A stretch of DNA of 45,339 bases, taken from positions 1 to 45,339 of IMG/VR virus record IMGVR_UViG_3300017782_000037. One strand, written 5' to 3'. Every line of letters begins with the position of its first letter. The stretch's first letter is position 1. The notes under the pieces were generated by a model. That model was not told the origin of the DNA and ran no database searches. It was given only the letters and a program-made list of their open reading frames with translations. Position numbers and translations under genes: made by a program. Below are positions 1-45,339 of the stretch, piece by piece. The stretch comes from a virus.

Positions 1-79
1 TGATCGGAGGCCAGATCTTAGCTTTATCTTCGTTTGACATTGTTTTTAGTGCTTTTTGCATAATTTCATTTGTGTTCAT
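1..79 (-). CDS. Hypothetical protein, N-terminal 26 residues, runs off the left edge
   Basis: Reading leftward from the ATG at 79, the frame is open to the window edge and starts MNTNEIMQKALKTMSNEDKA. I do not recognise the family. The short, charged start and the two promoter-like elements directly upstream on the same strand (126-156 and 210-249) support a real leftward gene. The leader is A-rich with no Shine-Dalgarno site. It is the first visible member of the leftward gene block that must continue outside the window. Confidence 0.55.
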   Translation of the reverse strand, partial: MNTNEIMQKALKTMSNEDKAKIWPPI

Positions 80-125
80 AATTTTTAATTTTAAGTTTAT
101 ATTTATTATTTTTATTATTTGATCA

Positions 126-156
126 TATTATATTTATATAGTCGTTTTAGTTATTT
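126..156 (-). promoter_or_regulatory. Leftward promoter-like element, type B copy 1 (31-bp exact repeat)
   Basis: This 31-bp sequence is repeated without mismatch at 731-761. Read on the minus strand it contains AAAACGAC followed at once by TATATAAATATAATA. It lies about 50 bases upstream of the leftward gene starting at 79. The exact repeat between otherwise unrelated AT-rich spacers, its position ahead of leftward genes and its -10-like A/T core point to a promoter. No transcription evidence is available. Confidence 0.55.
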
Positions 157-209
157 TAATTAAATTTAATATTTATTTTTATATTTATTTTAATTATTAT
201 TATTATTAA

Positions 210-249
210 CTACATTTATATTATATATATAGTGCCGTTTTTGCTATAC
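210..249 (-). promoter_or_regulatory. Leftward promoter-like element, type A copy 1
   Basis: On the minus strand this 40-base block reads GTATAGCAAAAACGGCACTA followed by TATATATAAT and ends in ATGTAG. It matches the block at 983-1022 at 35 of 40 positions with no gap. It shares an ACG followed by a TATATA-type run with the type B repeats and the rightward elements. It stands about 55 bases upstream of the type B element, so the leftward gene at 79 may have tandem promoters. Confidence 0.5.
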
Positions 250-365
250 ACAATGCTATACGCATTTGCCTGCAAAAATGCTATACACGCCGGACCCCGG
301 CTGGTTACCTCCGAGGTCAATTAGCTGAGGTCATCCCACCTCACACCAGGATCCGTGTGTTTACG

Positions 366-518
366 TTACAGTGCTCTGTAAAACGCTGCTCGTTGATCTT
401 CAGATAAACCTTTCAGGTTGTCCTGTCCGAACATCTCTTGAATGATCTTCGTTTGTCTGATAGACTCGTCATACTTTGCTGAGATCCTGTCCCATGCTTG
501 TGAATTTGTTTCGTACAT
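366..518 (-). CDS. Hypothetical 50-residue protein, leftward
   Basis: The ORF begins MYETNSQAWDRISAKYDESI and ends AAFYRAL. It is hydrophilic and probably helical, with even codon use unlike the AT-rich spacers around it, which favours a real gene. It starts two bases after the stop of the leftward ORF at 521-625, as in a tight operon. No domain is recognised. It would be read from the type B element at 731-761 together with its two small upstream neighbours. Confidence 0.6.
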   Translation of the reverse strand: MYETNSQAWDRISAKYDESIRQTKIIQEMFGQDNLKGLSEDQRAAFYRAL

Positions 519-520
519 AA

Positions 521-625
521 TTAATTGTTTTGAGTTAGTGAGTTAAGATATTCTACTGCGAGCGCTAGTTCGTAGTCATAGTTCAGGGCTTGAGTGTACA
601 GGTATTCTTCGTTATAGTTTTTCAT
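521..625 (-). CDS. Hypothetical 34-residue protein, leftward
   Basis: The ORF reads MKNYNEEYLYTQALNYDYEL and ends SLTQNN. It is rich in Tyr, Asn and Glu and acidic overall. It sits between two other leftward ORFs with spacers of one and two bases, which suggests one transcript. No family is recognised and its small size limits confidence. Confidence 0.5.
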   Translation of the reverse strand: MKNYNEEYLYTQALNYDYELALAVEYLNSLTQNN

Positions 626-626
626 T

Positions 627-704
627 TTAGTTTCGTATTGCGGCAGCAGCTGCGGCTCCCAGGTTAGACATTACTTCATTCATTTTAATTAAGATCGCTT
701 TCAT
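627..704 (-). CDS. Possible 25-residue leader-size protein, leftward
   Basis: The minus-strand frame starts MKAILIKMNEVMSNLG, continues with six alanines and ends IRN. It starts 27 bases past the type B promoter-like element and stops one base before the next leftward start codon. That packing supports translation, but 25 residues with a poly-Ala run could also be chance. An internal ATG at residue 8 is an alternative start. Confidence 0.35.
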   Translation of the reverse strand: MKAILIKMNEVMSNLGAAAAAAIRN

Positions 705-730
705 ATTATAGTTTTTATTAGTTACATTAT

Positions 731-761
731 TATTATATTTATATAGTCGTTTTAGTTATTT
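731..761 (-). promoter_or_regulatory. Leftward promoter-like element, type B copy 2 (31-bp exact repeat)
   Basis: This is identical over 31 bases to 126-156. It stands 27 bases upstream of the leftward ORF starting at 704. Its upstream end overlaps the stop codon of the leftward ORF at 756-938. The minus strand shows AAAACGAC then TATATAAATATAATA, the same order of parts as in type B copy 1. Confidence 0.55.
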
Positions 762-938
762 AATTATTTTATATTTTAAATAATTATTATTAAATATTTT
801 ATTAACTTCTTTTAGATCTTTTTTATTAATTATAATTAATTTATTATTAATTTGAATTGGATGTTGTAATATATTTTTATTTATTATAATATTTAAAATG
901 TTTTTTGGTTGAGAAGTTTTTAATTTTAAAAGTTGCAT
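756..938 (-). CDS. Hypothetical 60-residue protein, leftward, very Asn/Ile/Lys-rich
   Basis: The ORF starts MQLLKLKTSQPKNILNIIIN. Its composition is dominated by Asn, Ile and Lys, following DNA that is well over 80 percent A+T, so chance remains possible. In favour of a gene, it starts 44 bases downstream of type A copy 2, has an A-rich leader, and its stop falls inside type B copy 2 ahead of the next leftward genes. No domain is recognised. Confidence 0.45.
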   Translation of the reverse strand: MQLLKLKTSQPKNILNIIINKNILQHPIQINNKLIIINKKDLKEVNKIFNNNYLKYKIIK

Positions 939-982
939 AAGAATTTAATTTAAAGTTTATATTTATTTTTGCAGATCTCGAT

Positions 983-1022
983 CTACATATTTATTATATA
1001 TAGAGTGTCGTTATTGCTATAC
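983..1022 (-). promoter_or_regulatory. Leftward promoter-like element, type A copy 2
   Basis: On the minus strand this begins GTATAGCAATAACGACACTC, continues TATATATAAT and ends ATGTAG. It matches 210-249 at 35 of 40 positions without gaps, while the flanks do not match. It lies upstream of the leftward 60-residue ORF. The part that aligns best with the other candidate promoters is ACG plus the TATATATAAT run. Confidence 0.5.
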
Positions 1023-1240
1023 ACGCTCGCGATGCTCGCGCTGTAATAGACCCCGCCGAAAACCCTAAGCAAAAGCTTCAATCTTCGGTGCAAAACTCAA
1101 AGCAAAAGGCTAAAGCTAAAAGCTAAAAGCTGAAATTAAAGGGGGACTGGGCAAAATGAATTGCGTTTCCGGTAGAAAAAAGTTTTTATAAATAAGCATG
1201 TAGCCCTATACCCCTTATTATGCAATAACAATTTTTACCT

Positions 1241-1274
1241 GTAGCTTTTGGAAAAAACGTGTAATTATATATAA
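1241..1274 (+). promoter_or_regulatory. Rightward promoter-like element, copy 1
   Basis: GTAG, exactly 12 bases, then ACGTGTAATTATATATAA. The same layout recurs at 7866-7900 and 23625-23658. It ends 20 bases before the first gene of the long rightward block, so it probably drives the tail-fibre operon. The ACGTGTAATTATAT core is the most conserved part. The host may read it, but the unusual core could equally serve a phage RNA polymerase or sigma factor. Confidence 0.6.
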
Positions 1275-1294
1275 CCATATAATAGAATGTAAAA

Positions 1295-1594
1295 ATGGCC
1301 CCAAAACAAAAATTATCTGCTAAAGCGAGGAAGGCGAAGGCGGACAGAGATTTGGCCTATGCTAAGACTAAGGATAGGAAAGATAAAAAAGCCCATGCCC
1401 AGAGAGAAAAACGTAAAGCTAAGAAGCGAGGCAGAGATATGACTGGTTGGGATTGGGATCACAAGGATGGAAGATGGGAAAGGCCATCTCGCAATAGGGC
1501 TAATGATGGTAAAGGAACGAAAAGAGAAGGTAAAAAGAAATATAAGGTACCTCAGCGCAAGCGAAGGGCTAAAACTAAAAAGAAAAAGAAATGA
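1295..1594 (+). CDS. Small Lys/Arg-rich protein with a DWDHKDGRW motif
   Basis: This 99-residue protein is extremely basic: its first 45 residues and last 30 are mostly Lys and Arg. The centre holds a GWDWDHKDGRW segment followed by NRANDGKGTK. A similar centre occurs in small basic proteins of marine phages, as far as I recall; their function is unknown to me. Nucleic-acid binding or DNA packing in the head is a reasonable inference from composition alone. It is the first gene after a promoter-like element, and its TGA overlaps the next start codon (ATGA). Confidence 0.7.
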   Translation: MAPKQKLSAKARKAKADRDLAYAKTKDRKDKKAHAQREKRKAKKRGRDMTGWDWDHKDGRWERPSRNRANDGKGTKREGKKKYKVPQRKRRAKTKKKKK

Positions 1595-3669
1595 GTATTA
1601 TAACTACGTACCCCCTTATTGGGGATGTTGCTCCAGCTGATTTATTAATCATTGCAGACATGAGTATTTTAGGTACCCCTACTAGAACTGTTAGCATTCA
1701 ACAAATCGCGGATGAAATTGCGGGTGGTAGCTACTCCTGGTTTGTGGGTGGCACTGGTGGTTTTGAAGTAACGAATAGTGAAACTGTAACCTTTACTGGA
1801 GGTATTAAATTGACTGCTGTAAACAATTCAGGGAATCAATCGGTTACATTTAACCATGACAGCACTAGCCGGACCGATACTACATCAGCTGTTACACCAG
1901 GATCTGGAGGGACATTTACGGTTATTGACTCTATTGTACAAGATGCTACTGGACATACAACTTTAGTTAATACTAAAACAGTTACGATGCCTTCGGGAGG
2001 CGGCGGTTCCGGGTCTGTAACAAGTGTGGATGCTAGTACCGAGGGAGACGCTTTGGATGTATTCGTTTCTGATCCCACAACTACGCCGGATTTGGCGTTT
2101 ACATGGGCAGGAACTAACGGACAGTATGTTAACGGGGAAGGAAACTTAGTAGATCTCCCAGCTACTGCTACAACCTATGATTTAGATGCTGACCAGTCTG
2201 GGCTTAATGTAGATCTTAGATTAACACCCTCTTCGGGTATTACTGATATTGTTAAATTTACAGCGGGTGCTGGTATAGCTTTAACTGAGACTGGAAATAA
2301 TAATATTACAATTGCTGCTAGTGGTAGTGGTGGCTTGACTTCTGTGGGAGCAAGCAGTAATTATTTAACCATAAATAACTCTCCACTAACAAGCAACGGT
2401 GTTATTCAAGTGAATATGCCTGCTAATGGAGTTCCCGTAGGGACTTATACCAATGCTACTGTTACGGTAGATCAGTATGGGTTTGTTACTAATGCTTCTA
2501 GTGGAACGGGTGGTGGTACAACTTATGATTTAGCATCGGCTCAAGATGGTGATAATGTCGATATTACTCTAACACCAGCGACAGGTGCCGTAGACACTAT
2601 TCAATTAGAGGCAGGTTCGGGTATAACACTAACTGATAACGGTAGTAATAACATTAAAATAGATGCGGCTGCCGGTGGCAGCGGTTTATGGACTGCTACT
2701 GGAAATGACATTTACAATAACAATTCGAATGCAGTGGTAATAGGTAAAACTACTGCGGCTACAGATACAACAGCAGCCCTAGAGGTAAGCGGTAGAGTGT
2801 CTCAGATAGATTTAGGAAATAGTGTATTTATTGGATTTGAAGCAGGGCTAAATGATGATCTAACCCTTAACACCTGTGTTGGGGTAGGTTATCGAGCTCT
2901 AAAGTCAAATACATCAGGTACCAACAATATAGCTATAGGCGCGGACAGTTTATTAAATAATACTACGGGGGGTAGAAATATAGCTTTTGGCACGGAGGCT
3001 TTAGAAGCATGTATCTCAGGTGCTGGGAATATGGCTATGGGGTTAAAATCTCTGGAATCCTGCACAAATGGTCAATATAATATAGCCTTTGGAGAAAATG
3101 CTCTTAGCGTCACTACTTCTGGTTTAGATAATATAGCTATTGGTAGAAATGCTGGAAGAAATTGTCAAGGAACTGATTACAATGTTTTTATGGGATCCTC
3201 TGCAGGAAATCAAAATACAACCGGCGAAAAAAACACAGGTATAGGATACTCTTCTTTACTAACCATAGGTTCCGGGTCTAATAATACTGCTATAGGTTCG
3301 ACAGCTGGTGCTTATAGTGTCACACCCAATTCTGGGACTAGTAATGAGTCTTCAAACTCCGTATATATAGGGGCTGATACTGTTTCTTCCACTAGTGTAA
3401 ACACAAACGAGATAGTTATAGGATATCAGACTATTGGTAAGGGAAGTAACACTGCAACTATAGGAAATGATAGTATTACAGAAACATATTTAAAAGGAGT
3501 TGTAGTATTAGAAGGATATACATTTGCTACACTACCCGCAAGTCCTGTAGTAGGTATGAGAACTTATATAACTGATGGAGGCACCCCTACTTATGGAGGA
3601 AATGCATCAGGAGGTGGGAGTAACAAACTTCCTGTATTTTACAATGGTAGCAACTGGATTTATGCATAA
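1591..3669 (+). CDS. Tail fibre protein with YadA-like head repeats
   Basis: A 692-residue protein built like a trimeric fibre. Residues 1-45 form a conserved N-terminal segment (MSIITTYPLIGDVAPADLL) shared with the next gene, probably the virion-attachment part. Residues 46-400 are Gly/Thr/Ser-rich beta modules, including SSNYLTINNSPLTSNG also found in the next gene. From about residue 406 to 613 there are repeats of the type NNIAIGxxALxxNTTGxxN, the Hep/Hag (YadA head) repeat of trimeric adhesins. The C-terminal 55 residues (GYTFATLPASPVVGMRTYIT) look like a fibre tip. It likely binds the host surface. No catalytic motif is seen. Confidence 0.8.
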   Translation: MSIITTYPLIGDVAPADLLIIADMSILGTPTRTVSIQQIADEIAGGSYSWFVGGTGGFEVTNSETVTFTGGIKLTAVNNSGNQSVTFNHDSTSRTDTTSAVTPGSGGTFTVIDSIVQDATGHTTLVNTKTVTMPSGGGGSGSVTSVDASTEGDALDVFVSDPTTTPDLAFTWAGTNGQYVNGEGNLVDLPATATTYDLDADQSGLNVDLRLTPSSGITDIVKFTAGAGIALTETGNNNITIAASGSGGLTSVGASSNYLTINNSPLTSNGVIQVNMPANGVPVGTYTNATVTVDQYGFVTNASSGTGGGTTYDLASAQDGDNVDITLTPATGAVDTIQLEAGSGITLTDNGSNNIKIDAAAGGSGLWTATGNDIYNNNSNAVVIGKTTAATDTTAALEVSGRVSQIDLGNSVFIGFEAGLNDDLTLNTCVGVGYRALKSNTSGTNNIAIGADSLLNNTTGGRNIAFGTEALEACISGAGNMAMGLKSLESCTNGQYNIAFGENALSVTTSGLDNIAIGRNAGRNCQGTDYNVFMGSSAGNQNTTGEKNTGIGYSSLLTIGSGSNNTAIGSTAGAYSVTPNSGTSNESSNSVYIGADTVSSTSVNTNEIVIGYQTIGKGSNTATIGNDSITETYLKGVVVLEGYTFATLPASPVVGMRTYITDGGTPTYGGNASGGGSNKLPVFYNGSNWIYA

Positions 3670-3684
3670 TATAAAAACAAACTA

Positions 3685-4875
3685 ATGAGTATATTAACTA
3701 CATATCCGGGAATTACAAACGTATCTGGCGAGGATTTATTAGTAATCTCTGACATGAGCTTACCCGGAACTCCCACGCGTTCTGTTACTGTTAATCAGTT
3801 AATATCGGGTGGCGGTGGTGGAGTAACAAATGTATCTTACTCAACTAATATAGCTGCGTTTACCGCAGGGGTCATAAACGCAAATACTACTCCAGCTTTA
3901 ACATTAAATCTAAACGGAGGAAGTCCCGGGCAATTCTTAAGACAAGACGGAACTTGGGCTACGATACCAGGAGGCAATCCAGGTACGGTTACGGAGGTTG
4001 GAGTATCTAGTAATTATTTAACAATAGGTAATACGCCTATTACATCGAACGGTACTATATCAGTAAATGTACCTGTACAATCTAATTTAACTGCAGGAAA
4101 CTACACTAATGCTAATATTACCGTAGATCAATATGGATTTGTTACGGCTGCTGCAAATGGTAGTAGTGGTGGTGGTGTATCACAAATTGTTGCCGGCACT
4201 AATGTAAATATAAGTCCCTCAGGTGGGACCGGAGTGGTTACTATAAATTCTACCGATCAATTTACAGGAACAGTTACTTCTGTTACAGGACAAGACGGTA
4301 TAGTTATGACGGGGTCTGCTACGGCTCCTGTAGTAAATGTAGATTATTTAGGGGCAGATAATTATATTTTAACAGCATTAGCTACAGATCCCGCAGATAG
4401 TTCGACTAGACCAAGCAGAGATGCAAACATGGATTTTAGCTCGCAGCGAGCTACAAAGCAGGTTTATTATACTACATTAGCAGATATAGTAGATACGGGT
4501 AACGGCTATAAAATGACAGCATTTAGATTAGATGTAGCCTCTGCGGGAGCAACACCTACAATAACAATGATAAGTAATCACATAGGAGGAACTTGGTCAA
4601 TTGTTAGAGTGGGGGTTGGTGTATATGATATTTCAAATTCTGGGGGCAGTATTTTTACAGATAAAACAATTTGTTATATAAATAACTCAAACGTAGCGGG
4701 AACAATAGGAGCAAATACTAATGTATTCCCACAAGCTACTAACATACGGCGTAAGGCAGTTAGTCTAATAGCTATCGAATGTTTTGAGGTAGGAACTACT
4801 ACGGGCAACAGAGGGGATACTGCTGATTTTGGGACAGCAAATTCTATATACGTAGAAATTAAAATTTACGATTAA
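3685..4875 (+). CDS. Tail fibre paralogue with a different C-terminal domain
   Basis: This 396-residue protein starts with the same kind of segment as the previous gene (MSILTTYPGITNVSGEDLLV) and carries a near-copy of its SSNYLTI...DQYGFVT module at about residues 103-160. It lacks the Hep/Hag repeats. Its last 150 residues (from about NMDFSSQRATKQVYYTTLAD) form an unrelated, probably beta-rich domain ending VEIKIYD. The shared base with different tips fits two fibres on one attachment site, or receptor-domain exchange. The head domain is not recognised. Confidence 0.7.
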   Translation: MSILTTYPGITNVSGEDLLVISDMSLPGTPTRSVTVNQLISGGGGGVTNVSYSTNIAAFTAGVINANTTPALTLNLNGGSPGQFLRQDGTWATIPGGNPGTVTEVGVSSNYLTIGNTPITSNGTISVNVPVQSNLTAGNYTNANITVDQYGFVTAAANGSSGGGVSQIVAGTNVNISPSGGTGVVTINSTDQFTGTVTSVTGQDGIVMTGSATAPVVNVDYLGADNYILTALATDPADSSTRPSRDANMDFSSQRATKQVYYTTLADIVDTGNGYKMTAFRLDVASAGATPTITMISNHIGGTWSIVRVGVGVYDISNSGGSIFTDKTICYINNSNVAGTIGANTNVFPQATNIRRKAVSLIAIECFEVGTTTGNRGDTADFGTANSIYVEIKIYD

Positions 4876-4904
4876 AAAAATAAAAAAATAATAAAAAATA
4901 AACA

Positions 4905-5195
4905 ATGGGACAATACGCAAATCAACCAGATTTTGGAACAATAGCGGTAGCAGTAACTGCTAGCAACACAATAGATAACACTACTAACATAGATAGCTCA
5001 TGCTTATTTATAGGAACAGGTGGTGATGTAAAAGTAATACTATCAGGAGTAAATGGTGCTGGTGGTACGGGGCGACCTACTGCAGCACAGGCTGTAGTGT
5101 TTAAAGGTTTACCTGCTGGATCTTTTTTGCCAGTAATAGTAGATTATGTATTAGCTACTGGGACTACTGCTGCTGATCTAATAGCTGTTAAGTAA
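4905..5195 (+). CDS. Small putative virion protein, 96 residues
   Basis: The protein starts MGQYANQPDFGTIAVAVTAS and has a hydrophobic, Gly/Ala/Val-rich pattern typical of small beta-structured capsid or fibre accessory proteins. A middle segment reads LFIGTGGDVKVILSG. In character it resembles the 127-residue protein at 12626, but I cannot show homology. An A-rich leader ending AAATAAACAATG precedes it, and its TAA overlaps the next ATG by one base. Confidence 0.6.
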   Translation: MGQYANQPDFGTIAVAVTASNTIDNTTNIDSSCLFIGTGGDVKVILSGVNGAGGTGRPTAAQAVVFKGLPAGSFLPVIVDYVLATGTTAADLIAVK

Positions 5196-5332
5196 TGGGT
5201 GGACAATCTATAGGCAACGGTATATGGTGGCCCTCTAACTATGGCGGCGGTGGTGGTGGCCCGTTTATTATAGCAGAGAATGGCGACTTCATATTATCTG
5301 AAGCGGGAGATAACTTAACCCCCGAAAATTAA
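5195..5332 (+). CDS. Gly-rich 45-residue protein
   Basis: The ORF starts at the ATG overlapping the previous stop (TAATG). It reads MGGQSIGNGIWWPSNYGGGG and continues with PFIIAENGDFILSEAGDNL, a pattern of short repeated strands (I-ENGD, L-EAGD). It is probably a small fibre-associated or virion protein made with the fibres. No domain is recognised, but tight coupling on the left and a 19-base spacer on the right support it. Confidence 0.55.
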   Translation: MGGQSIGNGIWWPSNYGGGGGGPFIIAENGDFILSEAGDNLTPEN

Positions 5333-5351
5333 AAACATAAAATAATAAACA

Positions 5352-7589
5352 ATGGCAAATATAAAATTTTCAGAATTTACTGAGGCAACTGCAATAGGAG
5401 ACATAGCTTTTGTTGTAGGATATGATGGATCAAATAATAAAAGAATACTAGCGACCGATCTACTTGGGGATTATCTTCCTTTAGCTGGAGGTACAATGAC
5501 TGGTGATACACTCCACGGAGACAACGTAAAAAGCCGGTACAACGGCATGCAAATTTTTAATGATGGAACTGACAGCTTTCTTTATTGTCTAACTGGTAAT
5601 CTTGAGTTTCGAAATTTTGAAAACGGAAAAGATATTACCTTTTTTGCAAATTACAATAATTCTCTTAAGGAATTTATGAGAATTGACGCTAGCGCGAATA
5701 GAATCCTCATTAAAGAAGATACAAATTTTATAGGAGGAACCAAAGCTCTTTTTAATGATAACCTTCGAATTTATAGTTCTGGCAATGACTCTTATATTAG
5801 AGAAAGCGACCTTAATGGTGTTTTATACATTCAGGCAGGAGCTGACTTAAAGCTTCAGAGCGTTTCAAATCCCGCTGAAGATTACATAGTTTGCAATCAA
5901 GATTCTTCAGTAGAATTATATTACGATAACGTTAAAAAACTTGAAACCACTAGTGCTGGAGCAGATATAACAGACACGTTAAGCATATTAGGAGATTCTC
6001 TTAATCCTGGTTTTCTAAAACTATACGCACCTAATTCAGCAAATTACGTAGGTGTTAAAGGACCTGTTAATTCAGGCACCGATTATACATTGAGATTGCC
6101 GAGCGCTTTACCAAGTGTAACTAACCAAATACTAGAGTCGGACGCTTCGGGAACTTTATCTTGGATTGCTACCCCTAGCGGAGGTGGTGGTGGTGCTACA
6201 GAATTAAACGATTTAACAGATTGTTTCGTTGGCTCAACCTCAGACGCAGGGTCATCGTTAGTAAACGTGCCTGCTGGAGGTGTAGGCGGACGTAGTACCA
6301 TAATAGGAAAAAACGCGGGGAATGCTTCTACGTCATCATTAATAGACGCGATTATTATAGGGAATCGGGCAGGCTATAATCAAGCAGGAACTTTTGGGGC
6401 TACATTTATTGGTTCATACGCTGGGTATAATCAAACAAGTACTTCTGCTTTTGCTAATATCTTTATTGGTGAAAAAGCAGGATATGGGGCAGCTAATTCT
6501 ACATCAAGAAATAATGTTGGAATAGGAAAAGATACCTTATTAGCTATAACAAGTGGTCAAAAAAATATAACTATGGGTTATAGAACTATGCGTTTTCTTA
6601 CAACAGGCGGTTCAAATATAGGTATTGGGGTTGAAGCAGGCGAGGGTATTACTACTTCGTACAATAATGTTTGTATTGGACAAGAAACCTTAGAAAACAG
6701 TAATAGTAGTAGTTGTGTTGCTATTGGGCATCAAGCTATGGACACATCTTCCGCTGTCGGTGGTTTCTGCGTAGCTGTAGGCTATCAAGCAGGAAGAAAC
6801 TTTGTTACACAACAGGGGCTAATCGCTATGGGGTATCAAGCATCTTATTCTCATACATCAGGTGCTGATTGTGTCACTATAGGTCGATCTGCGGGATATA
6901 GTAATACTACAGGGCAACACAGGGCAATTCTAGGATCTTTTGCAGCACAATATAATACAGGTAGCGGAAATACAGCAATGGGTTATAATGCTTTAAAGGG
7001 ACCATCCAGTGGAACTGTAAACGGAGGTTATAATGTTGCTATTGGCCGGAATGCCATGGATGTATTAACTACGGGTAGTTTTAATACCGCTATAGGTAAC
7101 GATTCCGCGGAAAATCTTCAAACCGGCTTTTTTAACACATATTTGGGTAGGGATTCTGGTACTGGGCATGTAAATGGAACTAATTGTTCTTTTGTAGGAA
7201 ACGAAGCCGCTCCAAGTACGACCGGCGCAAGTAATGAAATAGTATTAGGTAATGCTTCTATTTCTGCCTTAAGATGTCAAGTAAGCACAATTTCTTCGCT
7301 TTCAGATAGAAGAGATAAAACAAAAATAGAAAATTCTAATTATGGTTTAAATGTAATAGACAAACTTAAACCGGTTACTTTTGATTGGGACACAAGAGAT
7401 GGTGCTAAAGTGGGCATTAAAGATTTAGGATTTATAGCACAAGATCTACAAGAAGTAGATGATGAAAATTTAAAATTAGTATATGGTGCAAATCCAGAAA
7501 AGTTAGAAGCATCTTATGGTAGATTAATACCAGTTTTAGTTAAAGCAATACAAGAATTAAAAGCAGAAATAGAAATATTAAAATCTTAA
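5352..7589 (+). CDS. Tail fibre/spike with YadA-like repeats and C-terminal S74 self-cleaving chaperone
   Basis: A 745-residue fibre. The N-terminus (MANIKFSEFTEATAIGD) differs from the two fibres before it and is followed by LPLAGGTMTG, common in phage fibres. Residues 100-300 are beta-rich. About residues 310-633 are Hep/Hag repeats (NVGIGKDTLLAITSGQKNI type). The end is a peptidase S74 intramolecular chaperone: SDRRDKTKIE starts at residue 651, then GLNVIDKLKPVTFDW, GFIAQDLQ, and a final helix near RLIPVLVKAIQEL. By family knowledge Ser651 and Lys656 would form the cleavage dyad and release the chaperone after trimer folding. Confidence 0.85.
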   Translation: MANIKFSEFTEATAIGDIAFVVGYDGSNNKRILATDLLGDYLPLAGGTMTGDTLHGDNVKSRYNGMQIFNDGTDSFLYCLTGNLEFRNFENGKDITFFANYNNSLKEFMRIDASANRILIKEDTNFIGGTKALFNDNLRIYSSGNDSYIRESDLNGVLYIQAGADLKLQSVSNPAEDYIVCNQDSSVELYYDNVKKLETTSAGADITDTLSILGDSLNPGFLKLYAPNSANYVGVKGPVNSGTDYTLRLPSALPSVTNQILESDASGTLSWIATPSGGGGGATELNDLTDCFVGSTSDAGSSLVNVPAGGVGGRSTIIGKNAGNASTSSLIDAIIIGNRAGYNQAGTFGATFIGSYAGYNQTSTSAFANIFIGEKAGYGAANSTSRNNVGIGKDTLLAITSGQKNITMGYRTMRFLTTGGSNIGIGVEAGEGITTSYNNVCIGQETLENSNSSSCVAIGHQAMDTSSAVGGFCVAVGYQAGRNFVTQQGLIAMGYQASYSHTSGADCVTIGRSAGYSNTTGQHRAILGSFAAQYNTGSGNTAMGYNALKGPSSGTVNGGYNVAIGRNAMDVLTTGSFNTAIGNDSAENLQTGFFNTYLGRDSGTGHVNGTNCSFVGNEAAPSTTGASNEIVLGNASISALRCQVSTISSLSDRRDKTKIENSNYGLNVIDKLKPVTFDWDTRDGAKVGIKDLGFIAQDLQEVDDENLKLVYGANPEKLEASYGRLIPVLVKAIQELKAEIEILKS

Positions 7590-7591
7590 AT

Positions 7592-7846
7592 ATGAAACGT
7601 AATACAGTAACAGAAGAAAAAGGATACAATGAAAGTGACATATTAAATATACAAACTCAATTGCCCACTCAGTTACAAGAAATTTCTGATGTTGCTTTTG
7701 AGAGTGAGGTGTATTTAGAAATTCAAGAACATTTTTTGTTTGTTTTAGCAAATGATTTTTACAAAGATGAATTAACAGCTGAACAAATAACTGAAATGGA
7801 AAGTTATCTACCTGAAGATTATCAGGAAATATTCTACACGGACTAG
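7592..7846 (+). CDS. Small acidic hypothetical protein
   Basis: The 84-residue product (MKRNTVTEEKGYNESD...) is rich in Glu and Asp, probably helical, and has no membrane segment. It starts two bases after the fibre stop, so it belongs to the fibre transcript, and it is the last gene before a hairpin and the second rightward promoter-like element. A fibre-assembly chaperone is possible from position, but nothing in the sequence proves it. Confidence 0.55.
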   Translation: MKRNTVTEEKGYNESDILNIQTQLPTQLQEISDVAFESEVYLEIQEHFLFVLANDFYKDELTAEQITEMESYLPEDYQEIFYTD

Positions 7847-7852
7847 TTATAT

Positions 7853-7872
7853 AAGCTACTAATCTGTAGCTT
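7853..7872 (+). terminator. Hairpin between the fibre operon and groEL
   Basis: AAGCTAC (7853-7859) and GTAGCTT (7866-7872) are perfect inverted repeats around a six-base loop. The following sequence (TATAAAATT) has no strong U-tract, so termination would be weak. The right arm is also the GTAG part of the adjoining promoter-like element, so terminator and promoter overlap here. Confidence 0.4.
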
Positions 7873-7900
7873 TATAAAATTACGTGTGATTATATAATAA
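7866..7900 (+). promoter_or_regulatory. Rightward promoter-like element, copy 2, ahead of groEL
   Basis: GTAG, 12 bases, then ACGTGTGATTATATAATAA. It matches copies at 1241 and 23625 in order and spacing. It ends 11 bases before the groEL start codon, giving the chaperonin genes their own entry point inside the virion gene block. Confidence 0.6.
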
Positions 7901-7911
7901 AATCTAATTAA

Positions 7912-9450
7912 ATGAATCAAATAGTAAAACAATTTAGCTTTGGTGACAAAGGTAGAGAAAAAGTGTTTAAAGGTATCGAAACACTTACGGAAGCCGTAGC
8001 CTCGACATTAGGAGGAGGAGGCGAATGCGTAATTTTTGAGGATGCCCAGGGAGTGCCTGTAATAACTAAAGATGGTGTAACGGTAGCAGAATTATCTGTA
8101 TTATTAGATCCTGTAGAAAATATGGGCGCATCATTAGTTAAACAAGCAGCAAGAAGAACAGTTGCTGAGGCAGGGGACGGGACTACAACATCTACGGTAT
8201 TAGCTCATGCCATATTAAAGGAGTTTGCTAAGTCGCCTATGAAGTTTACTAGCAGGGAAAAAAGAGATGCAATAAATAATATTGTAGATAAAACTTTAAC
8301 TCACTTAGAAAAGCAAGCTAAACCAGTTAATGGTGATATGATCGACGAAGTGGCTACTATATCTACTAACAATGATGCTGAACTAGGTAAATTAATTGCT
8401 GATGCATACAGAGCTGTAGATTTAACGGGCGTTGTTATGATGGAAACATCACAAGACGGTAATACAAGTATAGAGGTAGTTGAGGGAGTGCAGTATGAAA
8501 AAGGTTTTACTAATAATCATTTTGTAACTAATCACGCAAGCAATACAGTAGAGCTGAATAATCCAAAAATATTATTAGTTGATTCAGCAGTAGACACAAT
8601 TAGACAAATACAAACTATATTAGAACATGTTATAAAAAATAACTTGGCACTACTTATAGTTGGAGACGTTGATCCTAAAGTTGCCGCAGCTCTTGCAATG
8701 AATAAAAACAAAGGTTCTATAAAAGTTAATATAGTTCCAGCGCCTACACATGGGGTTAATAGAAAAGAAATATTTGATGACCTAGCCTTATTAACAGGAG
8801 CAACTGTAGTAAGCGAGAATTTAGGAGATGATTTAGATTTAATTGATTTAGATTGTTTAGGCAATTGCATTAAAGCGGTATCAACATTTAAAGATACAGT
8901 TTTTCAAGTAGCCGAAGAACAATCAGAAGATATTAAACTAATTATTGAAAGTATAAAAGAACAATTGCTTATAGAAAGCAATCCCAACAAAATAGTTAAA
9001 CTTGAAAAAAGATTAGCTATGCTAGCCGCAAAACTTGCAATAGTAAAAGTTGGAGGTAATTCTGAGGTTGAATTAAATGAAAAGAAAGATAGAGTTGAAG
9101 ATGCAATATGCGCAACTAAAGCTGCTATAAAAGAAGGTGTGGTTGCCGGTGGCGGAGTTGCACTAATTAATGCAATCAGAAGTATAAAACCAAAGTCATC
9201 TAGTGAAGAACTAGTTATTGAAGCTTTGTATTATCCTTGCAAAACGATTATGAAAAATGCAGGATTAGAATATGAGCATATAAATAAAAAAGATTTTGGT
9301 GTTAATGTTGAAACTGGAAAAACAGTAAATATGTTTAAAGCAGGTATTATAGATCCTGTGCTAGTTACCAAGTCGGCATTAAAAAATGCTGCCTCAGTTG
9401 CTTCGACTATATTGTCTACCAACTGTGTTATGTCTAACGTAAGAGGATAA
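7912..9450 (+). CDS. groEL: Phage GroEL-type chaperonin (60 kDa family)
   Basis: At 512 residues it is slightly shorter than bacterial GroEL (about 548) and aligns over its length. The equatorial nucleotide site is present: ITKDGVTVA near residue 55, AGDGTTT with Asp89 (E. coli Asp87), and VEDAICATKAAIKEGVVAGG with Asp397 (E. coli Asp398, the ATPase base). The apical domain carries LLIVGDV and IVPAPTHG. The Gly-Gly-Met tail of bacterial GroEL is missing. It should form an ATP-driven folding chamber with the GroES encoded immediately after it, perhaps for capsid or fibre subunits; the substrate is inference. Confidence 0.93.
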   Translation: MNQIVKQFSFGDKGREKVFKGIETLTEAVASTLGGGGECVIFEDAQGVPVITKDGVTVAELSVLLDPVENMGASLVKQAARRTVAEAGDGTTTSTVLAHAILKEFAKSPMKFTSREKRDAINNIVDKTLTHLEKQAKPVNGDMIDEVATISTNNDAELGKLIADAYRAVDLTGVVMMETSQDGNTSIEVVEGVQYEKGFTNNHFVTNHASNTVELNNPKILLVDSAVDTIRQIQTILEHVIKNNLALLIVGDVDPKVAAALAMNKNKGSIKVNIVPAPTHGVNRKEIFDDLALLTGATVVSENLGDDLDLIDLDCLGNCIKAVSTFKDTVFQVAEEQSEDIKLIIESIKEQLLIESNPNKIVKLEKRLAMLAAKLAIVKVGGNSEVELNEKKDRVEDAICATKAAIKEGVVAGGGVALINAIRSIKPKSSSEELVIEALYYPCKTIMKNAGLEYEHINKKDFGVNVETGKTVNMFKAGIIDPVLVTKSALKNAASVASTILSTNCVMSNVRG

Positions 9451-9451
9451 T

Positions 9452-9712
9452 ATGAATGCAATAGGTAGAAACATAATAATAAAAAAATTAAAAGAAGGTG
9501 TTACTAAAACTAAAGGCGGGTTGCTTTTAGCTGAGAATCACCGAGAAGATATAAGATACGTAGAAGCTACGGTAGTGTCTACAGGATCTGAATGTGACGG
9601 AATAAATAAAAATGATGTAATATATTACGATCGTCATGCGGGTCACAAAATAGAGCTTGATAAAGAAACATATCACGTTATTAAGGCTCAAGACGTAGTA
9701 TTTGTTTTATGA
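9452..9712 (+). CDS. groES: Phage GroES-type co-chaperonin
   Basis: The 86-residue product has the Cpn10 layout: an initial strand (GRNIIIKKL), a mobile loop with KTKGGLLLAEN at about residues 20-30 that should dock on GroEL, an AEVV-type strand (VEATVVSTGSECDG), NKNDVIYYDRHAG, and a final strand ending DVVFVL. It is a little short of bacterial GroES (about 97). It begins one base after the groEL stop codon and shares ATGA with the next gene, so the three are translationally coupled. Confidence 0.85.
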   Translation: MNAIGRNIIIKKLKEGVTKTKGGLLLAENHREDIRYVEATVVSTGSECDGINKNDVIYYDRHAGHKIELDKETYHVIKAQDVVFVL

Positions 9713-10155
9713 GAGAGTTAACTGGCCAAAAGTTAAAAGAAATAGGTCTGTTAAAACATTATAGAGTAATACGAAGATGGGCTTGTAAAAAAACCGGATT
9801 AACTGATGCAGATTTAGAATTACTAATATATTTTGATTGTTTAGGTAACTTTACAAGAAAAGACTTTGAAGATGGTATTTTAATTTATTCTTGGGATAAT
9901 AGAAGATGGAATAGATTACTAAAAGAAGGTTGGATAGTTAAATGGAGAGGTTATAATGGAGCAGATAAAAGCTATAGTATATATCAGGTTAGTTTACAAA
10001 CAAAAAATATAATACAACAGATTTATAGAATAATGCTTGGGACAGAGGATATACCAACTTCTACAAGACGCAACCCAGCAATGAAAAGAATTTCCTACAG
10101 TGATAAAACTTTAGCCACTGCTATAGGAAAGATTAATAAAGATAAAACAAGATAA
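9709..10155 (+). CDS. Putative winged-helix (MarR-like) protein
   Basis: This 148-residue basic protein has a helix-rich first half (LTGQKLKEIGLLKHYRVIRR...LTDADLELLIYFDCLGNFTRKDF) followed by WNRLLKEGWIVKWRGYNGADKSYSIYQVS. That is the order expected of a winged helix: recognition helix, then a two-strand wing with charged tip. DNA binding and a role in late transcription are inferences. Its start overlaps the GroES stop, placing it in the chaperonin operon. Confidence 0.5.
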   Translation: MRELTGQKLKEIGLLKHYRVIRRWACKKTGLTDADLELLIYFDCLGNFTRKDFEDGILIYSWDNRRWNRLLKEGWIVKWRGYNGADKSYSIYQVSLQTKNIIQQIYRIMLGTEDIPTSTRRNPAMKRISYSDKTLATAIGKINKDKTR

Positions 10156-10157
10156 TT

Positions 10158-10514
10158 ATGGCAGGAATAATGGCAGCAATGAAAAGTTTTGATAGTTTGG
10201 GAGCTAAATTTTCAAACAACCCAGCTCTTAAAGCCGTGCAACAAGCTCAACAAAGAAAACAAGCTCAGCAACAAGCAGTAAGTCAAGTAGCCGGAGTAGC
10301 TGGAGCAGCGCCTACACCAGCAGCACCAGCAGCACCTATGGCAGACACTGACGGACTAGAAGCTAGGATAGCAGCTTTAGAAACACTTGGATCTAATGTG
10401 CCTTCAGCTCCTTCATCTATGGCTCCACAAGCTATAGCTACGGGAGAAGCAATTTTTGGAACTCCAGAGCAAAGAAATAGTTCAATAAATCCTTTTAATA
10501 GTGCATTAATTTAA
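10158..10514 (+). CDS. Ala/Gln/Pro-rich hypothetical protein
   Basis: This 118-residue protein starts MAGIMAAMKSFDSLGAKF. Residues 25-45 are a Gln/Ala helix (QQAQQRKQAQQQA), residues 46-65 an Ala/Pro linker, then a short helical DGLEARIAALETLGS segment that may form a coiled coil. It ends NPFNSALI. The low-complexity build suggests a virion-internal or linker protein. No domain is recognised. Confidence 0.55.
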   Translation: MAGIMAAMKSFDSLGAKFSNNPALKAVQQAQQRKQAQQQAVSQVAGVAGAAPTPAAPAAPMADTDGLEARIAALETLGSNVPSAPSSMAPQAIATGEAIFGTPEQRNSSINPFNSALI

Positions 10515-10520
10515 AAAAAT

Positions 10521-10745
10521 ATGGAATATACAAAAAAACCAATAGCTAACGCAACAAGCGGAGCTTCAGGAGAAATAGGAGAAAGTGCTTTATGGGATGG
10601 TCCCTTAAGTCAAATGGGAAGACCTCATGGTAAAGGTTCTTCTTCAGGAATACGAGGTATGGAATTATTAAAATATCCATCAAGTTATGAGTCAAAACCA
10701 ATTACAGAGTGTGCTAAGAAAGGACGCTACAATGAGTCTTACTAA
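10521..10745 (+). CDS. Hypothetical 74-residue protein
   Basis: It starts MEYTKKPIANATSGASGEIG and is Gly/Ser-rich and apparently unstructured, with a repeated-looking GKGSSSGIRGMELLKYPSS segment. It follows the previous gene by six bases and its last 14 bases overlap the start of the M15 peptidase gene. No known family is recognised; it may be a small structural protein. Confidence 0.5.
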   Translation: MEYTKKPIANATSGASGEIGESALWDGPLSQMGRPHGKGSSSGIRGMELLKYPSSYESKPITECAKKGRYNESY

Positions 10746-11118
10746 AAATTTTAGTAAATCTGAATTTGATTGTAGTTGTGGATGTAATATGCCAGAAGAA
10801 GTTTTGATGGAAATTCAAAAACTAGCTGGGCAATTACAGAACATTAGGGATTTCATAAGAAAACCTATCAAACTAACAAACGCCTACAGATGTCCAAAAC
10901 ATAACAAAAAGGTTGGAGGAGTTTCAAATTCTCAACATATTTTAGGCAAAGCAGCAGATATTCAAGTAAATGGCTTAGACCCGCTGGAAGTTTACAAAAC
11001 TATAGATAATTTAGCTGAGCACGGACACATATTGCAAGGAGGTCTTGGCAAATATAATACCTTCACGCACTACGATATAAGAAAAACTAGAGCCCGGTGG
11101 GATAAAACATTAGAATGA
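10732..11118 (+). CDS. M15-family D-Ala-D-Ala carboxypeptidase-like endolysin
   Basis: The 128-residue protein carries the M15 zinc site: SQHILGKAADIQ with His69 and Asp76, and FTHYDIR with His113. It also has the FDCSCGC N-terminal segment and the AYRCPKHN loop usual in peptidase_M15_3 proteins. It should cut peptidoglycan peptides, most likely as the lysis enzyme, with the holin encoded at 12071. I chose the ATG at 10732 because homologues begin near LTKNFSKSEF; an in-frame ATG at 10687 would add 15 unlike residues. Confidence 0.85.
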   Translation: MSLTKNFSKSEFDCSCGCNMPEEVLMEIQKLAGQLQNIRDFIRKPIKLTNAYRCPKHNKKVGGVSNSQHILGKAADIQVNGLDPLEVYKTIDNLAEHGHILQGGLGKYNTFTHYDIRKTRARWDKTLE

Positions 11119-11249
11119 TGGCTACAAAAAAATTTAAAGTACATAAGATGTACAAAGGTAAAGTTACAAAAATAGCTAAAACTATGGCTCAACATAACGC
11201 ACTAAAAAAACAGGGGTACACGCATACTAAACCTAAAAAGAAAAAGTAA
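11118..11249 (+). CDS. Very basic 43-residue protein
   Basis: The ORF reads MATKKFKVHKMYKGKVTKIA and ends THTKPKKKK; more than a third of its residues are Lys. Its ATG overlaps the peptidase TGA, and its TAA overlaps the next ATG (TAATG). It is the first of a run of five tiny Lys/Arg-rich genes. Composition suggests nucleic-acid binding, but no function is known. Confidence 0.6.
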   Translation: MATKKFKVHKMYKGKVTKIAKTMAQHNALKKQGYTHTKPKKKK

Positions 11250-11562
11250 TGGCAGTCAAAAAAAAGCAGCACCTAAAAAAAGAGGCAAGGCGCCCTCGCG
11301 TAAAAAATCTAAAGGAAACTACGCAAAAGTAAAAAAGGGAAAAGGCACAGGTAAGAAAGCTGGTGGAGGAATGACTGCTAAAGGAGTTGCTAAGTACCGT
11401 AAAGATAATCCTGGCAGTAAATTAAAAACGGCTGTAACTACACCTCCTTCAAAACTTAAAAAAGGAAGTAAAGCTGCTAAAAGACGTAAATCATTTTGTG
11501 CAAGATCTAAAGGCTGGAAGTCAGAAAGAGGATTAGCTGCGCGAAGAAAATGGAACTGTTAG
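11249..11562 (+). CDS. Basic protein with KSFCAR motif, frame changed at an A AAA AAG site
   Basis: The ATG at 11249 opens a frame that would end after 27 residues, while from 11266 the minus-one frame is open to the TAG at 11560 and reads AAPKKRGKAPSRKKSKGNYA. Joining the frames gives 104 residues. The C-terminal half (KRRKSFCARSKGW, ending RRKWNC) matches a small basic protein family common in marine phages. The change falls within eight A's followed by G (11258-11266), in frame as A AAA AAG, the classic minus-one slippery heptamer. Either programmed frameshifting or a lost A explains it. A start at 11371 would give 63 residues only. Confidence 0.6.
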
Positions 11563-11563
11563 T

Positions 11564-11698
11564 ATGAAAAATAAAAAAAATTGCGGGTGCCTTAGCAAAT
11601 ATATGAAGCCTTCTATGAAAGGTACAAAAGGATCAAAAGGCAGAAACGGCTGGGATGCAAAGCCAGTATTTAGAATAACTAATCCAGGTAGAAGATGA
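11564..11698 (+). CDS. Basic 44-residue protein with a CGC motif
   Basis: The ORF reads MKNKKNCGCLSKYMKPSMKG and ends RITNPGRR. It starts one base after the previous stop, and its TGA overlaps the next ATG. Two close Cys (CGC at residues 7-9) could bind metal or form a disulfide, which is inference. It is too small for family assignment, but its tight packing in the basic cassette supports it. Confidence 0.55.
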   Translation: MKNKKNCGCLSKYMKPSMKGTKGSKGRNGWDAKPVFRITNPGRR

Positions 11699-11817
11699 AA
11701 AAGAAAACAAACAAAGATGCTTGTTATTGGAAAATAAAAAAAAGCTATAAAGTATTCCCTTCTGCGTATGCTAGTGGGGCAATTGCAAAGTGTCGTAAGA
11801 AAAGAGGCAAAAAGTAA
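11695..11817 (+). CDS. Basic 40-residue protein with a PSAYASGA motif
   Basis: The ORF reads MKKKTNKDACYWKIKKSYKV then FPSAYASGAIAKCRKK. The CYxK...YKV(F/W)PSAYASGxxxKCRK pattern is familiar from small proteins of marine phages, without known function. Both Cys of the pattern are present (residues 10 and 33). It overlaps its neighbours on both sides by ATGA and TAATG. Confidence 0.6.
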   Translation: MKKKTNKDACYWKIKKSYKVFPSAYASGAIAKCRKKRGKK

Positions 11818-12074
11818 TGGCTGTTCGTAAAACAAAAAAAGGAGCTGCATTAAAAAGATGGTTTAAAGAAAAGTGGACAGACGAAAAAGGTAATGTTTGT
11901 GGATCTACAAAAAACAAAAAAACTAAAAAGTGTAGACCCTCTAAAAGAGTAAGTTCAAAAACCCCAAAAACCTGGAAGGAAATGTCTCCCGCTGAAAAGA
12001 AAAAAGCTGTAGCAGAAAAGAAAAGAACAGGAATGGGTAAAAGAACTTCTTCTCTAAAAAGAAAAAAGAAATGA
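11817..12074 (+). CDS. Basic protein resembling the DUF5872 family
   Basis: An 85-residue, strongly basic protein. It has LKRWFKEKWTDEKGNVCG near residue 12 and KCRPSKRVSSKTPKTW, a pattern I associate with DUF5872-type phage proteins (W-F-K-E-K-W, C-G and K-C-x-P). The last 25 residues are nearly all Lys/Arg/Ser. Two Cys (in VCG and KCRP) may bind a metal. The family is common in marine phages and of unknown role. Its stop overlaps the holin start codon. Confidence 0.65.
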   Translation: MAVRKTKKGAALKRWFKEKWTDEKGNVCGSTKNKKTKKCRPSKRVSSKTPKTWKEMSPAEKKKAVAEKKRTGMGKRTSSLKRKKK

Positions 12075-12562
12075 GTAAGAATCCGAATGCTAAAAAAAAC
12101 GGTGGTGAAGGAACGGCTGTAGGAAAAGCCTTAAGATTCTTAGCTGCTCAAGGAAAAAAGTTTGCACCAGAACTGCTAGATATGGCGGGATCATTAACTG
12201 GTGTTGAAGCATTAAGCAAATTAGGGGATGCAATTAAAGGTGACCCTGAATTATCTGAACTAGATAAAAGAATATTACTCGCTGAGCTGGAAACAGATGC
12301 GGTAAGAGAACAAGAGATAACTAAACGATGGGAAGCAGATTTACATTCGGATAGTTGGTTGTCAAAAAATGTACGGCCATTAACATTATCATTTTTATTG
12401 GTATGTATGTTCCTGTTCGTTATATTAGATAGCACATCATCAATACCATTTAACATAGACCCAGAATGGATCGATCTTCTTAAAGCACTTATGATAACCG
12501 CTGTTGGTGGTTATTTTGTTGTGAGATCAGGAGAAAAAATAACAAACAAATTAAAAAAATAA
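12071..12562 (+). CDS. Holin, 3TM family resembling gene-transfer-agent release holins
   Basis: This 163-residue protein has a helical cytoplasmic first half (GKKFAPELLDMAGSLTG...LDKRILLAELE) and then SWLSKNVRPLTL just before a hydrophobic segment LSFLLVCMFLFVIL. A second hydrophobic segment (LLKALMITAVGGYFVV) and a basic tail follow. The W-x-x-x-x-x-R-P-L-T-L junction is typical of the 3TM holins. It should open the inner membrane at lysis and release the M15 enzyme encoded upstream. Two strong membrane segments are visible; a third is not obvious. Confidence 0.8.
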   Translation: MSKNPNAKKNGGEGTAVGKALRFLAAQGKKFAPELLDMAGSLTGVEALSKLGDAIKGDPELSELDKRILLAELETDAVREQEITKRWEADLHSDSWLSKNVRPLTLSFLLVCMFLFVILDSTSSIPFNIDPEWIDLLKALMITAVGGYFVVRSGEKITNKLKK

Positions 12563-12590
12563 ACAGATAGGACTGTATAAACCTAGCCTA

Positions 12591-13009
<419 letters not shown>

Positions 13010-13019
13010 TAAAATAAAT

Positions 13020-13053
13020 ATAGTCTTGCGGGATTAACGTTTCGCAAGACTAT
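13020..13053 (+). terminator. Strong hairpin terminator
   Basis: ATAGTCTTGCG (13020-13030) and CGCAAGACTAT (13043-13053) form a perfect 11-base-pair stem with a 12-base loop, followed by TATTAATAA. It stands 10 bases past the stop of the 12626 gene. This is the most stable hairpin seen in the window. Confidence 0.75.
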
Positions 13054-13069
13054 TATTAATAATATAAAT

Positions 13070-13375
13070 ATGGCTTTTAAAATTAGTGCTCCTTATAAAA
13101 TATTTAACACTCCTATTTATCATAAAGATCTAGGCGATGACACTAATGGGGTAGCTACTAATAAAGGGGTTATTATATTAAACAATAATATATCACCTAT
13201 AAAAGAAAAAAACGTAATAGACCATGAGATGGTGCACATCAATCAAATGAAAAGAGGTGATTTAGACTATGATGATGACTACGTTTATTGGAAAGGTAAG
13301 AAATATCCACGAAGCACTATGAACGAAGGGGCAAAAAATTTGCCTTGGGAAGTCGAAGCTTATAAAAATTCATAA
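13070..13375 (+). CDS. Small HExxH protein, putative zinc metallopeptidase
   Basis: A 101-residue protein with HEMVH at residues 52-56 (preceded by VID and followed by INQMKRGD), the zinc-binding HExxH motif. A conserved-looking PWEVEAY near the C-terminus (Glu94, Glu96) could give the third ligand, as in minimal gluzincin-like folds. The first half is short strands (KIFNTPIYHKDL, GVIILNN). It might process virion proteins or host wall proteins. No signal peptide is seen, and it could be a non-catalytic relative. Confidence 0.6.
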   Translation: MAFKISAPYKIFNTPIYHKDLGDDTNGVATNKGVIILNNNISPIKEKNVIDHEMVHINQMKRGDLDYDDDYVYWKGKKYPRSTMNEGAKNLPWEVEAYKNS

Positions 13376-13585
13376 ATGAAAACTTCTAAAAAAGGTTATT
13401 TAAAAAACAGCCCTGACGTTAACAAACCTCAAAATATCATAAAAGGGAAGCACATAACAATGAAAGGAGTCGAGTTTAAAGTATTAGGGACTGACGACCG
13501 GGGATATACTCAAATAATGTATCCAGGATATGATTATTATTTTCCTCATGCTAAATACGTTATAGAAACACCACTTAAAAAATAA
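13376..13585 (+). CDS. Hypothetical 69-residue basic protein
   Basis: The gene starts directly after the TAA of the HExxH gene. The protein begins MKTSKKGYLKNSPDVNKPQN and has a likely small beta fold (ITMKGVEFKVLGTDDRG...YTQIMYPGYDYYFPHAKYVIE), possibly an SH3-like barrel. No function is recognised. Its tight link to the HExxH gene suggests a shared role. Confidence 0.6.
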   Translation: MKTSKKGYLKNSPDVNKPQNIIKGKHITMKGVEFKVLGTDDRGYTQIMYPGYDYYFPHAKYVIETPLKK

Positions 13586-13602
13586 TTATTAAATATAATC
13601 AA

Positions 13603-13704
13603 ATGAAATATTTATTCATTACATTACTAATTGTAGGAGCCTATTTTGAAAATAGCCATTTAGCTTTTTTATTAACCGACTCCTTATTTATAAAAAAAGA
13701 TTAA
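13603..13704 (+). CDS. Possible 33-residue membrane peptide
   Basis: The ORF reads MKYLFITLLIVGAYFENSHL and ends LFIKKD. Residues 3-15 are hydrophobic and a second hydrophobic patch (AFLLTDSLFI) follows. It has an A-rich leader and lies between two clear genes in the same direction. It might act in lysis or as a small membrane protein. Small size keeps the call tentative. Confidence 0.4.
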   Translation: MKYLFITLLIVGAYFENSHLAFLLTDSLFIKKD

Positions 13705-13740
13705 AAATTAACACTAATATTAACATTAAAACAAGAAACA

Positions 13741-14064
13741 ATGGCATACATGCAAGAACCCGGTAGAGCACCTTTAGCAAACAAAAAAGTTGAAGCTCTA
13801 ACCAATGGAGTACCCTTAAGACAAGAAAAAAATATATTTGAAATTGCAGAGGACAACAAACCGAGTAGATACGAAAGAGCTATAGACATAGCAGATCAAA
13901 AATCAATGGATGATGGCGGTCCCAGAAAGTTATTGGGAGATTTTGGAGGCGGCGGTTCCAGCTGGCGCACATCAGGAAGAAATAGAGACATAGGAAGCTT
14001 TGTGTATAATTTTGCAAAAGAGATGATTTCACCATCAAAACCAAAGCCAACAAGCGGTAGATAG
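13741..14064 (+). CDS. Hypothetical 107-residue protein
   Basis: The product starts MAYMQEPGRAPLANKKVEAL and holds a DDGGPRKLLGDFGGGGSSW stretch near residue 57 and a basic Pro/Ser tail (SPSKPKPTSGR). It looks largely disordered, as many virion-internal or scaffolding accessory proteins do. No known family. It is preceded by a leader of AACAT/AACA units. Confidence 0.55.
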   Translation: MAYMQEPGRAPLANKKVEALTNGVPLRQEKNIFEIAEDNKPSRYERAIDIADQKSMDDGGPRKLLGDFGGGGSSWRTSGRNRDIGSFVYNFAKEMISPSKPKPTSGR

Positions 14065-14102
14065 AGAATATTAATATAAATTAACAATTAAATTAAATTA
14101 AC

Positions 14103-14372
14103 ATGAGTAAAGTAAAAAAAATGAAATCAGAAAACTTATCAATCAGTAAAGAACAATTAGAGAAAGTACAAACGCTGCAAGCAGACTTACAAAAGTTTTG
14201 TGCGCACATTGGAGGATTAGAAGTTCAAAAAGCAAAAGCTATTTATCAAATAAATATGCTTGAAAAAGAAATGGAGGACTTTAAAAAATCTATTGAGGAT
14301 GAGTATGGACCTATTAATATTAATTTAACTGATGGTACTTATGAAGTAATACCTACGGATAAAGAAAAGTAG
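14103..14372 (+). CDS. Small coiled-coil protein
   Basis: The 89-residue protein is mainly helix: residues 15-70 (SISKEQLEKVQTLQADLQKF and onward to MEDFKKSIEDEYG) have regular heptad spacing, followed by a short acidic strand (INLTDGTYEVI). This helical hairpin plus strand layout is common in small phage assembly proteins of unknown role. It is preceded by a leader of repeated AATTAA. Confidence 0.55.
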   Translation: MSKVKKMKSENLSISKEQLEKVQTLQADLQKFCAHIGGLEVQKAKAIYQINMLEKEMEDFKKSIEDEYGPININLTDGTYEVIPTDKEK

Positions 14373-14376
14373 GGTC

Positions 14377-14604
14377 ATGGGTAATATTATAAGAAAGATA
14401 AGTATAGGTGCTGACTACAAGAACGAAGCAATGCATTACTCTGTTAAGCAGACAGTTTATGGTGGGCACGAAATTTCTCATATAATATTTGAAGAGTCTG
14501 ATAATTCTTATAATATATTTATAAAAAAAGAAGACGAGGTAATGCCATGGAAGAAGTTTAATTCTAACATGGCAATATCCGTTGAGTATGACTTGGAGTA
14601 CTAA
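14377..14604 (+). CDS. Hypothetical 75-residue protein
   Basis: The product (MGNIIRKISIGADYKNEAMH...) has alternating strands such as HEISHIIFEE and YNIFIKKEDEVMPWKKF. It follows the coiled-coil gene by four bases, and its TAA shares the A with the next start codon. No catalytic motif is visible. It is part of the run of genes leading to the terminase. Confidence 0.6.
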   Translation: MGNIIRKISIGADYKNEAMHYSVKQTVYGGHEISHIIFEESDNSYNIFIKKEDEVMPWKKFNSNMAISVEYDLEY

Positions 14605-15209
14605 TGAGAAGTATATACGATTTTATCATAAAGCCGGTAGGCCAAAGATATGATAATACGGTAAAGGTTGGGGAAGTGAACCTTGTGACCAACACTTCTA
14701 TAGAAAGTTTTAAGCACGTTAATAATATAGCGGAAGTTGTAGAAACCCCAGCGGCATTTGCAACACCCATAAAAAAAGGTGATCTAATTGTAGTGCATCA
14801 TAACGTGTTTAGAGTTTTTTATGATATGAAAGGACTTAAAAAAAATAGTAGATCGTTTCTTAAAGACGGACTTTTTATGTGTGCAATAGATCAAATATAT
14901 TTGTACAAGAATAAGAAGAAGTGGAAATCATTTGGCGATAGATGCTTTGTTGCTCCGGTCAAAAACAAAGACCCTTTTAGTAGCGATAAAACAGCTAGTC
15001 TTATTGGTATACTAAAAATAGGTAATAAGTCCTTAAAACGTGCTGGAATCAATCCAGGGGACATAATTGGATTTACACCAAATAGCGAATGGGAATTTGT
15101 TATAGATAATCAAGTTATGTATTGTATGAAATCAAATGATATTGTTATAAAGTATGAGCTCGATAGAAACGAAGAAGAATATAATAGCGGCTGGGCGCGA
15201 AGCAATTAA
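14604..15209 (+). CDS. Putative tandem GroES-like protein
   Basis: This 201-residue protein seems to be two GroES-type barrels. The first half has YDFIIKPVGQ, a loop (VNLVTNTSIESFKHVN), a VVETPAAFATPI strand, KKGDLIVVHH and DQIYLYK. The second repeats the plan with DRCFVAPV, GINPGDIIGF, and DIVIKYE. The order of strands and the (K/P)-GD-(L/I)-I turn match Cpn10 proteins. If right, this is a second co-chaperonin separate from the GroEL/GroES operon, placed next to the terminase genes. A structural protein with a similar barrel is the alternative. Confidence 0.5.
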   Translation: MRSIYDFIIKPVGQRYDNTVKVGEVNLVTNTSIESFKHVNNIAEVVETPAAFATPIKKGDLIVVHHNVFRVFYDMKGLKKNSRSFLKDGLFMCAIDQIYLYKNKKKWKSFGDRCFVAPVKNKDPFSSDKTASLIGILKIGNKSLKRAGINPGDIIGFTPNSEWEFVIDNQVMYCMKSNDIVIKYELDRNEEEYNSGWARSN

Positions 15210-15426
15210 AGAATTAGTAAAGGTAGCAAAAGAAAAGATCGTTGACTCAGAAGAAGATATATCTGCTGACAGACTTAAAAATGCTGCCGCTACTAAAAAG
15301 CTTTGCATATTTGACGCTTTTGAAATATTAAATAAGATTCAAGAAGAAGAGCAGATGATTGCGAATTCTAATGATAAAGAAAGTAAGCCTAAATTCAAAG
15401 GGTTTGCAGAGGGGAGATCTAAGTAA
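15154..15426 (+). CDS. Candidate terminase small subunit
   Basis: The 90-residue protein is helical and starts MSSIETKKNIIAAGREAIKE, with DISADRLKNAAATKKLCIFDAFEIL in the middle and a disordered C-terminus (KPKFKGFAEGRSK). Its position directly before TerL (ATG overlapping by one base) and its length fit a small terminase of this kind of phage. No helix-turn-helix motif can be proved. The start lies 56 bases inside the previous gene, as expected for a coupled operon. Confidence 0.55.
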   Translation: MSSIETKKNIIAAGREAIKELVKVAKEKIVDSEEDISADRLKNAAATKKLCIFDAFEILNKIQEEEQMIANSNDKESKPKFKGFAEGRSK

Positions 15427-17636
15427 TGGCTTACGAACAAACATTATATAAAATTACAAAAGATTATATAAAACCTTCTGTGATTAGTAAAAAAAATCGC
15501 TATGCCAAATGGGAATACGGTTATAACAAAGAACACGATGTTGTTGTAATTAGTAAAACCGGAAAGATAGGCGATATATACGAAATTGGTAATGTAATGA
15601 TTGCATTACCCAAGACAGAAAGTGCAAAAGACCTAGGAGAAAATAAGTGGAAAGCCACTGAGTATCCTAAGTTATTAAAAAAAATTAAAAGTGTCCAGGA
15701 TTGGAATGCTTATCCCAATAGTTTTAAAGAGCAATGGCATCCATATATAGATGAAGAATTTGAAAGACGTGAAAAAGGGTTTTGGTTTATTAATAAAGGC
15801 AAGCCTACTTACATTACTGGCACTCACTACATGTACCTGCAGTGGTCCAAAATTGATGTCGGATTACCGGACTTTAGGGAATCAAATAGATTGTTCTATA
15901 TATTCTGGGAAGCCTGCAAAGCGGATTCAAGATCGTACGGTATTTGTTACCTTAAAAATCGACGCTCTGGATTTTCATTCATGTCGTCGGGAGAAACAGT
16001 TAATTCAGCTACGATATCTTCAGACTCTAGATTCGGCATACTATCCAAATCAGGGGCTGATGCTAAAAAAATGTTTACGGATAAAGTTGTACCAATCTCG
16101 GTAAACTATCCGTTTTTCTTTAAGCCAATACAAGACGGGATGGACCGTCCGAAAACAGAGTTAGCTTACAGAGTGCCTGCTTCTAAATTTACAAGACGTA
16201 AGTTAGAAGATAATCAAATGGCTACTGAGCTTGACGGGCTAGACACAACTATTGATTGGAAAAATACAGGTGATAATAGTTATGATGGTGAAAAATTAAA
16301 GTTACTTGTTCATGATGAATCAGGAAAATGGGAAAGACCTACAAATATACTTAACAACTGGCGAGTAACTAAAACTTGTTTAAGATTAGGTAGTAGAATT
16401 ATTGGCAAATGCATGATGGGATCAACATCAAACGCTTTAGATAAAGGGGGTAAAAACTTTAAAAAATTGTACGATGGTTCAGATACCTTGTTAAGAAATA
16501 AAAATGGACAGACTAAAACAGGTTTATATAAACTGTTTATTCCTATGGAATGGAATTATGAGGGTTTTATTGATCAGTACGGTTATCCTGTGTTTGATAC
16601 TCCAAAAAAAGAAACGTTAGATCCACAAGGAAATTTAATTACAGAGGGTGTAATACAACACTGGGAAAATGAGGTTGATGGATTAAAAGATGATGCCGAT
16701 GCATTAAACGAATATTATCGGCAGTTTCCAAGAACAGAGCAACATGCTTTTAGAGATGAAGCTAAACAATCTATTTTTAATTTAACAAAAATTTATCAAC
16801 AAATAGATTACAACGAAGAATTAAAAAATTCTGCCATGGTTACTCAAGGTAACTTTCAATGGGAAAACGGTATTAAAGACACCAAAGTAATGTTCTATCC
16901 AAATAAAAATGGTAGATTTTTTATTACTTGGGTACCAGATCAAGAACAACAAAATAACTTAATAATAAAAAATGGTATTAAGTATCCTGGCAACGAACAT
17001 TTGGGGGCTTTTGGATGTGATAGCTATGACATTAGCGGTGTTGTTGGTGGCGGCGGCTCTAACGGATCGCTTCATGGATTAACAAAATTTTCTATAGAAA
17101 ACGTACCTCCTAATCATTTTTTTCTTGAATATATTGCAAGACCTTCAACAGCAGAAATGTTTTTTGAAGATGTGCTTATGGCTTTAGTATTTTATAGTAT
17201 GCCTTTATTAGCAGAAAATAATAAACCTCGATTACTTTATTATTTAAAACGTAGAGGATATAGAGGATTTAGTATTAATAGGCCCGATAAAACATACAAC
17301 AAATTGTCATTAGCGGAAAGAGAAGTAGGTGGTATACCTAATTCAAGTGAAGATATAAAACAAGCGCATGCTTCTGCTATAGAAACATATATAGAAGATT
17401 TTGTAGGAGAAAAAAAAGATGGTTATGGCGATATGTATTTGCAAAGAACTTTAGAAGATTGGGCTAAGTTTGATATAAATAATAGAACCAAGCATGATGC
17501 TTCTATAAGTTCGGGGCTAGCTTTAATGGCTTGTAATAAGCATAGGTATAATCCTAAAAGTATAACTAAAATTAAATCGTATTCTTTAGGTTTTAAAAAA
17601 TATAACAACGAGGGAACTACTTCAAAAATAATATAA
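15426..17636 (+). CDS. terL: Terminase large subunit (packaging ATPase-nuclease)
   Basis: At 736 residues this is the size usual for this phage group. A TerL-type Walker A region is placed at KNRRSGFS (residues 177-184), after YGICYL. Walker B is KLLVHDE with Asp297 and Glu298. The C-terminal nuclease begins near residue 528 (GAFGCDSYDISG, with Asp532 and Asp535 as likely metal ligands); a further acidic residue may come from the C-terminal DINNRTKHDASIS segment. It should cut and pump DNA into proheads through the portal encoded immediately downstream. Confidence 0.9.
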   Translation: MAYEQTLYKITKDYIKPSVISKKNRYAKWEYGYNKEHDVVVISKTGKIGDIYEIGNVMIALPKTESAKDLGENKWKATEYPKLLKKIKSVQDWNAYPNSFKEQWHPYIDEEFERREKGFWFINKGKPTYITGTHYMYLQWSKIDVGLPDFRESNRLFYIFWEACKADSRSYGICYLKNRRSGFSFMSSGETVNSATISSDSRFGILSKSGADAKKMFTDKVVPISVNYPFFFKPIQDGMDRPKTELAYRVPASKFTRRKLEDNQMATELDGLDTTIDWKNTGDNSYDGEKLKLLVHDESGKWERPTNILNNWRVTKTCLRLGSRIIGKCMMGSTSNALDKGGKNFKKLYDGSDTLLRNKNGQTKTGLYKLFIPMEWNYEGFIDQYGYPVFDTPKKETLDPQGNLITEGVIQHWENEVDGLKDDADALNEYYRQFPRTEQHAFRDEAKQSIFNLTKIYQQIDYNEELKNSAMVTQGNFQWENGIKDTKVMFYPNKNGRFFITWVPDQEQQNNLIIKNGIKYPGNEHLGAFGCDSYDISGVVGGGGSNGSLHGLTKFSIENVPPNHFFLEYIARPSTAEMFFEDVLMALVFYSMPLLAENNKPRLLYYLKRRGYRGFSINRPDKTYNKLSLAEREVGGIPNSSEDIKQAHASAIETYIEDFVGEKKDGYGDMYLQRTLEDWAKFDINNRTKHDASISSGLALMACNKHRYNPKSITKIKSYSLGFKKYNNEGTTSKII

Positions 17637-17639
17637 TAA

Positions 17640-20051
17640 ATGAATATAAGTACAAATACTAATAGCTCATTTCCAGATCAAGTTGTAAGTGACGCTGAGA
17701 AAGCTACGTTAAAATACGGACTTCAAGTTAGTAGAGCTATTGAACAAGAATGGTTTAATTATGGGGGGAGTGGATCAAATCGTTATGCTACAAATTGGAA
17801 TAGTTTTCATAACCTACGTTTATATGCGAGAGGAGAGCAAAGCGTTCAAAAATACAAAGACGAATTAGCTATTAATGGCGATTTGTCTTATCTTAATTTA
17901 GATTGGAAACCAGTGCCTATATTGTCTAAATTTTCTAATATAGTTGCTAATGGCATAACTCAAAAACAGTATGATTTAACTTCGTATGCTCAAGATCCCC
18001 AGTCACTAAAAAAACGAACAGATTTTGCACAAAATTTGCTTTTTGATATGGTAACATTGCCTGAGCAAGAGCGCGCAAACAAAATATTAAGTGTAAATAT
18101 AAAAAGAACTAATGTTCCGGCTATAGACTTACCTGAATCTATTGAGGAGCGAGACCTTTACATGCAGCTTACTTATAAGCAAGCCATAGAAATAGCTGAA
18201 GAGGAAGCAATTAATACTGTTTTAGCTACAAATGAATTTGATTTAACTAAGTCAAGAGTAAATCAAGATTTAGTTAATATAGGAATAGGTATTACAAAAA
18301 CTTCTTTTAACCCCGCAGAGGGTGTTGTGGTTGACTACGTTGATCCGGCTTATTGTGTTTGGTCTTATACAGAAGACCCTCATTTTAATGATATATACTA
18401 TGTAGGAGAAGTTAAATCTATAACTATTCCTGAACTTAAAAAAGAATTTCCAAATATTCTTAACGAAGAATTAGAGCATATACAGAAAATGCCAGGTAGC
18501 CGAAGTTTTATTAGAGGCCTTCAAAACTACGACTCCAATACTGTTCAGGTGTTATATTTTGAATATAAAACCTATACTGACCAAGTATTTAAAATAAAAA
18601 GAACAGATTCAGGTTTAGAAAAAGCTATTGAAAAAACCGATGAGTTTAATCCTCCTCCAAATGATAACTTTGAAAGAGTATCAAGGTCTATAGAAGTTTT
18701 GTACGAAGGAGCAAAGATCATAGGAACCGATATAATGCTTAAGTGGGAGATGTCAGAAAACATGACAAGACCTTTAGCTGATACAACTAGAGTTGAAATG
18801 AGTTATTCTTTGTGTGCTCCTAGAATGTATAAAGGAAAAATACAATCATTAATAAGCAAATGTATAGGTTTTGCGGATGTTATACAGCTAACTCACTTAA
18901 AAATACAACAAGTCTTATCTAGGATGGTTCCCGATGGTATATTTTTAGACATGGACGGATTAGCTGAAGTAGACCTAGGAAATGGAACAAACTACAATCC
19001 AGCAGAGGCATTAAACATGTATTTTCAAACCGGTTCGGTTGTAGGTAGATCCCTTACTCAAGATGGGGACATGAACAGGGGTAAAGTCCCTATACAAGAG
19101 TTAAGTTCTTCTAATGGCATGAGTAAAATACAATCTCTTATTACAGCGTATAATTATAATATGCAAATGATTAGAGACGTTACAGGATTAAATGAAGCCA
19201 GAGATGGATCTCTGCCTTCCGCAGATGCATTAGTTGGTTTGCAAAAAATGGCAGCTAACGCTTCTAACGTAGCTACTAGACATATTCAAGAGGCTAGCTT
19301 ATTTTTAGCTTTAAGTACTTGCGAAAACATTTCTTTAAAAATAGCTGATGTATTAAATTTTCCTCTTACTAGAAATTCTTTAATGAATAGTATATCTACT
19401 TTTAATGTAGAAACATTAAATGAAATACAAAATTTAAACCTTCATGATTTTGGCATATACTTAGCAATGGAGCCTGATGATGAAGAAAAAGCCGAATTAG
19501 CTGCTAATATAAATGCTTCTTTACAACAAGGAAGTATTGATATAGAAGACGCTATTGATATACGGGAAATAAAAAATATTAAGTTAGCTAATCAAATGCT
19601 AAAAATAAAGCGTAAGAAAAAAGAAGAGCAAGCTCAAGCCGTAACACAACAAAACATACAGTCTCAAGCAGAAGCAAATGCTCAGGCTTCTGAAAAAGCC
19701 GCAATGGCAGAAGTGCAAAAACAACAAGCCCTTACCTCTGAAAAAGTTGCTATAGAACAAGCTAAGTCTCAATTCGAAATACAAAGGATGGAAAGAGAAG
19801 CTCAAATAAAGAAACAATTAATGGCAACAGAGTTTGAATACAGTATGCAATTAGCTCAAGCTCAGTTAGGCGCTACAAAACAAAAAGAAGCAGAAATAGA
19901 AGATAGAAAAGACAAAAGGGTAAAAATACAGGGAACTCAGCAAAGCGAATTGATACAGCAAAGACAAACACAAGGAATGCCTAAGAATTTTGAGTCTCAA
20001 GGCAATGACGTTATGGGTGGGTTTGATCTGTCTTCGTTTGATCCTAACTAA
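17640..20051 (+). CDS. Portal protein
   Basis: The 803-residue protein follows TerL by three bases. It has a long alpha/beta core (LRLYARGEQSVQKY near residue 60, YLNLDWKPVPILSKFSNIVAN, a stem-like segment near IQSLITAYNYNMQMI), followed by a helical C-terminal third and a Gln/Lys-rich coiled-coil tail (about 660-780) typical of large podovirus and crAss-like portals. It should form the 12-mer DNA gate. No sequence signature is unique, so the call rests on size, position and domain order. Confidence 0.85.
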   Translation: MNISTNTNSSFPDQVVSDAEKATLKYGLQVSRAIEQEWFNYGGSGSNRYATNWNSFHNLRLYARGEQSVQKYKDELAINGDLSYLNLDWKPVPILSKFSNIVANGITQKQYDLTSYAQDPQSLKKRTDFAQNLLFDMVTLPEQERANKILSVNIKRTNVPAIDLPESIEERDLYMQLTYKQAIEIAEEEAINTVLATNEFDLTKSRVNQDLVNIGIGITKTSFNPAEGVVVDYVDPAYCVWSYTEDPHFNDIYYVGEVKSITIPELKKEFPNILNEELEHIQKMPGSRSFIRGLQNYDSNTVQVLYFEYKTYTDQVFKIKRTDSGLEKAIEKTDEFNPPPNDNFERVSRSIEVLYEGAKIIGTDIMLKWEMSENMTRPLADTTRVEMSYSLCAPRMYKGKIQSLISKCIGFADVIQLTHLKIQQVLSRMVPDGIFLDMDGLAEVDLGNGTNYNPAEALNMYFQTGSVVGRSLTQDGDMNRGKVPIQELSSSNGMSKIQSLITAYNYNMQMIRDVTGLNEARDGSLPSADALVGLQKMAANASNVATRHIQEASLFLALSTCENISLKIADVLNFPLTRNSLMNSISTFNVETLNEIQNLNLHDFGIYLAMEPDDEEKAELAANINASLQQGSIDIEDAIDIREIKNIKLANQMLKIKRKKKEEQAQAVTQQNIQSQAEANAQASEKAAMAEVQKQQALTSEKVAIEQAKSQFEIQRMEREAQIKKQLMATEFEYSMQLAQAQLGATKQKEAEIEDRKDKRVKIQGTQQSELIQQRQTQGMPKNFESQGNDVMGGFDLSSFDPN

Positions 20052-20083
20052 GTAAGTATTTAATAATTATATAATATTATATC

Positions 20084-21226
20084 ATGAATGAACAAACAAA
20101 AACGGAAGGATCTTTTAAGATCCAATCCAAGCCAAAGCTAACCGACGAACAATTAGCGGCTAAAAATAGGGAACCTTTAATAGATGTTCCTAGTAATGTA
20201 ACTAGAGTAGTAATTCCTAAGGAAGAAAAAGATGCCGTTCAAAAGTCAAGCACAGATGGTGTGGATGACAATAAACCAGCCGTTGATGTACAGGAAGTGG
20301 GGGAAGGAACGCCCGAACCAGTCATTAAAGAAATTACCGAAGAAGAAAAAATAGAAGTAAAAGCTGAAGAACCGGTAGTAGAATCTCAACCTATTCAAAA
20401 TAATTTGCCAGAAAATATAAACAAACTGGTAGACTTTATGAAAGAAACAGGTGGGACTATGCAAGATTACATTAGGCTCAATACAAATTATGAAGATGTT
20501 GATAGAGATGTCTTAGTAAAAGAATATTATAAAAGTACTAAACCTCATTTGTCGCAAGAAGAAATTGATTTTATGATCGAGGACACTTTCGCATTTGATG
20601 AAGATATTGATGAAGAGCGAGACATCAAAAGAAAAAAACTCGCATATAAAGAAGAGGTTTCAAAAGCCCGAAAGTTTTTGCAAGATACTAAAGAAAAATA
20701 TTATGATGACATCAAGTTGAAGTCACCTAATCTTTCGGAAGATCAGCAGAAAGCATCGGATTTTTTTAATCGATATAAGGAGGATCAGGAAAGAAACTCC
20801 CAAAATCATGAGAAGTTTAAAACTCAAACTGAACAATTATTTAATAAAGATTTCGAAGGTTTCGATTTCGATTTAGGAGAAAAAAAGTTTAGATATGGGG
20901 TTCAAAATGCTGCTCAAGTGGGGGAAAAACAATCGGACATTGGTAATTTCATAGGGAAGTTCCTTGGGGAAGATGGTACGATTAAAGATACTAAAGGGTA
21001 TCACAAGGCTTTATACGCAGGAGCAAATGCTGATAAAATAGCAAATCACTTCTACGAACAAGGCAAAGCAGATGCTATTAGAGATGTTGTAAACAAATCT
21101 AATAATACATCTACGGAAGCTAGAAAAGCGGCGCCTGTTGAAAGTGCTCGTTTTGGTGCCTATAAGGTTAAATCAATTTCTGGAGCGGACTCCGCAAAAC
21201 TAAAAATTAAAAAGTTTAAAAATTAA
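20084..21226 (+). CDS. Head scaffolding protein
   Basis: The 380-residue, highly acidic and helical protein lies between portal and major capsid genes. The first 110 residues are disordered and Pro/Glu/Val-rich; about 115-260 are charged helices (MIEDTFAFDEDIDEERDIKR). The C-terminal tail is basic (SGADSAKLKIKKFKN), the usual capsid-contacting end of scaffolds. An AT-rich ATTATATAATATTATAT stretch just upstream could be a weak promoter, but it lacks the ACG core of the other elements. Confidence 0.75.
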   Translation: MNEQTKTEGSFKIQSKPKLTDEQLAAKNREPLIDVPSNVTRVVIPKEEKDAVQKSSTDGVDDNKPAVDVQEVGEGTPEPVIKEITEEEKIEVKAEEPVVESQPIQNNLPENINKLVDFMKETGGTMQDYIRLNTNYEDVDRDVLVKEYYKSTKPHLSQEEIDFMIEDTFAFDEDIDEERDIKRKKLAYKEEVSKARKFLQDTKEKYYDDIKLKSPNLSEDQQKASDFFNRYKEDQERNSQNHEKFKTQTEQLFNKDFEGFDFDLGEKKFRYGVQNAAQVGEKQSDIGNFIGKFLGEDGTIKDTKGYHKALYAGANADKIANHFYEQGKADAIRDVVNKSNNTSTEARKAAPVESARFGAYKVKSISGADSAKLKIKKFKN

Positions 21227-21231
21227 TAGAA

Positions 21232-22230
21232 ATGAGTTTATTACCACAATTTGGGGCAATAGTCCCTTCGCAAACACAATCAGTACTTGCGACAAATTAT
21301 TTGCAATGGAATAACAACGGGGGAGCCGCTGGAATCCCAGGAAACTTTGCTGACTTTGCTCAGCAGTATTTACCAGAAATCTACGAATCAGAAGTAGAGC
21401 GTTATGGAAACAGAACGTTATCTGGATTTTTAAGAATGGTTGGTGCTGAAATGCCAATGACATCTGATCAAGTTATTTGGTCTGAACAAAATCGTTTACA
21501 TATATCGTACGATAACGTAGCGGGTACAGGTGGTGGAGCTGGAACAGGCTTGTTAATACCAGTTGCTGCAGGAATTGTAAATGTAATATCTATTAATGAT
21601 ACAATTGTTATTCTTGACCCTGCAACGGGAACAGAGGCAAAAGGTATTGTTACAGCTTCAGGTGCTGCTGCAGGAAACGGAACTTTAACAGTTCAGCTTT
21701 ATAGCGGATTAACCATAGGGGCGACTTTTGGAGCAAATGCACCAGGTCTTAAGATATTTGTTTATGGATCTGATTATTCTAAAGGAACTACAATTGGAGC
21801 TGGCGCTGGAAACTCAGCGGCTAGAGTAAGTGTAGAGCCTGTATTAACGCAATTTTCTAATTCTCCAATCATTATTAGAGATCAGTATGTTGTATCTGGA
21901 TCAGATACTGCACAGATCGGATGGGTGAATGTAGCAACTGAAGATGGAACTGACGGATACCTTTGGTATTTGAAAGCTGCTTCAGAAACTCGCTTGCGTT
22001 TTGAAGATTACTTAGAAATGGCAATGGTAGAAGGTGAATTAAACCAAAACGCAGGAGCGGGAGCAAATCAAAATTTACTTCAGCCAGGAACACAAGGTTT
22101 ATTTGCTGCTATCCAAGCTCGAGGAAACGTAGAAACTGGATTTACTGCAGCTCAAGGATTAACTGAGTTTGATGCAATTCTTAAAAACCTTGATACTCAG
22201 GGGGCAATTAAGAAAACATGTTATTCTTAA
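21232..22230 (+). CDS. Major capsid protein, N-terminal two-thirds (frame broken)
   Basis: These 332 residues start MSLLPQFGAIVPSQTQSVLA and contain YLPEIYESEVERYGNRTLSG and LRMVGAEMPMTSDQVIWSEQ, a segment I associate with HK97-fold major capsid proteins of crAss-like and other marine Bacteroidetes phages. The frame ends in KKTCYS at 22230, mid-domain, and the missing part continues in the minus-one frame. With the next entry it makes about 490 residues, normal for the family. No slippery heptamer exists in the allowed window 22212-22227, so a one-base deletion (real or in the assembly) is more likely than programmed frameshifting. Confidence 0.85.
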   Translation: MSLLPQFGAIVPSQTQSVLATNYLQWNNNGGAAGIPGNFADFAQQYLPEIYESEVERYGNRTLSGFLRMVGAEMPMTSDQVIWSEQNRLHISYDNVAGTGGGAGTGLLIPVAAGIVNVISINDTIVILDPATGTEAKGIVTASGAAAGNGTLTVQLYSGLTIGATFGANAPGLKIFVYGSDYSKGTTIGAGAGNSAARVSVEPVLTQFSNSPIIIRDQYVVSGSDTAQIGWVNVATEDGTDGYLWYLKAASETRLRFEDYLEMAMVEGELNQNAGAGANQNLLQPGTQGLFAAIQARGNVETGFTAAQGLTEFDAILKNLDTQGAIKKTCYS

Positions 22231-22700
22231 ACCGTCAAACTGCTTTAGACTTTGATGATATGCTAGCAAGCATCTCTTCAGGAGTTTCAGGTGGGGTTGC
22301 TTTTGGGTTATTTGAAAATTCAGAGGACATGGCACTTAACTTAGGATTCAGTGGGTTCCGTAGAGGATCTTATGACTTTTACAAAACAGATTGGAAATAC
22401 TTAAATGATGCGTCTACTCGTGGAGCAATCAATGGTGTTAATTCAATCGAAGGTGTATTAGTACCTGCTGGAACTTCAACTGTTTATGATCAAGTTTTAG
22501 GAACTAACATTCGTCGTCCATTTTTGCACGTACGATACAGAGCTTCTCAAACTGATGATCGTAGAATGAAGTCTTGGTTGACTGGATCAGTAGGGGGTGG
22601 AACAGGATCTACTCTTGATGCAATGGAAATTAACTTCTTATCAGAAAGATGTTTAATTACTCAAGGAGCTAATAACTTCGTATTATTTAGAGGAATCTAA
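22218..22700 (+). CDS. Major capsid protein, C-terminal third (frame broken)
   Basis: The 160 residues read MLFLNRQTALDFDDMLASIS and run to NNFVLFRGI. They carry GVNSIEGVLVPAGTSTVYDQ and VRYRASQTDDRRMKSWLTGS, the usual C-terminal part of this capsid protein. The ATG at 22218 is only where the frame happens to hold a Met; it has no leader of its own and overlaps the upstream frame by 13 bases. One extra base near 22210-22216 would join both parts, for example giving GAIEENMLFLN. Confidence 0.85.
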   Translation: MLFLNRQTALDFDDMLASISSGVSGGVAFGLFENSEDMALNLGFSGFRRGSYDFYKTDWKYLNDASTRGAINGVNSIEGVLVPAGTSTVYDQVLGTNIRRPFLHVRYRASQTDDRRMKSWLTGSVGGGTGSTLDAMEINFLSERCLITQGANNFVLFRGI

Positions 22701-22714
22701 TAATTCCAATATTA

Positions 22715-22742
22715 GAAGGGAGGGCTTCCGAGTCCTCTCTTT
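22715..22742 (+). terminator. Terminator after the major capsid gene
   Basis: AGGGAGGGC (22717-22725) pairs with GTCCTCTCT (22732-22740) around TTCCGA, with two G-U pairs, and is followed by a T-rich run. It lies 16 bases after the capsid stop codon. It would separate the capsid transcript from the connector genes. Confidence 0.7.
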
Positions 22743-22770
22743 ATTTTTAATTATTTAATTATATTATATT

Positions 22771-23625
22771 ATGGCAAATAAAAAACCTGTAGCTAAAAAA
22801 GCTGCACAAGAACAACAAATTATAGAAACAGCCCCAAAAGTAGCTGTAGAAAAACCAGTTATAGAAACACCAAAAAAACAAACAAAACCTAAATGGGAAA
22901 TTAAAGACAGGTTGTATTACCTAATAGGTAGACATACTCCTCTTACATTAACTATTCCGTGCAAGCATACTAGAAAGCACTCATTGTTGTATTTTGACGA
23001 AGAAACTGGAATTCAAAAAGAAATTAGATATGCTACTAACCATGATTCTCCTTTTAAAAGTGAACAAGAGGGGGAAGCTACACTAGGGCATATTATGTTT
23101 AGAGATGGAGACTTGCGAGTTCCCAAAGCTCAACAAAATTTACAAAAACTTCTTTCCTTATATCATCCGCTAAAAGGCAGAATTTACGAAGAGTATGATC
23201 CCGTTGAAGAAGCTTACGATGATTTAGAATTACTTGACCTGCAAACTGATGCGGCAGTATTTGCTAGAGATATGGACGTTGACGATGCTGAAGCCATACT
23301 AAGAGTTGAAATAGGAAGTGAAGTTAATAAATTATCTTCAAAAGAAATAAAAAGAGATTTAAGATTGTTTGCAAATAATAATCCTGAATTATTTTTAGAA
23401 TTAGCTCAAGACGAAAACGTAGGCCTTAGAAATGTAGCCATAAAAGCTACGGAAGCGGGCATAATTTCATTGTCTCAGGATCAACGGACTTTTTCATGGG
23501 CATCTAATAACAGAAAATTAATGTCTGTACCTTTTGATGAAAACCCATATTCCGCTATGGCCGCATTTTTCAAAACTGACGAAGGCGTTGAAGTATATAG
23601 ATCTATAGAAAAGAAACTTAATTAG
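22771..23625 (+). CDS. Virion protein following the capsid gene, function unknown
   Basis: This 284-residue protein starts with 45 disordered Lys/Pro/Ala-rich residues (MANKKPVAKKAAQEQQII), then a compact domain (WEIKDRLYYLIGRHTPLTLT, KHTRKHSLLYFDEETGIQKE) and a helical C-terminal half rich in Asp/Glu. Genes of this type follow the capsid gene in related marine phages, as far as I recall, so a head-associated role is likely. The AT-rich leader (ATTATATTATATTATGG) may hold a weak promoter. Confidence 0.55.
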   Translation: MANKKPVAKKAAQEQQIIETAPKVAVEKPVIETPKKQTKPKWEIKDRLYYLIGRHTPLTLTIPCKHTRKHSLLYFDEETGIQKEIRYATNHDSPFKSEQEGEATLGHIMFRDGDLRVPKAQQNLQKLLSLYHPLKGRIYEEYDPVEEAYDDLELLDLQTDAAVFARDMDVDDAEAILRVEIGSEVNKLSSKEIKRDLRLFANNNPELFLELAQDENVGLRNVAIKATEAGIISLSQDQRTFSWASNNRKLMSVPFDENPYSAMAAFFKTDEGVEVYRSIEKKLN

Positions 23626-23658
23626 TAGTTTTTAAAAAAAACACGTAATTATATTATA
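23625..23658 (+). promoter_or_regulatory. Rightward promoter-like element, copy 3, ahead of the connector genes
   Basis: GTAG, 12 bases, then ACACGTAATTATATTATA. It begins at the last base of the previous stop codon. Copies at 1241 and 7866 share the order and exact spacing. It is about 67 bases upstream of the next start codon, with a hairpin between. Confidence 0.55.
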
Positions 23659-23675
23659 GATGGTGAATTATTATT

Positions 23676-23701
23676 AGCCGGTTTCTTAAGTGAGACCGGT
23701 T
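23676..23701 (+). other. Stem-loop in the leader of the connector operon
   Basis: AGCCGGTTTC (23676-23685) pairs with GAGACCGGTT (23692-23701), with two wobbles, around a TTAAGT loop. It is not followed by a T-run, so it may be an RNA-stability or regulatory hairpin on the new transcript instead of a terminator. It starts 18 bases after the promoter-like element. Confidence 0.5.
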
Positions 23702-23725
23702 AATATTTATAACAAAAGAAATAAA

Positions 23726-24643
23726 ATGGCAGTAAACGTAGACATAGTTTATAAAACGGTGTTACTTATTCTTAATAAAGAACAAAGAGGTAACTTATCA
23801 CCAGACGAATTTAATAAAGTTGCAACGCAAGTTCAGTTAGAAATATTTGAAAGCTATTTTGACACTGTAAATCAGCAGCTTAGAAGGCCAGATAATGACA
23901 CTGAATATGGCGATCGAATTAAAAATGTAGACCAAAATATTTCTATTTTTAAAAAATACGGCACTGCTGACTATAATTCCGCAGGCGGATATTTTACTTT
24001 GCCTACAGTTTCGGGAGCTACAGCTGCAGTACAAAATTTTACAGGAGACGGAACAACTTCCCTGTTTACGTTTACATCAATAACGTCTTCTCAATTAGCA
24101 AGCAGTGTAATATCAGTTACTATTAACGGAGTATTAACTACTGCTTATTCAATTAGTGGAGCTAATATAATATTTAACACTATACCTGCGAATAATGATG
24201 CTATAGTCGTTACGGCGACACCTGAGGACTTTTACAGACTAGGTACTGTTATATATAAAGACGAAAAAGAAGCTCAACTGGTGCAGCGAAATGAGATCCT
24301 GTACTTAAATTCTACTCCTATAATAGCACCTACAGAAACTTATCCTGTTTATTTGTATGAAGATAAAAAATTATATCTATATCCAAAAACTATAGCATCG
24401 GATATAACTATTAGCTATTTAAGAAAACCCTTGGATGTAATTTGGAATTTTACAATACCTAATAATCAAAATTACTATCAATACAATCCTACAAATTCTA
24501 CAGATTTTGAATTATCAAAAACAGAACAAACTAATATAATATTAAAAATATTACTTTATTCAGGAATTGTTATTAGGGATCCTTCAGTTATTCAAGTAGC
24601 TACGCAACAAGTCCAACAAGAAGTACAACGTTCAACACTATAA
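23726..24643 (+). CDS. Head-tail connector (ring protein 1-like, crAss type)
   Basis: A 305-residue protein. Residues 17-40 (NKEQRGNLSPDEFN...) match the conserved start of crAss-like ring or neck proteins (NKEQRG followed by a P-E-F-N turn), and the rest is beta-rich with a TGDGTTSLFTFTSI module near 110. The ATG at 23726 follows a proper leader and gives the family-like MAVNVDIVYK; the upstream in-frame ATG at 23690 lies inside the hairpin and is unlikely. It should stack beneath the portal. Confidence 0.65.
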   Translation: MAVNVDIVYKTVLLILNKEQRGNLSPDEFNKVATQVQLEIFESYFDTVNQQLRRPDNDTEYGDRIKNVDQNISIFKKYGTADYNSAGGYFTLPTVSGATAAVQNFTGDGTTSLFTFTSITSSQLASSVISVTINGVLTTAYSISGANIIFNTIPANNDAIVVTATPEDFYRLGTVIYKDEKEAQLVQRNEILYLNSTPIIAPTETYPVYLYEDKKLYLYPKTIASDITISYLRKPLDVIWNFTIPNNQNYYQYNPTNSTDFELSKTEQTNIILKILLYSGIVIRDPSVIQVATQQVQQEVQRSTL

Positions 24644-24646
24644 GAT

Positions 24647-25861
24647 ATGCCTATACCTAATGGCGGTTTAATAACCGAAACTAACGCACAATATTACGCA
24701 GGTTCTCAAAGATTTTTATCTGATGGTACAGGTAGGTTTGTAACAACTTTTAATACAGATTTAATATTTGGATCTTCTGATTCCGAAACTGTAGATTATG
24801 CCTTGAACAATTTTGTTTTATATACAAGTCCTAATAATACGCCAGGATCTTTTTCGGCTTATCTTTTAGATTTTACAGTTGAAGATAATACCATAATAAC
24901 TACAGTACCAATACCAACAAATACCTATGTAGCTGTTCAGCTCAAAGCGATGAACGGTGGAAGTTATGGAAATAGAGAAGCTAGAGGTACAGCTGTTCAA
25001 GAAAATTACGGTGGATATTCTTATACATCTCTTAACAATGTTATAGATGGATTTATCGCTACTTATGTAGGCGAGCATAAACTAATACCCGACGTTAAAA
25101 GAACTGATGTAATATTTCATGCCAAAAGAGGATTGCAAGAGTTTAACTATGACACCTTAAAAAGCATTAAATCACAAGAATTAACTATACCTGTTAGTCT
25201 TAGTGTAATAATACCACAGGACTACGTTAATTACGTTAGCTTAAACTATATTGATTCAATGGGTGTTAAACATAAAATATATCCTGCTAACAATTTAACT
25301 ATTGCGCCTTACGAAGTTCCTTTACAAGATGAAGAGGGAGGCAATCCTATTCAAGATAATTTTGGAGATAATTTAGAGGGCTCTTCTCAAACATTAGAAT
25401 TATGGCGAGCTGCTAATGATAATTTTTTAAGTGGTAATATAAGTGCTGCTGAGTATTCAGATTATGCGGGTTGGCTTACTGGAAATCTTGGTTTTGGAGA
25501 AAGATACGGTAATAACCCACAATATTCTCAAAGAAATGGTTGGTTTAACGTTAATGAAAGAGATGGAACAATTTCTTTTTCATCTAATTTAATAGATAGA
25601 AGAATAGTTTTAGAATATATTTCAGATGGATTAGCTTATGCCTTAGACTCTAGAATACCTAAAATGGCAGAAGATGCATTATATGCTCATATTCTTTATT
25701 CAATATTAGCGTCTAGAATTAATCAACCGGAATATATAATACAAAGATTAAAAAGAGATAGATCTGCAAAGCTAAGAAATGCGAAAATAAGACTATCTAA
25801 TGTTAAACTTGATGAAATAGTGCAGGTAATGAGAGGCAAATCTAAATGGATTAAATCATAA
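24647..25861 (+). CDS. Ring/tail-connector protein 2-like
   Basis: This 404-residue protein has a beta-rich N-terminal domain, IDGFIATYVGEHKLIPDVKR and IPVSLSVIIPQDYVNYVSLN in the centre, and a helical C-terminal region ending VMRGKSKWIKS. The C-terminal RGKSKWIK end and gene position between ring protein 1-like and stabilisation-type genes match crAss-like connector proteins as I know them. It should sit in the portal-tail ring stack. The exact subunit number is not decidable here. Confidence 0.6.
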   Translation: MPIPNGGLITETNAQYYAGSQRFLSDGTGRFVTTFNTDLIFGSSDSETVDYALNNFVLYTSPNNTPGSFSAYLLDFTVEDNTIITTVPIPTNTYVAVQLKAMNGGSYGNREARGTAVQENYGGYSYTSLNNVIDGFIATYVGEHKLIPDVKRTDVIFHAKRGLQEFNYDTLKSIKSQELTIPVSLSVIIPQDYVNYVSLNYIDSMGVKHKIYPANNLTIAPYEVPLQDEEGGNPIQDNFGDNLEGSSQTLELWRAANDNFLSGNISAAEYSDYAGWLTGNLGFGERYGNNPQYSQRNGWFNVNERDGTISFSSNLIDRRIVLEYISDGLAYALDSRIPKMAEDALYAHILYSILASRINQPEYIIQRLKRDRSAKLRNAKIRLSNVKLDEIVQVMRGKSKWIKS

Positions 25862-25865
25862 TTAA

Positions 25866-26357
25866 ATGGCTCAACAAATAAAAAATACGTTTCTAAAGTC
25901 TAAGATGAATAAAGATCTTGACGATAGAATATTACCTAATGGGGAATACAGAGACGCTAGGAATATATCCGTAGGTAGATCTGAAGACGACGACGTAGGC
26001 GCTCTTGAAAATATAATAGGAAATAATTTAATAGCTACTACAAATATAAGTAACGACGTTTCTATTATAGGAATCAAAGAAAACAATGCCACTGATCAAT
26101 TGTTTATTTTTTTAACGGACTATACTGATCCAGATCCGTCTAACCCCACAGATGCTCCTATAGGAACTGAACATTACATATATGTTTATAATAATAAAAC
26201 TCAAGAATATAGAGCGCTTGTTAGAGGAGAATTTTTAAATTTTTCAACAACAAATAATATAATAGGAATAAATTTGATTGAAAACTTATTGTTTTGGACT
26301 GATAATAGAAATCAACCTAGGAAAATCAACATTAACTTAGCTAGCGTAGCTGACTAA
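25866..26357 (+). CDS. Stabilisation-type tail protein, N-terminal piece
   Basis: The 163 residues include NTFLKSKMNKDLDDRILP and continue with NGEYRDARNISVGRSEDDD, a signature start of crAss-like stabilisation (muzzle-type) proteins. The product stops at a TAA (26355) exactly where the family normally continues, and reading beyond it is open in the same frame for the next 1400 codons. Either a real gene split or a single stop codon inside one long gene. The next gene has an ATG only four codons after the stop. Confidence 0.7.
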   Translation: MAQQIKNTFLKSKMNKDLDDRILPNGEYRDARNISVGRSEDDDVGALENIIGNNLIATTNISNDVSIIGIKENNATDQLFIFLTDYTDPDPSNPTDAPIGTEHYIYVYNNKTQEYRALVRGEFLNFSTTNNIIGINLIENLLFWTDNRNQPRKININLASVAD

Positions 26358-26369
26358 TATAATAAAATT

Positions 26370-29300
26370 ATGGGAGGTACAGCAGCCGAAGATTATTACA
26401 CGCAGGAACATCAAATATCTGTAGCCAAATATAGTCCTTATCAAGCAATAAAACTATACAATAGAATAGATATTGAAATTGACGGGTCAAGTACTACTTA
26501 TTTTTCAATTGACGGAGATTTAAAAAGCTCCATAGAACCATTTATTGGGGCTACAGTGGTGTCTTCCGAACAAAGTCCTAGTATAACCGGATTAGATCAT
26601 ATAAAAGTAACGGGAGTTCAATATGTTACACAATTTGACGAAACCAGAGTGGACGTTTCTCCTTCTTTTAATGCTGCCTTAACTCCTAATACTTACGTGT
26701 CCTTAATTTTGTCTACAATGACTAATAAAAAGGACGAGCCTTCTTGGCCAGGTGATCCAGACTTTTTAGAGGATAGATTTGTTAGATTTAGCTATAGGTT
26801 TAAGTACGATGACAACGAGTATTCTTTAATGGCTCCATTTACTCAAATAGCTTTTATACCTAAGCAAAAAGGATACTTTTTAAATGGGGATGAAGACTTA
26901 GCTTATCAATCGACCATTGTTCCTTTTATGGAAAACAACGTTCAGAATATTGGACTAGTAATACCTTTGCCTACTAGCGGAGCTAGAATAGCTAACGATT
27001 ACAAAATAAAAGAAGTAGAAATACTATTTAGAGAAAGTGACGGCGTAGCAGTTAAAGTTTTAGAAAGTATTTCAGCGGGATCAATAGCCGGAGAGAGCGG
27101 TATTAACAACTATTATACTTATGATTATCAGTCTCGCAAACCATATAAAACATTACCGGAAGCTCAAACAACTAGAGTTTATGATAAAGTGCCGGTAAGA
27201 GCTTTTTCTCAAGAAAGTTCAGGAAATAGAATTATATATGGCAACTATAGAGATCAACATACTCCTCCTCCAAATATAAATTATAATTGTAGAATATCTC
27301 AAAAAAGTACTACAGGCAAATACAATAATTGGATAGAATACCCTAATCATTCTGTAAAAAGAAATAGAAATTACCAAGTAGGATTTGTATTAGCTGATAA
27401 ATTTGGCAGACAATCTCCTGTTATATTATCTTCTGTAGATAAAGGAGCCGTTAGTGATGGACAATTTTATTTTGGGTCTACAATATATAGTCCTTACGAC
27501 GATGTAGCTAGCGATACCGACGTTAAAAATTGGTTTGGTGATTCTATAATGGTTTTAGTAAATTCAGAAATAAGCTCTATTAAAAATCTAGCAGCAGGTA
27601 CACCGGGACTTTATGCTGTAAAACAAGATGCAGGGTCTGGTAATGGGGAAGGCTATGCGGTAACTTTATCTGGTAATACTATAAATGGTAATACATACGG
27701 ATTCAGACTTAGTGTTGTCCCCCCTAATGATAATAATAATAATATACCCAGGGTTGGAGATTACCTAAGGGGGGCCTATCAAGACTTTGTTGAAGTTCTG
27801 ACAGTAACAGAAACTAATCCCGCTACAAATCAATGGGAGGCAACCACCGATGGGCAAGTTAACGACGTCTATCTAAGAGCCGACAATTTACCTCCTAATA
27901 CTCCAGATTTAAAATTTGCTTATACTATAAATGATTTAGGATGGTATAGTTATAAAATAGTTGTAAAACAAACACAGCAAGAATATTACAACGTATATCT
28001 GCCTGGAATACTTAATGGTTATCCAGGACAATCAGGAGCACTTAATGGGCCTCAACACCAGGCTAATCCTGGAGGAATTGACAACGGTTTATTCCCTATA
28101 AACGAAACAAACAAAACTGCATTTACAGTTTTATTTAATGATAATATAAATAAAATACCTAGGGATTTAGCTGAAGTAGGTCCAGATGAAAAACAGTATA
28201 GAAGTTCTGTAGTTTTATATGGTAGGGTAACTAATATAATGACCGTAGGCACTTATGATACAGGGACAGGTATTTCTAATTCAGTTCCTTTTAATAGTCA
28301 ATATTACGCTAGAGTAAATTCCGAAGGCAAAACCGCAATTTCGCACACATCGACAGCTATAGCTAGAGCTAAAGAAGTTAATATGGGATTTTCGGATTTA
28401 TCTACAGATAATGATCAATTGTACGATCCTTTAGAAGCATTTAATACAGGTGCTGTTAATGGCAATAAAGTTTTTTATCAAATAGATACAAACCCTTTAA
28501 TATGTAGAATATCTACTCCAGAAAGATCAATAGGCGCTACCGCTTTAAATTTTGTTTTAGAGGAACAAACTCCTCCAACCCCTCCTACCCCCGCGGATAA
28601 TCTAAACAATCCTTTGAACACTTCAAATATGCTACCTTACTTAGCAATATATGAAACTGAACCTATTGAATCTTTATTAGATATTTTTTGGGAAACTACA
28701 AGTGAGGGTTTAATTGTTGATTTAAATGCAGATGTTCTTTCAGGAGGAGGAGGAGCTACATCTTTTATAAATTTAGATTGGGATTTTACGGAGGCAACAT
28801 TAACAAATACTTTTGTAACTCAATTTTTTCAGCCTGTAAATGCTTCTGGACAAGAATTTGCAGTGCCTACCACAGCTCAGTTAATTTCAACAAAAAATGG
28901 AAACAACGAAGTAGTGGATGGATTATTCCAATTACATTCAGGAACAGGGGTTGATGCCGGTAAATACAAAATAAAATATATAGGAGCAACTCCTTTAGTT
29001 TTTGTGGATTCCAGTCGAATTACCGACGTATATTCTTTTGTAATAAGAGTAACAACAGATGATTTAGAGGTTACTGATATAGATGTACCTGGACAAGTAG
29101 CAGGTTTTGGTGCTTTAAAAAATTTAAACCCTACAATAGCAGCTGGAATTCCTGCTACATCTACAACTAGAGAGACTAGAGTAATAATACCAGGTTACAA
29201 TGAGCAAGACAGTCCTTGGCCTACCGCAGACCCTAAAAATGGGACTGCAAGTTCTAGCGACACATTGCAATTAAATTATACAATACAAAATCCTCAGGAT

Positions 29301-30689
29301 TTACCAGATAATTGGGAAATGAATTCTGCTACCGGTGAACTTACTCAAGCAGTACCTGGCGATGTAATTGATGGAGTTACGTTTGGAGGGAATACTTCTG
29401 CTCTTTATAATATTACAATACGCGTGACAGATGCAAATGGAGATTCTAATTTACCTAGTAATGATCCTTATGGAACTTTGTATGTTGAATTTACTACTCC
29501 TATAACTCTTGGATATGCAGTGGTTAACGAGGAAGTGCTTAGCGAAACTTGTGTGGTTGCGCCAACTTTTGGAACTTCCCCAGAATTTATATACACTACT
29601 AATCCGTTTAATAATACTCCACAGATTATAACGGGTTTATGGTATATATCCGCCGGGATTTCTCCAACTGACTTTTATTTAAATATTACAAATGATGATC
29701 CTGTTTTTGATGCTATCATTCCGCCTGGTAATGAGTGGAATAGAATTGGAACAGACTGTCATAAATCAGGAGTTATAGCTATAACTGCAAACCTTAGACA
29801 AGAAAATGAACCAAGTCAAGGCTTAAATCAGTCCAATATTGCAGTAAGAGATATACAATATTACTATAGATACGTTTTTGCTGATGAGACCACTTCTGAT
29901 TGGAATTTTATTCCAAAAGGAGCAGAATATAATAAGTCCGTAGTTCAAACGCCTAACTGGAATGCTCCTCAATTTCTTGCGCCGAACGGACCAACCGGAT
30001 CTCAGAATTCTTGGGCTACTTTGTCTGGACAAATTGGCGGGATAGAGACACATAAAAGTGTTCAAACTTTAAGATGTTTTGATTACTTAGCAGTAACGGA
30101 AAACAGTAATGCCGTAGGAGTCGAATATGTTTTTATAATTAAGGAGTTTAAACAAACAACAGGAGATACAGCTTTGTATCCAGGCATAGGGTGGATTAAT
30201 TGTGCTGATTTACATTATCCAAAATGTGTTCCATGGCAAGGTGTTAATATAGCGCCTGATCAAACATGGGGTGATAATAACGAGTATCAATATTTTAGGT
30301 CTGCTCCTGGAAGCAATAGCGTAAATGAGGAGCCTATGACAACGAATGTTTTGTATGCTGAAACTCCTTATGCAGAATATGTTAATCAATTTTTTACAGA
30401 TACCCAAATGCAAGTTCCTTATGTACCCCCCGCAGAAACCCCTTATATAGGAGTTCAGCTTAACCGTGCGTACGTAGATTTACCAGTAGCGCCTGATAAT
30501 CTTACAGATTGGAAGGGAGTAGATTTATTAGAAGCAACATTCTCATTAGAGTTAGACCAGTCTGGTGTTAGGGTAACAAATCCAGTACAGGAGCGCGTTA
30601 ATACAGGGGCTACTTTTATAAATTATCAAGGCACTGAAACAACTGGTGACCAAAAATCCGGATTTAATAGAATAAAAACACCTGTATAA
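26370..30689 (+). CDS. Stabilisation-type tail protein, central piece, 1439 residues
   Basis: It starts MGGTAAEDYYTQEHQISVAK and the segment QISVAKYSPYQAIKLYNRID continues the domain of the previous piece. Residues up to about 700 are beta-rich with FRYSFRYKFDDNEYSLMAPF-like strands (here FVRFSYRFKYDDNEYSLMAP); about 700-1080 look like inserted Ig-like or cadherin-like beta modules (TVTDANG-type NITIRVTDANGDSN). The end reads GFNRIKTPV, after which the family continues in the next ORF but in another frame. No TM segment. It probably forms part of the tail nozzle. Confidence 0.65.
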   Translation: MGGTAAEDYYTQEHQISVAKYSPYQAIKLYNRIDIEIDGSSTTYFSIDGDLKSSIEPFIGATVVSSEQSPSITGLDHIKVTGVQYVTQFDETRVDVSPSFNAALTPNTYVSLILSTMTNKKDEPSWPGDPDFLEDRFVRFSYRFKYDDNEYSLMAPFTQIAFIPKQKGYFLNGDEDLAYQSTIVPFMENNVQNIGLVIPLPTSGARIANDYKIKEVEILFRESDGVAVKVLESISAGSIAGESGINNYYTYDYQSRKPYKTLPEAQTTRVYDKVPVRAFSQESSGNRIIYGNYRDQHTPPPNINYNCRISQKSTTGKYNNWIEYPNHSVKRNRNYQVGFVLADKFGRQSPVILSSVDKGAVSDGQFYFGSTIYSPYDDVASDTDVKNWFGDSIMVLVNSEISSIKNLAAGTPGLYAVKQDAGSGNGEGYAVTLSGNTINGNTYGFRLSVVPPNDNNNNIPRVGDYLRGAYQDFVEVLTVTETNPATNQWEATTDGQVNDVYLRADNLPPNTPDLKFAYTINDLGWYSYKIVVKQTQQEYYNVYLPGILNGYPGQSGALNGPQHQANPGGIDNGLFPINETNKTAFTVLFNDNINKIPRDLAEVGPDEKQYRSSVVLYGRVTNIMTVGTYDTGTGISNSVPFNSQYYARVNSEGKTAISHTSTAIARAKEVNMGFSDLSTDNDQLYDPLEAFNTGAVNGNKVFYQIDTNPLICRISTPERSIGATALNFVLEEQTPPTPPTPADNLNNPLNTSNMLPYLAIYETEPIESLLDIFWETTSEGLIVDLNADVLSGGGGATSFINLDWDFTEATLTNTFVTQFFQPVNASGQEFAVPTTAQLISTKNGNNEVVDGLFQLHSGTGVDAGKYKIKYIGATPLVFVDSSRITDVYSFVIRVTTDDLEVTDIDVPGQVAGFGALKNLNPTIAAGIPATSTTRETRVIIPGYNEQDSPWPTADPKNGTASSSDTLQLNYTIQNPQDLPDNWEMNSATGELTQAVPGDVIDGVTFGGNTSALYNITIRVTDANGDSNLPSNDPYGTLYVEFTTPITLGYAVVNEEVLSETCVVAPTFGTSPEFIYTTNPFNNTPQIITGLWYISAGISPTDFYLNITNDDPVFDAIIPPGNEWNRIGTDCHKSGVIAITANLRQENEPSQGLNQSNIAVRDIQYYYRYVFADETTSDWNFIPKGAEYNKSVVQTPNWNAPQFLAPNGPTGSQNSWATLSGQIGGIETHKSVQTLRCFDYLAVTENSNAVGVEYVFIIKEFKQTTGDTALYPGIGWINCADLHYPKCVPWQGVNIAPDQTWGDNNEYQYFRSAPGSNSVNEEPMTTNVLYAETPYAEYVNQFFTDTQMQVPYVPPAETPYIGVQLNRAYVDLPVAPDNLTDWKGVDLLEATFSLELDQSGVRVTNPVQERVNTGATFINYQGTETTGDQKSGFNRIKTPV

Positions 30690-30690
30690 A

Positions 30691-32295
30691 ATGGCAGCAA
30701 ATATAGAACTTAAATATTTCAATACATTCTGGTTAAAAAAAATGGAGACTATAACCAAGGTAACCCCGGAAGCAAAAGATCCGGATGGCAATTCATTTGA
30801 AATTGATACAGTTACAGGGGCGGGTATTCAAGTGCTAAATAATATTAGTGGTAATGTTAATTTAACAGAAGGATTTGTCAATGTAGGGCAGGAAGTTACT
30901 ATAAAATATATTAATTTAGGGCTACCTGTTGTTTTTACTAGTTATATAACGGAAATAGTATCTTCATTAATTTTTAAAACTAAGGATACTTTACAGTCTA
31001 TGCCTCCCACGGGGACCCCTATAATATTTGGAAAAATTATAAATTTTGATCAAATACCTCAAGCTTATACCTCTGAACAAGAAAAGGATTGGCTTATAGA
31101 AGAAGCTAGAATAACTGGCGGTTATAATAACACCTCCGTAGATTTTGGAGTAAAAGCTTATATAGTAGAAGATGAACCTCAACAATCACATAAATTTAGT
31201 GGACTAATACATTCAGGCATATTTAACTCTAGAACTGGTTTTAACGCGACTAATCAATTTAGCGTAGGTGAAGACATAACAAGGACTATAGACCCATCTA
31301 ACGGCTCCATACAGCTTTTATACGCGGAAGACACTAACCTTATTATATTTCAAGAAAGTAAAATAAGTAAATCATTAATAGATAAAGATGCTATTTATTC
31401 TGCAGAAGGAAATGCTAGTGTTACTAGCCGTAATTTAGTTATAGGTCAAAATGTTGCTTTTGCAGGAGAATATGGAATAAGCACGGATCCTGAGTCTTTT
31501 GCCGTTAATGGGTATAGAAAATACTTTACAGATAGAGATCAAAATGTAGTGTGTAGGCTATCTATGGATGGAATCACAGTTATATCTAGTTACGGCATGA
31601 CCGATTACTTTAGGGATAAACTTTCTACAGCTATAGGAGATAGAGGCATAAAAGCAGGATGGGATGCTCACAATAAACAATATGTTTTATCCGTAAAGTC
31701 TGAATCAGCTGATGGAAAAACAGTAGAAACAAACACATTGTCCTTTGACGAAACTGTTAAAGGGTGGGTTAGTTTTTATGATTATTCACCTAATAAAATA
31801 ATTAGTTTAAATAATAATTATTTTACTGCTTTTGAAGGAAAATTATATCAGCATTATTTACTAGCGCCTAATACTACTGAAAGAGGTAAATTTTACGGTG
31901 TAGGATATAATTCTAATGTTACACTTGTATTTAACGGAGCGCCATCCACGGTAAAAAACTTTCAAACAATAAACTACGAAGGAGATTCAGGCTGGAGTAT
32001 GTTAAGTTTTATTACTAATACTGACACCTCGCTGCCTATATCTCAAGCAACATTTGCTACTACTCTAGAACAATTGCAAAATTCTTTACTGATAAATAAC
32101 TTTAAGTTAAAAGAAGATAAATACTACGCCGATTTAGTTAATAGTACGCCTTCACAAAACGGAGAAATTGTTTGGGGGTCAAAATCTTCTGGAGTAAAAG
32201 GATTTTATGGAGAAGTAAAAATGGAAATAAATAATCAAAATGCAGGCAAAAAAGAATTATTTGCAGTAAGCACAACTTTTGTGCAATCATCTTAA
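30691..32295 (+). CDS. Stabilisation-type tail protein, C-terminal piece
   Basis: This 534-residue ORF begins MAANIELKYFNTFWLKKME and holds SGLIHSGIFNSRTGFNATNQ, FSVGEDITRTIDPSNGSIQ, LIIFQESKISKSLIDKDAIY and VNGYRKYFTDRDQNVVCRLS, all typical of the C-terminal part of the crAss-like stabilisation protein. It starts one base after the stop of the previous piece in the plus-one frame. Its own ATG with an A-rich TATAAA leader makes independent translation plausible. It likely forms the lower tail shell. Confidence 0.75.
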   Translation: MAANIELKYFNTFWLKKMETITKVTPEAKDPDGNSFEIDTVTGAGIQVLNNISGNVNLTEGFVNVGQEVTIKYINLGLPVVFTSYITEIVSSLIFKTKDTLQSMPPTGTPIIFGKIINFDQIPQAYTSEQEKDWLIEEARITGGYNNTSVDFGVKAYIVEDEPQQSHKFSGLIHSGIFNSRTGFNATNQFSVGEDITRTIDPSNGSIQLLYAEDTNLIIFQESKISKSLIDKDAIYSAEGNASVTSRNLVIGQNVAFAGEYGISTDPESFAVNGYRKYFTDRDQNVVCRLSMDGITVISSYGMTDYFRDKLSTAIGDRGIKAGWDAHNKQYVLSVKSESADGKTVETNTLSFDETVKGWVSFYDYSPNKIISLNNNYFTAFEGKLYQHYLLAPNTTERGKFYGVGYNSNVTLVFNGAPSTVKNFQTINYEGDSGWSMLSFITNTDTSLPISQATFATTLEQLQNSLLINNFKLKEDKYYADLVNSTPSQNGEIVWGSKSSGVKGFYGEVKMEINNQNAGKKELFAVSTTFVQSS

Positions 32296-32305
32296 ATCAA
32301 ATTAA

Positions 32306-32770
32306 ATGAATAATGAATTATCAATTAATTTTATAAAACAGTTAGAAGTATTACAGAATGTGCTTATAGGAAGCAACGAAGAAGGAATATATGGAGATGG
32401 TAAAAATTTAGTTAACAATGAAGAATTTCCAATAACTAATAATTTTACCGATGGCTTATACATGCGCCAAATGAAAATGAAAGCTGATACTATGGTTATA
32501 AGTGCTATACATCATACAAATCATTTTTGGTTTTTATTATCTGGTAAAGTTATAGTGCAAGCTGACAATGAAACTGTAGAACATATAGCTCCATGTTGGT
32601 CGTACTCCTTAAAGGGAACTAAAAGATTAATTAAATGTGTAGAGGATTGTGTTTGGATAAACATAATAGCCAATCCTACGGACACAAGAAATATAGAAGA
32701 GGTAGAGAATAATTTCTTTTCCTTTACAATGGAAGAATATAATAAAAAAGAAAAGTTATGGCAGGAGTAG
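32306..32770 (+). CDS. Cupin-domain protein
   Basis: This 154-residue protein holds a single cupin barrel. Residues 69-81 (HHTNHFWFLLSGK) form the first motif, with His69, His70 and His73 as metal-ligand candidates, and EHIAPCWSYSLKGTKRLI near 92 the second turn. Cupin-like proteins of this kind occur in marine phages of unknown role. It could be an enzyme or a structural fold. Its last 13 bases overlap the next gene. Confidence 0.6.
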   Translation: MNNELSINFIKQLEVLQNVLIGSNEEGIYGDGKNLVNNEEFPITNNFTDGLYMRQMKMKADTMVISAIHHTNHFWFLLSGKVIVQADNETVEHIAPCWSYSLKGTKRLIKCVEDCVWINIIANPTDTRNIEEVENNFFSFTMEEYNKKEKLWQE

Positions 32771-33537
32771 TATTAGCCGCCGGAATAGGAGCGGCAACTA
32801 GTTTAATCGGCGGATTTATTGGAGGCAGAAAGGCTAAAAAAGCAGCAAGGCAAGCTGCACAAGAAAGAGATAGAATAAATGGTGCAATAAGAGCTTTTGA
32901 ACAGAACAGACAGGCTGTTATAAACCCTTATTCCGATGTTAAATCCTTGGCTGGTTTAGCCACAGATCTTAGCGGGGAAATGTCAAATCCCTACGCTGAT
33001 TTAGGCGTAGCTACCAGCGCTGCTGAAATAAAAATGGAGCAAACAGATTTAGCTTTAGCTGCAACTTTAGACAATTTACAAGCGACGGGAGCAAGTGCTG
33101 GTGGAGCAACCGCCTTAGCAAATGCTGCGGCAAAAAGCAAGAAAGACGTAGCTGCTGATATTGAGAAACAAGAAGCACAAAACGAAAAGCTAGCTGCTCA
33201 AGGAGAAGCAGATCTTCAAGCTAAACAAATGGCTGAAAAAGCTAGAATACAAGGAATACAAATATCCGAAGGAGGTAGAGCTCAAATGGCGCAAGCACAA
33301 GGCGAAGCTTTTAAATTTCAAGCTCAAGAAGGAAGAGATCAGGCTAAGCTTGACAGACTGGCGGCTGGGCTTACACAACAAAACGCTAATATAGCTAATG
33401 CTAATGCGGCACAAGCGGCTAACACAGCAGCTATGATAGGCGGTGTTGGTGATATTGCTGGAGCGGTGATTGGAGCTGGAGGATTTAGCGGGAAATCTAA
33501 TGATAATATAGATACAAAAACTGTTAAAACGAATTAA
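32758..33537 (+). CDS. Internal (ejection) virion protein
   Basis: A 259-residue Ala/Gln/Gly-rich protein. The N-terminus is a Gly/Ala-rich, hydrophobic segment with a basic patch (GAATSLIGGFIGGRKAKKAA) and the middle is long amphipathic helix (about 100-210). This looks like internal proteins ejected with the DNA, similar in build to gp7 of P22 or gp14 of T7. The C-terminus again has a hydrophobic Gly/Ala segment (IGGVGDIAGAVIGAGGF). Function is inferred from composition and position. Confidence 0.6.
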   Translation: MAGVVLAAGIGAATSLIGGFIGGRKAKKAARQAAQERDRINGAIRAFEQNRQAVINPYSDVKSLAGLATDLSGEMSNPYADLGVATSAAEIKMEQTDLALAATLDNLQATGASAGGATALANAAAKSKKDVAADIEKQEAQNEKLAAQGEADLQAKQMAEKARIQGIQISEGGRAQMAQAQGEAFKFQAQEGRDQAKLDRLAAGLTQQNANIANANAAQAANTAAMIGGVGDIAGAVIGAGGFSGKSNDNIDTKTVKTN

Positions 33538-33540
33538 AAA

Positions 33541-35088
33541 ATGAGTTATAGAAATCCACAAATAATACAAGACAGGTCTGGCGAGATTTTAGCTAAAGGA
33601 ATTAGTCAAGCAACAGGTTCTATTGCTAAGGGAATACAAACTTTAGGAGCTAAACGGGAAGCTGAAAGAAAAAGAAAAATTGCAGAAGATAAGCAGTTCC
33701 GAAAAGATAGCATGAAAATAGCCAGAGAGAAGGCGGCGGATAGTAGTAAAACTAATAAAAATCTTGCAAAACTAAGCGGCAATATAGATGGACTTAAATA
33801 TACGCTTAAATATTATGGAGACATTAGTGGTGAGGCTAAAGTAAGGGGAGTACAGGGAACTTCAACTTTGGAAGATGAGAATACAATTACCTATGCTCAG
33901 GGAGAAATGGATAAATTAAATTCAGGCATAGAATTAACACTAGGATATGCGGGAACATCTAATATAGAAAATCCTTTAGAAGCGGGAAATGGACAGTATA
34001 TAAAAGAGGATGAAAATGGGAGTATTGCCGCTAATAGAGCTTTTCATTTTGGCCTTAAAAGCGCGGAAGGTTTTTCTATTGAATATCCTAAAAAAATAGT
34101 TGATGGTAAAGTTCAACAATATGTTAAAGCTACAGATTCCGATGGCAATTCCTACGAAAAAACTTGGGATGACTACACGGCAAGTTTAAGAGAGGGGGGC
34201 TACGTTGTAACATTTCCAAGCGTACAAGTGGAACTTATGGAAGAGCAGTCTGAAGCATTGTATGATAAAAAAGGTAATTTTTTAAATAATCTTACCATGG
34301 AGCAAGATGAAAAAACTATAATGGCAAACGGTTTTGAAAATAAAAAAGATTTTCAAGATAAATCAAAAGTTTCCGCTGTAAATGATAAGGGGGAAGAAAT
34401 TATTGAAAATAGGCAATACTTAAATAAATTAAGTATACAACAGGCTAGAGAAAGATTAACAGATACAACTTTTTCAAAAGTTACTTATGCAGCTGCAACT
34501 AATAAACAAGCTTTAAGTAGAGCATTAATTGATCTTAATATTTATGATTCAGTGGGGCCTATAGGAGCTGATCAGTGGTTGGCAGAAGAAATGACTGATG
34601 AAATGAAAAAGGAGGCTATTAAAAGAAGTACTAATAAAACGTGGGAAACCACACGTATTAAAGAAGATTCAGAAGGAAGGTATTACAGAGTTACTAGCTC
34701 TTATTCTCCTGAATCTCCTGATACTCCAAGTGCGGCAGAACAAACTCTTGCGGCTTATAATGAATTTTCTGCTAACATAACAGAGCAATTAGATGAATCT
34801 AATAAAGAAACCTTTGGAGATGCCGTGAAAAAAATTGTTAGCTTAGGAAGTACTTATGGTAAACACACTATAGAAGATGTTCAATATGGGCCTAACTCTC
34901 TTACTATTAAAACTAATACAGTTAAACAAGCAGGGTTACAAGGTAATACCTATGTTGAAATAGATATACCTTATAATGACACTGCTAGAATAAGAGAGCT
35001 AATAGTAAAAGCTGGATATAAAAAACTGGGGTATGCTGATGCTGAAGCTAAAAAAATTGTAAACAAATATAATGCACTCAATTTATAA
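33541..35088 (+). CDS. Putative internal virion protein, 515 residues
   Basis: The gene starts three bases after the previous stop. The N-terminal 80 residues are basic helices with repeated Lys/Arg/Glu (AKREAERKRKIAEDK). The rest is mixed alpha/beta, including YGDISGEAKVRGVQGTSTLE and a C-terminal VKAGYKKLGYADAEAKKIVN. No enzyme motif is recognised. Neighbours on both sides are internal virion proteins, so a role in the ejected core is likely. Confidence 0.5.
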   Translation: MSYRNPQIIQDRSGEILAKGISQATGSIAKGIQTLGAKREAERKRKIAEDKQFRKDSMKIAREKAADSSKTNKNLAKLSGNIDGLKYTLKYYGDISGEAKVRGVQGTSTLEDENTITYAQGEMDKLNSGIELTLGYAGTSNIENPLEAGNGQYIKEDENGSIAANRAFHFGLKSAEGFSIEYPKKIVDGKVQQYVKATDSDGNSYEKTWDDYTASLREGGYVVTFPSVQVELMEEQSEALYDKKGNFLNNLTMEQDEKTIMANGFENKKDFQDKSKVSAVNDKGEEIIENRQYLNKLSIQQARERLTDTTFSKVTYAAATNKQALSRALIDLNIYDSVGPIGADQWLAEEMTDEMKKEAIKRSTNKTWETTRIKEDSEGRYYRVTSSYSPESPDTPSAAEQTLAAYNEFSANITEQLDESNKETFGDAVKKIVSLGSTYGKHTIEDVQYGPNSLTIKTNTVKQAGLQGNTYVEIDIPYNDTARIRELIVKAGYKKLGYADAEAKKIVNKYNALNL

Positions 35089-35098
35089 AAATTAACTT

Positions 35099-38000
35099 AT
35101 GTATACATATATCATAGACAATAAAAAAGTAACATTTAAAAATTGGGACGAAGTCTCTTCCGCTTTAGATGAAGCAGAAAAAAATGGATTAACCGCTGAA
35201 TATGTTGATTATGAAGAAGGTTTGGACGGGCCTAAAACGGAGGAACAAACAAAAGCCGCCGAAGAAAAAAGTATTATACCAAAAGTTCCTTTTCTACCAG
35301 ATGCTGCAGAGAGTGCGGATGTAGTGTCGAAGACTCAAGCACAAGATACGGACTCACGATCGGAAGACTCTTCTTCGGGTTCACGATACATAAGATTTAA
35401 AAGCGGTACAATAATATACGAGGATGACTATGTACAAAACTATGCTGATACGGAAAATTATCCCAAGTCATTTGATGACTACGCTTTAAAATTCGGTGGC
35501 AAAGTTCAAAAGGTAGAAGAATCAGTTGTTGAGGGAGGTGAACTTGATCCCGTTTATATCAGCGCAGGACCTCAATCTTATGTTACTGAATTAGAAGGAC
35601 TAAACGAATTTGGAGAAATTACAGACGGTCAAGTAACGATAGATTATGATAGCTTAGCAAAAGAAAACGGTTTTGAAAGTGCAGCGGAGGCTTATGCAGA
35701 AACCGAGCCAAAAAGAGAAATGCTAAATGTATTTGAACCTAATAATGTAATTACCGATAGAAAAGGTAATGTAACCACTAGATTCAAATATGTAGAATAT
35801 GAGGATGATACACCTGAAAAGAAAAAATATTTACGCGAACAGAAAGAAGCTACAGACTATGCAGTAAGATTAGCTCTTAACAATACCAAATTTTCTACAA
35901 ATGATATTACTGATGTAAACACCTTTAATAAAGAAGTTTTTAATCCTGAGTATCTTTCAGAGCAGGCTAAATATTTGGAAAAAGCACTGCCCCAACTTAA
36001 TTTATATCAAGCAGAGCTTGCAGCTTCTAATTATAATAATGCTAAGTTGCAACTGCTAAAAAATAAAGAGCTAGACGAGAGTGAAGAAGCTATTAATATT
36101 CTGCAAGAAGATAAGAAGTATACAGCAGTTATGAATCTTTATGAGTCTGAAGCTCTTAATAATTTACCTAAAGCCGGAAAAGAATTAGGTGTTGCGAAAA
36201 ATAAACTTGAAGAAGCAAAAACTAATTTAAAAACAATTGATCCTAACGCGAGGGCTATTGATTATACTACGCAAGTAAGAAAAATTAACGACTATAAAGA
36301 ACAATTACAAAAAGCTATTGAGGCTTACAGTAATCAAACGCCTTTTGATTATGATAGTGAGGGTAACTTTAAATTAAAAGATCCAGAGGCTCCTATTATA
36401 ACAGATCTTGATTATAACATATTAACTCCTCAGGAAGTAGAAATTGCTAAAAGTAACGGGCAAACTCTTCTTATTGAAAATGAAAGATATAAATATAATT
36501 TAGATAGAGCTTCGCAATGGAATGATCGTGAAACTATAAAAAACAATTTTCTTTTAACTAGCATTGATAATAATAAATACACTGCAAAAGGCGAAGAAAT
36601 TTATTATATTAAAACTACATCACCATTATCAGATCCTCAGTTAGCCGGATTTGCAGATACACTTGAAGAAGATTCACCTACTAATTTGGAATACCTGGGT
36701 TACACTAAGTCCGGAGAACGTTTTTCAAAACGGCGTAAAAAAGATGGAGAGTATAGAGCTTATACGCTTAGAGAAATATCTAATGCTATCAATGAAGGAG
36801 ATTGGAGTATAGATAGAATTAAATTTAAAGATGGCAAGCCTGAAGGCTTTAACACCGATAGGGACTTTTCTAGATTTAGTATGGATTATGCTGACACAAA
36901 AATGATGCTTCCTATAGTTACTGATATGTACGTGCTAGGACTGGATCCTGGTACACAAGGTGAAGATACTGGCATAAATATGGCTGGAGCTTTTACTGAT
37001 GAACTATTAGAAAATTCTTGGGGTTTATTTGGAGATGGATTGGAAACTACAAGAGAAAAGAAAGATGCTCAAAGATTTACACTTGAAAAAATAGGGTTGC
37101 CAGAAACGGAGTCAATGAAAAAATCTTTTGAAAGAGGATTTATGATGAGACTTAGCGAGAGTGCAGGGGCATTCGTACCTGTTTTAGGGGAATTTAGTGT
37201 TGCTACCGCTTTAACAGGAGGAGTTGGTAATGTATTAGGAACTGGTAGGTTTATAAAAACAGCATTTTCAGGAGGTAAAAATTTAGGTAAAGCGGCGCAG
37301 GGTGCTTGGAAATCTAGCTATTGGGGTAGAAATCCTAGAGCCGCTAAATTTGCCGCTCACATGCTAAAATTTGGTGAAGAGGAAATAAAGTTTTCAATGG
37401 TAGCCCGGGGCGAGAACACTCTTGGCTCAGGTGGTGCTTTTTACTTAGGCGGTTTACTAACGCAAAGACTTGTTCCATTTAGATTTAATAGAAAATATAA
37501 TTGGGCTAATTTTGGTAATAAAGTCTTAGAAAAGGTTGTTCTAACCGGAGTGGGAGGGGCTAGTTCTTCAGAACTTTCTCATTTATCAGAAGCTTTTTAT
37601 AAAGAATTCACAGGAGATAAATCTCTTAAAACTTCTATGGACGAATTTTGGGGGGACGAGGCAGAAACTATGACTAGATGGTCTATTAACTTAATGCAAT
37701 TTTCGTTTTTAGGCGGTACTAAAATGAAAAAATGGGATTGGGTAGCTGAGTCAACTGTTCAAAAGCTTAACAATAAATATATTAAGCAAAGAAATAAAGC
37801 TTTAAGTGAGGGTAAAGATGTTGAAAAACTAAACCAAAAAATATACGAAACGGATAAAATTTTAGAATTAGGTAAAACTGAAGTTCAAAAATCTGATGTG
37901 ATGGCGTTGCAAGAGGAAATTAATAAAATTGAAAAAGACGTAAATTCAGGTAAACTAAGTTATTCAGAGCGCCAAGACGCTATGAACAGAAGAATTGCTA

Positions 38001-41000
38001 ATGAAAAGCAAATAGAAAAACTTCAGACAGAATTTAAAAATAAGCAACCATATTTTAAAAAGGAATTTGGAGTAAATCTTGTATTTGGAGAAGTTCCGGG
38101 TTCCAGAGGTGAGCTGAGCCCAGATGGCAAAACCCTTACTATAGATAAAAATAAATTAAGCGAGGGTGTATTACAGCATGAGATGGGACATTGGGCTATG
38201 ATAATGTCAGGCCGAAAAAATGGGTTAGTTGATAAAATGTATGAATCTATTTATAGCAGAGTTGAGGATGCTATTAAAGCTACTCAACTTAGAGGGGATC
38301 TACAATTAGCAGAAACTAATGATGCTCAAGGCAATCCTCGTAAAACAAGTACCTTGCAACAAGTATTGGAGGCTAAATATGGTAAAAACAATAAAGTTCT
38401 TAAAGAAGAATTTATAATGTTTTCTATAGAGTTTATGAAAAATAATAAATCTTTTTCTAACGCTTTACTAAATAGAGGTGTAATTCAGTCTGTATATAAA
38501 GATTTAGCTGTGTTTGCTAATAATAAAGGTATTAATTTTGGTAAAAAACCTATTAACCTAAATAATGGAAGTAAAGATAATAGAGCTGATGCCGTAATAG
38601 ACTTATTATACAAAATGGCTAATGCTAAGGGGCAAGGATATAAAGAAAACGTAAAAGCTTTAGGTGGAGTTGCGGTAGATAAAAATGGAGTGTATAGCAC
38701 GGCTTCAGGAGAGAAGCTTTTGGATCAAAAGCAATTAAAATCTCGTGAAATACAAGAAGAGCAAAGCCCGGAATATAGAAAGTTAAAAGCAAAAAGGGAC
38801 GCTAATAATCAGAAAATTATAGATTTTTACGAAGAAAATAAAACCACACAATCTCGTGAAACTCTAGCGGAGGATTTAAATTTTCAATTTTTAGATCATG
38901 TTAAATTCCATGCTCGTAAAGCTCTTACTTTAGCTAATCAAGGTAAATTTCCTACTGAGTCTGAAATATACGAAGCAGCAACCGCTTATATATACGGGCT
39001 TCCTACAATGGGCCAGCCCGGAGGTAAAACTTTAGCAGAAAAAGCTATCATGCCTTTTTTTAGAGGGCAAGATATAATAGCCGCTATTAAAAGAGATAAC
39101 CTTTCTGTAGAGCAAACTATTGGTTTACTAAAACAAGGTAGTATCCCTACTGGAGCGAAGACTTATGAGGATGCGGCTAAGGATCTTCACAATATGGCAA
39201 CAGGTAAAAAACCGGAAGCTAGTATAATTACCTATGTTAATAATGCTATTAAAGTTCAGCTTTTACCTGATGTTATAAAAAATAAGATACAGGAAGATCA
39301 ATATGTAACTACTGCAGACACTCAGCAGTTGGAATATTTTGCTGAACAAATGAGTGAATACGGAGAAGGGGAAGTGTTTTCAGAAAAAGATGTCAAAGAC
39401 TTTAAAGAAGCTGCTACGGTTGATAAAAAAGATGAGGGTTACGATGGATCCGGAGCTGCTAAGCGTAGAACCCGTGATTCTGCAATGAACATACTTAATA
39501 TTAAACCTGAGACGCGAAAGAAGGTTAAAGATATAGTAGTAGATAAAATTGAAAACGAGCCAATAGAAGGCTTAGATGCTTTTAGTGTGGGCACTATAAA
39601 CTTTGGAAAAGGAAAAGTGTTTGATATAGAAGTGCCTACCGAACCTAATCGAGCTAACGCGTTCGGTCCTGATGGTGTTAAAATAGAATTTAAAGGCATA
39701 AGAAAACCAGCAGATATATTTGAAAAGCTTTTAAAAATTATAAAAAAGGATCTTACTAACGATATAATAGATCAAACTAAAACCCCTGAGCAAGTAGCAG
39801 AAGCTAAGGCTGAGATGGAAAGAATTTTAAATTTAAAATTTAAAAGAGATGTTGGTTATGAAAAAGAACCTACTAGATTATTTAGAGTTGGGTTAGAAAG
39901 AAAAGCAGAAGCTGATTTGTATCAAGACATAAGGGCTGAGATGGGAGAAGTAGGGTCTGAAGCGAATCTTAGATGGCTAGCTAAGGCTAGAGCCTTAATG
40001 GATAACTACATTGATTTAAGCCAAATAACAAAACGATTTGATTTAGATGTACTCTACGAAAAAGTATACAAGCTAGATGCACAAGGCGAACCAGTATTAA
40101 ATGCTAAAGGTCAAAAAGTGCAAGCAAGAAGTGGTGAGCGTGCTTCAGGAAATTTACTATTTAAAAAGAGAGCTATATCAGCAAAAGAATATTTTGATTA
40201 TTTTAAAGACAACGTCGTTAGGCAAGAATCTTTAGCTAAAGCATTAGCTAGAGAATTTGCGTTTGATCAAATAGTGGATGTTCTTAAATCTGATACAATT
40301 AAAAAAATTGCTCTTAAGGAAGGCCAAGAAATTACTACTATTGACATGGAAAAAGGATCTGAAATTTTCAGGGAAGACATGTTCAAACATATTAGAAGAG
40401 GCAGCAATATAGAAAAACTTTATAGTAAAGAAATTCTAGCTAGCGCAGAAGAAAGGCAAATATCCGAAAAAGACTTTAAGAAAGGACTTAGAGATTCTAT
40501 TTTGCAACTTAATAATGCAGGTTGGGAATCCCTAGATTATGTACAAAAAAGTTTTATTAATGATGTTATTCGTGCAGAAATGGTAGGAGAAGTTGCTAAT
40601 CTACGTGCTACTTTAAAGAAAGACGCACAAGATAGGCTAATTAAAGATAAAGATAAAGTTGATAATCATTTTGAAAATTTAAATAAAGAAGAATTTGAAA
40701 AAAGACAGAAAGGTGTTATGTATGGAATTAAAACACTTTTTGGGGAAATATTTAATGAAACATTAAATAAAGTTGCTAAAAGTCGCGGAGGCAATATTTC
40801 TACTGGAGAATTTTTAAATTCTAGAATTTTAGGTGCAAATGATATAAAAGTAGGTTTAAATTTAGGTCTTAAAAATTTATATGAAATTGAAGGAAGAGAG
40901 GGAAAAAATTATGGAATTAAAAATGCTGATGAATTATATAAATCATCTAGCAAATCCGATGCTGCAGAATATTTTGAGCCTGGAACATTAGAAAACTTAA

Positions 41001-44000
41001 AAACTAATACAGAGCTTAATAATTTATTAAACGATGCCAACACCAAAATAAAGGAAGCCGATAAACTAGCTAAAACTTGGTATGAAAAATCCGGAATGAA
41101 GTATGAAGTTTCTAAAGTAACTTTGGACCAAAACTCTGAAGTAGCGAGAACTGAATTATTCCGTGAGTCAGATAAACTTAGAATAGAACAGCCTAAGTTA
41201 TCTACCTCAGAACACGCTAACATTCTTTTTAAAAGGATGACAGCAAAAATTGGTAAAGAAGGTGTTAACGCATTAATAGCGGAAAGCAACGCATTACAAG
41301 CCACTCAAAAAGCGGTATTATATACTATGGGCTTATTAGGAGAAAATGTAAAAGGCAAAAAAGGAAATGATGCAATAAAAACCATGCTTTACATGATGTC
41401 GGAAAATAATCTGCAGGGTTCAAGAAAAATGGCCCCTGAGATATGGTATGATTTTAATACTATTTATGAAGCCAGCAGTCGTAATAAACAAGGAAAAATT
41501 ACTAAAAAAACTATTAATAAAATTGACAAACCTATAGGTAACGAACATCTGTTACCTAGAGCTGCTTATTGGAGAAAAGTGTTCCAAGCATATAACAGTA
41601 AAAAACTTACAGATAACTCCGTGTTAGATGCTTTAGTAGGTGGGTACGAAAGTATGATAGGTAAAAAGGAGTTTCAAAATTTATCGGATGCTCTTACAAT
41701 ACCTAATACATGGACAGGCAAAACTTTAATAAAAGATGCCCCGGTGCCTTTTTTAGGTAAATTACTAATAGCTACTACTCCTGGTAAAAGTTTAAATAAA
41801 GCCGCTTGGAAAAGAGTATTAGGTGATAATGGCGGTATAAATATGAGAGATCTTAATAGATTAAATAATATAAGAAAACTTGATGGAACCACCGCTTTAC
41901 AGCAATGGGGTAGGGATTTGATAGCTAATTTTGAAAGTAGCTTAGTTAAGCAATCTATAGATGCCGCTATTTCTAACAAACTTTTAGCTAAAAACTTGGG
42001 ATTGCCAGAAGGCGCTAATGGAAAACAAATACTTGAAGCGCTTAGTCCATCATTTAAATCCAAAGAAATTCAGAAGCAAGGAGAAAGCTACAAAGAGTAT
42101 AAAGAAAGAAAACAAACCCCTAAAGGTAAGCTATTAGAAAAAGAGTTAGCCGCTATGATAGAAAGAAAAGGAGGTGCTTCTGCAGAAGCTACAGTATCTG
42201 ATTCAAAAGCTTTTATGGAAGGTAAAAAAAGGTGGGATGATTTATTTATTCCTTCTAATTCTATGGATTTTCGAGATTTTCTTTACAAAGGTTATGGCAA
42301 AGGTAAACAAGGAGATGCTGATATGGCATTTATGGAAAAGCATGTTTTAAGGCCCCTAACCCGAGCTGAAAATGCGCTTAGTGTTTATAGAATGAAATTA
42401 GCTGAAGACTATGCAGCTTTAGAAGCTCAAATTAAAGCAATGGGTGAAACTAACCCAGAAAAAGAAGCAGCAAAGCGAGTTGAAAAACTTGGTTACAATA
42501 TTGATCAAGCAGTGCGTGTGTATATATGGCAATCGTTAAATATGGATATACCGGGAATATCATTAGCTGAAAAAGCTCAGTTAACGGGTGCGGTAGTGTC
42601 TTCTCCAAAATTAAGAGCCTATGCAAAAGGAATAATGGATATAACTAAAACTAAAGAAAAATATCCTGAACCTAGCGCTAACTGGTTTAGAAGTAATGTA
42701 CAATATGATTTATTCACACACGCAACAGATGGTGTACGTGCGGATTTCTTATATGAATGGCAAGAGAATGTTGATGCCATGTTTACTAAAGAAAATTTAA
42801 ATAAATTAGAATCTAGATTTGGTAGTAAGTATAGATATAACTTAGAACAAATGCTTACGCGTATAGCAAAAGGAAAGTCAAGACCGGAAAGTACTAATGA
42901 TTCTTTTAATACTACTCTTAATTATATTAATGGGTCAGTTGCAACTATTATGTTTTTAAACATGAGATCCGCTGCTCTGCAAACTATATCTGCGGCTAAC
43001 TATGTAAATTGGACAGACAACAACCCTATAGAAATAGCTAAAGTTATAAGCAAAAACCCTAAACTTTTTATACAAACAGCTAAAAAAATATGGTCTTCCG
43101 ATGCATTACGCGATAGACGTACCGGATTAAAAATTAATGTTCAGGAAGCTGAAATGGCTAAAGCTATGAAGCAAGGAGGAAGAACTGCCGCGCAAGAAAT
43201 ATGGGATCAAATGATCAAAATAGGATTTAAGCCTACACAGATGGCGGATAGTTTTGCTATTGTTATGGGTGGAACACCTTTCTATATGAACAGAATGAAA
43301 ACGTATGAGAAAGAAGGTTTGAGTAAGAATGAAGCCGCTGACAAAGCTTGGGAAGATTTTCTAGACAAAACACAAGAAGGACAGCAATCGTCTCAAATGG
43401 ATCGTATAAGCAATATACAGACAGGTTTAATGGGAAGATTGGTTTTTTCATTTAATAATACCCCCTTCCAAATGTCTAGACTACAAAAGAAAGCGTTTTT
43501 GGATTTAAAAAATAATAGAGGAGACAAGAAAACTAATGTATCTAGAATGGCATATTATGGTCTTGTACAATCTTCATTATTTTATGGCTTACAGCAAGCA
43601 TTTTATAGTACTGTAATGACCGATGACGAAGAATTAAGTGAAAAAGAAAAAGCTGAAAAGTACACTATGTACGAAAAGCGAGTAGATAAACTAGGTAGAA
43701 GTGTGTGGCAAGGTATATTAACAGGGTCAGGATTACCAGGCAAGCTTAGCGTAATGGGATATAATACCGCATTAGAGGCGGTTACTCAATATAAAAAAGG
43801 ATATCAAGGATCTGATTTTTTCCCTATATTGTCTCAAATATTGTCTGTATCCCCTACGCTTGGAAGTAAAGTAAATAGATTAGGTAGAAACTGGAAAAGC
43901 CTTATCATGGCTGAAAAAACAAAAAAAGGCATAAAATTTGGAAATACATTTAATACTTTAGATCCTCGTAACCCTAATAATAAAGCTTACATATCTATGA

Positions 44001-44584
44001 TTGGTACAATTACTAATATACCTTTAGATCGTATTGTGCAAAAAATGGAAAATTTATCGAATGCTTTTGATGCACAAAATGAGTTATGGCAACGTGCTGC
44101 AATGCTTATGGGAACTCCTAAATATCAATTACAAACTAAAGAGCAAAACGACAGAGACAGACAGAACAAACTAGATACTTTTTACTTGAATAATACTTCT
44201 AAAGGGCAAAGGGATATTGATGCTATTGAAAGCTTAAATATTAAAGAACAAAAAGATTTTATGAAAGCTTTAGGGGGAACTAAAGAATGGATTAAAACAC
44301 TAGACACCCAATCTGAGCGCACAAGTACTTTGTTATATTTAGCAAAAGAAGCGGGTATTGATATTGAAAAGCAATATGAAAAATACGAATATAAAGAAAT
44401 AGAAAGAAGCGAAGAATACAAAGAAATACAAAAATGGGGAAGAGACAAGCAAATAGATTGGATAAAAGCCAATGGCATTAATCCAGATGCAATGAAATTT
44501 GTTAGAAAAAGTGAAGCTGATAGAATATATATAATACAAGAATTAATGAAAAATAATAAAAACAAACAAAACTCTTTAAAATAA
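35099..44584 (+). CDS. Giant internal virion protein (3161 residues) with an HExxH site
   Basis: One open frame of 3161 residues. Residues 1-600 are acidic; HEMGH at 1027-1031 (after SEGVLQ) is a zinc-peptidase motif; a Gly/Ala-rich hydrophobic segment (VPVLGEFSVATALTGGVGNV) lies near 700. The middle is long charged helix. The last 700 residues (MRSAALQTISAANYVNWTDN, RLVFSFNNTPFQMSRLQKKA) match a region common in very large internal proteins of marine phages, often annotated as large polyvalent protein-associated. It is probably packaged and ejected, and may cut wall or host proteins. No DxDGD-type RNA polymerase motif was found. Confidence 0.75.
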   Translation: MYTYIIDNKKVTFKNWDEVSSALDEAEKNGLTAEYVDYEEGLDGPKTEEQTKAAEEKSIIPKVPFLPDAAESADVVSKTQAQDTDSRSEDSSSGSRYIRFKSGTIIYEDDYVQNYADTENYPKSFDDYALKFGGKVQKVEESVVEGGELDPVYISAGPQSYVTELEGLNEFGEITDGQVTIDYDSLAKENGFESAAEAYAETEPKREMLNVFEPNNVITDRKGNVTTRFKYVEYEDDTPEKKKYLREQKEATDYAVRLALNNTKFSTNDITDVNTFNKEVFNPEYLSEQAKYLEKALPQLNLYQAELAASNYNNAKLQLLKNKELDESEEAINILQEDKKYTAVMNLYESEALNNLPKAGKELGVAKNKLEEAKTNLKTIDPNARAIDYTTQVRKINDYKEQLQKAIEAYSNQTPFDYDSEGNFKLKDPEAPIITDLDYNILTPQEVEIAKSNGQTLLIENERYKYNLDRASQWNDRETIKNNFLLTSIDNNKYTAKGEEIYYIKTTSPLSDPQLAGFADTLEEDSPTNLEYLGYTKSGERFSKRRKKDGEYRAYTLREISNAINEGDWSIDRIKFKDGKPEGFNTDRDFSRFSMDYADTKMMLPIVTDMYVLGLDPGTQGEDTGINMAGAFTDELLENSWGLFGDGLETTREKKDAQRFTLEKIGLPETESMKKSFERGFMMRLSESAGAFVPVLGEFSVATALTGGVGNVLGTGRFIKTAFSGGKNLGKAAQGAWKSSYWGRNPRAAKFAAHMLKFGEEEIKFSMVARGENTLGSGGAFYLGGLLTQRLVPFRFNRKYNWANFGNKVLEKVVLTGVGGASSSELSHLSEAFYKEFTGDKSLKTSMDEFWGDEAETMTRWSINLMQFSFLGGTKMKKWDWVAESTVQKLNNKYIKQRNKALSEGKDVEKLNQKIYETDKILELGKTEVQKSDVMALQEEINKIEKDVNSGKLSYSERQDAMNRRIANEKQIEKLQTEFKNKQPYFKKEFGVNLVFGEVPGSRGELSPDGKTLTIDKNKLSEGVLQHEMGHWAMIMSGRKNGLVDKMYESIYSRVEDAIKATQLRGDLQLAETNDAQGNPRKTSTLQQVLEAKYGKNNKVLKEEFIMFSIEFMKNNKSFSNALLNRGVIQSVYKDLAVFANNKGINFGKKPINLNNGSKDNRADAVIDLLYKMANAKGQGYKENVKALGGVAVDKNGVYSTASGEKLLDQKQLKSREIQEEQSPEYRKLKAKRDANNQKIIDFYEENKTTQSRETLAEDLNFQFLDHVKFHARKALTLANQGKFPTESEIYEAATAYIYGLPTMGQPGGKTLAEKAIMPFFRGQDIIAAIKRDNLSVEQTIGLLKQGSIPTGAKTYEDAAKDLHNMATGKKPEASIITYVNNAIKVQLLPDVIKNKIQEDQYVTTADTQQLEYFAEQMSEYGEGEVFSEKDVKDFKEAATVDKKDEGYDGSGAAKRRTRDSAMNILNIKPETRKKVKDIVVDKIENEPIEGLDAFSVGTINFGKGKVFDIEVPTEPNRANAFGPDGVKIEFKGIRKPADIFEKLLKIIKKDLTNDIIDQTKTPEQVAEAKAEMERILNLKFKRDVGYEKEPTRLFRVGLERKAEADLYQDIRAEMGEVGSEANLRWLAKARALMDNYIDLSQITKRFDLDVLYEKVYKLDAQGEPVLNAKGQKVQARSGERASGNLLFKKRAISAKEYFDYFKDNVVRQESLAKALAREFAFDQIVDVLKSDTIKKIALKEGQEITTIDMEKGSEIFREDMFKHIRRGSNIEKLYSKEILASAEERQISEKDFKKGLRDSILQLNNAGWESLDYVQKSFINDVIRAEMVGEVANLRATLKKDAQDRLIKDKDKVDNHFENLNKEEFEKRQKGVMYGIKTLFGEIFNETLNKVAKSRGGNISTGEFLNSRILGANDIKVGLNLGLKNLYEIEGREGKNYGIKNADELYKSSSKSDAAEYFEPGTLENLKTNTELNNLLNDANTKIKEADKLAKTWYEKSGMKYEVSKVTLDQNSEVARTELFRESDKLRIEQPKLSTSEHANILFKRMTAKIGKEGVNALIAESNALQATQKAVLYTMGLLGENVKGKKGNDAIKTMLYMMSENNLQGSRKMAPEIWYDFNTIYEASSRNKQGKITKKTINKIDKPIGNEHLLPRAAYWRKVFQAYNSKKLTDNSVLDALVGGYESMIGKKEFQNLSDALTIPNTWTGKTLIKDAPVPFLGKLLIATTPGKSLNKAAWKRVLGDNGGINMRDLNRLNNIRKLDGTTALQQWGRDLIANFESSLVKQSIDAAISNKLLAKNLGLPEGANGKQILEALSPSFKSKEIQKQGESYKEYKERKQTPKGKLLEKELAAMIERKGGASAEATVSDSKAFMEGKKRWDDLFIPSNSMDFRDFLYKGYGKGKQGDADMAFMEKHVLRPLTRAENALSVYRMKLAEDYAALEAQIKAMGETNPEKEAAKRVEKLGYNIDQAVRVYIWQSLNMDIPGISLAEKAQLTGAVVSSPKLRAYAKGIMDITKTKEKYPEPSANWFRSNVQYDLFTHATDGVRADFLYEWQENVDAMFTKENLNKLESRFGSKYRYNLEQMLTRIAKGKSRPESTNDSFNTTLNYINGSVATIMFLNMRSAALQTISAANYVNWTDNNPIEIAKVISKNPKLFIQTAKKIWSSDALRDRRTGLKINVQEAEMAKAMKQGGRTAAQEIWDQMIKIGFKPTQMADSFAIVMGGTPFYMNRMKTYEKEGLSKNEAADKAWEDFLDKTQEGQQSSQMDRISNIQTGLMGRLVFSFNNTPFQMSRLQKKAFLDLKNNRGDKKTNVSRMAYYGLVQSSLFYGLQQAFYSTVMTDDEELSEKEKAEKYTMYEKRVDKLGRSVWQGILTGSGLPGKLSVMGYNTALEAVTQYKKGYQGSDFFPILSQILSVSPTLGSKVNRLGRNWKSLIMAEKTKKGIKFGNTFNTLDPRNPNNKAYISMIGTITNIPLDRIVQKMENLSNAFDAQNELWQRAAMLMGTPKYQLQTKEQNDRDRQNKLDTFYLNNTSKGQRDIDAIESLNIKEQKDFMKALGGTKEWIKTLDTQSERTSTLLYLAKEAGIDIEKQYEKYEYKEIERSEEYKEIQKWGRDKQIDWIKANGINPDAMKFVRKSEADRIYIIQELMKNNKNKQNSLK

Positions 44585-44591
44585 AATCCTT

Positions 44592-44870
44592 ATGAACTTA
44601 AGTGAAAAGACACAAATAACCTTAGATTTAAAAACAATAGGGATAGTTATCGGAGGAGCTATTTCTTTAGCAACGTTATATTTTACATTACAAAAAGATA
44701 TAGAGCTTGCTAAGGAATTACCAAAGCCTGCTATTACGAGAACAGAATATGATCTTAAAGATCAATTAATTCGAGAAACAATTATGAATACTCAGGATAA
44801 GGTTAAAGAAAATAGTGATAAATTAGATAAAATAGATGAAAAGCTGTATGAAATAATTGAAAAAAAATAG
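44592..44870 (+). CDS. Small single-pass membrane protein with coiled coil
   Basis: The 92-residue protein has one clear membrane segment at about residues 16-34 (IGIVIGGAISLATLYFTL), then ELPKPAITRTEYDLKDQL and a heptad-rich C-terminal helix (KVKENSDKLDKIDEKLYEI). The pattern (short N-terminus, TM helix, Pro-rich turn, coiled coil) is seen in several marine phages. A spanin-like or holin-accessory role is possible but not shown. Confidence 0.6.
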   Translation: MNLSEKTQITLDLKTIGIVIGGAISLATLYFTLQKDIELAKELPKPAITRTEYDLKDQLIRETIMNTQDKVKENSDKLDKIDEKLYEIIEKK

Positions 44871-44872
44871 CC

Positions 44873-45196
44873 ATGAAAAAAATTATAATTTTAATAACCC
44901 TATTAACATGTTTAAATTCTTATAGTCAAAATTTTACTTTGCTTGAAATAAACGCAAAGTGGAATAAACACAATAATTTACCTGTTAATAAAATAGCAAA
45001 TATTAAAATACAATTTGCATGGCTAGAAGATCAACCTGCTTCTATACAAAGAAATGTAATTTCCGTGCCAACTTTAATACTAATGAATAATGGAAAAAGC
45101 ATTGCTCAATGGAGAGCGGGTATAGATCTTAATTTAAAAGTTACAGAAGAAGAAGTAATAAAGGCAATAGAAATATTTAATAAACGAAAAAAATAA
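44873..45196 (+). CDS. Secreted thioredoxin-like protein without active-site cysteines
   Basis: The 107-residue product begins with a signal peptide (MKKIIILITLLTCLNSYSQ) that resembles flavobacterial ones and should be cut after the SQ. The rest has a thioredoxin plan: FTLLEINAKWNKHNN where the CxxC loop would be, then a helix, SVPTLILMNNGK with Pro66 as the cis-Pro, and RAGIDL. The loop reads WNKHN, so both cysteines are lacking and no disulfide chemistry is expected. It may be a periplasmic scaffold or binding protein. Confidence 0.6.
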   Translation: MKKIIILITLLTCLNSYSQNFTLLEINAKWNKHNNLPVNKIANIKIQFAWLEDQPASIQRNVISVPTLILMNNGKSIAQWRAGIDLNLKVTEEEVIKAIEIFNKRKK

Positions 45197-45198
45197 TT

Positions 45199-45303
45199 AT
45201 GACTGACTACAAAAAAAAATCAACATTTAAAAAGCTACTTATATGGTTAATGAGCAAATGGAACTCATTACTTTATTTATTAATGTTTAAAAATTACGAT
45301 TAA
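45199..45303 (+). CDS. Possible 34-residue membrane-associated peptide
   Basis: The ORF reads MTDYKKKSTFKKLLIWLMSK then WNSLLYLLMFKNYD. It has a basic N-terminus and two hydrophobic, Trp/Leu-rich patches. It follows the thioredoxin-like gene by two bases, so it may be co-translated. The size makes the call tentative. Bases 45304 to the right edge hold nothing recognisable. Confidence 0.4.
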   Translation: MTDYKKKSTFKKLLIWLMSKWNSLLYLLMFKNYD

Positions 45304-45339
45304 AAATAGAATTAAACAAAACAGGCTACCACACCTTAA

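Follow-up and report, generated by a model that had tools for sequence, protein, structure and literature searches.

T4 gp31 and RB49 CocO are phage-encoded co-chaperonins, and to our knowledge T4 has neither a GroEL of its own nor a tandem lid. The gp31 protein has the GroES fold. It is devoid of the roof loops of GroES (PMC6318259), and the absence of these loops is thought to aid in enclosing the ~56 kDa capsid protein, gp23 (PMC6318259). Other phages, namely EL, OBP, and AR9, encode GroEL-like chaperonins that are independent of a co-chaperonin, some of them working as single rings (PMC5934643, PMC9598537). In the chloroplast, single and tandem co-chaperonins are found in one compartment, i.e., Cpn10 and Cpn20, represented in Chlamydomonas by CPN11, CPN20, and CPN23 (PMC5780408, PMC8889267), and a mixed seven-domain lid has been proposed for them (PMC5780408).

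The phages that come closest to the locus described herein are podophages of Flavobacteriaceae. Three of them, phi38:1, Elemovirus, and Panino, likewise combine GroEL with a single GroES and, ahead of the terminase, a tandem "cpn10". One study described 36 genomes from this Flavobacteriaceae phage group as carrying GroEL (Nishimura 2017, PMC5332604), another listed "chaperonin cpn10" as a core protein of the Pervagoviridae (Bartlau 2021, PMC8776804), and Panino was described with both GroEL and GroES (PMC11590407). As far as the literature covered shows, phage GroEL/GroES pairs are known from sequence and none with its own lids has been characterized; we found no biochemistry on any member of this GroEL clade. 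None of this literature, to which the viral-chaperonin survey of Marine et al. 2017 did not belong, mentions a tandem makeup of the second cpn10. A GroEL/GroES pair of this kind is already known; the two-lid set, if confirmed, would be a novel variation on it.

The DNA analyzed (the window), a single IMG/VR virus record with a length of 45,339 bases, belongs to a marine tailed phage. Tail-fibre-like genes are followed by the chaperonin genes, then by small genes, and finally by the terminase, portal, capsid, and virion genes. No replication genes were recognized in the 45,339-base window, which is probably a fragment, its relatives reaching 50-68 kb. The nearest annotated record is podovirus MW202828 from Manatee Spring (63% terminase identity), followed by Flavobacterium Elemovirus, Cellulophaga phi38:1 (Pervagoviridae), and Maribacter phage Panino. 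Judging from these relatives, the host most likely belongs to the Flavobacteriaceae. Gene order and distances in phi38:1, Elemovirus, and Panino differ from those in the window (in phi38:1, for example, Cpn10 lies upstream of GroEL), and the GroELs of Panino and elemo are ~35-39% identical to that of the window. The features concerned, all on the plus strand, are as follows.

1239..1271, + strand: second copy of the promoter-like element, an exact match, upstream of the 1295 gene block
7864..7911, + strand: conserved promoter-like element (core 7864-7896) and AT-rich groEL leader
7912..9450, + strand: groEL, 512 aa, group I chaperonin whose clade is virus-only, GGM tail absent, inter-ring segment shortened
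9452..9712, + strand: groES, 86 aa, single-domain co-chaperonin, roof hairpin absent, mobile loop kept
9709..10155, + strand: 148-aa gene, PHROG 17028, winged-helix-like by eye, 4-nt overlap with groES
14604..15209, + strand: second co-chaperonin, 201 aa, apparently two GroES domains in tandem, immediately ahead of the terminase genes
15154..15426, + strand: 90-aa ORF lying between the tandem gene and TerL, candidate small terminase by position
15426..17636, + strand: terminase large subunit (TerL), PHROG 6681 (E 2e-162)
21232..22700, + strand: major capsid protein gene, PHROG 13704, frameshift at ~22218, candidate client

An earlier note on this DNA had described a complete GroEL/GroES pair. 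Its coordinates are correct and both genes are intact, groEL matching PF00118 (E 4e-51) and PHROG 5725 (E 2.5e-130), and groES, which starts one base past the groEL stop, matching PF00166 (E 2e-12) and PHROG 3188. The pair is not the whole system, however: the tandem co-chaperonin at 14604-15209, overlooked in that note, belongs with it. The PF00118 match (174.6 bits against a cut-off of 34.3) spans positions 1-488 of the 490-position profile, as expected of a full-length three-domain Cpn60. When aligned with the E. coli protein, the ATP-site aspartates Asp54, Asp89, and Asp397 correspond to Asp52, Asp87, and Asp398, so that Asp89 and Asp397 are intact as had been claimed, and Lys53, the Gly-Asp-Gly-Thr-Thr motif (GDGTT, 89-92), and Gly414 (E. 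coli G415) are kept as well. Alignment likewise agrees with the earlier remark that the GGM tail is missing: it is absent from the window GroEL and throughout the group (24/24 viral GroELs), while 26 of the 31 bacterial GroELs in the same alignment end in a Gly/Met-rich tail.

Relative to E. coli, the apical groove retains F204 and L237 and carries the changes L234Q, Y203H, L259A, V263A, and V264M; client and lid binding may therefore differ. Among the inter-ring residues, R452 is replaced by Lys, E461 is kept, and the positions of E434 and of S463/V464/N467 are deleted, a pattern from which ring number is not readable. Judging from these replacements and deletions, both the client range and the ring number of the phage GroEL may differ from those of the E. 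coli protein.

The 86-aa GroES is, like gp31 and CocO, a phage co-chaperonin. The mobile loop that had been ascribed to it was found as TKGGLLLAEN, with the hydrophobic tripeptide inside GGLLL. Its AlphaFold model (pLDDT 80) is an ordered barrel in which pLDDT drops below 50 at residues 21-24 alone, inside the mobile loop, and Foldseek matched this model to Cpn10s (down to 2e-6) and also to gp31 structures. The roof segment comprises 6 residues in the window GroES and in 86 of 95 viral GroES, whereas that of E. coli has 15 and those of most bacteria have either 10 or 15. Thus, the single GroES is a gp31-type lid without the roof hairpin, although the mobile loop of gp31 is longer.

We propose that these genes encode a virus-adapted group I chaperonin for the folding of virion proteins, closed by roofless and tandem lids, and give this reading a probability of roughly 0.65. 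GroEL (7912-9450) would assemble into heptameric rings and there take up and enclose phage proteins as they are made, in an ATP cycle that resembles the one known from bacterial GroEL. The cage would be closed by two kinds of co-chaperonin, a roofless single-domain GroES made beside GroEL, and the tandem GroES (14604-15209) made just ahead of the terminase, portal, and capsid genes. From its position and size, the main client is probably the major capsid protein (~53 kDa), which like T4 gp23 comes close to the largest protein that the bacterial cage can take. We presume that the assembly works. GroEL of phi38:1 was detected by mass spectrometry in infected cells and in free-virion samples, alongside the capsid protein (PMC13288928), which shows expression, not function. 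The chaperonins of EL, OBP, and AR9, which function without a co-chaperonin (PMC5934643, PMC9598537), count against the proposal; the window carries two co-chaperonin genes.

The least certain step of the proposal is how the single and tandem lids combine; it is possible that they act separately, or as a mixed seven-domain lid like that proposed for chloroplast Cpn10/Cpn20. A more explicit version, which we hold only tentatively, is that the two form one seven-domain lid (for example, three tandem and one single) that evolved independently, resembles the chloroplast lid, and is tuned to the capsid protein, phi46:3 putting the same pair on host GroEL. The fit of a tandem lid to a seven-fold ring has also been raised as a question for chloroplast Cpn20. 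The stable three-gene set of GroEL, roofless GroES, and tandem GroES is found in cultivable Flavobacteriaceae phages (phi38:1, Calle, Elemovirus, and Panino), and therefore offers a testable system for client choice by lids and for a tandem lid on a seven-fold ring.

A codon comparison with five relatives gave dN/dS values of 0.02-0.16 for groEL, groES, and the tandem gene, which are therefore functional genes. The three also belong with one another. Every one of the 18 tandem-gene loci that extend 9.5 kb or more upstream has groEL and groES as well, and both families are present in 19 of 20 records searched whole, the exception being a tandem gene 3.4 kb from a contig end. In isolates, the counts agree (77/77 records), as a comparison of totals and not of every record. 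The complete genome of Cellulophaga phage phi46:3 (Pachyviridae) contains the tandem and single GroES and is devoid of GroEL. Thus, the pairing of single and tandem lids may predate or outlast phage GroEL, that is, it may be the older or the more stable arrangement.

Phage phi46:3 also lends weight to a different reading, in which the co-chaperonins chiefly re-programme host GroEL, with the phage GroEL as an accessory back-up; T4 gp31, too, acts on host GroEL (PMC6318259). We consider this unlikely, since in the window's group groEL always accompanies the lids, since in most comparisons purifying selection is stronger on groEL than on the other two genes, and since its apical groove is unlike those of the compared Flavobacteriaceae GroELs, which fits co-adapted lids. 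With its two lids and no GroEL, phi46:3 provides a natural contrast by which the question of host versus phage GroEL is directly testable.

The part of the preferred reading that depends on the second lid rests on the identity of the 201-aa protein, relatives of which are encoded in more than 590 IMG/VR stretches. It matches PHROG 13932, "co-chaperonin GroES" (E 4e-24), and its homologues in phi38:1 and phi46:3 score above the cut-off of PF00166. By hhalign profile comparison with bacterial GroES, the C-half matched at 95% (P 2.6e-8; 2.8% for a reversed control), and the N-half weakly, at 17% (P 0.0014). An AlphaFold model of the protein has a pLDDT of 82 and a pTM of 0.75, and its top PDB match in Foldseek, over the whole length, was 7ekq_R (206 columns, TM 0.56/0.57, rmsd 6.6). 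Entry 7ekq is listed as a Chlamydomonas (chloroplast) ClpP complex, and chain R, judged from its length, is presumably CPN20 or CPN23. A co-chaperonin heterotetramer of CPN11, CPN20, and CPN23 has been described on that ClpP complex (PMC8889267). When the 201-aa profile was searched against PDB chain sequences, nothing credible emerged (the best hit, at E 0.033, was an unrelated acyltransferase), and the tandem assignment therefore rests on the profile-profile comparison, on PF00166 in the relatives, and on structure. The sole Pfam match of the 201-aa protein, a sub-threshold one of its C-half to Peptidase_S24, was rejected as a chance or fold-level match. The protein thus looks like a tandem two-domain GroES, in which the N-half, not recognized as such by sequence, is assigned as a GroES domain from the predicted structure. 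Although such a set of single and tandem co-chaperonins resembles that of the chloroplast, no close sequence relationship is detectable between the phage tandem protein and those of the Cpn20 type, and the phage C-half has no clear mobile loop in the window's clade.

This lack of a recognizable loop is one of the points in favor of a further alternative, that the 201-aa protein is a GroES fold re-used in packaging or head assembly, for instance as a partner of the terminase, and no longer a co-chaperonin. Its gene immediately precedes the terminase genes in every annotated genome examined that has it, and chloroplast CPN11/20/23 also binds ClpP, so that partners other than GroEL are possible (PMC8889267). 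However, a single GroES accompanies the 201-aa gene wherever the available sequence suffices, the C-half of the phi46:3 protein, which is above the PF00166 cut-off, retains a loop-like stretch, and 49 sequences share a candidate loop region in the N-half, together with its L-I/V hydrophobic step. Re-use of the fold therefore appears improbable, somewhat more so than action on host GroEL.

The origin of the GroEL itself was addressed by phylogeny. The retrieved set of 52 IMG/VR loci consists mostly of sequences 80-100% identical, and GroEL matches were obtained in 278 phage records, all at less than 60% identity; the statement that only a few phages carry GroEL is therefore wrong, and for this same Flavobacteriaceae-phage group GroEL had been reported in 2017 (PMC5332604). 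When 31 bacterial GroELs were included in the trees, the window protein fell in a clade of 19 viral GroELs with an SH-aLRT of 100, whether or not long-branched phage sequences are included; these are quick trees, in which the branch of the clade is long and the exact position of the root unsure. The highest identity to any compared bacterial GroEL is ~42%, and plasmid GroELs are no nearer than bacterial ones. The earlier note had named placement within the host's own copy as a refuting outcome, and the pair survives this check. A recent capture from the host, or contamination of the assembly with bacterial DNA, can be set aside with near certainty, because trees of this kind do reveal capture where present (the GroEL of Bacteroides phage DAC16 groups near Paludibacter, and those of Vibrio phages near E. 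coli) and place the window protein in the virus-only clade rather than inside the Flavobacteriaceae GroELs, because its identity to bacterial proteins is low, because the groEL-groES order is the opposite of that in E. coli, and because the chaperonin genes are syntenic with virion genes in more than 40 contigs. The same synteny bears on the earlier view that paired operons inside a virion block are unusual: in this phage group, proximity to virion genes is the rule.

The promoter-like element ahead of groEL, also proposed earlier, is real as a conserved element. The pattern CTGTAGCTTT-N8-ACGTGTRATTATATA occurs exactly twice in the window, at 1239-1271 and 7864-7896, with 0 expected from 100 shuffles. 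About two dozen close relatives, in which the DNA further upstream diverges, keep a slightly relaxed form ahead of groEL, and relatives at ~60% identity have a groEL leader different from that of the window. A generic sigma-70 scan gave no better result than shuffled sequence. A promoter would be the natural reading of the element at 7864-7896. A weak third copy, with 3 mismatches, lies at 23641-23657, ahead of the 23690 gene.

Several other observations concern the neighboring genes. The 148-aa gene at 9709-10155 accompanies the chaperonin genes in the relatives examined, even where orientation differs. At the position equivalent to that of the 90-aa ORF (15154..15426), phi46:3 has an ORF of 99 aa. 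Upstream of groEL, and separated from it by one small gene, 5352-7589 encodes a tail-fibre-like protein of 745 aa, the C-terminal part of which is an intramolecular chaperone (Peptidase_S74). The major capsid gene (21232-22700) is broken into two overlapping frames at ~22218, whereas its relatives have one ORF of ~450-500 aa; the split probably reflects an indel in the assembly or a true mutation in a single virus. The gene for a large virion protein at 25866-30689 is split by an in-frame TAA (26355-26357), with an ATG 12 nt further, and the matching gene is one long gene in the more distant relatives MW202828 and phi38:1; this split may be either natural or an error. Finally, 35099-44584 forms one ORF of 3161 aa, for which Pfam gave no match, and MW202828 has a comparably giant gene at the same end of its virion block.
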